Positions 1 through 64,000 of a stretch of 64,000 nucleotides of DNA are shown here, in pieces (positions within the stretch are counted from its first letter, which is position 1; every line of letters begins with the position of its first letter). A program made the position numbers and the translations under genes. The stretch lies in the NCBI GenBank assembly GCA_905250025.1, contig CAJNOJ010000413.1, forward strand, positions 13,524 through 77,523. Direction: 5' to 3'. The stretch is from Adineta ricciae. Taxonomy: Eukaryota; Rotifera; Eurotatoria; Adinetida; Adinetidae. The notes beneath the pieces are model-generated. The model ran no database searches and was not told the origin of the DNA. It was given only the letters and a program-made list of their open reading frames with translations.

Positions 1-71
1 GTTGCAATCTAAACAAACGCACGTACTGATAACTATTAATGATAATTAGAATGAATTGATTGCTGAAACAT

Positions 72-320
72 CTAGCAAAATTTCATACGTGCTTTGTAGG
101 TCCGTGCAAGCGACATAACAGTCTTTGATCGGTGAGAAAACGTTGGTTTTAATTGTTTCTTACATTGCATACACTCGGCCGTATATGGTTTCAAATATAG
201 CTCATCCACACCTTCAGATTCAGCAATATTATTTACTTTATATTTTCGTATCATATCACTTAACGAATGTCGTTGGAACAGTTGATTATACGCTGAATGC
301 GTAGAAATGAATTCAATCAA
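72..320 (-). CDS. Fragment of unknown protein with a CxxC cysteine motif
   Basis: A short open frame of about 82 codons begins at a TTG rather than an ATG, so it is probably an exon or a relic rather than a whole gene. It encodes a basic protein with a CMQCKKQLK motif followed by a stretch rich in Ser, Arg and Lys and a terminal Cys. The spacing loosely recalls the cysteine clusters that accompany KDZ-type transposases, but the similarity is too weak for a call. It lies downstream of the spliced gene at 779-2107 on the same strand and could be a further part of the same unit. No function is assigned. Confidence 0.25.
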   Translation of the reverse strand: MIEFISTHSAYNQLFQRHSLSDMIRKYKVNNIAESEGVDELYLKPYTAECMQCKKQLKPTFSHRSKTVMSLARTYKARMKFC

Positions 321-778
321 TGTTTAAATCACATGGATCTCATAAGATTTGTTAAAATATAAATTTATTATATTTACAACATGATTGAATCGGTTGAATA
401 ATTCTTTTGGCAAGAAGTTGTCCAAAATCATAACACATATTATGTGATCCAAGCGCATAGTTCACATCATTAAAATAAGTGCATGTTCCACGTCGGTAAT
501 CTCAACCGATATTATTGGAGATGAACAATGATTGTTTTGACTCATTTAGTGACAAATATAGATAGATAAATAATCACAAGTAATTCAAGAAATATCGTTT
601 TCAACTGTTGCGTAGACAACACAATTGTTTTTTTTTAATGTCCCAACAATCTACAATGAGTTTAAAGTTTGCAAGTTAAAAAAAGAATAAAATAAAAAGC
701 TTTATTAAATATGAATATGTTTAAGAAGAATAAAAAGCAATTGATAAAATGTCGATCCATAAAAAACTATTGAATTAT
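321..778. other. Non-coding spacer, nothing recognised
   Basis: AT-rich sequence between the cysteine-motif fragment and the next minus-strand gene. I see no long open frame, RNA gene or clear repeat in it. Confidence 0.5.
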
Positions 779-2107
779 CTAATTTTTCTTCATTCTTCTT
801 GGTTGTATGCGTTGTACATTTTCTTCGAAATTTCTATGAGAACCAATTTTTCTCTTGACACTGGTTGATAACGGGCAAGTATACGCCATATCTTCTTCTT
901 CTCCTTCTCTACTACCATGAATTCTTTTTTGCTGAGACATTTCTGTTGGGTTTTCGTTTGCTGATGTTTCTTGAGAATGGTTCGAATGTAGTATCGGTCT
1001 CGCTGACATTTCTACCTGATTTTTCCCATTTAACACATTATTCTCTAAATCATACGGTCGAAATCGTTGGATATCGTATCGAATGTGTTCTTTATAAAAC
1101 GTACTTGATCGAAATATTTCGATGACTTCATCTGATAATCTCCAATGGTTGTGTGTAAAAACATTGTCCTTCTAATTGGGATAAAATGATTTCAAATACT
1201 CATCGCAACTTAGATTTACCTAAAACAACAGAGCAGTATTAATTGAAAATACTTTAGCTAATGAAATATGACTCCTCACATTTTCTTGTAGAGTTCTCAT
1301 AAAATCAAATTTTGACACATCTGAACTCGAAGCTGGGCACATTCTATAAAAAAATTAAGAATAAGTGACATAAATCGTCGAGGTATGTTCATACTTCATC
1401 CATCCTGGGCGAAGTATAGATTTTGAATCTTTTTTAGTATTTGCTTTTGCACGAGTCGGTTCGATCCACAAGTTATCTCCATATTTAAGCAATTTAGCAT
1501 CGACTAAATGTTCCACTGCAGCCAGTCGGATATTTTGTTTGTTACATATTATAGTCAGATCTGTCTTGGTATAGATGACAGATTTTCCAATCATTATGCT
1601 TTGCATGGCTTTTTTAACTGCTTGTTCGCTTGTTTGTTCATATTTATTCGTTGCTGTGAATTTAAAAAGGTCACATTAAAGAAGCAAAATAAACAACATA
1701 CTTTTTGTCACGACTTCCTGCGTTGACGTGTTAGAGAACTCATCTTTATTGTCACTTGGTTTTCCACATGTTGATATTATCGAATTACTGGTATCATCAA
1801 ATAGAAAATCTGCATCAGTCGTGAAATTTTCTGGCAAAAATCAATGATAAATGAAAGGAATCAAGTGGAGCAGTAAATCACCTATAGTAGCATCATTTTG
1901 TCGATCCCGTGATGTGTCTTTTGAGCAATTAACCTGTATTTGCTGACTTTTCTCAACTGAATCACATCGAGCACTGGCTCTAGGTGCTGTTGTATGCCTC
2001 AATTGTACCGTTGGTTTATTTGCTTGATTAATTATATTCAGAGGTTGCCGTTTGCTTTTTGATTGATTTGATGTATGAACAACAAAATCTCGATTACAAT
2101 AGAACAT
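779..2107 (-). CDS. Unrecognised five-exon gene (about 356 aa)
   Basis: Five exons join in a consistent phase: 2107-1882, 1830-1702, 1653-1395, 1343-1280 and 1171-779. All have GT donors and AG acceptors, with introns of 41-108 bp. The start is an ATG at 2107. The predicted protein is hydrophilic. Its first ~120 residues are low complexity, rich in Ser, Thr, Asn and Gln. The central exon is the most ordered part (about residues 120-205), with a helix-rich segment containing AAVEHLVDAKLLKYGDNLW, and the C-terminus is acidic then basic. If the last intron instead ended at the earlier AG at 1220, the frame would meet a TAG at 1174-1172; using the AG just after that TAG keeps the gene open to 779. 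I do not recognise the family. It could be a host gene or a transposon accessory gene. Confidence 0.5.
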
Positions 2108-2274
2108 TTTATAAGAAATTGAAAGATTATAAGATCAAGTCAACTGAAAAAAAACTTCTTACTCAGAAAAGGTCGTGAATATCAGCATTTATACCGATGT
2201 GCACTCATGAGCTAAACATAGAAGTACAATACGATGCAGAATTGAGTCCTTTGTTGTCACTTAGTATAGTAAAA

Positions 2275-2560
2275 TAAATGTGGAACCTTCGGACTTTATC
2301 CGAAAGTTAAATGTACTTCAAAAAGATCCCTATCCCCCCTCAGGGACATTCTAGACAAAAATTAGTATTTTTTTATAACTCTGCCATTTGTTCAGAGATC
2401 ATTCTCATCTTCGACCTCGAACGAGATATTCATGAGACTGAACTGTACACAAAATTTCAGTTCGATCTGTTTGTTCATTCGAAATTTATCGTGTAAATGG
2501 ACGTACGGACACAGACCGATTCGAGTAGTGTACTCACTTTTTGAGTACACCAAAAACTTG
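2275..2560 (-). repeat. Dispersed hairpin-ended repeat, copy 1
   Basis: Read on the minus strand, this stretch opens with the short palindrome GTGTACTCA...TGAGTACAC and then carries a core that includes a TCGAGTTCG-like block. The same order is found at about 4244-4480, 15045-15330, 46676-47000 and 48430-48850. The copies are diverged and carry no long conserved frame. On the opposite strand an A-run follows the palindrome in several copies, so it may be a SINE-like or other non-autonomous element. The class is unknown. Confidence 0.5.
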
Positions 2561-3251
2561 TATTCTCAATATATGTGTTTAGGAAATATTTGTTTTTAGT
2601 GAGAAATTTCTCATGTAATTAGTTTCAACAATAGCATATCATGGATATTTCTAGGAAGAAAATTGAGAAAATTCCACCCATACCAATGTGGAGTAGGGAC
2701 GTTGGAGTACTAGTGTCATGAAAAAAGTCCTTGAAAAGGCTCGCTTATATCTGCTTAATTTGGCCAGCGAGAGTCCACTAGGCGTAGCGCTTTGAGTCCC
2801 GACTTTCCTATATAGATACCTCTCCCCGATCCTCTTCTATCGAATGATGAAAAATGCAGGTCTAAATAACTTTTCAATCAAACATTATAAAAATTTCGAT
2901 AGTAGTATCCATGGAACTACGTCACATGCAAATAAAATAGGTCCTGTGTAAATTTCATTATCATGATATTTGTTCAACTATGATCGAATAGCATAAAGAA
3001 TGATCGGTTCTTAGCTCTATCCGACTATATAGAAAGAACGTTTCTTCAACCTTAAATATAGCATTAAACAGTCACTGCCCTTACTTTGGGTATGCTCTAA
3101 GTGATTTCAGCTGCAACTTAGGCTAGAAAGTTTTTTACGAAAAGTTCCAATCGAGGATTTGATACTGTGTGCTTGAAAAATTATAGTTAGAATATATCCA
3201 GTCATTATTATCCAGCTGATATTGATATAAGCTCGTCAAACATAAACATAA
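2561..3251. other. Non-coding spacer with a weak transposon-end match
   Basis: No gene is seen. Around 3070-3103 a stretch resembles, in reverse orientation, the terminal sequence of the TA-flanked element at 50185-51600 (a TATGCTCTAAG-like end), so a decayed copy of that family may lie here. The match is short. Confidence 0.3.
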
Positions 3252-4043
3252 TTAAGCTTTACGAAGCACGAAAGTTGGACAACGTTCACTAAGCTCATAT
3301 GAACCAGTAAATCTATTGATAATTTCCATTCCATGCTCTTTACATAATTCCTTGAATATTGTTTCGGTCATGAATGTTAAGGTACAAGGTGAGTTCGCAT
3401 ATGGTTCTATAGTTGACAGCTGCTCTTTGGTCCATCCAAAGTGTTCGATATCTGATGCACTAATTACTTGCTTAAACCTGTCCAGAAAATTTTTCATACA
3501 AACTTCAAAGTTAGAATCACACATCGATTGTGCTAGTCTCCATTCGAACGCATTGAGATTATTTGTCGTGTTATGATAAATGTGCTCAAAACTTTCACGC
3601 ATCTCTGGACTGCAGAATAGTCGCACAATAAATATTCCATCATCCGAAAGAACCGCTCGCACACATTCCATGAGAAGATGTGATGACTTTCGATCCAACA
3701 CTGTAAAAACTCCATCACCGATAACAAAATCGACACTTGTGAACTGTGATGGAAGATTTAGCCAGTCATCTAGTATTACGGTACGATTTGAGCTATTTCC
3801 GATCCATTGGTGTTTTATCATTTCTAATGAGTTGTCTACAGCAGTGATGTTAATTTCTTCACTGGCCAATTTTGCAAGTTCTTTGGTTACACCAAGTAGA
3901 ATACCGTTTATAGGCTTGTTTAATGAAAGCAACTGGTTGCGAACGAATGCAATATCATCAGCGCTAGGTCGACCCGGGCTACTTAATAGCTCAAAGTATT
4001 TAGCGAAAGAAGACCAGCTGGATGTAGTCATATCAGTCTGCAT
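3252..4043 (-). CDS. Class I SAM-dependent methyltransferase
   Basis: An intact, intronless 263-residue protein starting at an ATG. The Rossmann-like methyltransferase core shows motif I as GILLGVTKELAKLA (about residues 47-60), an acidic residue after the second strand in ITAVDNSLEM (the expected ribose contact), and a motif IV-like strand in VDFVIGDGVFTVL. The C-terminal half ends in a strand-rich segment, as in small-molecule methyltransferases. The glycine-rich loop is not a textbook GxGxG, so the substrate cannot be guessed. The lack of introns beside spliced neighbours would fit acquisition from bacteria, but that is inference. It could methylate a product of the nearby biosynthetic genes, but it lies 16 kb from the NRPS and nothing in the sequence proves a link. 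Confidence 0.8.
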   Translation of the reverse strand: MQTDMTTSSWSSFAKYFELLSSPGRPSADDIAFVRNQLLSLNKPINGILLGVTKELAKLASEEINITAVDNSLEMIKHQWIGNSSNRTVILDDWLNLPSQFTSVDFVIGDGVFTVLDRKSSHLLMECVRAVLSDDGIFIVRLFCSPEMRESFEHIYHNTTNNLNAFEWRLAQSMCDSNFEVCMKNFLDRFKQVISASDIEHFGWTKEQLSTIEPYANSPCTLTFMTETIFKELCKEHGMEIINRFTGSYELSERCPTFVLRKA

Positions 4044-5772
4044 TTCAGCACTGCGGCAGTCGACAAATAGAATCTAGAGATGCGAATGCAAAGGTATTCT
4101 GCGGAGTAAAGAATAGTTTTTAAAATACATATAATCACACTATACACAATTCACGCTTGAGAATTTACACAAAAAACTCAGGATAATCCAAAAGTAGTGA
4201 GGGCGACACATCACTTTATTTAGCAGAGACTTCGAACATTTTCGTTTGTGTACTCATAAGTGAGTACACTACTAACATTGGCCGATGTGTCCGGCCAGCC
4301 AGCCGGTCGTTCGTTTACACATACATAATAACTTTCGATAGAAGAATCAGGTCGAGCTGAGATTTTTTACACATCATCATCTCATCAATACCTCAGTCGA
4401 GTTCGGCAATGAGCCGGATCAGTTGTGCTAATACTGACTTCGGTGGAATTTGTTCAGATTCTTATATACAAAGTTGAATGACGTGCACTAGTTCACTATG
4501 CATTCACGTCCTGGGCATAGGGAGCATTCATGCACCAATGGAGGGCAAGCTATGATCACCTGGTTACTATCTGAATGAAATTTCACCCAAGAGGCTTTTT
4601 GAAAGAAAACGCACACAACTTTCTGTGAGGCATTGTTAGGATTCGGAAAACATCGAAAACGTGCTTGTCAATCAGTATAGAAGTCCAGGGAGAAGCAGCG
4701 ATAATCCGATAGTCCAAAAGGAATTGGAATATCGTTGGAGTGCTAGACTATCGCTGCTTCGCCTTTGATGGAAGTCGGTGTAGGCTATTTCCGTGAATGT
4801 TCTCACAGCTGGCTCTATCCTAGAAAGTGTTACAAGGTATTCAACTACATATATGATAGCTTTGACCTGGAAAAAAGTCAATATGTAGTGAGGCACTACA
4901 TGAGACAGATTTGTTGATGATCTCGGTGTATTTCATCCAGACTACGTGTCTGTCATTTAGAACGCTCTGATGCAGCTATCATGGTCATACTTTGCAACAT
5001 GGGTTTAGGCTTAGTGAACGTTCAAAACGAAGGGAGGTCACGAGGATGTATATCAGCCAACAGACTTAGGAGAAGTTCACCGAAGTCATCATTGTACTCG
5101 TCGATACACGGGCAAAGCCATTCACGATGTGGTGGATGCTGTGAAGTACAGAAATCGTTCAAAAACGGCTCCTATCTTAATTAAATCGGGGTTTTAATTA
5201 AAAATAATTAAAGTACTAACAACACCTTACGAAGAACACGTTTCAAATATTTTGCTTGTGTAACAGACCGAACAGATGAGCGCATTACTAGAATTAGTTA
5301 GTGTCCTCCGCCTGTCTGTACGATACTCTAGAGGGACTAATGTAATTGAGATGAAATTGTTAATACTGCATGATAACAGTAAAAATCTCGCTAGAGATCG
5401 AAAATGGGACCGATTAGTCGAACGATTCATGAATTTTTAAAAAGAAGCCGATCTTTCCCTATGACTCGTAATGTGTTCTATCTAATATACTTTCTACAGT
5501 GCACATAACTCTCGAATAAGATTCAAAATTTCCGCATTTATTTTATTTCGATGGCAGTTTCCTAAGATTTCGCGGTTTTAAGTCTTTTAAAATGACGAAC
5601 CGGTCCATCACTACATATTTCCTTCTTTTATGACCACCCGTTTTACTATAAATGATTTTCAGAAGTCTTGAGGGTGGTCAGAATAACGCAGTTTCACCGT
5701 ATAGAGAAAATCATTAAAAATATAACTAACAATATATCGCGCACTGTGTCCTGCTCTGTGAGTATCTAACGA
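4044..5772. other. Intergenic DNA, repeat fragments only
   Basis: No convincing gene. It holds one copy of the dispersed hairpin-ended repeat and a short imperfect palindrome around 4690-4765, where a GAAGCAGCGAT stretch and its complement face each other. At about 4175 there is a short resemblance to the terminus of the element at 50185-51600 (CCAAAAGTAGTGAGGG). Short open frames here are unsupported. Confidence 0.45.
4244..4480 (+). repeat. Dispersed hairpin-ended repeat, copy 2
   Basis: It begins with GTGTACTCATAAGTGAGTAC, a nearly perfect palindrome. It then follows the same order as the other copies: a variable GC-richer patch, a TTTCGATAGAAGAATC-like block, and the shared core containing CTCATCAATACCTCAGTCG. 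The 3' boundary is uncertain. Confidence 0.55.
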
Positions 5773-6690
5773 GTGCGGCCGAATAAATGAGCCTCTCTGT
5801 ATTTTGCGAATATCTCTCTTGTAGTTCGACGTGAATACTTGAACTTTTCCCAAAAGATAGCCCGTGAAATTCTCTACAAATTCTGACGGAAACAGTTCTT
5901 CTAAGGAATCGTCGTAAAATTATACCTAGTCAATCTTACAGTGCCCTAAATCAATCCACTTTCAAAACAATATCGTTCAACATTGCTATTCTATATAGCT
6001 CCTTCTTTCACATGGAGAAAAGATTGCTAGGGCAATTTATAGTCCGTAAAATGCTCTATCAACAGATGTAAACGTCATTTCGACACGTTGCTAATTTAGC
6101 TGGAAAAAGTATGGCCTCTGTTTCCCGCTAATTTCATTCAAAAGATCTTACTTTAAGGTTCCTTGTAATTTTGAATTCGGTACACTAAATGAGCAATTGT
6201 TACACATTCAGATCTATTGAAAAATTGGAGTAAAATGTTTCTTCTCTGATTTTGATGGGAATAGGATGATACAAAGTTTGTTACTGTAATGATTAAGACT
6301 CAGAGCCTAACGAACCGATAATTCCTACTTACGTTTTAGCAAGACTGATCGATAGATACTCGCAATTCTATTCAAACAACTTCTTTTCAATTTAAGTAAA
6401 AAACTGCGCCTAATAATACAATTGAAATACATCGAAGCAGATTTTTGTAGTTATCTAGCTAGAAGAAATAAAATGATTAGTTTTATAAAATGCGTATTTA
6501 AAAGTGGACTGATTTAGGGCACTGTAAGATTGACTAGGTATAATTTTACGACGATTCCTTAGAGGAACTGTTTCCATCAGGATTTGTAGAGAATTTCGCG
6601 GGCTATCTTTTGGCAAAAGTTCAAGTATTCACGTCGAACTACAAGAGAGATAATCGCAAAATACAGAGAGGCTCATTTATTCGATCGCAC
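5773..6690. mobile_element. Foldback element with about 194-bp inverted arms
   Basis: The outer segments 5773-5966 and 6497-6690 are inverted copies of each other with only scattered mismatches, separated by about 530 bp without a coding frame. The arms share blocks such as CTTACAGTGCCCTAAATCA and AATAAATGAGCCTCTCTGTA with their complements. This is the structure of a non-autonomous foldback transposon or long-TIR MITE. I could not identify a target-site duplication, so the outer limits are approximate and the superfamily is not assigned. Confidence 0.75.
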
Positions 6691-6925
6691 CCGCTGTGTT
6701 AGAAATGCGTGGAAAGCTTATGTGTTGATCTTTTAAAAGAAAGGGTTGTCATACGATTGTATTTAGTTTGATTGCAAAATACTACAAGGAGAATATACCC
6801 TTATATGAGAAAAACCGAAGAAGACAAAAATACGACGTAAGTGTATGAAACTTCCCTCAATTATAGCTAGAAAAAGACTGCCATGACCGTGCATGATAGA
6901 GATTTATTTTGTTCTTGATAATTTC

Positions 6926-9900
6926 TTAATTATCCATGATATCCGTTCTTGATGTATGCAGTTGCCGTCGTTTTTCACAAACACGAATAAGTGCCTCGAC
7001 AAATACCTGAAGATCATTGCGGGTAGATCGATGGCTTATCAGACAAACTCTAATGTAGCATATATCTTTCAGGGTAGTGAGTGACACTACGGCAGTACCA
7101 TCTTCCTCGAGATCTGCAACGATCTCATTATTAAATAAGTCAATACTAGTAGCATCGGGGATTAATTCTGGAGGTTCCAAGCGAAAGCAAACGATGTTGA
7201 GTAGCGTAACTGGCTTAAATACTTGAATCAACGGATGATGTTTCTCTAATAACTCGAGTAAATATTGCGCCTGTTTACAATTCTGTTCAATTATTTTCCC
7301 TAGTTTTCGTAAACCATGCTCTTTTAATAGAAACCATATTTTAAGTGCACGATTGGGACGTGATACTTCTAGACCATAGTCAGAAATCCATGTCCTGTCG
7401 CACGAACCTCGTTTACTTTTGTTCAAACCAACATATTTGGAATTTGAATGCGCGCCGAGTGATGGTGAAAATGTTTTTAGTTGTAACTGTCCGTTGCGCA
7501 CGAGCACACATCCTGCAGTAAAAGGAACTTGTAACCATTTGTGAAAGTCAAATGCGATTGAGTCAGCAAATTGTATACCATTTACAAGTGATTTTAGTGA
7601 CGAACTCAGAATAATAGCACCGCCCAATGCACCATCAACGTGGAACCATAAATTTTCAGCTTTAGCAAGTGCAGCTAACTCTAACAAATTATCAATTGCA
7701 CCAGTGTTCGTCGTGCCTATGTAGAAATAGCTAACTGGAGCAGTAAAATTTAATAAACTTAAACTTATGCGTGTTTAAACAGATCTAAAAAATACATCCT
7801 TACACGTAAGAGAGCGCGCAATTTCGTGCGTAAAACCACGTTACAATACCGCATAGGACTTGTAGGGCAAAACCAATTTTCGATGTTCGAATACGGGAGG
7901 AAGCATTTTTTCTCAAAATAAGGCAACTTTTTTCAATGGTAAAATTCACCTTTTAATGCGCTATTGTTAATCAAAAAGTGTGCTTCATACGATGTAGAAA
8001 CGACAAAAATAAGTCTTGGTTGACTGCGATGTGAGACCACAAAAAAGCTGTTTGTCAGATCATACTCAGGCTTAGCAAATCTAAATTTCAGATAATGAGA
8101 ATTTTGGAGGAAAAATAGGAGTCTTTTCCGATATATATGAGGTAATATATGACTTCCACTACTAGGTCGGGCAAAATATTTTAGTAGGAAACATTATTGT
8201 AAATTCAAATGGGGTTTAAAAGCTGCAGCAGTACGAAGGATTCTGCGTAATGTAATCATATCATAGTTCATTTTTTTAGGGCTGGACGATGGAGAAAAAT
8301 GAGATAGTGTTTCGGAAATTGAAATGAAGATTGTTCTAATGATGATAAGACCTCTCTGTAACTCAAAAGGCACAGATTTCTTCTTCGCAATTTGGTTGCC
8401 TATTACTATTAATAGTTAGGCGAGCATATTGGTATAATAATCAATGAATAAATTGCAAAGAAATCTTTATCAGGATCTTGACCTTCTCGTTATAGCGAAA
8501 AAACAAAAAAAAATGCACTGTGGAAATATTCTTAAAAAGCTGGAAGCTGCTACGGACATACGTGAAGTGCTTCTGCGTGGTTCTCTGTCTAGAACATGTG
8601 TAGTAATAAAACCTAATAGTCGTTATACGAGTTACTCATTTTTTTTCAGTGCACAGCGAAAAAATAAAGAACTTTAATCATATTCAGTTCTAATTTTCTC
8701 TCATCAATAGCTTTTCTCACACTTATGATTAGTGGAGTTTGCCACATTTTGATGATTTCTACATGACGATCCTCGAGACTTCCATTGTTTACTATCAACG
8801 ATCCCTATTTTTAGCTGGTTTCATTTGATATGAAAATCGTCATTGACTCTAAATAAAAATATAAAGATGTCTCCTATCAAAATATCTTTCCAAACTAGTA
8901 TTGTTCTCTATGATTTTGAAAGAAAATTATTTCGTAATGACAGTTTGTTTGGCATCCTATCACTTAGTCACACAACGTTTCGTCACAGCTTTTAAAAATA
9001 TTCAACTAGAAATCAGATTTTTTTTATTAATGATGCTTTGTAATAGAAACTTATTTGCTTAATACTGAAGAATTCTAAAAGAAGTAAGAATAGATCAAGA
9101 GTTTAGCTCCACATTAGCAGCCACTCGTGCCAGACATTCATCAACTGAAGCAAAATCGTAAGAAGTCGCAAAAATTTTGTTTTGAACTCATGGTTGCCGG
9201 CCCACCCTTATTCTTTCAATGTTCAGTTCAAACTTTGCCTGTTCGCGAACAATACATTTCTCTAATTTCGTTACTGTTGAGAATATTTCGAACTAACTAT
9301 AAATGGATTTACTGTATGGGAGAAAACAATTGTGACGAAACAACTGGGACTAAATGAATGCCTACCGTTTGTTTTACACCTCCACGATTTCACCTTGTGC
9401 TATGAATCTATATATCATAGATGAAGACTAATAGTAGATGCATAATGTTCTTTTGTCCAAGATAATTTAATTTTTGTAAAGAAAAGTTTAAGAAAATAAA
9501 GTGTTCTTATTCGCTATGATATCGATCAGATATATAATTTTAATTCTGTTTTTTTTTCTTAGAGCTGCGATAAACTTAATTTGTCATTTATTGTAAAATG
9601 TTGACTACCCAATGAAGAAAGCAGTATGCGTGCTCCTCTGTTATACTGCACGTTTAAGCTGGAAAAGGCATGTGCAAGATTGATCTTTCCATATGGGTGA
9701 GACGTCAACTTTGTCTCAAGTAAGGTGTACCCAATGCGAAGTTACAGTGCGTCGCTTTTTCGGCTCGCTCATACACATCCGGGTGCAGTTTTTGACGCTG
9801 ATCATGAATCTGATCTTATTTTTTCATTTTGATCGAGTTTTTAAAGAAAAAATGCGTGACAACTAGAAGGTGTCTACATGCATAATTGCGTAGTTGTATT

Positions 9901-12265
9901 TCGTAAAAGGCCAGCGTTTTGCTTGTTAGCATTCCTCTCTTTGCCCTCGCCGTCATCATTTTCAGATTCATCATCAAAAATTGGCTCTAGAAAAGGTTCT
10001 CTTAACGAAGAGCTAGTTTCTCTGGATAATATGAAAGTTTGTATGGCACTTACAGGTCTCAGAGCTGGATGATCTGACAGCAACGATTTCATTTGGCTAA
10101 GACTGCACTTATTCGGAAGTGAGACATTCAGTTTGTGTGCCAAAGTTAANTGATCTTTTACGAAATGCAACTAAGTCATTATGCATATAGACACCTTCTA
10201 GTTGTCACGCATTTTTTTTCTTTTAAAAACTCGATCCAAATGGAAAAACAAGATCAGATTCATGATTAGCGTCAAAAACTGCACCCGCGTGTGTATGAGC
10301 TAGCCGAAGAAGCGACGCACTGTAACTTCGCATTGGGTGCACCTTACCTACTTCACTTTTAGAATTTATAACATTACTTCGCCTACCTGCATTGCCTATC
10401 AAGCAAAATGGAGTGAAAGCTGCTTGCCGATCTTCGTTAATTTTCTTTTTCAATAAATCAATATTGATTCTATATTGATCATCACACGGTATTAATCGTA
10501 AAGAATCACTTCCCAAACCTAAAAGTTCGAACGCTCTTGTAACGCAGAAATGTGTTTCACTCGAGCAGTAGGCTACGATAGGATTAGTCTTCATTGCTTC
10601 TGTTATTCCATGACGACGCACCGATCTTTCACCATTATCTTTTAATGCATTATTGCGTGCGGTACAAAGCGCAATAATTGTTGCCATGCTTGATCCGCTA
10701 ACCAACAAACTGCTACATGCTGTTGGAAAATCAAATATTTGACGTACCCACTCTAATACACATTTTTCAAGTAAAAGACCACTATTTAATCGTCCTGCTA
10801 CACTAACATTCAAAGTACTGGTGAATAACTCTGCCAATATTCCACCAACTGTACAAGCATTGCCTCCAACCCAGCCCCAAAAGCGCGGATGAATGTTACC
10901 ATTACTATATGGAAATACTAGCGATTTTATGCTCTCACAAATATTTTCCATTTCTTGAGGAGTTTCAGGTAGTCTTTCGTCAAGTATTTTGTTTTGTATG
11001 CCTAATGGTATCGGCTGCCAAGCTGGCCGATCACGAATGGTTTGAAGGAAGTTAAGACAGTATGTCAGCATGGAATGTGCTAATTTTCCAGTACCAGTCC
11101 AACATACTGGATCCAACGATATTTCTCTAGGTAGTTTGCTTTCTTCGACTCTTCGATTTAACCAGGGAATTTCTTTGGCTGAATAGCGATAAGCTCGACA
11201 TAGAACATTATTTCTAGATAGTAATAGCTTCTTCGTCAGTGGATCACGTAGCTGATTAAAATATGGATTAATATATTCCCAGCAGACTGTCCCATCAACA
11301 GTCACCTCAAAGAGTCGTCCAAAAATTGATTCGGTTATCAATGTATTGCCATTTGGCAAACGTTGAGCCGCACCCATACACGAACTAAAAAATGACTCCG
11401 GCATATTATCTACGTACTGCCAAACTATCTGTTTTGTTTCACGATTTACTTCAATTACGCGGGAATATCGATGTGGCTGACCTTGACGATAGTTACCATT
11501 GTCGAATATAAGAATATTTTGATTCAGTAGTTCCGTTGCATAAGACTGTTGAGCAAGGAGTTCAGAACCGATGCTCCATATAACATCGCCACTTAACTTA
11601 CTTATGATGATGACCGACGATACTACACGAAGACTTGCCAGCACGCTTTTCCCGTCAGACATGGGATAAACACTGCTGATCCATGGCCAATGATAACGGT
11701 CAAATATAGTTTGAATAGGATAAGCTTGATATGAAAGATGATCATCTGCTTTCCATTCCCAAAGTAAGTAACCTTGCTTGTCAATCTCTTTAATAATGTC
11801 CGAATAAATAGTTTCTTTTCCCTCCCTCTCTCTATGTACTCCGCCAACAATTTCTTTACACCTTTGTTGATCTAATGGTAGCATAGTCGTGTAAAGTATG
11901 CGTCCGTCATCATAGTAATATGCATCACTATGACCTAGATTGTCGTTGTTTTCACGTAGTACAACACCATTTTTATCAACTTCAACCATTAAACTACTAC
12001 TCATTAAACCATGCTGTGAAAATGGTAACCTGTCAAAGTCTGGATATTCTCCATTAAGTGCCAAGTTACCATTAGGAAGCAGACGTGCAGATAATCCTCT
12101 GTGAACATTCAGTGCCCATCGATGTAGTTCGTTTCCGTACATATCGATAAGATAAACATAGCCAGAGTCGTTTAACGGTGTGAAAAGCGTATACCCATCG
12201 TAAGCTAATTTCTCGTCGATACCAATGATGCCAGTAGGACGACGCATGAGACTGTTTTGAAGCAT
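6926..12265 (-). CDS. Fusion: arylsulfotransferase-like propeller plus PLP-dependent group II decarboxylase
   Basis: Two exons, 12265-10387 and 7716-6926, join in phase (donor GTAGGC, acceptor CTACATAG) to give about 889 residues. Residues 1 to ~340 resemble the arylsulfotransferase-like beta-propeller family, with repeated strands such as ARLLPNGNLALNGE, NLGHSDAYYYDDGRILYT and QRLPNGNTLITESIFGRLFE. From ~385 the protein is a group II pyridoxal-phosphate decarboxylase of the aromatic amino acid decarboxylase type. It keeps the His that stacks on the cofactor (SSETHFCVTRAFELLG), the Asp that binds the pyridine nitrogen (FHVDGALGG) and the Schiff-base Lys in a His-Lys-Trp motif (AFDFHKWLQVPF). 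The junction reads GNAGTTNTGAIDN, as expected for the family. I know of no standard enzyme with this pairing. The decarboxylase probably yields an amine from an aromatic or acidic amino acid; the propeller's role is open. No signal peptide is seen. Confidence 0.85.
7717..10386 (-). other. 2.67 kb intron of the fusion gene
   Basis: The interval has a clear GT donor and AG acceptor on the minus strand and interrupts the decarboxylase domain. It contains no recognisable gene, only AT-rich sequence and the foldback at 9720-10348. The retained start of the foldback lies within 40 bp of the donor. Confidence 0.75.
9720..10348. repeat. Inverted repeat with about 190-bp arms, N base in loop
   Basis: Arms 9720-9909 and 10155-10348 are close inverted copies sharing blocks such as CCAATGCGAAGTTACAGTGC and GCGTGACAACTAGAAGGTGT. 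The loop is about 245 bp and holds a single N at 10150, five bases from the right arm. It may be a genuine foldback element inside the intron, or partly a join between inverted copies made during assembly. Confidence 0.7.
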
Positions 12266-13500
12266 TTTCTTATTTTTTTGACGTAGAAGGTGCGTGTGAG
12301 TACTTTAAAGATATGAACACAAGGGTGCTGATATAACTCGATTGTCTATAAATATCTGCATGATCAAAACGTAGGATAATACGATAAGAAACTTGTTTCT
12401 CACTACTTTCATATACGAAAGTGTGATTCATGATATAAGTTTTTCAAAGGAAAAAATCCGCCTTACCGATTAGTTAGTGTGAACTCTTGCACTTGTGTAA
12501 AGCGGGTGACATATTACAAGACTTCTCACATTAGTAGATCCCCTAAAGTAAATTTTACGAAAAGCACATCAGAAGACCCTCTACTCATAATAAAGAATTC
12601 TTGTAATTTCTCATCTACAAGAGTCGATTTCTTAATCATTTTTTGTTTGTATGTATTTTTAGGTAAAATAAAAGAACGTTTTGCTCTTCCCATAGTCATC
12701 AAAATAGTATATAAGAGTATGCTACTGGAAGTAGGTGATCAAATAACAAAGTAATCGTTACCCTTCATTAATCACCTTTTCAACACGAAATAAACTAAAT
12801 AATCTGAGGCTATTAGCTCCGGTGACTTCGAATTTAAATGTGAGAAGTGTCCGCAAACTCTCATGAAGGGATTCTCCGCGGAAAGGAATTTCCCAAATAT
12901 AAAATATTAATATTGTTTTTCATAGGTCGAGATTGTGCAGCATATCGAACTATTTATGAATCAATAATTTTTTTAAAAGTATGCTGTAGAGAAATATGAT
13001 AAAATTTTGTATCTTATATCAAAATCTTATGATATGCATCCTTCAATTGAATGTAAATGACTATGTCTTAAAAAGACCTTTTTGAAACAGAAAATTTATT
13101 GTTCTATAGACTATTAGATTTGTTCGGTACAATCTAAGTTCATGAAAACCAATACTTGGTATTCTCAAGGCCTTTTTTTAGAGATTACTTTATAAAGACA
13201 TAGACCTTCTCACATCCATATTCGAAAGCAGTCGAATTGTTAACCTCTGACTCTTTATTTCTTGGTCGCAAAGCAATTAATCAGTTGCACTGGCTGCAAC
13301 GTAATCAGTGAATATAGAATATTCTATGTTTACCGATAGAAGTATTTTCGCTAAAGCTTCGTTCCACACGGGAAATATCCACCTCCTGTTTCTAAAACTT
13401 AATTCTAGTGAATAAACAACATCGTATGATAGAATAGCATGGTAATAAGCCATATTCATCCAATCTGTCAGTATACACGCGAAAAACGTGGCTATTTAGA
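12266..13500. other. Upstream region of the fusion gene, no gene seen
   Basis: AT-rich sequence upstream of the minus-strand start. It should hold the promoter of the fusion gene but I can point to no specific element. Small open frames here have no recognisable content. Confidence 0.4.
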
Positions 13501-13536
13501 GGACATAATAGAAGACCTTCCTCTTCTATTATGTCC
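13501..13536. repeat. Perfect 15-bp hairpin
   Basis: GGACATAATAGAAGA and its exact complement are separated by a 6-base CCTTCC loop. It lies about 70 bp before the MITE at 13609 and may be a relic of another element. It is not followed by a T-run that would suggest a terminator. Confidence 0.7.
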
Positions 13537-13608
13537 CGAGCTTTAACATAAATGGACGACATCCTATTTTATTTCAAGCGATTATACCTTTGGGGAAACA
13601 TGGACATA

Positions 13609-13890
13609 CACTGAAAAATTCCGGACAATGATAAGCCCTCAAAAAAGGTTTATAACTGAAAAATTCATTTATCACGCTGCTCTATCTCTCGATGAACCCT
13701 TTTTACATTGATGAACCGGATTAACCTTCAATAAAGAGTTTATCATCACCTATAAGAAATCCGCTTTTTGAGGGTTGGTCCGGTTCATCAATGTAAAAAG
13801 GGTTCATCAAAAGATAGAGTAGCGTGATAAATAGATTTTTCAGCTATAAACCTTTTTTGAGGGCTTATCATTGTCCGGAATTTTTCAGTG
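13609..13890. mobile_element. 282-bp MITE with TA target duplication
   Basis: The element starts with CACTGAAAAATTCCGGACAA and ends with its complement. The inverted arms run about 113 bp (13609 to ~13722 and ~13779 to 13890) with few mismatches, leaving a loop of only ~55 bp. It is flanked on both sides by TA, the hallmark of Tc1/mariner-type insertion. No transposase frame is present, so it is non-autonomous. Confidence 0.85.
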
Positions 13891-14175
13891 TACCTCTGTT
13901 GAATACTAGCTGCCGCAATCGCATTCACTATAAAAACATTTTCTCAAGCTCTGCACCAAAATTGTTTCTAGACAATACTTGAGGCATACATTTTGTTAAA
14001 AGAAATTTGTGGGAGGTTTACAAGCTAGCGGGCACATGAAAATAAGCGCTTTTGAAAAACAACAGGAAAGTATATACAGTCTAATGATTTATTAACGTAC
14101 ATTTACAACGAAAAATATTTTCTAATCTACACTTCAGTGTAAGTAAGCTTGTGTTTTCATAACTAGGATATATTA

Positions 14176-14912
14176 GGGGTGGGTTACTTACTTAACTTAA
14201 AATTAAGTTAAGTTTTGCTACTTAGCGTTCAATAGTGCACTGTAAAAAAAGCGTTGAATTATAAACCCTCGAAAAGGATTGATAGACGGGGCACGAACTC
14301 TTTTAGGTTTATGAACGTAATGTACCCTCTCCTAAACCATTTTTTTCATAAATTGCGTAAGGGATTCTTATACGTTGGACTTTCATAAACCCGTTAGGAT
14401 AGATGACCATTGATATAACCTTACAGTGTTTGTTCATGTGCCCTTCAAAGGAGCCGTATAAAAGAAAAGCGGTTTTCGACGGTTTTTTAACTTCATAAAC
14501 CCTTGAAAGGTATTTGAAAGTGCAATGCATAACATACCCTTCGTATTACTTATAAGATTCACGAGCTCCTGAAAAAGGTTCGTTATTCTGTGCCTTTTTT
14601 ACGGTGTAAGTATTCAGCTTTTTTTACTTAATGCTTAATTATTTAATATTAGGCAATTAACTGACCACGACTTCTTGAACTCTTTTTTATACGAATGTCT
14701 GTCGGTTCTCGTAGATACTCTCATAGTATGGGACTTGAAGGCCTACAGATATTTGTTAAGAAAGGAGTTTGAGAATTAGGGATAATTTAATTGGCTAATA
14801 TTAAATAATTAAGTCATCCTAAAAACATTTAATTACTTAATACTAAGTGTTAAATAAAAGAGCTAAATTAAGTGACTTAATTAAGTTGAATTGGGAGTAA
14901 GTGACCTACCCT
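14176..14912. mobile_element. AT-rich MITE with 12-bp target duplication
   Basis: The sequence TAGGATATATTA occurs directly on both sides (14164-14175 and 14913-14924). Inside, the left end GGGGTGGGTTACTTACT and the complement of the right end AGGGTAGGTCACTTACT pair at 14 of 17 positions. Subterminal sequence is made of TTAAGT-type words. A second MITE sits inside it. The long target duplication would suit a Mutator-like family better than hAT or mariner, but this is tentative. Confidence 0.7.
14238..14606. mobile_element. MITE nested in the 14176-14912 element
   Basis: The left end CACTGTAAAAAAAGCG and the complement of the right end CACCGTAAAAAAGGCA form terminal inverted repeats. The right flank is TA; the left flank is TG, possibly a decayed TA. 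Internal sequence repeats the motif ATAAACCC several times, a word also present in the arms of the MITE at 13609, so the two families may be related. Confidence 0.55.
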
Positions 14913-15044
14913 TAGGATATATTATCCCATTGCGTTAGAACCTCTCACATGGGGCATTTTGAGGTTCAACCAAATACTTTCCTGAAAGTGAGCCTCTTTA
15001 CAGCGGACATAATTATAGGACTGGAGGATCTCTGGGTACATCTA

Positions 15045-15330
15045 GCAAACTGAATCCGATTATGTAGATCATAGATATTTATATCGAAACGTTTTTTTTC
15101 GAAAAGACTTGTATTTCCCACACAGATGGGCCGGTGATTTTTTTAGAATTTTCAGAGCAACTCATCTGTTTCCTGACCATTTCTTCCAGCATTCGAACTC
15201 GACCAAGATATTGATGAGTCAATCCTGTGTATAAAAATTTCGACTGAGTCGTATACATTTTTGGAGAAATATCAGATAGATGTCTGAACACACTGATCAA
15301 GTCTAGTGTATACTCACATTTGCGTACAGA
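15045..15330 (-). repeat. Dispersed hairpin-ended repeat, copy 3
   Basis: On the minus strand this copy has the degenerate palindromic head (CTGTACGCAAATGTGAGTAT) followed by the shared core containing CTCATCAATATCTTGGTCGA. It is more diverged than the copies in the 46-49 kb block. Confidence 0.5.
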
Positions 15331-17871
15331 AAAATATTTTTGTAATGCATGTTAATGTGCTGAATACGAGTATCTCAATTACATTCCACGATAGCAATTC
15401 CTTTCGAAATGATACCAGAAATAAGGCACGTCTCCTATTGATTTATTCTATTTGGGTCAGTATTTGTGCGCTACTGGAAGTATATTTAAGAGCAACTGCA
15501 CGGGAATCACGACCGAACGCTACAGAAGACTACTCAATTCGGTTCTCAATTTCGTGGAAGACACATGTAGTTTTTTAAGGAACATAGTTTTTCTTGCCAA
15601 TACGTTTAAAAACCCGAATAATCACAGGATTTAAGTTTTTTTCACTTCTAAACTTTTTATTTTGTCCAAATAAGGACAAGAATTTCTAATGAAATTTTGA
15701 ACAGAAGATTGAAATGGACTAATCAACTCATAGAAAACTGATCTTTGTCGCTACAGGGTGAAAAAAAATAGATTGTGTAGTGAAAGTTATCATAAAAATA
15801 TTCCTGAACTGTTCTTCGTGGAAGATGGCAAAATTGTTGAATCTTCTTACTCGAAGGGATGATTCTCTAGCGAAAACGACATGATATTCTAAGAAATTGT
15901 TAAAAACTTAACAACTTTTGTACAGACCGTTCATTTATAGGTAGTTTTGCTTTCTATGGAAATGCTTCGATAAAATTTCTCCATTTCAAGAAATTTCGTA
16001 ATGAACGATACTTTCAAAATAACTTCACAATGGTCTGAGATAATTCACTGGAATTTTCAGCGCAGAGCGAACTAATTAAACTTTATATATTTGTAAAAAA
16101 ATTTCGTAAGGCCTGGCCCTTTCGAACGCGAATTTTTCACCCATCAAGTCCTCAGAAGTCAGATGGCGAATTTTATCACTATATACAGATCTATTACCTA
16201 TTCATCGGCAGTATTTTTCGCTGATAGGCGAAAGAACATAATTTACCTAGAATCTTGGGTTACTTTTAATGGTGATATGTTTTTCTAGTAACACTGAGCA
16301 CAGTTGATTCAAGCCATCACGCGAAACTCATTTTGCATACTATTCTGTTAAAGGTTCCAAAATGTTTTTGTCACCTTTAGATAAATTTTGAGAAGAGTTC
16401 TTTGCAGAAACTCTATTTCCAAACTTTATAGACAAAAATTATGGGAATCCCATTTAAGTGCGGTTGATTTTCGAATCAGCTCGATAGAATTCGCTCAAAA
16501 TTTCTCTCAGACTTCATTATCGATCGCTATCAGAGGAAGATGGCAAAGGTTTGGGATTCCTCATTACGCGGGGTCGGTTGGTGCACTTCTGCATTGGCTG
16601 CTGGGCGATCAGAGATGAAAACAATCTTTTTCTTTGTGATAATTCCGAAATACACAGAGTAGTTCAAATTTCGTGCTGACTCCGAACATGTTCGCCTCGA
16701 AAATTAGGTTTTTGGTTCGAATAAATAGGTTCGTAGCCCTCCGTCTCTTATGAAACGTTTTCCCAAGATGGCATATAATAAGATACAATTGTTGGCTTTG
16801 GAGCTCCGCGTGAATGTTGCTATGTGCAGCTAAAAACCAGTTTTATTGAAAATAAAAAAAGATATTAGTGTTGGTATATCAGCGGGTGTTTGTGAAGGAT
16901 TTTTCAGAAATGCGCAAATACAAATATTAACTGTTCCGTAGGTTTTCATAAGAATTCTATCAACGAAGTAGTTTCAAATTAATTAACTTCTTCTTGTTCT
17001 GATGTGATCATCTATTGTGGATGCGCAAAGTCTAGACTCAGTAAGCTTCTGCTCCGATCTATTTAGTTTATGTCGTCATTTTATTCATTTTTCTCGATCC
17101 AAATGCGGACGCTGTCACTAGGTCGACCGTCTATCCTTATTCTTCCATGTATGAGAGATCCATCTGATGAATTCTTAGGTTTTTCGAACCCATATCACGT
17201 CAGTACATGATAATGCATGACTATTATATATGTCGGATGGCTCACCATTATTTGATAGGTAGAATTGCTTAACAAAATCCTAAATACAATTTACCTTTGT
17301 ATCTGCGCACCCTCAAATTTCTCTACGCTTTAGCGTCGATAGAATGAGCATTCGTAAGGACAACTGGTATGCCACCTTTCAAAATGGACTATTTGCGTTG
17401 TTCGCGTTGCTTAGCAATCCCTCAAGAAAAAAAAGAAAATATGCACGAATCAATCTATATGTTTGATAATGGTTGTATGTTATAGAATATTGTGTCTTTT
17501 CAGTAGGGGTATTGCTCTATCTTTACTTTATAAAATAAACATAAAGATTTTTGTTACCCCCTCCCCTCCCTCTCCCAGTTCAGTAGACCCTGGGTCTTCT
17601 AATATGTCTTTCAGGTAAAAGTTCTTCATAATTTTGAAATCTTCACATTTCTTAATTGGAACCGTTCGATCTGATCGTAGAACATATCGTCTACCATGAT
17701 AAGAGATTTTCGTCCTGCTATTGTAATACAATCGATAGCAGTCTTCCAAAAGAGTTCGTGTCAAGACAATAATGAGCGTTTTGAAGAATCATAGAAGCAG
17801 CAATAGTTTACGATTCTTAAACGTTTATTTCAACTTCAGATTCATGCGAGCTATTTAAATCATAGATGCGC
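15331..17871. other. Gene-free interval
   Basis: About 2.5 kb of AT-rich sequence. Short open frames have no recognisable motif, and no tRNA or clear repeat is seen. Confidence 0.5.
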
Positions 17872-19681
17872 GTTTCCATGGGAAAGCATCAGGTCCATTC
17901 GGCGACCACCTCCGATTTTGATGAAACTTTCTGGGTTTGTGGAGCTTTTCAAGCTGAGCATTTTGATATAAAGTTTTTCGATTTGACCTTTCTTTCGAGG
18001 AGATATAGATCAAATACTAACAGCATCATTTTTTTTTTTAAATTTCTTGAAAAATGAAAAGTCGACGTTTTACCGAAAAAATCTCAATATTTTATCATGG
18101 CTTGTTCGAATTTCAAAACCAATGGCATATTCGGAATCCTCAAGAGAAACTGCATCAGAATCCGTGAAAGTTTTTATTTTACTCATAGACTTTTTATCTT
18201 CTACTACGTCTGCCATATTGACTTCCGAGCCCTCACATCCCGAGCTTTGTGGAGGAAAATCTTGTACTAAAACCGGAATGAACGGAAGGTTTCAAATAAG
18301 CAGTTCGATAGAGAAAAACGAGCTCTACAAAGTGTGCTATTTTGTTTCCTGGCCTCATTCGGTTTAGAGTACGAAAAGCACTAAAAACATGCTAAAATCT
18401 CCTTTTGCATGGTTTTTCGCACGTTTTCTCGAAAAAGTTTTGCTATTTCACTTACGGCATCGAAAGAGACCTGAAGAATCTTGTAGAAATTTTTGAGGCG
18501 AACATTTTGGTGCCAAAATATTCAAAATTTGCACTAGTGGCGGAGCCAGGATTTTATAGGGTACTTGATCTCCGTTTCAGAGCATGGGTCCCACTTAAAA
18601 CTGATGGAGGATAATATTGGTGGCAAACCATGAGTTTCTGTCGAGCGATTCCTGCGATCGGATTTCGCTAAAAACACTAGCATTTTCCTGAGCCGTCCCC
18701 CAGAAAATCTTCAATACTGTTAACAGTGACTCCTTTTTGAAAATGCTATACAAAGCTACATCAAATCTCATCCACAGATTTCAAATTTCAGTCAAAAATG
18801 CGTTTTTGACTGAAATTTGAAACCTGTCGCTGAGATATGATGTTTCTGTGTAGATCATGTTCAANCTAGCTATATTCTATGATGACCCTTAGAAAATCCA
18901 GGAAATCCATGTTTCGGATCCGAGACCGTCGGAATCCAATGCGATTCCGTCACCAGGATTTCATCGGATCCATCGAATTCCTGTAGGATCTGATAAAATC
19001 CTGGGTCCGCCATTAGTGCAAACGTTGAATATTTTGTCACCAAAATGTTCACCTTAAAAAGTTCTACAAGATTCTTCAGGTCTCTTTCGATGTCGTAAGT
19101 GAAATAGCAAAAATTTTTCGAAAAAACGCGCGGAAAACCACGCAAAAGGCGATTTTAGCAGGTTTTAGTGCTTTTCGTACTCTAAATCGAATGTGGCCAG
19201 GAAACAAAACAGCACACCTTGTAGAGCTCGTTTTTCTCTATCGAACTGCCTATTTGAAACCTTCCGTTCACTCCGGTTTTAGTGCAAGATTTTCCTCCAC
19301 AAAGTTCGGGATTTGAGGACTCGGAAGTCAATGTGGCGGACGCAGTAGAAGATAAAAATTTTATGAGAAAAATAAAAATTTTCATGGATTCTGATGCAGT
19401 TTCTCTTGGGGATTCCGAATATGCCATTGGTTTTTGAAATTCGAGCAAGCCATGATAAAATATTGAGAGTTTTTCGGTAAAACGTCGACTTTTCATTTTT
19501 CAAGAAATTTTAAAAACTCAAAAATGATGCTGTTAGTATTTGATCTATATCTCCTCGAAAGAAAGGTCAAATCGAAAAACTTTATATCAAAATGGTCAGC
19601 TTGAAAAGCTCTACAAACCTAGAAAGTTTCATCAAAATCGGAGGTGGTCGCCGAAGGAACCTGATGCTTTGCCATGGAAAC
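17872..19681. mobile_element. 1.8 kb foldback with about 687-bp arms
   Basis: The segments 17872-18557 and 18993-19681 are inverted copies along their whole length, diverged by small substitutions. Each arm keeps a related open frame of roughly 105 codons with the shared peptide ELCGGKSCTKTG, in opposite directions, but no known domain. The inner arm ends carry a hAT-like terminal word, TAGTGGCGGAGCCAGG, facing its own inverted copy. The ~435-bp loop has a second, perfect hairpin and a single N at 18865. It looks like a large foldback transposon, though the N leaves open that the two halves were joined in assembly. Confidence 0.7.
18779..18822. repeat. Perfect 20-bp hairpin at the centre of the foldback
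   Basis: TTTCAAATTTCAGTCAAAAA is followed by a TGCG loop and its exact complement. It lies within about 25 bp of the midpoint of the 1.8 kb foldback. Confidence 0.85.
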
Positions 19682-20504
19682 ACCCAGCTGTGTTCTTGAA
19701 GCGATGGTCAAGGAGTAAGATGTTCAGAAGTTTCGCACTCATAGTACGGCATAATAAAGCTAATATTATGTTTAAATCAATAGAGACGTAAACAACAATA
19801 TATCTTATACGTCCACTTTTCTCTTCATTTTTTTCTTTTGCTTTCAAAGAAAACAATACAGACGCGGCGATCGATGCCTGGGTTGTAAACAAAATATCGA
19901 CGATAAAGTGACATATCTCACTACTGACGAACACGTCTATCCATTAAGAAAAATAAAGGAAAAAGTCAGAAAATTCGGATACAATAATAGACCGGGCCTT
20001 CTAATTGACTGGATAAATATAATTTGTAATTGGGTCTTCTAAACTGAGGAGGGGTTTACTTCATTTTTTACTATAAAGGGAAATAAAGAATAAAGGAAAA
20101 ACATTTTTCCTCGCAAGCTCCACATTACATCTTTTTCAGATAGTTTACACAAAACTAGGAGACTATAGGACATAAAAAATTTCCCAATAAAGTTTTTTTC
20201 TTTAAATCTTCTATGAATCAGCTTCATTTACTGATATTATCTTATACCAGAATGTCACTGGTGAAAAAAAAACAACTAAGCTTGATGTTTCCTGTTGGTA
20301 TATCAATTATTTATCTGTTTATGGAGTAGTAGAAATTAATTTCTTTATCCTTTATGTTAACTTTATTTTTCAAAGTGAAAATAAAGAATACAGATTTTCT
20401 TTATTTCTTTATAAAATTAAAATAAATTAACACCCCTACTTTTCAGATATTTTTATCTTTCAAATAATTCTTTGGCAGCATTTTTGCGACTCCATCCATT
20501 TCAA
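19682..20504. other. Region upstream of the NRPS, no gene seen
   Basis: AT-rich DNA directly before the first NRPS exon. It presumably holds the promoter. I see no coding frame joining the NRPS in phase, so the start is placed at the first in-frame ATG, 20505. Confidence 0.4.
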
Positions 20505-22086
20505 ATGTCTTTGAGTATGGAAATCGCGCTCTCACAGAAAATAAAGAAGCAGCAGATGGTACCAATGCTATCACCAAGTGTCATTCCCGCTACTGGACTT
20601 GCGCAGAGCATAGCTTCTTTTGCTCAACAACGTATTTGGTTCGATGAAAAATCTCATCATAATTCTGCGACATCATCAATTGCAAACAATCTTTTATTAC
20701 CGTTAGTGATTAAGGGTGGTTCGATGTCAATAGAGTATATTCGTACAGCAGTGGATACTGTTCTTGAACGACATACGGTTCTTCGAACAGCCATTCAGTT
20801 TGATGAAGAATGTGGAAAGGTGATTCAACAGGTGCAACCCATGGTGAAAAGCTGTAGTTATTCTTTTCAACTAACAAAGATGAGTCTTCAATCTCAAGAT
20901 GAGATTGGCGATTTACTCAAAAACGAATCTCTGAATCGATTTGCTAAATTAGAGCAAGGTTTGGTTGTCCGTTGTCATGTGGTAAAGATAAGATTTGATG
21001 GCGATATGGAAAATATTTATCCGGATGACCTTATTGTCTTTGTATTTCATCGCGTTTCTTTTGATTATAACTCTGCTGCTTCGTTTATCACTGCTTTTAC
21101 GCAAGCGTATGATCAAAACGAATGTAATGTTACGAATTTGCAATATATTGATTTTACTCTGTATGAGGATCAACAATTGATCAATGGAAACTTAAATTCT
21201 GAGATAGTGATAGCTCAACAGTTTTGGCACAAAATGATCAATGATTATAGTTTGGATGAGAAATATCCACTGCCACTCACGTTTATGCTAAGAGATGAGA
21301 TACATTCTGAACGAGAATATCGCACATCATTTGTTCTTAATTCAAATTTAATGAAAGCTCAAATTAAATTTGCAGTCTCACATAATGTATCTATGTTTCA
21401 GCTTGGATTGGCATGCTATTTTCTTCTTATCTATGAATTAAATGATCGCACTATTAGCGATTTATGTGTGACTTGTCCTACAGAAAATCGACCAGTAGTC
21501 GACACGAAATCAATGATTGGTGCATTTGTGAATATATTACCATATCGTATTCGAATCAATGCCAATGATAGTTTTATTAACTTAGTGAAGCAGATTTGTC
21601 AATTGGACACTGACATTCTTAAACATTGTCAACTACCTTATCAGCAAATCGTTAGTGGAAACAAAAACTTATGTTCCAGAAAAATTCCATATCATTTTTC
21701 TTATGATTCAGTTTGCTTACTTCCACTAGATGAAATGATATTAACAACAAAGACAAAGGACGCCACATTAAGTTTATATACCGATCACCCATGGTTGCAT
21801 GTTAACGGTGCTAGTTCTACTGATTTTGCGTTAAAAATGATCTACGATCAGTCTAGTCGAACAACTTACTGTACTTTTGAATGCAGAGGTGACTGTTACG
21901 ATGATATGACAACAGCCAGTATCGGTCAACACTTTCATAATCTTCTCTTATATATTTTTGGTCAGAGAACGGAAAATAATGGATTCGATCCAACACGTGA
22001 AAAAATTGGAAACTTCTCTCCTCTACAGATATCTATTCCAAATTCCTTAGAACTTTCTCAGTATTTACCAAATGTAACCGAAACAA
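20505..22086 (+). CDS. NRPS exon 1: condensation domain Ca1 (probably inactive)
   Basis: This exon encodes the N-terminal condensation-family domain. The C1 motif is seen as ASFAQQRIWFDE, and the C5-like motif as IGAFVNILPYRI. The His-His-x3-Asp-Gly catalytic motif is altered to FHRVSFDYNS: the second, catalytic His is Arg and the Gly is Tyr. Condensation activity is therefore doubtful, and the domain may be a scaffold or a relic. The start is the ATG at 20505; the frame is open a little further upstream without an ATG, so an unseen 5' exon remains possible. It ends at an AGTAAG-type donor with one base of a split codon, which joins exactly to the Cb1 exon at 22257. Confidence 0.85.
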
Positions 22087-22256
22087 GTAAGTCTTTCAAA
22101 ACTAGCTATTCTAGACTACTCGTTCGTAAACGCTTATAAGTTAAAAGTTACATACGGCGAAAAACATTCTGATTTGGTTAAAAATTTCAAAATCTCTTCG
22201 GACTTCAAAACGCAAGTTTTTTTCTAGTATACAAGGATAATGATGGATCATTCTAG

Positions 22257-25200
22257 GTCCAGCATCCTATATGCAAACTCGAATTTGGTTGGATGAACGA
22301 AGAAGACATTGTGATTTTAACAAACCACAAGCAGCAACTTACAACATAGCATTTTTTTATCGTCCTTTCCATGACAATACTTTGTCAACAAATCAGCTAT
22401 GTCAAGCTCTCCAACTCATTATCAACAAACATCATGCCCTTTGTACATCATTTATATTCGATACTGCTAAGGATTTGCTCATGCAGCATATCCTCGATCA
22501 GAAAGATAACAAAGGCAATACGTTTTCAATCGTCGAAAGCATGTATGACACTGATGAACAATTAACTGATATCCTGTATAATGAACAGACTAATTCGAAA
22601 CTCTTTGATTTATCTCTAGGTCTTGTATTTCGATGCCATATCGTCTATCATAAACACACCTCTAGAAAAGGTATAGTCGGTGAAAGAGACGTGCTCATTT
22701 TAAATTTCCATCATGCTGTATTCGATCTTTCATCAATGAACATATTTCTTGATGATCTTAATCAAGCTTATACAACGAATCAACTTCGAACTGATGACGA
22801 TAGTTTACTAGATTCTTTAAAATGTAAATATATATCATTCGCATACTTCTTTGTCATAAAATGCAATATTTCTTCTGTATCGATTAGATACAATCATTGA
22901 ACAACAAATGCCAATGCCTACTGCTACTATGTTTTGGTTTAGTACACTTCGTGGTTGCAATATTGATCAGTTACCACCATTACCATTTGATCGTTATCGT
23001 GTTTCGAGTAAATCTCAAACAAATCATGGGATATCTATTACTTTCAATTTTGACCAAGATTTATCGCGTAATTTTCTTTCTTATGGGTCATCAAATCATA
23101 TTAAGCCTGAATATATAGCACTTACTACTTATTATGCATTTTTATCCAAGTTAACAAATGGAGAAAAGGATTTATGTATCGGAATGAATGCAGATGGCAG
23201 ATACAGAGATGAATTAAAATCAGTGATTGGAATGTTTGATAATGTGTTTCTATTACGATGTCAATTAGATCCTCATTGGTTTTTCCCTCAATTAACCAAG
23301 TCTGTTTGTGAAATGGCAACAAATTGTAAAAGATATTCTTATTTTCCATTTCAACGCGTTCTAAGTCAACATTCAAGTACTTCGGAGCTTACGTTTCCTA
23401 ATACATTTTTCGCATTTCAATCTACTAAAAATGAAATTAACAAGAATAAAATTAGTATCGGTGATTGTTATATGTATACCATGCGCCTTCCAGTTAAAAC
23501 AAGGGAAGGTGAAATACCAAGTAAATATGATTTTATTCTTAGTATTAAACATGATATGAATATAGATCAACTTTCCTGTACGATTAATGCGTCACATGAT
23601 TTATTTAATGTTGAAACAATTGATAAGATATCACAACGATTTCATGCGATGTTAGATCAGTTATTTATATCTGGTGATATTCAGATGAATAAGTCACTCA
23701 ATGAATTATCATTAATATTACCACATGACCGATTACTTATGAAATCGATCAATAATACAGAAATATCGCCCCCTTCTGTCACTTGTATACATCATCAATT
23801 TATTTATCAAGCAATGAAATATTCACAAAAACAAGCTGTTGAGCTTGATGAGCAATCTTTGACATATTCTGAACTTTTATATTACACACAATTGTTATCC
23901 ATGCATATTTTGAATCATCATTTAGTCATTCCAGGTAAAATCATATGTCAATGTGTAAAGGCTAGTATATCAATGGTAAGTAAATCAATCAAATATACTA
24001 TTTAATGCGGGAGAATATTGTTTATTAGGTAATTGGTATGATGGCAATCGAAGTGACTGGTAGTATCTACTGTCCACTTTCGCCTCAAGACCCTCGAGAC
24101 AGACTGTATTCACTAATCGAACAAACTCAATGTCGTCTAGTTCTTGTTCATTCAATGACACAAAATATGTTTCATGATAAGTATCTTAAACTCAATATTG
24201 ATACTACGATTAATATTGATAAGATAGCTAATGATGATTATCTCGATCGACTATCGCGCGTAGAAGTCACTTCGGAAAGCATTGCGTATGCAGTCTTTAC
24301 TAGTGGTTCGACCGGTATTCCTAAAGCTGTGAGCTTATATTCCTTTTTATGTAATTTTATACTATTAATAGCATCCTCTTTGTAGTCCCAAGTACGTCAC
24401 CGAAATTTTTCATGTTATATTCATTCAGTTGTATTGGTCAGTTCTCTCAGCAATATGGACATAGTGATACAGTTGGCTGGCTGTTCTTTTGATACTCATG
24501 TCGATGAGATTCTAGGGGCACTTATTAGTGGCTCAACACTTATTATGCTGCGTCCAGAAGGAAATATGGATTTTGAATATATAGCCACAACGTTGACTAA
24601 AAAGCAGCTCACCTACATTGGTAGTGTACCAAGCTTTTTCGATGGTCTTCTTAGTTTTCTTAGAAGCAATGATCGGACAGCAATTCTAGAATCATTTCGG
24701 TTAATTTGTATTGGCGGTTAGTAACTTTCTGAAATCGGCTGTATTCGCATGAATGTATTTCTAATTCTTTTGTTTTAGGCGAAACTCTTTCTGTTAAAAT
24801 GGCGAGTCTGCTGAAATCCAGTGTGTCTCACAATTGCCAAGTTCTAAATTTCTACGGACCAACTGAAGCAACAATCGGTTCTACTTTTTGTCTGGTTGAT
24901 AATATATCTAACGTAATGAGTATACCTATTGGGCAATTACTTTCCAACTATACATGTTTTGTTGTCGACGAGTTTTTCCAACCTGTTACTGCAAATCAAG
25001 AAGGTGAGCTGTTTGTTGGTGGTGAGGGCGTCTTTGCTGGCTATCTCGGCCGAGAAGATTTAACCGCGAAAGCACTTTTCGATTTCAATGGGTCGAGATA
25101 CTATCGTACAGGTGACCTTGTTAAAATAGATAATAATGGCCTTCTTTATTTTATTGGTCGAAAGGATTTTCAAATTAAATTACGTGGACAACGTATTGAA

Positions 25201-25760
25201 CTTGGTGAAATTGAACGATGCCTACTCAACATATCTATCTCTGCTTGCATTGTCATTAAATGGGATGATGATCACCTAATTGCTTATGTTCAAAGTTGTG
25301 TTGTTGATGAGAAACAATTACGTAAACATTGTCAATCTCATTTACCACGTCACATGGTTCCGTCAATGTTCATCATCCTAAAACAATTACCATTGAATAA
25401 TAATGGGAAAATAGATCGAAAACGTCTGCCACCTCCTAATTTGTCGCTACTGACTTCGTCATCGCCAAGTGCATCTAGCACTCCGTTAAATCAGTTGGAA
25501 CAGCGTGTTCATGATATATGGTGTGAATTTCTGAAGTGTGATGGACGTTGTCTGCCGACAAACAAGAGTTTTTTCGATATTGGAGGGCATTCCCTTTTGT
25601 TAATTAAACTTTATAATCGCTATCAAACTTCGTTTGATTTTGACAATCGTACGTTGTCTATTGGTTTATTTTTTCAAGAATCAACTATTATTCAACATGC
25701 AAAATTATTGCAGACAGTCACGATTAAGAGTATACGGACGAAACAAACGTATACTTTAGG
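22257..25760 (+). CDS. NRPS module 1: Cb1-A1-T1
   Basis: Exons 22257-22823, 22888-23975, 24029-24328, 24386-24716 and the first part of 24779-30298 join in phase. Cb1 has C1 as PASYMQTRIWLDE and the active-site motif FHHAVFDLSS; the usual Gly is Leu but both His and the Asp remain. A1 keeps A3 (FTSGSTGIPKAV), A5 (NFYGPTEAT), A7 (YRTGDL), A8 (GQRIELGEIE) and A10 (NNNGKIDRK). My alignment of its pocket residues gives D-T-D-G-I-I-F-I-G-K, which I cannot match to a known substrate; the leading Asp indicates an ordinary alpha-amino acid. T1 carries the phosphopantetheine site as DIGGHSLLL. The module looks catalytically complete. It runs straight into Cy2 without an intron. Confidence 0.88.
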
Positions 25761-28700
25761 CGTAAATCAAATTGAAAAATACCGACCATTTCCAGTTACA
25801 GAAATCCAACAGGCATATCTTATAGGACGAGAAGTTATTAATCAGTCTGATCACGCTTCTTGTTTCCAGTATGAAGAATATGACATGTCATCAACAATTG
25901 ATATTGAACAATTGGAGAAAGCGTGGAATTATTTAATTCAACGTCATGAAGCCTTACGTATCATCTTTCCGTCTAATACAGAACAAAGAATTCTCGAAAA
26001 GGTTCCTAACTACACGATATTTATATTGGACTTGAATGATATTCAATCAATCGAAGAAGTATTAATAGAACGACGGAAACAACTATCACATCAAGTTCGA
26101 CCATCAAATCAATGGCCACTTTTTGATATTCAAGTGACCTGTTTTAGTATTGGCAATGAATTTTATAAACGTTTGCATATCGGTCTTGATCTTCTCGTTT
26201 TGGATTTATGGAGTATAAAGTTAATTATGAGTGAATGGAATCAGTTGTATTTTATGTCAAATGCTCCTTTGAATACTATAAATCTTTCTTTTCAAGACTA
26301 TGTCTTGACTCAACGACAATTTAAAAATACAACTACTTATAAAATGGATAAAAAATATTGGCTTGATCGTTTAAATTCCTTTCCATCAGGTCCTAATTTG
26401 CCATTACAATGTTTGCCAAACGAGCTACACATTCAGAGACATTGTAATTCGTCCTTAACATTAGACAAATCAATATGGCAGAAATTAAAACAACGTATTA
26501 GTAATCATAAGTGGACATCAGTTAACTTTTTAATATCTATTTATGCGATAGTTTTGTCCAAATGGAGTGAAAACAAACATTTTGCTTTTAATTTACCAAT
26601 TTTTAACCAGTCATCTACTCATTCACAAGTAAATGACTTAGCAGGTAATTTTACAACAACTCTGCTATTAGAGATCAATTTAACTGAACCAATTAATTTC
26701 AATCAATTCATTGAAACTATTCAAAAACAGTTACGAAACGATCTCGAACATATATCTTACAGCGGCGTATCATTTATTCGCGACTTGATGAAAGCACGTC
26801 AAACAAGAAAAATAATCTTACCAATTGCTTTTACATATGGAATAGGTACTCCTGACACAAATAAAAACAACAATCCAGAAAATTACTGTTTAGATCAACT
26901 GCCGGTGTATTCGATTGTTCAAATACCACAAGTTTTTCTCAACCACATTGTATTCGAAAAAGATGAACATTTATTAACCAATTGGAATTATGTAGAAAAT
27001 TTATTTCCATCAGAAATGATCAGTAACATTCATCATACATTCATTGACGTACTTCAACAATTGGCTTTGTGTGATGATATGTGGTACAAACCGCTCTTAA
27101 TCTCGCTTCCAATTAAACAACAAGAAAGAAGAGCCAATTTTAATAAGACACAATGGAAATCAAATACCAAAGAACAATTACTGCATTTACTCGTCATGAA
27201 ACAAGCTCAACAAACACCCGAAGCTTGGGCTGTTCAAACTACAAGTCAAAGCTTAACTTATAAACAGCTGGTGGATCGTGCTTATTCATTGGCATATTAT
27301 TTACAGCAACAACATGAAATGGAATGCAATCAAATAATCGGCGTCCTAATGAAGAAAGGTTGGGAACAAATTGTTGCTTGTTTATCTATTTTAATCTCGG
27401 GTAATGCTTATTTACCTTTGGATATTGATTCATCAGATGATCGCCTGTCTTCATTGATTCAACAAACTAATGTTAAAACTATTCTTACACAATCTGATTG
27501 TCATCATCAATTTCAAAATTTAACAACCATTTCAGTTACAACGTTCTCCAATATCGATTATCCTAAACCATTTCCTTTGAAACAGCAATTAGAAACCGAT
27601 TTAGCTTATGTTATCTATACATCTAGCTCAAAGTGTCACCCAAAAGGTGTTATGATTAGCCACCAGGCGGTGCTTAATACAATTATTGATATGAATTCAA
27701 GGTTAGAGATTTCTCCTAATGACAGCGTACTTGCATTATCCCATTTAAATGTTGATTCATCGATTTATGATATATTTGGAATGTTGATCAAAGGTGGAAC
27801 TGTCGTTGTTCCAGATCATGAACATTACAACAATCCCCAGCATTGGTATGATATGATGATTAAATACGAAGTAACTATTTGGAATACTATTCCTATGTTA
27901 ATACAAATGTTAATTGAATTTTTAAAACAGAATTATAGTCAAACACAATTAAGACATATTTTATTAAGTGGCGATTTAATATCATTATCTTTAATAAAAT
28001 CAATACGGAAAACATTTGGTGAGCAATTAACAATAACAAGTTTGGCTGGTGCAACAGAAGCATCGATTTGGTCAATTGCTTATACATTACCCGAGAAGAT
28101 TCCACAAAAATGGAAATCAATTCCATGTGGAACACCATTAAGAAACCAACAATATCACGTTTATGATATAAATCTTAATGAATGTCCTGAATGGGTGACT
28201 GGAGAATTATATATTGGTGGTGTTAGTCTTGCTCATGGATATTGGAATGATCAAGAACATACAGATTTAAATTTTATTATTCATCCACGAACTGGTGAGC
28301 GTCTTTATCGAACAGGTGATTATGGGAGATTTATTTCTGATGGTTATATCGAATTTATTGGACGAAAAGATTCTCAAGTTAACATTCATGGTCATCGAAT
28401 TGAACTTGGCGAAATTGAATATTATTTACAGCAACATTCAGATATTCATCAAGCAGTTGTTACTCAAGATCAAAATTCTCGACAATTAGTTGGATATATT
28501 CAACTACAAACAAATTCTCATCATCATAATGAATTTGATCAATTAGAAATTTCAATGTTTGATCCAATTGAACGTACTAATTTTAAACTTGCAAGGCATG
28601 GAGTAAAACGTCAATATGTAGATGAAACAAGTTTTGTCTTGACGAGACCAGAGCTGACAGAAAAATTAATTAGTTCTTACTATCAAAGAAAAACTTATCG

Positions 28701-30298
28701 ACAATTCATGAATGACATTGTTGAAAAATCGGATATTGAACACTTATTAACTAAATGCTATAGTAATAAGAAAAATACCGAACACATATCTGAAGATAGT
28801 TTCAGTTTCGATACTCTCAATTATTTATTATCATTATTAACACCGATTAATGTTCTCAATCAACCTTTACCTAAATATCGATATGCATCATATGAAAACC
28901 TTTATCCTGTTCAAACATATATTGAAATTTGTACATTCTCACAGAATATATCGCCTGGTCTCTATTATCATAATCCAGTTCAACACACCTTACAATTAAT
29001 TGATGCCTTTGTTGACTGTAAGAATATTAATACACGTCTACATCTCATTGGACGATCAGCGGCAATAGCGCCTCTGTGTGGAAAAACATTAGCTTCACAA
29101 TTTTGTGAACTAGAAACGGGTTATATTATAGGATTATTGAAAAAAGAAGCAGGTCGATTAGGATTTATAATTACAAGAACTAACCACCATGAGATACCAA
29201 TGTCTATTTTCAATTTAGATGAAAATGATACTCATTATTGTTTCGAGTTTTCATCTGTAAAAGAACATGTATGTGATAGTTATTATCCGCGTTGTATTAT
29301 TTATCAAAAGTTCGCTCAAAATAACGCAGATCAATGGTTTACCTATGATGAGAAAAATGAAGCTATTACACCTCTTGATACCGAAGTAGCTACAGTAAAA
29401 GAAGATATACCATTGTCCTTTGAAACTGATAATTACACGAAAGCCATATTTCGTAACTGTCAAACTGTGATCTTTTTCATCGGACGATCTAAAGACAGAC
29501 TAAGCACTGGTATAATGTCACATTCACTAATGAGTGATGGCTTAGAAATGAATATTGGTATGTGTCCAATTGGCGTATCTACGAGTTTGCCAATCAATCT
29601 TCGTACTACACTAGATATTGTTCAAGCTCCTGATTTTTTGAATAGACAAGATAAATTGTTACATACATTATTCATTGGAAAAATAACTAACGAACAAAAG
29701 TATGACCGTGCAATTTCGACCGCTAGATCAATGTCAGATTATAATTTTTTGTTGAAAACGTATTTAAACAACAAACTTCCAAATTATATGATACCATCAT
29801 ATTTTCGGCATGTCGAGACGTTTCCATTAAATTCAAATGGTCAAGTTGATCGGGAATCCTTAGCGAAAACATCAAGGACAAGTTTACAAAAAGAAAACAC
29901 TTGTTTACCACCAAGCACTGAGTTAGAAAAGGTGATTGCAAACATTTGGAATCAAATATTGAGTAAAGACCAATTATACAATGATTTGACATCGAACGAA
30001 TGCAATCAATTGCCGTTGATTACAAGCCAAGCATTATCTTCAGATCTTATTCAGTTAAATACTTCAACGTTTTTTCATCAATCAAATTCAGATAGCTTCT
30101 TCGATGTTGGTGGTGACTCTCTTTTACTTCTTCACTTGTATCAGCAGTACCAAGCACTTTTCAATTTTGATCCTGATATTCTACCGATTCGATCATTCTT
30201 TGAGTGTGATACGATAGCTGAACACGGAAAACTTCTGCAAGCAGTTATACCACATTCCATTCAAACAATACGATGGCAAGCGCTGAATATTACTCAAG
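25761..30298 (+). CDS. NRPS module 2: Cy2-A2(Cys)-Ox2-T2, thiazole-type
   Basis: One intronless stretch of about 1,510 codons. Cy2 (~25780-27130) opens with FPVTEIQQAYLIGR, the heterocyclization Cy1 motif, and carries D-x4-D-x2-S as DLLVLDLWS in place of HHxxxDG. A2 starts near 27170. Its pocket residues read D-S-Y-N-L-S-L-I-W, against DLYNLSLIW for cysteine. Between A8 (HGHRIELGEIE) and A10 lies an oxidase (~28520-29700) of the McbC/SagB nitroreductase-like type, with ENLYPVQTYIEI, GLYYHNPVQHTLQLI and a late MCPIG motif. T2 has DVGGDSLLL. Such modules in bacteria cyclise cysteine to thiazoline and oxidise it to thiazole with FMN. Two oddities: the A3 loop is TSSSKCHPKG rather than TSGSTGxPKG, and A10 reads NGQVDR with Gln for the catalytic Lys. 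Activity is therefore not certain. Confidence 0.9.
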
Positions 30299-30994
30299 GT
30301 AAAGGTTTAATGCTGCGCGAAGAAGTACACAAAAGTAGGAGCGAAGCAATTAGCTTAATTAAGTGGATCAGATCAGATCAGATAGGTACCTTATTTGTTA
30401 CAGACGTTGGCTAACATGATGCGCCAATTCTTCCGACCTTGTTTTGCGTGAAGAAAGTCTATTTTCGTGTAACCCTGCTTTTCAATCCAAAGGTTCACGT
30501 TTTCTAAATATTTGATTCTCGGTCGGCCTTTATCTTCTTTCCATTGAGCTTTCACTCAATACTAGATATTCTAAGCAACCTTTACGGGCTATATGGTCAA
30601 GGAATTTTAGTTGCCTATAATGGATGGTATTGATTAAAAATCTGCCCTATTTCGTTCTTTTCAGCATTAATTCGTTTGTTTCTCAAGCAGTCCAAGGTAC
30701 ATTAAGCATTCTTCTGAGAAACCATATCACAGTAGCCTCTAAGCGATTTTTCATTTCTTTACTAATTGTCCAACATTCGGAACCGTATAATAGTATCGAC
30801 CAAACGTATCATTTAAGTACTCGTGCTTTAGTGTCGATCGATATGGTTCTATTTTTCAGAACGGCACTCATCTTTTGAAACGCTTGTTTAGAAAGAGCTA
30901 TTCTCATTTTGATGTCTTCATCACATCTACCCATCTGAGGTTATAATGGATCCCAAATAGTGGAAGCGATTTACTTGCTTGATTGGTTCTCTAT

Positions 30995-31807
30995 TTATGT
31001 AAAATTTGTATGTCGGTATGATTTTATTCTCCGAAACACACATACATTCTGTTTTCGTGATATTGAGTGATAGTCCAATTTTATGTTTTCTTTTGAGACT
31101 ATATCAATCATTTTCTGTAGATCTTGTTCATTACTTGCCATTAATACAGTGTCATCTGCATATATTATATTATTACAATTGTTACCTCCGATTTTTATTC
31201 CTTCAACATCTTCCAGATTTCTAAGTATCATTTCACTATATATGTGGAAAAGATCTGGAGATAGAACACAGCCTTGTCTGACACCTCTCTTTATACCTGT
31301 GTATTCAATGGTATCGTTATTTATTCGTATGGCAACTCTTTGATCCCAATAAAGATTTCGAATTATTTGTAGATCCTTGCCATCGATTTGAAGTTTTTCC
31401 AAAATTTGGAATAGACTGTCGTGTTTGACTTTATCAAAAGCTTTTGTGTAGTCAATGAAACATAGGTATAGGTCATGCTTGACTTCAATTGATCTTTCGA
31501 TTATCATTCGAAGGATGAAGATTGCATTTCTAGTGCCCTTATCAGGAATAAATCCATATTGCTCTTTTGGTATTTCTGGCGTAATCTTATTCTTCATACG
31601 CAACATCAGAATCTTTAGCAAAACTTTTGTAATATGACTCACGAGACTGATTGTGCGATGTAATTCATATTCAGTAGCGTCAGGCTTCTTTGGAAGTGCT
31701 ATGAATATTGATTTTGTTAGGTCTTCCGGAATTTCACCGGTGTTATGTATTTTGTTTATTAGTTTTGTCATGATATATACACCTAATTCATCGAGGCATT
31801 GAATCAT
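30995..31807 (-). pseudogene. LINE reverse transcriptase fragment
   Basis: About 270 codons cover the core of a non-LTR reverse transcriptase: a fingers segment EQYGFIPDKGTRNAIF, the first catalytic Asp in LCFIDYTKAFDKV, the RQGCVLSPDLF block, and the YADD box in NNIIYADDTVLMAS. The frame is lost after the thumb region, although the downstream C-terminal motif is still recognisable in other frames to about 30400. Upstream, remnants at 31839-32367 belong to the linker between endonuclease and polymerase. Several frame changes separate the parts. Confidence 0.85.
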
Positions 31808-32677
31808 TTCGATGGATATTCCATCTGGCCCTGTCGCTTTATTTTTTTTTCATTGATTTTATAGCCAGTCTTATCTCGTCTTTCATTATTGGAGGGCCTT
31901 CTATATTTTTCTTAATGCAAGGCTTAGAAGCTTTATTATCATCGAAGAGTTCCTCTATATATTCGGACCACCTGTTCAGTATGTCACCTTCTTCCATTAG
32001 AACGGTTCTATTTCTTAATTTAATACAACCTGAACTGGCGCGCATCTTGATTTTCCTGTTATTTCGTTGATCTCTTGATGAGCGAATTTGGTGTTTACAC
32101 TCAACTTATTTTCAATCTCTGAACATTTGATTTGTCTATCAGTTGGTATTCGTGAGGGTTTGACTTTTCTAGTCGTCTTTGCTCCATCAGTTGTAAAATT
32201 TCATTAGTCATCCATCTTTTCTTTTTCTTTATTTCAGTTCTTAGAAATATTTCTTCGGCAGATGTTAGTATTGATGATTTCATCTGTTCCCACGACACCT
32301 CAGTTTCTGTAATTTGGCCTAGTGCCTCAAAACGATTCTGTACTTTGATGCGAAATTTTTCTTGCAAATTTCGATCAGTTTTCAGAATATGAACCTGAAG
32401 CTTTATGTTTTTCTGTGGCTGTTTTATTCTTTTTAGTTTTACTCGAATTTTGCTGATGACTGGGACATGATTGCTATCGCCGTCCGCCCCAGGAAATGCG
32501 TTTGAGAAGATTATTGAATTCCTGAATCGATGAGGGGCTATAATATAGGCTATCTGATTTGTTGCCTGATCTCCTGGGCTTCTCTATGTCCATAGTCTAC
32601 GTGGGTGATTTCTGAACCATGTGTTTGTGATTACGAGATTATGTGATTGACACCATGCTATTGAGTTATCTTCTCTA

Positions 32678-33161
32678 TCATTTTTTGTCCCCTAGACCGA
32701 AAGGTTCTACTGTATTGGCAATTCTTTTATCTGCCACTTTCGCATTGAAATCACCCATTACGTAGATGATATCATCAGACTTGCATTGTTTGTATGCTTT
32801 GTCTAGATCTTCATAGAAGCTCGTGATTGCGTCATCATCATAATCGACTGTTGGTGCGTAACATTGAATTAATGAAATATTAAAAGGTTTGCTGTAGAGT
32901 TTTACCAGGATAACCCTGTCTGAAACCGTCCCAAAACCTTGAAAACTTTTGGAGGTCTTTTTGTTAAGAAGTATCCGTTGTAAAAGATCCAGCACCCAGC
33001 CATCTGACTTCAGATAAGCCTAACGCATTTATATTCATCCGTTCCATTTCGTTCGTTATATTGTCTAGTTTTCCTTTGTGAAACATTGTTCTTACATTCC
33101 ATGTTTCTATTTTGAGAGAGTTTTTGATGAGGACAGTAGCCTGTTGACGATCGAGGGTCAC
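32678..33161 (-). pseudogene. LINE endonuclease fragment
   Basis: Two overlapping frames carry the apurinic/apyrimidinic-type endonuclease of the same LINE: WNVRTMFHKGKLDNI and LGLSEVRWLGAG at the N-terminus, then IQCYAPTVDYDDDAI and VMGDFNAKVADKR. The Asn and Asp of GDFNAK are the usual catalytic-region residues. A frame change separates the two halves, consistent with a dead copy. Confidence 0.8.
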
Positions 33162-33268
33162 CTATCGTACATGAACACCTCTACCGAGCGAGTTGTTCTC
33201 TCTTAGAACCTCATTCACGCTGTTATCTTGACTGGAAGTATTGTCGTTTATCATGTTGTGCTTGAGAG

Positions 33269-34503
33269 TGTACAGCGGTGGTTTCCCCTTGCCTTCCACC
33301 GAACTAAGTGAATAGAAACGTAAAATCTTTCGGCGTGGGTAGGAGATTTTTTTGAAAAAATTGTTACGCTGGCAAAATTTTCTAACCGTTTATATATATA
33401 TTGACTTAAACCCAAGTGACATGATGACATTTTGATCACAATATTTCTATCACTGTCTAACAATACAGTGTATTCCAGAGTTTGTTTATGGGTAGTAGCA
33501 AGCACCTCTACCATCCATATCCCCTCCCAAAGTTGTAGCTGTTTCGACATGTTATTAAGAAACTATATAAGAAATAAACTGCGTTACACAAGGACAAAAA
33601 TTTAGAAGGACACGTTGATCTCCTTTTTTTCTGCGAATGCGTACGACATAAAAACAAATGTTTCATACAATTTTTGTAGCTAAAAATGGAGAGTGTTCAA
33701 CAAATAACCGCATTCTTCCAGAATGCTTCTATTAATGTAATGCGATGGCAGTAGTTTCTTGACTCGATTCTTCTGTACATATTTCGGCGTATATGCAGCC
33801 GTGTATTATTAGACTAGTGTGCTATATGTCATAATTGCAAGAAATATACGTGAATTTTTTTGTGCTGTTNNNNNNNNNNNNNNNNNNNNNNNNNNNNNNN
33901 NNNTGTACAGCGGTGGTTTCCCCTTGCCTTCCACCGAACTAAGTGAATAGAAACGTAAAATCTTTCGACGTGGGTAGAAGATTTTGTTTGAAAAATTGTT
34001 ACGCTGGCAAAATTTTTCTAACCGTTTATATATATCGACTTAAACCCAAGTGACATGATGACATTTTGATCACAATATTTCTATCACCGTCTAACAATAC
34101 AGTGTATTGCAGAGTTTGTTTATGGGTAGTAGCAAGCACCTCTACCAACCATATCCCCTCCCAAAGTTGTAGCTGTTTCGACATGCTATTAAGAAACTAT
34201 ATAAGAAATAAATTGCGTTACACAAGGACAAAAATTTAGAAGGAAACGTTGATCTCCTTTTTTCTGCGAATGCGTACGACATAAAAACAAACGTTTCATA
34301 CAATTTTTGTAGCTAAAAATTGAGCATGTTGAACAAATAACCGCATTCTTCCAGAATGCTTCTATTAATGTAATGCGATGCCAGTAGTTTCTCGACTCGA
34401 TTCTTCTGTACATATTTCGGTGTATATGCAGGCGTGTATTATGAGACTATTGTGCTATATGTCATAATTGCAAGAAATATGCATGAATTTTTGTGCTGTT
34501 GAA
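33269..34503. repeat. About 600-bp direct duplication across an N gap
   Basis: The block 33269-33869 and the block 33904-34503 are direct copies with a few percent differences, separated by exactly 34 N bases (33870-33903). The first copy ends at the same base where the gap starts, and the second begins right after it. This pattern suggests two alleles or two contig ends placed side by side instead of overlapped. I see no gene in the block. Confidence 0.8.
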
Positions 34504-37500
34504 ATTTGAATTAAAAAATTATCGATAGTAAGTTAAATAGACTAACCTATCAGGATCCAATTTATCAAAGGTATTCTCATACTTTCTTCATGAAAGCATG
34601 CCTTAATCACAAAACCAAACACATATGCAGAATCGGCTCGATAAACTGCGTCTAATCCACAGGATTAAATTATAAAATACAGAACTTCATTTTTTAACTT
34701 ATAACCTGCTTCATAGATAAAGAAATTACCGTATTATTGAGTACGGTTCTGAGTTGCTCACAGTATTTCGCACTAATTTACTGCATTTGGATGGCAATAC
34801 CTCATGGGTACAGAAAACCTTGTTTATAAAAATTTAGAAATGATCTATTGCTAATAGGTATTTTTCTGGGCCGCTATTCGACCTATTTTTCCTCCGAATT
34901 CTATTCTTTTGAAAAAACCTATATTTTGTCCCATGTTCCGACTGTTTTTCCTATTTTACCTATATTTCATGAAAAAACAGATAAATGCAACTAATTTCAC
35001 AGAATATAGGAAAACTCGAGGTTATTTAAAGGATATTAGTCAAGCTCCGCATCAATTTACAAGCGAACATCAATAAAATACGTATTCGTGAGCAAAAAAT
35101 AGTTTGAATGTATTTATATATATATATGAATATGCATAGATGTTTTCAATTAATTCGCCCAAGATGGTGACATCCGTTGTACGTAGTACTCTTTGTATTG
35201 ACATGCCTCTGCTTGATGAATTGTGTCATAGATAGTTGAATTCAATCCTCTTAAGATCAAAGGGTCAAAAGCGTAATAATTCGTGTAAACAAAATTTTCA
35301 TGTGCCTTGTGAACTCTCATCGCAACTACAAAGTACGAGCATGCGTGTTGCTATGAGTTTTCCAGGCGCGTGCAGTGTGCATATATTTTTCTACTGTGAA
35401 ATCCTTTTGTCTATGCCTGTAAAACAATTTTTTTTAGAGAGTTCTAAAGAAAAGGTCATTCCATATCATTATTCATTATAGAGACACTATGCCGAAAACA
35501 GTAACTAAATTCCACATTGGTTGACTCAGTCGAGTTGATTTTAAGAACGTTTCAGGTCCAGTGCAACTATGGCTGAAAAATGGTTCAATGGAAACTACCT
35601 TTAGATACAGTTTGAGCCAAAGACAGAGGGGCTGAACGACGATTTTTTTTGTCTCGCCCCGCCTAGCGCAGAAATAGCTCCTTTAATAGAACTAATCTGT
35701 CATTCCGCAACAGAGATCTGTATCCTTCGTTCACGATCCAATACGTTGATTTATTCGCAATGAAAAATCTTTTTTTTAGAAAAGAAATAATAACGACAGA
35801 AAGGATACAAAGTGTGGGCGTTTTCTCTCTATATCTGCTCTCATGCCCACCCTTCATCACACTCTTGATAACAAGGAGCGTATTTAAAGATTAATAAAGA
35901 CGAGTAAAGAAAGAGAATTCTAGAATACACTGATACACGCGAAGGAACGGAGAGACACGACGAAGAAATCACATCTTCTCCTTTTCACACCTTATGTCTC
36001 GAATCCGAGCATTCGAATACAGTCTGTGGACTGATCCTAATGCAACAGAAAGGAAAAGATCATGGACGCACGGTTGCACACTCAGCTGGTAAAATCAATC
36101 TGTGAGTTATTCCATGCACTTATAGTTATGCGTACGGTAACCTTTAACATATTATGAAAAATGAATCTAATTTTTTTTTCAAGTTAGCGATTTAGTTCTC
36201 CATTGTTTGCTGAAATGTGAATGAATCGTGTCGCAATCCAACTTTGCAACGAAATTTCATTTAAATGTTTATTTTCATAGCAAAGCATCACACGTAGGTC
36301 TTAAATAATGTGTAACTGTTTATCTTAAATTCTATCAAAAAAATGAGAGGAGTAGCAAAACAAAATTTGATAGATTTTGGCAGAATTACATATACCTATA
36401 TATATTTTTGCCATTTTTTATGAAAAGGCTATCTTTTAAACAGAATTGATCCTCTAAGGATTCCTCTTTTTCAAAAAATTCGCAATCGGAGGCCCGGTGT
36501 TTTTTCTTCTACAAAAAAGTAAGCAGTATATGAAAAAATGTGGGAAAAGTCACTGCATGGCGAAAAATGATTGCTAACGAAAACCTTTTAGAATTAAGAG
36601 TAAATTTATGAGAAAATTCACGGAAAATTAGCTTTGTGTATACAGTTCGAGAAAAACATGTTGTGTCTTGTTGGCGAAAAAAAACACTACACTGGATTTT
36701 TGTTAAGCAATGATGATCTAAATCGAGTAGTGTTCGTTAAGCTTGCTGGGTATAACAATACCGAATAAAAACTTTTCTGTTATATCTAAACATGTGTCTG
36801 GTAGTACACTCTTAAATTTTAGTCAACGCATTGTATATCTAATTATTTGAATAAATTAGGTGGATTAGTTACAATGATAAGTCAAGAATTTTTCTGATAT
36901 GTCGGTAATCTTGCTAATCTTAATTATTGGATGTGATTTACACCCGACTTCAAGGAAATGAGATGTATATTTAAACACTCCCGACTAGGCTCTCTAAAAT
37001 GACGGCAATAAGTCTTCTAAATGGCGACTTGAAAACTATAGCCTCGAAGATGACGCGTTGTGCGCTTAAGCCTATATATATACGTATCGTTTAATTTCAG
37101 CTATCTAGAACATATACATATCCTGAATATGCTCTGGCAACACTTCTCATTTCTTTCCTACTTTAACAACTTGAGTTTAGTTTGGTTGTTTTAAACCGCA
37201 AAAAAAGAAAATATTGGATAAGCTCCAATATTGTAGGGAGAAAGGTAAATAGAAGAAAATGTTGCTATGTTTTTCTTGTTTTTACTTTATCGCAAAAGTA
37301 CAACTTGAGGAATTGTAGGAGAATTCTGCTCCTCTGTAAGTGAAATAAAGATTTTTAACCTTATTCAAGCGTCTAAATGATGTTTTTCCCTGAACACTTA
37401 GTGTTAGATTTCAGGAAGAACAAATTTATTTCACTTAGTTCAGTCGAAATAAGTTGAAAGATACGTTTCTAGCCATCGGCTAGGTGTTTTGTTTATGTTC

Positions 37501-37925
37501 AATTGACATAAGCAATATTCCATCTTTTTACAGCAAACATCAATTTCCGCTAGTTAGTTCTGAAACATAGCTTGATATAATATTTTATTAAATATATCCT
37601 AGTCACGTACTAACAAAAAACTGATGACTATCTTTTACTGAATTCACAGATCTATAAAACTCCTTTCACAACTTCCTCAGTACAGTATAGTTTAACAACA
37701 ATTTCGATGAAAATATAGAACAAAGTAAATTCCCTCTATAATAGAAGACTCGCTTAAAAGTTTTCAGTGTAAAATGTAATTATACATCTTGGAGTCTTTT
37801 ATTATAGAGAAAGATCTATAGGACTTTTCAGATATACACTACATCTAGATGGAATCCTATATTGCAAACAGTTGCATTTCAATTTTTATGCAACAGATTA
37901 AAATATTTTATCATAAAACATCTAG
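34504..37925. other. Non-coding DNA, nothing recognised
   Basis: About 3.4 kb of AT-rich sequence before the Ca3 exon. Short open frames lack any recognisable motif, and I found no long inverted repeat or RNA gene. Confidence 0.45.
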
Positions 37926-39392
37926 GTCCTGCGTCTTTTGCTCAAGAGCGGATCTTTCTTGACGAACAAGTTCGCTTTTCTGATGAAGTTGCCATCTACA
38001 ATGAATTATTGGTTCTGCGAGTCGTCGAAGGTTCAGTATCGATCGCTCGTTTATTAAAAACGCTTCAACATATTTTAAGCAAACATACTATATTACGGAC
38101 ATCTATTATTTTTGATAATGAAGATAGTACTTTAAAACAATACATCACGGATAGTAATCTATTATTCTCATTATTTAATGAGAAAACATTTGAAAATGAA
38201 AGTGAATTATTTGATATTATCTATAAGCTTACAATCAATCCTACTTTGTTTAATCTGTCTGAGGGTCGAGTGTTTCATTGTGAAATTCTTCGACAACAGA
38301 ACTCATGTACTGATAGTAATGGCAATGAATGGATCAAGAAGTGTGACATTCTTATAATGGCTTTCCACCATGCAGTATTTGATGGATCAACTGTCCCTAT
38401 CTTTTTGGAAAATCTGACTCTTACTTACAATAACAATTATAAAATAACATGTTTTGAAGATGACCATTCAATGCAGTATATTGATTATAGTGTACATGAA
38501 CGTTTGATGGATATGACATTGTCTCGTGAATTTTGGCATTCTGAACTTGAAGGCTACGATTCCGAACATGCATCAGCATTACCAGTTGATCGATACTATT
38601 CAACTGCTCATCAACGATCAGGTTTATCGTCGACAGCTTTCATAACATTCAGCGAGGAAACTTCGAAATCGTTCCTTGACTATGCATCTTCACATCAGGT
38701 CACACCGTTTCAGTTAGGATTAGCCATCTTTTATACATTTCTATTCAAGTTAACTCACGGTCAAACTGATCAATGTATTTCTTGCGTTAATGCCAATCGA
38801 TACAGAACTGAATTACAGGATTTGATTGGAATGTTTGTTTCAACCTTACCATATCGTGTTCAAATCGATCCTTATTGGTCATTTGTTGAAGTTGTCAGAC
38901 ATGTCCGAGAAAAATGTTTATCAATTCTTGAACATTCTCATTATCCATTGCAGCATATCCTTGCTGACTTTCATTTCAATCCATTGAGTATCCCATTTCT
39001 TCAATCAACCTTTGATATTATAACTGTTACTACAGAAACCAATTATGTATCTTTGAAGGGCGCAAGTTTAGAATATGTACCAATGGAATTATCTTTCGAA
39101 GCGGCGAAAATTGATTTTTTAGTGAGATTTGTTTACAATCCAGTTTCCAATGAAAATCAACTATCGTGTTCATTCATCGGCTCGCGAGATTTATTTGATC
39201 AACCGACAATCGTAACTATGAGCGTTAGATTACAACATCTTTTCAACCAACTGTTTTCATCAAATTTTTCAGCCAATAATTGGAATGATTCCATTTATAT
39301 CCCTGTCATTAAGTTCGATCTAATCTTACCGGAGGAAACTGAAGAAATCAAAAATGTTGTTTTTTGTCGACAGTCTAGTATTGTTAATGAAG
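37926..39392 (+). CDS. NRPS exon: condensation domain Ca3
   Basis: A single 1467-nt exon encodes a complete condensation domain. It begins with the C1 motif PASFAQERIFLDEQ, carries the intact catalytic motif FHHAVFDGST, and has the C5-type motif IGMFVSTLPYRV. Its end, ILPEETEEIKNVV, looks like the start of the linker that normally leads into an adenylation domain, but the coding sequence instead stops at a GTATGT donor and continues with another condensation domain. The exon is exactly as long as the Ca4 exon. By motif this is the most intact Ca domain in the window. Confidence 0.9.
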
Positions 39393-41076
39393 GTATGTCT
39401 GTCTGCTTATTATTGAAATACTTCATACATGAGGCGTACAAATAAATATAAGAAGTTATTATTTTAGAAAAGAAAGTTAAAAAAATATTATAACTGTTTT
39501 TGTCTTTTGAAGAGAAAACAATGGACATATGAAAAGATCCGGATCATCTATTTTGTTCTTTCATTTACAACTTTTAGAGGGATCTGACCTATGCGTAGTA
39601 TCGTATGAAGTTCGCTGAACCTTCAATTGGTCTGCGAAGCTTTGGAAAGGCCCACAAGTGCTCCACAGAATTGTTTGAGGATATGTTAATCAATGATTCA
39701 TTTGGGACCAATGCCACCGAGCCAGTGACGTATCCAGGAGCTAGTACTGCAATACTACCGATATTTTCTGCCAGGCCACTGAGAAAATATCCGCATTAGG
39801 TATATTCCTTTTTTCGTTATGTTATCTGTGACATAATGACGTCATTGGGACCTTGGCTTCCTTGGAGATATTCCACAGGAGTGTTCGGTATGGTCATAGT
39901 ACTTAGGAGATATTGTCGGGACATTTCTCATCTTCTGATCCTATATATACTCGCATTTTTTTCTATGTTGTTGGTTCAGTTTTCGTTTAATTTCCAAATA
40001 AACATTCATTCATTTTAAGACGTGACATTATCGTAGGAGTAAGATATCAATAAATCTCTGATAACTAGTCATATTCCAAGAGTAGTGCAGATAATCTAAC
40101 AATTCCGTAGTAACTACTACCACTGGATAATCAGGCAAAGAGCCAAAAATCCATTGCATATATGGTGTTTTCAAAATCGCTTGAAAATTTCGGTGCATAT
40201 CGTGATTTCACAATTTATAAATTGCGACATCTATTGCAGTAAATCACAATTCTCATAGAACATGATGTTAACCGCGATTTACCACTCAACCCAAGACGAT
40301 TTCGAGCACAAGGAAATATATTGCGCTCCGCATGAAATAATCGATATAAGCTTAATCGCTACCAATGCCCAGATCGAAGAGTACGGGTCAGTACCCATAG
40401 GAAAGCACCGGAGATCGCTGGAGCATGAAAGCAGTATTCCAACCGGTAATTTTCAGATTTTTTTCGATGCTTTCCTGCGGGATCCGGACAGCGAAACATT
40501 CGACATAATTGGCAAGAAAACAAAAAATTAGAAGTCTAAAACGCTATTTTCAATTCTCACGAACAGACAAGTGATATAATTGTTTTTTAAAGTTTTCTAA
40601 GACATTGCTATATCAGCGACCAAGTCCTGGATACGCCTTTACACTGAACGTTCGATGTTTTGATAAAGTATGTCTAGTTTACTCTGAAAGGTTCTGAACT
40701 TTTGGAGAGTTAACAAAACCATTGATGGTTCCGGACAAACCCACCGGAATTTCCAGCTGGCCTATGAAACACAGACTAAAACTGGTGATAGAATACGAAA
40801 CTAGAAATGGTTCCGTTAAAATGTTACAAAGCTATTGTTAGTTTAGCACGACATTTGTCAAATGTTATCTATTTCGCTGAACAAACCATCGCTCAATGAA
40901 AAATCGAACATTCTTTGAGGCTTGTCAAAATATTAAATTTTTTTGAGCATGTAGCAAGAATATTACGTCCATTGTCTGAGCTTGCATATCAATGTGATCA
41001 GCGGATAGAGTTTTAGATTACAGTTTCAACATAATAGATATTGAAAAATTCTAAATCATTACATTCTTCATTCAAG
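39393..41076 (+). other. 1.68 kb intron between Ca3 and Cb3
   Basis: Flanked by a GTATGT donor and a TTCAAG acceptor with matching phase. It holds small open frames without recognisable content and no clear repeat. The matching intron between Ca5 and Cb5 is 1655 bp and that between Ca1 and Cb1 only 170 bp. Confidence 0.5.
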
Positions 41077-44000
41077 CACCAGCGTCATATGCACAAGCTC
41101 GCATTTGGCTTGATGAGAAAATGCGATTCGATCCTGACAATCCACAAGTTGCAATCTACAACATGCCTTTTGTTTATCATCTTTCGCCAAACAGTACTAT
41201 ATCAGTGAAGCAACTTGAGCATGCACTCAATCTCACTGTTAACAAACATTTATCGCTTCATACAGCGATAATTTTCGATTCGAATAAAAATAAATTAATG
41301 CAACGTGTTGTACAAGTCAATGACAATTATATGACAGCATTTGCATTTATGCAGAGTACTTATGAAACACAAGAACGATTGAATGATGTCATACATGAAG
41401 AGAAACGAAATCCTCAACTTTTTAATCTTAGCCAAGGTCTTGTTTTTCGATGTCATCTTGTTTACTACAAACAAGTCTCTTCAAACAATCTACTTTCTCA
41501 TAAAGATATAATCATCTTTAATTTTCATCATGCATCATTTGATTTTCCATCAATGGATATATTTCTTCATGATCTCAATCAAGCATATACAACAGGAGAA
41601 CTAATTGACAGTAATGGTGAAAATACGTTTACTTATCTTGACTGTAAATAGATAGATACATTTTTTCTTTCTTTCCCTCTCTCTAATTCTTTTTGTTTGT
41701 TCTATATAGATGCCATTATCGAACAGCAGATGTCAATGACTGGTGCTAGTATGTATTGGCTTGATATTCTTCATGGTTGTAATCTTGATCGATCATTACC
41801 ATTACCGTATGATCGGTATCGTCTTTCAAATGAACATCGAACTGGCCGTGGAATATCTGTTTCTTTTGATTTTGAACAAGATCTTTCCTATGAGTTTCTT
41901 ACTTATGCGTCCACTAGCAACATATCACTTGACTATTTAGTACTTGGTACTTATTTTATACTTTTGTTCAAATTAACTAATGGAGACAATGATCTATGTA
42001 TTGGAATGAACACACACGGACGTTATCGAGATGAGTTTATAGCTATAATTGGCATGTTTGTCAATGCTATTCCACTACGCTGCCAACTTGGTCCTCATCT
42101 GAATTTCCATAAATCGATAGATTATATACAAGAATTAATGACAAATAGTATGAGATATTCATATTTTCCTCTTCAACGTATTCTTGGTCAACATCCTCAT
42201 ATATCAAATCCTGCATTTCTTGATACATCATTCCAATTTACATCATCTATAACATACGATAATAAAAATAAATTAATGCTTGATGATAATGAACTTACTT
42301 TAGCACCCTTTTCGATTGAGATCAGTGAAGGTGAAATTATGAGTAAATTTGATTTTATTATTAGTTTTCATTATTATTTGGATCTTAATCAAATCTCATG
42401 TACAATCGATGCATCGCATGATTTATTTAACGTTGAAACTGTTAGTAAGATTTCACAACAATTTCATTCCATGCTACATCAATTATCTGCATCCATTCAT
42501 AGTCAAATAAATCAACCGCTCTATGAGTTGTCATTAATATTACCAAATGAACAGTTGCTTCGACAATCAATGAATAATACAGAAATATCCTTTCCTTCTC
42601 TAATTTGTATTCAGCACGAATTTGTTTCTAAGGCAATTCAATATTCGCAAAAAGTAGCTGTTGAACTAGATGAGCAATCTTTAACTTATGGAGAACTCTT
42701 ATATTATGTTCAAGTATTATCTTTGAATCTTCTTAATGAGTCCCATATCTCTCCAGGTGAAGTCATTTGTCAATGTGTTGAGAGAAGTATAACAATGGTG
42801 AGTTGATAAGCGAGCGACGTGTGTATTAAGATGAATGAGAAGCTATTATTCACTATAGATTATTGGTATAATGGCCATTGAAATGGTAGATGCCGTGTAT
42901 TGCCCACTATCGCCGCGAGATCCAATAGATCGTTTGCATAAGCTTATCGAACAAACTCAAAGTCATATTATTCTTGTTCATTGGTTAACCAAGAATAAGA
43001 TAAATCATAAATATAGATCAGTAAATGTTGATTTAATATTGGCTAATAGTGACGCACATAGCTATATAGTCGTTGCTCAATTATCAAACATCATAGTGAG
43101 AGCAGAGCATATTGCATACATCATTTTCACAAGTGGCTCCACTGGAATACCGAAAGCGGTACGCCAAATATAAAATTTTAGCACGAAGTATGTAACACAA
43201 CCATTATTTTCATTGTAGGTTCAAGTTCGACATCGAAATATCATAGAATATAGAGATTCGATTGTTTTTATCCACTGGATCAGTAGAATTGATGTCCTTC
43301 TTCAGATTGCGCATTGTTCGTTCGATCTTCATGTGCAAGACATAGCGTGTAGCCTTACGACCGGAGCCTCTCTTGTTCTTCTACGTCCAAGAGGAATTCT
43401 CGACTTTAACTACCTTCTTCATACGATACGAAGGAAAAATATTACTTCCATTACTACTGTTCCGACTTTGCTTCAACATTTGTTTACTTTTGCACGGCAG
43501 ATGAATGATCGTAATGTCCTGGAATGCCTTCGTTTAGTTTGTACTTGCGGTATGTAAAAAATAAACAACTTTTTCAACTAAACTTGGGAACCTATTTCAT
43601 CTTATAGGAGAAATCTGTACAGTGAAACTAATAACACTAATGTCGAGCACTATGACAAAGAATTGTAAACTCATGAATGCATATGGCCCAGCCGAAACGA
43701 CCAATGGTTGTACTATTCATGTTTTGGATCACAATATGAAAAGCGAAAACATTCCAATTGGACGACCTCTGGCAAACTATCTGCATATAATATTGGATCA
43801 ATATTTGCAAAATGTGACAGTCAACCAAGAAGGAGAGCTATTTGTCGGAGGAGTAGGGGTCTTTGCTGGCTATCTTGGACGTGATGATTTAACAAGCAAC
43901 TCACTGATTTATATCGATAGTTTATTATTTTATCGAACCGGAGATCTTGTCAAGATAGATAATAATAATAATATACATTATCAAGGAAGAAAAGATCATC

Positions 44001-44603
44001 AAATCAAACTACATGGACAAAGAATCGAACTTGGTGAAATTGAACGGTGCTTACTTAATCTTACATCCATTTCTGCTTGTGTTGTAATCAAATGGAGAGA
44101 GGATCACTTAGTTGCCTATATCCAAAGCTCTGATATCACTGAAGAACAACTACATAAATATTGTCGATCGCATTTACCGCCACATATGATTCCATCTCGT
44201 TTTATTATCCTACACAAACTACCTCTGAATTCAAATGGAAAAATAGATCGGAAACGTCTTCCTGCGCCTGAGTTCGCATCACTTATTTTATCTAAAGAAG
44301 ATCAATTAGATAATCCATTGAAAGAGTTAGAACGATGCATACTCGATCTTTGGCGGCAAATACTTCAATGTGAGGGAAAGTATATCTCAATAAATACCAG
44401 CTTTTTTACTATTGGGGGCCATTCACTTCTATTTATTGAACTTTATTATCGCTATCAATTATTGTTTAATTTTGACAATCGTACAGTCTCTATCGCTTCG
44501 TTTCTTCAGCGTCCAACTGTATTTCAACATGCCGAAATACTTAAAACAGTTACTCACAATGATATAACAGAAACTCAATGGCATACACTGCACATCAATC
44601 AAG
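41077..44603 (+). CDS. NRPS module 3: Cb3-A3-T3
   Basis: Exons 41077-41643, 41710-42797, 42859-43158, 43219-43549 and 43608-44603 join in phase with introns of 58-66 bp. Cb3 shows PASYAQARIWLDE and the active-site motif FHHASFDFPS (Gly replaced by Phe). A3 retains FTSGSTGIPKAV, NAYGPAETT, YRTGDL, GQRIELGEIE and NSNGKIDRK. My reading of its pocket residues is D-L-Q-T-V-T-A-N-G-K; no substrate is assigned. T3 carries TIGGHSLLF. Four of the five exon lengths equal those of module 1 exactly; the fifth cannot be compared because module 1 continues without a splice. This shows the two modules descend from one intron-containing ancestor. Confidence 0.88.
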
Positions 44604-44663
44604 GTAATTTTTTTGTTAAGGAAGTTTTGAATGAATGGGTGTATTATTTTGTTGCTTGTATAG

Positions 44664-46130
44664 GTATTGCCTCTTTTGCTCAAGAACGTATTTTTATTGA
44701 TGAGCAAATTCGCTTTTCAAAAAGTATTGCTATTTACAATGAATTAACCGTTCTAAGAGTTGTTGAAGGATCGTTATCATTAAGTCGTCTATCAAAAGTT
44801 TTTCAATATATTTTGACGAAACATAAAATATTGCGAACATCTCTCAGATTTAACAAGCATCATACCATTTTGGAGCAACACATCACTCATCAAAATAGTT
44901 CATTTGCAATAGTCCAAGGTCAAATATACAAGGATGAAAAAGAACTTCAAAACATAATTTATCAAACAGTTACCGATGCTAACTTATTCGATTTATCAGA
45001 AGGTCGTGTTTTTTGCTGTCAAATATTTAGACGCCAAATGCCATCTCACCAAAACAGTAGTGCAGAATTTGTAGGAGACGGCGATATACTTGCTATTGGT
45101 TTTCATCATGCGGCATTTGATCGATCATGTTTTCCAATAATCTTCAAGGAAATAACGTTTGCTTATAATAATGATGGAAATTGGTGGGAAAAAGAGATTG
45201 ATGAGAAATCATTGGAATATATTGATTACAGTGTACACGAACGTTTAATCGACTTGACACCATCACAAAACTTTTGGCGTACTCATCTTAAAGAATATGA
45301 CTTTGAAACTAAATTGTCATTGCCATATGATCGATCTCGTTGTTCTGATACGAGATCATCTGCTGCTGCTTCTGTTAGCCGTTTCTCTTTTGATCAACAT
45401 GTTTCACAATCATTTGTGAATTATGCATCATCTCATCACGTTACTCTATTTCAGTTAGGCTTGGCTACTTTCTATGTATTTCTATTCAGATTGACTCATA
45501 GTATACCAGATATCTGCATCTCTACCGTTCATGCCAATCGTCATAGACATGAGTTGCAAAACCTATTTGGAATGTTTGTATCAACATTACCATGTCGTAT
45601 TCAATTTAATGTAGATTCGTCATTTGACGAATTTGTTCAACATGTAAAAGAAACAGGCTTATCAATTCTTGAACACTCTCATTACCCACTTCAATATATT
45701 CTCAGTGATTTTCGCCTCAATCAATCTAATCTTGGGTTTCTTGAGACAATGTTCGACTTTATCATTATTTCCGAAAATGTGACCTATTTATCGATGGGTG
45801 AAACAAAATTACAGCAAGTATCATTAGAGCAATCGTATGAAGTAGCTAAATTCGATTTTATGTTAACGTTTCTCTATTATCCAACGTTAGAAAATGATGC
45901 ATTATCCCTCAATTTTACATGTTCTCGTGATTTATTTGATGAGAAAACTGTTTCACGAATAGCTGAAAGATTTTCATATTGTATTGAACAATTGTTTTCA
46001 TCAAAACAACAAATGGACGAGGTGGACTCATGTCTGAAAATTATATCACAAGTTAATCTTATACTACCACATGAAACTAGAGAGATTGATGGCGTTATAC
46101 TTCAGTCACAATTAAATATCCTGTATGAAG
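44664..46130 (+). CDS. NRPS exon: condensation domain Ca4
   Basis: A 1467-nt exon, the same length as Ca3, follows T3 after a 60-bp intron that happens to be open in frame. C1 is IASFAQERIFIDEQ, the catalytic motif is FHHAAFDRSC with Arg in place of Gly, and the C5 motif is FGMFVSTLPCRI. The end, LILPHETREID, is again like the beginning of a lost C-A linker. The exon stops at a GTATGT donor. Its expected partner Cb4 is not found downstream; the last 81 bases of this exon recur at 47801-47881, after an N base. Confidence 0.88.
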
Positions 46131-46476
46131 GTATGTCAATCATTTAATTCGGAAATTTATTGCTGTCAAAGAACGACAATAATGATAATCACCGATAAAT
46201 ATGCCTTCTATAGGCGCTAGCTAAGTTTATTTTATATGTTATATGCAGGGACGGTACGACTGGGCGGGGGTAAGGTTTGTTGAGAGAGAAAGAGAGAGTA
46301 TTCCCATTTGCTTTTGGAAAAATTACCGAATTTTCGCTCATTTTTGGAACCGTTTTCTCCCGCTTTGCTGGACAAAGTCTTCCTAACGAAGTACGGACCG
46401 TTCTTTTTGCTGACCAGTTTTGATTTTCTGTGCTAGCGCTTATAATGAATTATACAACGCTAAACTAGAGATTAAG

Positions 46477-46553
46477 ATATCCTTCTAGTCTAACTGACTT
46501 AGCACATCTGCCCAGATAGCAGAAGGTGTGGGTTCGAGTCCCAGAATGTTCAC
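46477..46553 (+). ncRNA. tRNA-like relic (plus strand)
   Basis: A perfect B-box word, GGTTCGAGTCC, follows a 5-bp anticodon-like stem TCTGC/GCAGA with a 7-base loop. The expected acceptor stem does not pair and the loop lacks the usual T before the anticodon. It is best seen as a decayed tRNA or tRNA-derived repeat. A second copy lies at about 48219-48303 in the duplicated block. Confidence 0.3.
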
Positions 46554-46675
46554 CTTTTCACGATTCTTCTCCCGTTTCGTTCTCTTTCGCTGATTTCCCC
46601 TTCATTGCTCTAATATAAAGCTAACATTCTGGAAGCTTTTTTACAATTTGAGTTTTGGAAAACTAGTAACATTGA

Positions 46676-47000
46676 TACACTCTTTTTGTGTACTCAAAAG
46701 TAAGTATACTACAGGAATTGGGCTGCAATTTTTTAGAGAACATCATCTCATTAATATCCCACTCGAGTTCGTAGATGAGCCCAATGAGCTGTACGAATGC
46801 TGACTTTTTGCGGCATTTTCTAAAAGCCTTATATACAAAGTTGGAAGATAATGCGCTCGCGGACTATACTTTTATACGCGTTCCGGGTGAAAAAAAATCG
46901 AGGTCTCTAGATGCGTTTCGACTAAATTTAAAAATACAGGAAAAAATCGATCAGCTCATCTCAGATTTGAACAGGGCTGCCATCTACATTATATGCTGAG
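46676..47000 (+). repeat. Dispersed hairpin-ended repeat, copy 4
   Basis: The head GTGTACTCAAAAGTAAGTAT is followed by the shared core CATCTCATTAATATCCCACT and TCGAGTTCGTAGATGAGCC. Compared with copy 5 it lacks about 60 bp near the head. Confidence 0.6.
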
Positions 47001-47048
47001 GGTCTTAGTCTACCCTAACATATTACCTGAATTTTTAAATTTACATGA

Positions 47049-47121
47049 CGAGAAGCAGATTTGAATATGTGAACCATCAATCAGAAGTCGTGAACATACA
47101 CCACTGAGCTACACTTACTCG
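47049..47121 (-). ncRNA. tRNA-like relic (minus strand)
   Basis: The minus strand has an excellent A-box, GTAGCTCAGTGGT, and a weak B-box-like TATTCAAATCT at about the right spacing, total length 73 nt. The T stem and part of the acceptor stem do not pair, so it is probably a tRNA pseudogene. The loop could present TCT, an Arg anticodon, but this is unsafe. Its second copy is at about 48893-48964. Confidence 0.35.
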
Positions 47122-48429
47122 AAATATATTCATGTTTAAAGCAGTATCTACCGGACTGAATACTTTCGAACTTTCTGCATACGATTAGAGCGATAATTTC
47201 TTCTGTTCATGAAGATAATACAGCTTCGTCTCATATGTGTGCGCGCAATTATTTCACAATTTCAAGTAAAATTATATTTATTTTTCTCCTTTCCATTTCT
47301 AGCCATATTTGAGACGCTCTTTGCAACACTAAAATTGGCTAAACTTTAGATAAATCATATATATGGTACCGAAGTTCTAACTTCGGGTGAGGGTGGAACC
47401 TCGGCACGACATGTATACTGATGAGTCTTCAGTGAATTAAGACATTTTACTTGAAAAAAAAGGGAACATTAATCGACAATCGAAAATCTTTTTAAAAATG
47501 TGTAAATAACTATTTCCTATCTAATTATTTTGTATTTGAACACTTTTCAACATAGAAACGGGAATAAGAATATTTAAGAGACAGACTCGCTTGACCCTCA
47601 ACTAAAGAATAAAAAATATATATACTCGCTATTTCAACTGAAAAAGTCCTCTACTCCGAATTAGTGGCGGCGGCAGGAAATTAGGCTAGAGTGGGCTCAT
47701 GCCTATTAGATTTAAAATAAGGTGGGCTCAGTATTATTAAATTTTTGCATGCTGAAAATGCTATTCAAACCTGTTTCCAACTCTTCAGCTTATCAAAGAN
47801 AAGTTAATCTTATACTACCACATGAAACTGGAGAGATTGATGGCGTTATACTTCAGTCACAATTAAATATTCTGTATGAAGGTATGTCAATCATTTAATT
47901 CGGAAATTTATTGTTGCCAAAGAACGACAATAATGATAATCACCGATAAATATGCCTTCTATAGGCGCTAGCTAAGTTTATTTTATATGTTATATGCAGG
48001 GATGGTACGACTGGGCGGAAGTAAGGGTTGTTGAGAGAGAAAGACAGAGTATTCCCATTTGCTTTTGGAAAAATTACCGAATTTTCGCTCATTTTTGGAA
48101 CAGTTTTCTCCCGCTTTGCTGGACAAAGTCTTCCTAACGAAGTACGGACCGTTCTTTTTGCTGACCAGTTTTGACTTTCTGTGCTAGCGCTTATAATGAA
48201 TTACACAACGCTAAAGTAGAGATTAAGATATCCTTCTAGTCTAGCTGACTTAGCACATCTGCCCAGATAGCAGAAGGTGTGGGTTCGAGTCCCAAGATGT
48301 TCACCTTTTCACGATTCTTCTCCCGTTTCGTTCTCTTTCGCTGATTTCCTCTTCATTGCTCTAATACAAAGCTAACACTCTGGAAGCTTTTTTACAATTT
48401 GAGTTTTGGAAAACTAGTAACATTGATAC

Positions 48430-48850
48430 AATTTTTTGTGTACTCAGAAGTAAGTATACTACAAGAATTGGCCTGCACCTTCAGCAGTCCGCTTATCCGA
48501 TAATTTTCGATAGAAGAATTGGATTGAGCTGTAATTTTTTAGAGAACATCATCTCATTAATATCCCACTCGAGTTCGTAGATGAGCCCAATGAGTTGTAC
48601 GAATGCTGACTTTTGGCGGCATTTTCTAAAAGCCTTATATACAAAGTTGGAAGATAATGCGCTCGCGGACTATACTTTTGTTCGTTATTTCTTTCAATTT
48701 AATCGCTATATGTTGGCAACGGTTCTCAATCATTCAAAGAACATTTTAAAGTTAAGACGCGTTTCGACTAAATTTAAAAATACAGGAAAAATCGATCAGC
48801 TCATCTCAGATGTGAACAGGATTGCCATCTACATTATATGCTGAGGGTCT
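48430..48850 (+). repeat. Dispersed hairpin-ended repeat, copy 5
   Basis: The most complete copy in the window: head GTGTACTCAGAAGTAAGTAT, then a TTTTCGATAGAAGAATTGG block also seen in copy 2, then the shared core with ACTCGAGTTCGTAGATGAGC. Confidence 0.6.
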
Positions 48851-49223
48851 TGGTCTACCCTAGCATATTACCTGAATTTTTAATTTACATGACGAGAAGC
48901 AGATTTGAACATGTGAATCATCAATCAGAAGTCGTGAACATATACCACTGAGCTACACTTACTAGAAATATATTCATATTCAAAACAGTATCTACCGGAC
49001 TGAATACTTTCGAACTTTCTGCATACGATTAGAGTGATAATTCCTTCTGTTCATGAAGATAATACAGCTTCGTCTCATATGTGTGCGCGCAATTATTTTA
49101 GAATTTCAAGTAAAATTATATTTATTTTTCTCCTCTCCATTTCTAGCCATATTTGAGACGCTCTTTGCAACACTAAAATTGGCTAAACTTTAGATAAATC
49201 ATATATATATATATATATATACA

Positions 49224-49716
49224 TGTTGTAGGCAAATTCGGAACTTGCACAGGCAAAATTAAGATTTTGACCGAAAATATATACATAGAGCCACGTGTTT
49301 GACTAGAATGAAGGAAGACTAGAAAAATGTTAATAGGAGCGAAACTTTGGAAGAATAGTATAAGTAAAGCGGTAAACATCATAATTTGACTAAAAATGGT
49401 TAAATCAGATTTACCGATCGTTGGAGTAGAAAATAAAGAATTATTCTATTATCAAGAATTAGAAAAATATATCAATGCATTAAGTGAAAGATTTAGACCC
49501 AAAAGCGTGATAAATGATGGGTGTTGTCGAAATATGGACGAATAGTAAGAAAATATTTATTTTTTTTGTAGTGTTTAGAGACAATAATTTTCTTAAATAA
49601 AAGTAACTATGATACCGTTCGATATGGATTTTTTCAATGAATCTATTTTCGGTCAAAATCTTAATTTTGCCCGGGCAAATTCCGAATTTGCCTAAATTCC
49701 GATTCTGTCTACAACA
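49224..49716. mobile_element. 493-bp MITE inserted in a TA run
   Basis: Terminal inverted repeats start TGTTGTAG and include GGCAAAATTAAGATTTTGAC with its complement near the other end, about 55-70 bp per side. It sits inside an (AT)n run in copy 2 of the tandem block and is absent at the matching site of copy 1, which is a direct empty site. No coding frame is kept. The exact target duplication cannot be read because the flanks are simple AT repeats. Confidence 0.8.
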
Positions 49717-50636
49717 TATATATATATATGGTACCGAAGTTATAACTTCGGGTGAGGGTGGAACCTCGGCACGACATATATACTGATGAGTCTTCAGTGA
49801 ATTAAGAGATTTTACTTGAAAAAAATGGAACATTAATCGACGATTGAAAATCTTTTTAAAAATGTGTAAATAACTATTTCCTATCTAATTATTTTGTATT
49901 TGAACATTTTTCAACATAGAAAAGGGAATAAGAATATTTAAGAGGTAGACTAACTTGACCCTCAACTAAAGAATCAAAAATATATATACTCGCTATTTCA
50001 AATGAAAAAGTCCTATACTCCGAATTAGTGGCGGTGCCAGGAATTTAGGCTAGGGTGGGCTCCTGCCTATTAGATTTTAAGTAGGGTGGGCTCAGTATTA
50101 TTAAATTTTTGCATGCTGAAAATGCTATTCAAACCTGTTTTCAACTCTTCAGCTTATCAAAGAAAGTTTTTCCTATAGTGAATACTTAGGGCATACCAAA
50201 AGTAGTGAGGGGGATACTTTTTTTCCCTTATGAAAAGGTCTAAGAAAATTTCTTTTTTAACCAATAGATAGAGCGTGTTTTGCTCTATCTTTTTATTCTA
50301 TTTCATCATTATTAAACTGTGATCATAATAACAGAATTTTGATAGGATCTGTTTCTGTCGCATATTCACTGGCAGCACGAACATGAATGCTTGTGGGTAT
50401 TTTTGGAATAACTTTGGACAGAAATAAAATAGAGAGTTACAGTTTTCACCTTTGGAGAGACGAGATGAAGATGCGTCAAGCTACGTACTACTTATGTTTT
50501 CAATCTACTTTTTATAAGATTTTGGCTGACTTTTTAAAGAGGAAATCCATTCTATAAGTTGTTTACGGTAAATGTTCAATAATCGTGTTCAGATTCAAAC
50601 TACTAATTGGATATCTACAGACTGCGAAGGGTCCGC

Positions 50637-50772
50637 TACACTTTGCCGACAATCATTTTGCCGACAGTCACTTTGCCGATGCCGTTTTGCCGACTGGTAC
50701 ACTTTGCCGACAATCACTTTGTCGACAGATACACTTTGCTGACAGATACGTTTTGCCGACACATCTTTTTGT
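50637..50772 (+). repeat. Short tandem array, TTTGCCGAC units
   Basis: About nine imperfect units of 15-17 bp, each with a TTTGCCGAC core and a variable 6-8-base spacer. A mirror-image array of about seven units lies at 51008-51125. Confidence 0.85.
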
Positions 50773-50849
50773 CAAAAATTCCAAAACACATATTTCTTCT
50801 TGTAACCATAGCCTGAAGTAGATGATGCTACAGCCACCTTTCAGCAAAC

Positions 50850-50975
50850 TATGCTACATCCATCATATCCTCACCTTAGCCCTTCCCTGCACCCTCAATT
50901 AGGTTTTTCATTGCACCCTCGTTTAAGTCTTCCCCTACACCCTCATTTAGGTGTTCCCCGGCACCCTCATTTAAT
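50850..50975 (+). repeat. Tandem array, CACCCTCATTTAGG units
   Basis: Four to five imperfect units of roughly 27 bp with a GCACCCTCATTTAGG-type core, at the centre of the foldback element between the two mirrored arrays. Confidence 0.75.
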
Positions 50976-51628
50976 TTCTGATCCTCAAAATAATGATGAC
51001 TATAGAAGATCAGACAAAAAGATCCGTCGGCAAAGTGTATCCGTCGGCAAAATGATTGTCGGCAAAAAGGTGTCGGCAAAGTGATCGTCGGTAATATGAT
51101 TGTCGGCAAAATGATTGCGACCCACTGCGAAAGACTCAGCTATTTAATACAGTTATTTATAAATAATACCTATTCTTGAGAAACCTCTACTACTATATTC
51201 TGACAAATTTTTGTCTTTTCTTCTTTTTTATAAAACAAGCTTTTTTCCGCCGGTTAGAAAATTGAATAAAAACCATCAGGAATCATAATAGAAAATTCGA
51301 TAGTATACTGTTCAATGCATTTTCGTCTCCTTTTTCCGGCGATGACAACCACAGTTCTCTATCCTATTTCTATCAGACGTTATTTCGAAAATGCTCACGA
51401 GCACTTATGCTACCAGTGAATATGCGACAGAAACAGATCCTATCAAAATTCTGTTATTATGATCACAGTTTAATAATGATGAAATAGCATAAAAAGATAG
51501 AGCAAAACACGCTCTATCTATTGGTTAAAAAAGAAATTTTCTTAGACCTTTTCATAAGGGAAAAAAAGTATCCCCCTCACTACTTTTGGTATGCCCTAAG
51601 TATTTCTTTTCAAACGTTTAAGATAATC

Positions 51629-52502
51629 CTAACATAACGAAAGTCTGCTTTTCTTATGACTGCATACGAATATATCTACCACTTGTTCATAACCTATAAA
51701 AATGTCCCGCCGAATAGCCAAGATCGTAAAATCACTTAGGTGATCATCAGATATATAATTACTAAGATATTTCTTTATCGTTTTCATCTTTAAGAATGAA
51801 CGTTCGCATGTCACTTGCGAAACTGGTATTGTCATAGCATCTTTATCATCAGTATTGTTTGTGGAAATACGCTAGAACATGGAATTAATTCCTTGAAGAA
51901 TTGAATAACATCATCGATTTCTTTCGATTTAAACTTTGATTTAATAACAGCAAATTCATTCTTAAAACTATTTGATTCAACATCAACATGAAGACAAAAT
52001 GCATCAACATCTTCACTATTTCAATAGTTTTCACTTTCAGGATAGACTGTAGACATACTCTTCATTAATGTTAGTTTTTTTTGTTGAAAACCTATCGTTT
52101 AACTCCAGCAGCATACAATCAGCTAGAGAGAAATAAATCTTATTCATAAAATCGGCTGATATAGACAAATATTTTACGTTGTCTAACAGTTGAATAAGCG
52201 AAACAATCTTTAAATAGATCCGGAATTTTAGTTTCACGATTTACATGATATCGCTGTATTAAATGAATTCGATTTGGGTTATAAAACTGTTTTCCTTCAT
52301 CATAAATTTGTTTGTATGATTGTTCGCTACGAAGATCAATTATTTGTTGAATAGTCGCTGTTACAAAATGTTCAGCACGTACATAATCGAGAGACGAACC
52401 TTATGAAAGAAAAACAATAATCGTTTTTCAAGATCGTTAGTTTTTTTCAAGATCCCAAAAAAATCGTATGGTGGGCTCAGCCCACCTTTGGTGCTGCCAC
52501 TA
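51629..52502 (-). pseudogene. hAT transposase remnant
   Basis: The minus-strand piece 51835-51629 encodes the C-terminal dimerisation domain of hAT transposases, with PVSQVTCERSFLKMKTIK and LSDFTILAIRRDI. Upstream pieces, for example at 52237-52037 with LADCMLLELNDRFSTKK, fall in other frames. The reading frame is broken more than once and the catalytic part is largely missing. The closest relatives are probably the zinc-finger MYM-like hAT proteins, by the look of the C-terminus. Confidence 0.75.
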
Positions 52503-52510
52503 CTCCGAAT

Positions 52511-53911
52511 GAACTTTTTTAAATGAAAACCTCGTTGTGACAAATCAATAGTTTCCTTTAGGTACAATTTCTCGCTAGAGATTTTTTTCATTTGTGATTC
52601 GTCTTATCCGAAAACCTTTGAAATATGAAGAGTCTTGACTCAAGAATCTTATTCATTACACTCATGAGAAGTCTTACGGACTGACGGATAATCGTTAGTC
52701 GGCCTCACTCCGGTTGGTCGCTCGCGCTTAGACGTTGCAGTCCACAATTTCTTTTCTAGTCTACTCAATGTATTTAATTAATTGCATTTTTACCTCAGAA
52801 GAACAATGTGAGGATTCTTGATGCAAAAGATGTATGCGCTGATGGAACTACGCCTATATTTATTTCTTCCTCGTACATCGCATCGTTCTGGTACAAAACG
52901 CTCGTTTATATACTCGCCCATACAAGAGAGAATGTAAGAAAATGTCACAGCAAAGTGCATCAGAATGCACCAAACAAGGAGAATTCATTAGATGAGAGAA
53001 ATCGTACCATCCATAGAGCGCATGTCAGAGAGATTATCACAAATCAATTCACCGATGATGAATCGAATTTCTAAACTTGCTGCTTGATCGAGTGATCATA
53101 AAAAGTGCAGAATAAGTTCTTGAGTATCAGTCGTTCAAATAGTGCCATTGCATCCTACCCCTACTCAGTCTATTCTTTTCAGTATTGTCCTCTTTGCAGA
53201 TAAGGAAAGAATCTTTCTTTCACCTCTGACCCTGTGTTTCAGTGTAGAGGTGTTGCCAGAATTTTCTGTTTAGGGGAGCTCAGACCGTCCAAGCTCACCC
53301 TTGATATCCCCACCAGTTCAGTCTTCTTTTGGCCTAAACCTCTCAAACTAACTTCGAGTCTTAAAGCCCCTTCCAAACGATGTTTTGTGAAGTTTTCGGC
53401 ATTTTTAAAAAATCTTTTTTAGACCTTTGTTTGATCCTGGCACAAACAGATAGACAAAACTATTCTTTTCACATGATCCTCCTGTCAGTCGAGGGAATAT
53501 TTTGCATCTGTGTGAAGCAAGTAACACGAAGGTAGTACGACGAAACGAATCTCCATCAATAAAAATGAGTCTAACTTATGTCAAGAAAGTCTTGGCACAA
53601 AATATTTTCTTATTTTTCAGTGATTTAAAAACAATTGACGGGAGTCAAATGTAATTAGAAAGATTCAGCGCGTATTGCTCTTTCAGAATATCGGACCGGA
53701 AACTTTTACATGAATTTGCGTTATAGTGTGATGAGGAAATCTTTCAAGGGTCTAAAAAGCAGTTTGTAGAAAAGTAAATTTCATAGACATTCACTAGGTA
53801 ACACGGTACAATAAGCGAAAACTTGCATAAATACGCCAAGTTGTAGAGTAACGTTCTCTCTACAAAATACATCATTCAATGTTCACTTTTATCGTCTATG
53901 GAAGCCCTTAA
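52511..53911. other. Non-coding DNA, nothing recognised
   Basis: About 1.4 kb between the hAT element and the small MITE. Short open frames (for example 52808-53074) have no recognisable motif. Confidence 0.4.
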
Positions 53912-54030
53912 AGTCAGTGGCGTAGCCAGGGGGGGGGGGGGCAAATGGGCAATTGCCCATTCAAATTTGAAGCTTGCCCGTTGTAATTTTTATTCATAAG
54001 CTTCTGCCCATTGAACTTTTACTACGCCAT
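53912..54030. mobile_element. Small hAT-like MITE (tentative)
   Basis: CAGTGGCGTAGCCAGG, a typical hAT terminal word, stands at the left, followed by a G-run. At the right TACTACGCCA gives a short inverted match. The middle has the words GGGCAATTGCCC and TGCCCATT in both orientations. No target duplication was identified. Confidence 0.45.
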
Positions 54031-54138
54031 AAATTTCACACTGATACTTTAATTATTTAAAACCCCTCTTAACAAACATCTCCATTTTCAAAAAGTTTTT
54101 CAGAAGTTTTTGCAGTATTTTCATAAAAATATCATCGA

Positions 54139-54139
54139 N
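54139..54139. other. N base marking missing NRPS exon
   Basis: The 11 bases after this N, GTTTATCAATG, followed by GTAAGG, match the last bases and donor of the Cb-A exon in the other modules (ATATCAATG|GTAAGT in module 1). Sequence before the N is unrelated. The rest of that exon and the Cb exon before it, about 1.65 kb in total, are absent. Confidence 0.8.
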
Positions 54140-55969
54140 GTTTATCAATGGTAAGGTGTCGAAAGAGATAGTTGCATAGATATAATATAGATATAAATAT
54201 TTGCTAGGTGATTGGTATGATGGCCATTGTAATGGCGGGTGGTGTTTACTGTCCATTATTCCCTCGAGATCCTCAACAGCGTTTACATGCACTTTTGCAA
54301 CAAACTCAAAGTCGCCTTGTTCTTGTTCATTACTTGACGAAAGATAAATTTCAAAATGATGTTATATCATCTGACATTAATGCAGTACTCACTGATGAAA
54401 ATCAGGGGATCAATGTTGATGTTGATCGATTGTCTGACGTGATCGTCACACCAGATAGTGTGGCCTACATAATCTTCACAAGTGGTTCCACAGGAACACC
54501 AAAAGCGGTTCGTTACGCAGTTTATATGCGAGAGTTTTTGTTTCATTTATGTACTTTCTCATAGGTTCAAGTATGCCATCGAAGTTTTACCGGCATGATC
54601 GGCTCTTTTGTTTACAAGAATATTATCAATGGAAATGATACGATTATGCAGGTTGCACGTTGCTCTTTTGATCCACATGTTCGCGATATTTTAGGTTCAT
54701 TCATAATGGGTGCTGCATTAATTATGCTACATCCTGGAGCAATTGTGGACTTTCAGTACCTTGCCGATGTCATGAAGGAAAAGCACATTACTTTTCTTGA
54801 TACAGTACCCACTGTACTTTATAATTTATTCACTTATCTCCAACAGTTTGACTATATTACCGCAATGAAATGTTTACGATCACTTTGTACTGGGGGTATG
54901 CATCTCACGTATCCCATCATCAAAATATATCATTCTTTCCTGTATGTAATTTTATTTTTAGGTGAGTCATGCTCTGCGCAACTGGCAAATTTAATACAGA
55001 GCATCGTAAACAACACTTGTCAGACATGGAATATGTATGGTCCAGCTGAAACGACCGTAGGATGCACGTGTCACCTTTTACCCATACGGACGGCCACTGA
55101 GAACATTCCTATTGGTAGACCCCTTTCAAACTACCAACATGAAGTTTTTGATGAACTCTTGCAACGCGTATCGACTAACCAAGAAGGCGAACTGTTTGTA
55201 GGAGGTGTGGGTGTCTTTGCTGGTTATCTTGGACGTGATGACTTGACTGCAAGAATAGTCGTTGTCATTGACGGTGAATTATTCTATCGAACAGGCGATC
55301 TCGTTCGAATAGGCAGAGATGGTTTCATTCATTACGTCGGTAGAAAAGACCACCAAATTAAATTACATGGACAACGCATTGAATTGGGAGAAATCGAACA
55401 ATGTCTACTCCAATCATCCGTTTCAGCTTGTGTTGTTGTGAAATGGAATGATGACCATCTAGTGGCCTATGTTCAAAGTTCCACTATTGATGAAAAACAA
55501 CTACGTGAACATTGTCAATCTCATCTACCACCTCACATGATTCCATCAAAATTTATTGTGCTTGAAAAATTACCTTTGAACTCCAATGGGAAAATCGATC
55601 GAAAGAGTCTTCCATCGCTTGACTTCTCGAATGTTTCACCCACAACTCTGGAAAGTGATGCCCAATTATTAATGCCAAGAAATGAAATTGAAATTACTGT
55701 TCGTCAGATTTGGTGTGATATTCTTCAACAAAATCAAATTTCGATAGACACAAATATCTTTTCTATTGGTGGTCATTCATTACTTATGATGCAAATGTTT
55801 CATCGATACAAAGTCAAATTTTGTTTAGAACAAAATCCAAATTTTGTTTCCATTTCTACTCTATTTCAAAATCCAACAATTATTGATCATGCTAAACTCA
55901 TTCAACAGTCTATCAATGCTCGTCATAGTTTGGATGATTACTCCTGGTCTCCATTGTATCTTAGTCAAG
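54140..55969 (+). CDS. NRPS module 4 (partial): A4-T4, Cb4 missing
   Basis: The last 11 bases of a truncated exon are followed by exons 54208-54507, 54565-54895 and 54962-55969, with introns of 57-66 bp. A4 keeps FTSGSTGTPKAV, NMYGPAETT, YRTGDL, GQRIELGEIE and NSNGKIDRK; my alignment of its pocket residues gives D-P-R-D-L-T-M-V-G-K, with no known match. T4 carries SIGGHSLLM. The A-domain N-terminus and the Cb4 condensation domain are not in the sequence, most likely because of the assembly break at the N, since every other module of this type has them. Exon lengths 300 and 331 match the other modules exactly. Confidence 0.85.
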
Positions 55970-56036
55970 GTAAAAAAAGCAACTTAAAGCTGACATTATG
56001 CTCAATTGGATATTTGTCTTTTCTCTCTCATTATAG

Positions 56037-57527
56037 CTAAAGCATCATTTGCGCAAGAACGAATCTTCTTAGACGAACAAATTCGTTTTTCATCTAAAAC
56101 AAAGATGTCGAATATATATGCTATTCAAATGCTCTATCGTATAACGTCTGTTGAAAGTCGTGTCTCAATTAGTCGATTCCGTCGAGCACTTCTAGCTGTT
56201 GTGAGGGCGCATCCAACTCTATGTACAGCACTTTATCTTGACGCAGATGGTAGACTTATACAACATTATATAAATACCAATAATAATATTGATGATCAGC
56301 AACCTTTTAGCTTTACAATAACAGAACTTGATAATAATGATAGATTTGATGATAAAATTACAGAAATTATGAGGCAACATGATTTGTTTGATTTGGAGAA
56401 AGGCTGGGTTATGCATTGCCATATCCTTCGACAACAACACTGTCGTCGTTTGACATCACAAAATGATGACCTATTGGCATATGATGATTTGATAGCTATT
56501 TTTATTCATCATTCTGCAATAGATGGATATTCAATGCCGTTGCTATCACATGATTTGTCTTATGCTTATCAGAATGACGATTCATTACCTCTAGATGAGA
56601 ACACATTGCAATACATGGACTATTCTGTACATGAACGTTCGACAGATATGACAACGCTGCGTAGGTTTTGGTATTCACAACTTGAAGGGTATAATTTCGA
56701 CCAATCCTTACCATTGCTCTTTGATCGACGTCGTTTATCGACTGAACGTCGTTCAACAGTCGGTGTTACAAATAGTGTTATTTTTCATGATGACATCGCG
56801 ACAGGGTTTCTTAACTATGCATCTGCACATCAAGTTACACCTTATCAGTTAGCATTCGCCACGTTCTATGCATTTCTATTCAAACTAACGCATGGTGAAA
56901 GTGATATATGCATTGCTTCGTTAGATGCCAATCGTTACAAACCTGAATTACGAAATATAATTGGCATGTTTGTTGCAACATTACCTTATCGTGTTCAAAT
57001 TGACTGTGAATGGTCATTTAATGAACTTGTCAAACATGTGCAACAAAAATACACATCAATTTGTGAACATACTCATTATCCACTACAGGATATTCTTGCT
57101 GATTTTCATCGCAATCAATTGAATACATCTTTTCTTGAAATATTTTTCGAATTTACCACCGAAGAGAGAGATGTAAATCAGCTAAACTTGCTTGGTACAA
57201 GCTTAGAGCAAGTACCTGATCTTCTCTCATCAACTCTATACGTTTTATTTGATTTCGAACTCATGTTTTTCTATAACTCAACATTAGACAGTGGCAAATT
57301 ATCTTGTCTTCTTAACTTCTCACTTGATTGCTTCAATGAAATTACATTAAACACAATAACAAAACGGTTCGAACGTTTTTATTCACAATTATTTACGATA
57401 AATTTCAATAATATCACCACTGATGAATATGTTTTACCTATCAGGAAACTATCTATTATTCTACCAGAAGAAATTGCGGAAATGCAAGGAGCAATGTTTC
57501 ATAGGTTATCTACAAATGCAAATAAAG
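56037..57527 (+). CDS. NRPS exon: condensation domain Ca5
   Basis: A 1491-nt exon follows T4 after a 67-bp intron. C1 is KASFAQERIFLDEQ, the catalytic motif is IHHSAIDGYS (both His, Asp and Gly present), and the C5-type motif is IGMFVATLPYRV. The end SIILPEEIAEMQG again looks like a truncated linker to an adenylation domain. It stops at a GTATAC donor in the phase expected by the Cb5 exon 1.66 kb downstream. Confidence 0.9.
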
Positions 57528-59182
57528 GTATACTAATCTCATTTTGTCACTTTTGATGTGTACTATTAATACGACCATGAGTTGTTTTCCTTGTAAGATT
57601 TAAAGACGATGAAAGATCTGAATTCTCTAGATATGTTTATTCGTGCATCTCATCTTTTATGTTACCAGTGTAAAAACAACGATAAATAGTGCAATAACGA
57701 TCCCAAAAAATAAATATCTTTACTAATTCCATACAAGTTGAAAGCGAAAATGACGAAAAGGAGATGTCTCAACCGTATATGCATATGATAGAAAAAGTCT
57801 GTAACTAGGGGCAGGAGAAAGAAAAGAGAGCAATCATATAGACAGCAGAGAAAATTCTTATGAGCACATTTGAAAGAGTTGTGAACCACGACAAATGAGG
57901 AATGTGATGTTTCACAAGAATACAGATCTTTCCTTGTAATCACCATTTAACGTGTATGACTCTTTAATCAAAGTTTTTCTATCGTTTTCGATTCGTTATG
58001 ATGTGATAATTTTTAATATTTCGATATATTCCCACAACTCTATATCTTAGTTTAACAGACTTCACAGAAGAATATGTAAATAAGGCCCTTTGCCAGCCGT
58101 GAAAGAAACACAAAGATAACTAATCCATTGTGAAATTTTCTTAGCGCTGAAGGTTTGAATCTCTATTAACAGAAATAGTACTTCTATCTATGCTCAACCA
58201 TACTACTCCTCGATGCCAGCTGAACGAACTAAATCTTATGTGGATGAAAATAATTGGAAGAAGAAGAGAATAAGCAGATCTTTTCTTTATTTTCTATTTC
58301 GTCAACAAATAATATCAAATAAATAAGTGAATAATCTACATTGTAAACTCGAAATTTATTAACTTGAGCATTTTTTTAAGGACTGAAAGATCGAAGTTGA
58401 TTTTCATGCTCTAACGAAATATCTTTTATTAGTTTTATTCCATGTGAGTAATACGTAGCACGCAAAATAAGATCAATAATCTGAAGAAAAAACATTTCAG
58501 ACAAATATCAACTATCGAAATAATAAACAATAAAGTCTAATATAATGGAACAATTATTACAAAAATGATTACTTAAAGCAAGAAACATAAGTATATAACC
58601 ACGTTTTGACAACTTTTCCGAATCGCTTGTAGTTTAGATTACACCTTTAACAGTATGCTTAACTGTATAGATTAGTTTTCGGAAATTGCGATGAAAACCA
58701 AGTCAGAGTTGATAGTATAACTTCCTTCGAATCGATATGGACTCTTCACGATTTTTATGAAAGTTCATGTTTTCGTAAATCAAATTAAATCTGTATAATT
58801 TGCGAAATCAAGCATTTTTCAAATCCTAAAAATTTGTCAAATGAATTATAAATGCTGGGCAATACTGCAAGTTATTTAGGATCAATGTTCTAAAAGTAGA
58901 ACTTAAAAAATAAGTTCGTAGGGTGTAATCTGATCGACATAGAAAAACTAAGAATTAGAAGAATATTGTTTTTGAGAAACTTCTTGCTTGTTATCGACAT
59001 ACTCATATGTGTTAAGGTATGCTGTGATGTTAGATTATTATTTTGCACTTTCTATGAAACCTCATTTGTAAATAAATATGAACGCTTCTTAGAAATTAAA
59101 ATAAATATTGCGTAATAATTGCCCTGCTTTTCACTTCCTAATAATGTAAGTTTTTTTTATGGAATATATTATTTTCTCCTAG
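57528..59182 (+). other. 1.66 kb intron between Ca5 and Cb5
   Basis: Phase-compatible splice sites flank it. I see no gene, repeat or RNA in it. It could also be the boundary between two genes. Confidence 0.5.
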
Positions 59183-62100
59183 CGCCAGCATCTTATGCCC
59201 AAACTCTGCTATTGAACAGACAGAGACATTCTTATGTTGATCAGTCACACATTGGTACCTTTAATATGCCTTATATATATCGGTGTTCATTAAGTGATAC
59301 TCTATCACTTATTCAACTTCAGAAATCACTGCAACAACTTGTCTACAAACATCAATCACTGCGTACAGCGCTCGTATTTGACACAGAAAGCAATATTCTC
59401 ATGCAGCAAATTATTGATATGAACAATAACAACCACAAAAAATTGTTTACATTTATTGAAAGCACTTTTGAAACAAATGAACAATTGAACGAGATTCTAT
59501 ACAATGAAAATTATAATTCTCGACTTTTCAATCTTTCTCAAGGTCAAGTTTTTCGCTGCCACATTATTTATTATAAACAAATCTCTTCAAATGATTTCCT
59601 TTCTGACAAAGATGTAATCATCTTTAATTTTCATAATGTCGTATTTGATTTTCCATCAATGAGTATATTTCTTCATGATCTTAATCAAGCATATGCAACT
59701 GGACACTTGCCGGAAAATAATAATGAAACTAATCTACGCTATCTTGATTGTAAATATAAATATTTGCCTTATTTTTCTTCATCATATATCACTCGTTATT
59801 TTCTAGATACTGCTATCGAAAAGCAAATGCCAATAGCAGCTGCAAAAATGTTTTGGCTTGATGCTCTGCATGACAGTAAACTTGATCAACCTTTACTTCT
59901 ACCATACGATCGATACCTCCTTTCAAATGAATGTCGAACTGGTCGTGGAATATCGATATCTTTTGATTTTGGAAAAGATCTTTCGCATCATTTTGTTGAT
60001 TATGCTTCGTCAAATGGTATTACGCCTATGATCGTATCACTTGCTACCTACTACACTTTTTTATTGAAATTGACTACTGGAGAAAGAGATTTATGTATTG
60101 CAATGAATACCGATGGTCGATGGAAAGAAGAGTTGAAGTCAGTGATTGGATTGTTTAAGAATATTATCCCATTGCGATGTAAACTGGACCCTCATTGGTC
60201 TTTTCATCAACTTATAGAGCATGTTCAAGAAACACTAACAAATAGTTTAGAATATTCTTATTTTCCACTTCAACATATTCTTCAACTACATCCAAATATT
60301 TCAAAATCTTCATTTCTCGACATATTTTTCAATTTTTCGGCTAATGAAAATGATAAGATGATTGGAGATACTCAACTTTGCCTTGTGCCAATCTCATACA
60401 AGACTAATACAGATGAAATCATGATTAACTTCAACTTTGGTCTTGATGTTCATCATGATCTCAATCTCGGTCAATTTTCATACACAATTAATGCGTCACT
60501 TGACTTATTTGATGTAGAAACAGTTGTTAAGATTGTACAGCGTTTTCGTTCAATGATAGAACAAGTATTTAATGAAACAGAGGATCGGACAGGAAACTCA
60601 ATCTTTGAATCACCATTAACATTACCGGATGAAAGAATATTAAAAGTATCAATTAATAATACGCAAATGACATTTTCTTCTGCCTCTTGTATTCATTTTG
60701 AATTTGTATATCAAGTTACCAAATATCCACAAAAACTGGCTGTTGAACTCGATGATCAATGTTTGACATATTGTGAACTATTATATTATGTTCAAGTATT
60801 ATCATTGACTCTTGTAAACGAATATAATATTGTTCCAGGTGACATTATTTGTCAATGTGTGGATCGAAGTTTATCAATGGCAAGTTAACCAACTAAGTTA
60901 TTTTAAAATACTCAATAATTATATATTTATATTCATAGGTAATTGGAATGTTGTCAATTGTGACGTGCGGTGGTATTTATTGTCCATTATCATTTTATGA
61001 TTCAGAAAATGATTTACATTTGTTATTACAAAATATTCAAAGTCATCTTGTTCTTGTTCATTGTTTGACAAAAACCAAGTTTGATGGGAATATTATTTCA
61101 CTTGATATTGGCTCAATATTAACTAATACGATTACTGAAAATAATACAAATATAGACACATTCCTAGACGTTGTTTTAACACCAAAGAATATTGCCTATA
61201 CAATATCTACTAGTGGATCGGCAGATGTACCAAAATTAGTAAGTTTCCACTTTTCTATCTCAATCAAATATGATAAATATATATATTATATAACTGTGTA
61301 GGTTGAAATTCAACATTATAATTTTATTGGATATATTCGCTCTCTTATTTGCATGAATATTCTTACAAACAAAGATACAGTCTTACAAATGTCATGTGCT
61401 TCTAACAGTATACATATACAAGAAATCATAGGTACACTTATAGTTGGATCTGCTGTTATAATGTTACATCCGCGTGGTAATAAAGACGTTACATATATAT
61501 CAAATGTATTACAACAAAAACAAGTTTCATGTATGCAAACTATTCCAGAACGTTTCGATTCTGTGCTAAAATTTCTACTGGAATATGATTGTATAAAATT
61601 TAACACACTTCGCAACATCAATATTAGAAGTATGATGTTTTACAACAAGTTTTAAAAGCTTCTAATATATTTTTTCTAGATATTACCTCCACAATTCAGT
61701 CAATTAAAGAACTATGCAGTAATTTGTTCAACAATGTTCACATATGGAATTCATATAGTTCAACTGAAACAATGGTTGACTTTTTATATCATTTGATCGA
61801 TTTAAATGACAAAAAAAGCATTTTTTCAATTGGATATCCATTTTCTAATTACAAATGTATTATTCTTGATAAATACCTACAGCCTATAACAATCGGACAG
61901 ATTGGTGAATTATTTGTAGGAAGCGTAGACATCTTCACCGCTTATCTTGAACGTAATGATTTAACAACAAAAGTATTTATTGATATTGATAACGAAGTAT
62001 TCTATCGAACAGGTGATCTTGTTCGAAGGGATAACAGAGGTCTTCTCTATTATAAAGGAAAAAAGAATCGTCAAACTAAATTTCATGGACATGATGTTGA

Positions 62101-62680
62101 TCTTAATGAAATCGAACAATGTTTACTTGAACACATATCTATCTCTGCTTCTATTGTCATTATATTGGATGATAGTTGTTTAACTGCTTATGTTCAAAGT
62201 TCTGGTATTGATGAGAATCAATTACGTGAATACTGTGAATCACGCTTATCATACCATATGGTTCCATCAGTGTTTGTTATACTCGAACAATTGCCTTTGA
62301 ATGAGAACGGAAAAGTAGACCGAGAACTGTTACCAACACCTTCCTTATCTGCGATAACGAATGCCGATCAATCTGATTCAATGCTATTAACACCACTTGA
62401 AAAAGATTTACAATGTATTTTTAGCGAAGTATTTGATGATGAATTACCTAATCTAAATATGTCGTTTACAGAAATGGGTGGAACCTCATTGAATGTACTA
62501 CATATGATCTATCTTATTCGTCAGCAACTTGGTATTGAAATTGATGCTACTCTCGTATTTAATTATCCATCAATTCGACAGCTTGCACAGGTAGTCAAGC
62601 CATTACTGTCCTTAGACGATGAGTCATCAATTATATCAAAGACCTCAGCAGCACCAGTAGATCTGCCCGTATCACTTTGA
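59183..62680 (+). CDS. NRPS module 5 (last): Cb5-A5-T5, degenerate
   Basis: Exons 59183-59749, 59807-60879, 60939-61238, 61302-61629 and 61680-62680 join in phase; the intron after 60879 has a GC donor (ATG|GCAAGT). Cb5 has PASYAQTLLLNRQ, and its active site reads FHNVVFDFPS, with the catalytic His changed to Asn. A5 is eroded: A3 is STSGSADVPKL, the residue at the pocket Asp position is Ser (NSIHIQEI), the YGPTE motif is SYSSTET and A8 is HGHDVDLNEIE. It keeps YRTGDL and NGKVDRE. T5 is normal, with EMGGTSLNVL. The protein ends 27 residues after the T domain, with no release domain. All frames are open, so the module is probably expressed but cannot activate a standard amino acid; T5 may serve as a docking or hand-off site. 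Confidence 0.88.
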
Positions 62681-63808
62681 AACATATTTTAAACGGCACC
62701 TACTACAGTATTTCTAGTAAATAACAAAAAAATGAACGCTATTTTACGACACATAAAGAAATATTAAAATACATGTATGGTAATTTTTTTAAACATTTTG
62801 CATCGTCAAGAAAACTTCATATAAGTATATATTAACTATAAGGCGCGTTCGGAGGTGATATTTCCCATTTTTATATCTAACCGCGTTATATTTTCGAATA
62901 AACTTGAGGCTATATGATGAAAGACTCTGTGGAATATGTGCAGCTTTAGAATGCGAGTGCAAGCCATCGTGACGCGTTTCGACTCTGTTTCAAGGAATCT
63001 CATAATTTCCACTCACAAATTGGTAATTCATCATGAGTGAAGATGTGTTATACATAGTGGGATCCTACGATTGCGATTTCGATCTTTTCCAAGAATCGAT
63101 CATCAGATAGGTAAATGACTGCATTCAAATGCAAAGCAAAAATTAGAAAGACTAATTAAAGGGTGATTAGAGCTGCCATGACCAGTTTCAGTCGAAAAAA
63201 ATAACCTATATTCTTTTGGATACAAGCCAATTTGCTAGTCCCAAGTTTTGCTTCTCAGCAATCGAGCAAATATCAACAGATATGTAAGTTTAACTGATGT
63301 GCTTCTGAAAATTAATTAATAAGAGAAATGCAGAGAGTTTAATTTCGCCGACGCGTTTTGTGTTATTTATTCGAATTTGAACACTCATCAGGGCTCTGCA
63401 TACATAAGCACAAAAAATTAGGGGAAACAAGAAAAAGTAGATTTAAAAAATACTTTGCAGAGATGGGCAAGTCAGCAATTTTTCGCTTCAAGTCAAGTCA
63501 AGTCAAAATCTAAATCATTTAATCATCAAGATTTTTATTTAGAATCATGAATGATATGACACTTTCATTAAATGGCAAACAAAAACTAGTATTCGACGTA
63601 GTTTCAGAACAAGTAAAAAAGGAACTCAAACAAAAAATAATGCAGATTGATTTCACACCACACCATAGAAAAGAAATGTACTGCAAATAATGAATTTCAG
63701 TTCGTAAAAGAAACAAAACATTGCGGACAAATATATCACAAATGAATTGATACCATGATAATAACCAACACAAAACGTACTGAGCAACAGCTATATATTT
63801 AGATTAAC
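62681..63808. other. Non-coding DNA after the NRPS
   Basis: AT-rich sequence with no gene. A few AAGTCAAGTC repeats lie near 63490-63505. Confidence 0.45.
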
Positions 63809-64000
63809 TTAATCTAATCGAATTTCACAATTGCATTTCAATAAAGTAAGTTGTTGAAGTGTCGTTCGTGTCATTCGAGCACGATGAGGTCGGCAAAGAA
63901 AACCACTCTGAGAAAAGACACGTTCGACCAGTGCCGTTGTTGCCGGTATACATAGATACTTTGTAGCTAATTTAGTTAATGCATTATATGACTTAGATGA
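63809..64000 (-). CDS. hAT transposase, C-terminal part (runs off the window)
   Basis: The last 63 codons of a minus-strand frame are visible; the gene continues beyond the window edge. They encode the hAT dimerisation domain: LATKYLCIPATTALVERVFS, then SGFLCRPHRARMT and LLKCN, followed by a short basic tail and a stop. The visible part has no break. It differs from the hAT remnant at 51629-52502, so at least two hAT families are present. Confidence 0.8.
   Translation of the reverse strand, partial: SSKSYNALTKLATKYLCIPATTALVERVFSQSGFLCRPHRARMTRTTLQQLTLLKCNCEIRLD

Follow-up and report, generated by a model that had tools for sequence, protein, structure and literature searches.

The window (the whole 64,000-nucleotide stretch of Adineta ricciae DNA analysed here) contains a module with the domain order Cy-A(Ox)-T in one open exon (25762-30297, +), which is part of a larger, interrupted synthetase gene. 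The preferred reading, with a probability of roughly 0.6, is that this is a horizontally acquired thiazole module of bdelloids, the window copy of which would have become catalytically silent and has stayed in frame in the middle of its synthetase, with skipping as the likely consequence. The complete Cy-A-Ox-T layout of the original prediction agrees with the domains found, all in order and in a single frame. Its further claim that the locus places a thiazole or thiazoline in a peptide does not fit the changed key residues in Cy, A3, A8, A10 and the oxidase, which the original prediction did not mention. In the same genome, contig C8 carries a sister copy with the canonical motifs.

In intact members of the family, the A domain would load cysteine on the T domain, and Cy would condense it with the upstream peptide and form thiazoline by cyclodehydration. 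The thiazoline would then be turned into thiazole by the embedded FMN oxidase, a putative fused pseudodimer. The base Tyr of the window oxidase was probably lost before the split from Adineta vaga; after it, the window lineage would have lost the Cy Asp, the A3 loop and two A-domain lysines. The resulting module is most likely without Cys loading and without cyclisation, and the peptide chain would most likely skip or pass over it. The frame and the carrier would be retained because the module sits mid-chain in a large synthetase. A fuller account remains tentative, with the odds somewhat against it as a whole: intact modules such as that on C8 would make thiazole or thiazoline peptides in bdelloids, and the window module would be silent, skipped and retained in frame, the peptide thereby shortened, with the oxidase switched off first and loading and cyclization afterwards.

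Organisation of the module and its genomic setting

The features of the synthetase and of the intron that follows the module are:

20472-24005, +, tandem condensation domains C1 and C2, upstream (several open frames; of C2 the C-terminal frame only was scanned)
24733-30298, +, exon bearing the module (open frame; its overrun to 30414 is by chance)
25501-25689, +, carrier (T) domain of the preceding module (Pfam PP-binding, residues 235-297 of the 1871-aa ORF)
25789-27066, +, Cy (heterocyclization) domain (Pfam, PDB sequence matches, row alignment)
27199-28413, +, A domain through motif A8 (Pfam, motif and pocket alignment)
28450-29700, +, embedded oxidase (BmdC sequence match, structure models)
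29830-29853, +, A10 motif NSNGQVDR (motif read, row alignment)
30103-30129, +, module carrier (T) motif DVGGDSLLL (motif read, row alignment)
30998-31849, -, reverse transcriptase ORF in the presumed long intron after the module (Pfam RVT_1)
33870-33903, no strand, 34-base N run in the same intron (0.6-kb repeat, 94-97% identity, on both sides)
37862-39442, +, next condensation domain C3 (Pfam scan, comparison with A. vaga)

In the ORF listing, the frame runs without a stop for 1893 codons (24733-30414, +). The real 5' splice site of the exon probably lies somewhat 3' of 24733, and base 30298 is the last before a GT, where CAAG/GTAAAG fits a splice donor. Pfam reports a single carrier stretch in the ORF, that of the preceding module, and the module's own carrier was identified by its GGDSL motif, which bears out the T domain predicted after the oxidase. 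Its phosphopantetheine Ser is intact (30118-30120), as it is wherever another bdelloid row can be read at that position (24 of 24).

The window belongs to a 130-Mb assembly of 1033 contigs. Frames next to the module are interrupted in an intron-like manner, the introns being deduced from the frames and GT/AG borders. Among the proteins listed, the nearest to the module is A. vaga P0001 (73% identity over 99%), encoded on an 18.1-Mb contig, in keeping with the animal genome suspected originally. Of the C frames tested, C3 most resembles the condensation domain found after the orthologous module in A. vaga (70.5% identity, the next frame 50.0%). C3 keeps HHxxxDG; in a PDB comparison aimed at a possible epimerization role of the C domains behind each carrier, it gave 34 mixed and weak matches (best 56.5 bits). 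Judged by the interrupted frames and the bdelloid orthologues, the module is encoded in a bdelloid genome. Bacterial contamination or an assembly chimera could be suspected from the repeat-flanked N gap and from a contig of only 78 kb, one of 1033, but this explanation is scarcely credible: the neighbouring frames are intron-like, the 73% identical A. vaga orthologue lies on its 18.1-Mb contig with the same next C domain, and the module ends 3.5 kb ahead of the gap. Given the orthologue and the shared following C domain, contamination is therefore excluded in practice. Runs of two or more units of TGTGGG, which we take to be the telomere repeat unit, were absent from the readable stretches.

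A second copy is found on contig C8. Queries with the window oxidase (5 candidates scored) and with the C8 Cy domain (E up to 1e-10, 37 candidates scored) each led to at least two places in the genome, the window and C8, and the condensation family gave at least 80 matches in the same genome. An open frame of 1550 codons encodes the C8 copy, with SQTPQVFLD, AGDFT, YTSGSTGKPKG, FDLSVY, NGKID and SAGSLYP all present, and over 441 residues of the oxidase region it matches A. ricciae protein P0009 with 100% identity. As far as the contig reaches, its synthetase is ordered C-C-A-T-Cy-A(Ox)-T-C, the same order as in the window. By its motifs, all of them intact, and its textbook Cys pocket, the C8 copy is a canonical member. 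The module is not unique to the window and represents a bdelloid family of Cy-A-Ox-T modules.

Catalytic residues of the three domains

Cy motifs of the window and its relatives are named after a numbering that we assume to apply. The Cy1 motif FPVTEIQQAYLIGR lies at 25789-25830 and the D-x4-D-x2-S motif reads DLLVLDLWS (26188-26214). Against the PDB, the window Cy (453 aa) matched 27 distinct sequences, of which the top eight contain Cy domains (145.7-218.2 bits): three BmdB sequences, Irp2, EpoB, HMWP2, PchE and 6lta, the last presumably a Cy enzyme. As the other 19 score 56.5 bits at most, far below the Cy structures, an ordinary condensation domain was rejected. The first domain is a heterocyclization domain as predicted, with both motifs as quoted then. 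In the catalytic dyad, Thr is intact and Asp is replaced by Asn (26941-26943); among the other bdelloid rows, 23 have a residue at this position, and it is Asp in 22 of them, including A. vaga and C8. The floor-loop Asp is likewise Asn (26647-26649) and the latch Thr is Ile (26923-26925), both canonical in A. vaga and C8. Mutations of the Asp-Thr dyad severely affected cyclodehydration, according to PMC9547227.

The binding pocket of the A domain reads D-S-Y, N, L-S and L-I-W, positioned by the GrsA numbering, and the residues so placed are the predicted DSYNLSLIW. The cysteine code of A domains is DLYNLSLIW. This is also the pocket of the C8 copy, from which the window differs by Leu236 to Ser (D/S/Y at 235/236/239); A. 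vaga is canonical and Leu stands at 236 in all 27 other rows. Further changes, each canonical in C8 and A. vaga, affect A3 (TSGSTG to TSSSKC, changed at 27625-27636), A4 (Phe to Val), A8 (Lys to Asn, 28381-28383) and A10 (Lys to Gln, 29842-29844, in NSNGQVDR), while the A5 Glu and the A7 Asp are intact. PMC11253843 assigns to the A8 and A10 lysines a stabilising role in the two half reactions. In our judgement, some activity could survive without a key lysine.

The oxidase of about 417 aa sits between A8 (~28360-28413) and A10 (29830-29853). Its Pfam match is weak (19.8 bits, below the cut-off of 23.5). In the PDB, BmdC oxidase is the only protein matched at E up to 0.1 (three sequences), a second, weak BmdC stretch aligns to the C half, and the predicted structure matches the nitroreductase fold. 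The BmdC match and the modelled fold, the outcome of the structure prediction that had been proposed as a check, uphold a nitroreductase/McbC-like oxidase inserted in the A domain. Since 3eo7 fits both halves of two oxidase models, the bdelloid oxidase looks like a fused pseudodimer of two nitroreductase halves. Accordingly, the parallel with epothilone synthetase stands for the position inside the A domain and fails for the type of oxidase. The Tyr aligned to BmdC Tyr260 (the chain count fits the published numbering with a presumed offset of two) is Cys in the window (29077-29079) and A. vaga and Tyr in the 26 others, and the SAG motif reads SYE in both; RKTYR is intact in the window. The analogous Tyr has been proposed as general base (PMC8795117). 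In intact family members, the oxidase would bind FMN and oxidise thiazoline.

In view of what the cited papers state on these residues, the losses of the Cy Asp, A3, the A8 and A10 Lys and the oxidase Tyr would therefore leave the module silent. That the window copy is instead an active module placing a thiazole or thiazoline in an animal peptide is quite unlikely. Every domain is present in order and in frame, DxxxxDxxS, the dyad Thr, the A5 Glu, the A7 Asp, RKTYR and the carrier Ser are intact, and none of the 41 invariant oxidase columns (see below) is changed, yet the Cy dyad Asp, the Cy floor Asp, the A3 loop, both the A8 and the A10 Lys and the oxidase Tyr are all altered.

Pattern of loss and state of the synthetase

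Residues were compared over 28 bdelloid rows. The window leads these in departures from columns invariant in all others (21/289), distributed as Cy 8/86, A 12/147, Ox 0/41 and A10-T 1/15; the next row is P0015 (16/284), and A. vaga has 4/272. The zero at 41 oxidase columns speaks, at the level of the alignment, against strong oxidase decay other than at the sites that are changed in A. vaga too, so that the case for a loss in the window oxidase comes from Tyr and SAG, the sites common to both. Changes found in the window only or in A. vaga only, counted at columns without variation among up to eight outgroup rows (the rows for Cy differ from those for the other domains), number 12/2 in Cy, 28/6 in A, 13/4 in Ox, 2/1 in A10-T and 6/9 in C3. 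For Cy, A and Ox taken together against C3, Fisher p is 0.0023 (A10-T left out). Over 17 long rows, window and A. vaga have 27 and 7 changes, the first of eight pairs (27/7, 3/6, 3/18, 5/12, 5/21, 15/10, 5/4 and 10/7, with P0001 and P0006 each used twice). Besides this pair, P0011/P0017 (3/18) and P0014/P0015 (5/21) are lopsided; single copies therefore appear to drift repeatedly in this module family.

Window and A. vaga align without a gap over 1498 residues. When neutral change was simulated, 13 of 300 runs remained stop-free at 50 residues and 0 of 300 at 100. These results suggest that the window frame is selected now or was until recently, with Cy and A catalysis unselected; a plain unconstrained pseudogene was rejected, as the intact frame argues against it. 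Among the 23 copies readable at five sites, a Cy dyad or floor residue is changed in seven, none of which keeps the oxidase SAG/SGG, and intact in 16, of which 12 keep it (Fisher p 0.0013 with relatedness ignored; several of the seven are close kin). Such linkage agrees with an oxidase required solely in ring-forming modules.

The main rival, which we regard as rather unlikely, is a dying synthetase in which the module is the visibly decayed part so far, with little or no peptide made and nothing skipped. The next intron carries the reverse transcriptase ORF and the N gap, and by eye the translations of C1 (HRVSFDY) and C7 (HNVVFDF) look damaged, as does that of the last A3 motif (GSADVPKLV); these observations would fit wholesale decay of the synthetase. 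Against it, C3 is not accelerated (6 vs 9) and has HHxxxDG intact, the 1893-codon frame is free of stops and gap-free against A. vaga, and six C and A-T frames of the synthetase still match their families (10 frames were scanned in all). It is very unlikely that the module has changed its role, so that Cy simply condenses or serves as a gate and a different A domain loads the carrier in trans. Such a role would suit the intact Cy DxxxxDxxS and carrier Ser, and cyclodehydration is reported to suffer when the dyad is lost (PMC9547227), but changes at invariant Cy columns are raised as they are in A (12/2 and 28/6). The silent, retained module is preferred to both.

Origin, relatives and known systems

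Prokaryote contigs scanned with the C8 oxidase alone gave 12 pattern matches and no relative, and a profile including Pigmentibacter gave 126 relatives, of which 77 loci were kept. Of these, 12 entered the Cy-A and Ox trees and 6 the combined tree, picked by hand; bacterial oxidases were also labelled pseudodimer or single by hand, from length and matched pieces. The trees (48 rows for Cy-A, 48 for Ox, 38 for both) were built from hand-picked rows by a quick method, with SH-aLRT support only. Nineteen copies form one side of a branch with support of 100 (Cy-A), 99 (Ox) and 100 (combined); ten come from the window genome or from named Adineta or Rotaria, and nine without a source name were counted as bdelloid by tree position. 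Two more Rotaria copies join them in the Cy-A (100) and combined (100) trees, and in the Ox tree the order of these two, Pigmentibacter and the rest is not settled. Pigmentibacter P0121 joins the bdelloid group at 92 (Cy-A), 98 (Ox) and 99 (combined). In these trees, the Adineta and Rotaria copies are one group, and Pigmentibacter is the nearest bacterial relative found. Their presence in both genera suggests, and does not prove, one acquisition before the Adineta/Rotaria split, and the simplest scenario is that the module was acquired once, long ago, from a bacterium. Odd composition in several rows and some long branches leave the donor unsettled.

PMC11258130 describes bdelloid NRPS/PKS genes as horizontally acquired, some being switched on in fungal infection, with a product predicted for one cluster only. 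The genes of that paper and PMC10531068 come from the same animals and gene class as the window synthetase. Their main texts contain neither "thiazol" nor "oxidase", and "heterocycl" appears only in one reference title of PMC10531068; supplementary tables may list Cy or Ox. Searches for heterocyclization in bdelloids or in animal-encoded NRPS, and for thiazole NRPS in rotifers, where the match was by its listing a review of cyanobacterial metabolites, found no earlier report, in line with the original remark that no animal enzyme of such layout had been described. Thiazole or thiazoline chemistry from an animal-encoded NRPS would be, as far as these searches show, undescribed so far. A thiazole-type module narrows bdelloid NRPS chemistry by predicting a Cys-derived five-membered ring that could be found by mass spectrometry, and a copy with all motifs and a presumably silenced one in one genome provide a natural test of an assembly line with a failed module.

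Among known systems, EpoB-type Cy-A-Ox-T modules likewise have Cy before A and an FMN oxidase after A8, and C8 has the Cys-type pocket. The EpoB-type oxidase is single and the IndC insert larger (PMC8795117), whereas the bdelloid oxidase is a pseudodimer by model. On the bdelloid oxidase profile (420 positions), many bacterial modules match in pieces (~1-92, 115-230 and 356-416) and most bdelloid rows in one piece; this pattern of whole-length matches and the pseudodimer models led to rejection of an EpoB-type single oxidase. In the indigoidine synthetase IndC (A-Ox-PCP-Te), as described in PMC8795117, Ox lies between A8 and A9, is larger than that of EpoB and consists of two fused nitroreductase halves, as modelled for bdelloids. 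However, IndC is without a Cy domain, and the putative bdelloid pseudodimer occurs in a Cy, Cys-type module, an arrangement which the epothilone and indigoidine enzymes each have only partly. The bacillamide system BmdB/BmdC (PDB 5t3e, 7ly4-7ly7) provides the solved Cy nearest to the window (218 bits) and the nearest oxidase by sequence; BmdC is a separate dimeric protein (PMC8795117), whereas the bdelloid oxidase is embedded in the A domain. Finally, P0121 of Pigmentibacter sp. JX0631 (AMP-ligase-T-Cy-A-Ox-T) has canonical motifs and differs from bdelloid modules in its upstream domains. Its oxidase, with 32% identity to the window and 34% to C8, matched over the whole bdelloid profile, of which P0121 is itself one seed.

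Other copies of the module

A second copy of the Cy-A-Ox-T module is found in the same A. ricciae genome, close to the end of a 1.03-Mb contig (C8), with canonical motifs and a DLYNLSLIW pocket:
L004:3514-8163, Cy-A-Ox-T paralogue

The catalytic Asp-Thr dyad of the Cy domain is also lost in related module proteins of A. steineri (P0006, P0008, P0010 and P0021) and Rotaria (P0015) and in the protein P0007, by replacement of the Thr with Met or Leu or of the Asp with His, and every one of these dyad-changed copies carries an oxidase without the SAG motif. The nearest bacterial relative found, P0121 of Pigmentibacter sp. JX0631, shares the long oxidase of the bdelloid modules within an AMP-ligase-T-Cy-A-Ox-T layout, from which it may possibly start with an acyl group to which a thiazole is then added.

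Condensation domains and altered motifs of the window synthetase

ORF and domain scans show a recurring C-C-A-T order, with paired condensation domains at the module start, in the following regions:
20472-24005, paired condensation domains
37862-42806, paired condensation domains
55994-60888, paired condensation domains

One such pair was seen in the C8 synthetase. Inspection of the translation by eye revealed altered motifs in the window synthetase:
20472-22139, C1, HRVSFDY where HHxxxDG is expected
59119-60888, C7, HNVVFDF in place of HHxxxDG
60939-61301, region of the last A3 motif, TSGSADVPKLV

These changes are possible additional lesions.

Gene end, assembly and upstream genes

The last A-T frame (61628-62680) is closed by a stop 28 codons past the Pfam carrier match, and no frame of at least 110 aa follows within the window among the ORFs listed. 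A 34-N run is flanked on both sides by a 0.63-kb repeat of 94-97% identity (33269-34495), as if two haplotypes had been joined across a false gap. Upstream, the domain scan detected:
3252-12265, minus strand, methyltransferase-like ORF (weak match) and PLP decarboxylase in two pieces

In this region, an arylsulfotransferase domain runs on into the first decarboxylase piece in the same reading.
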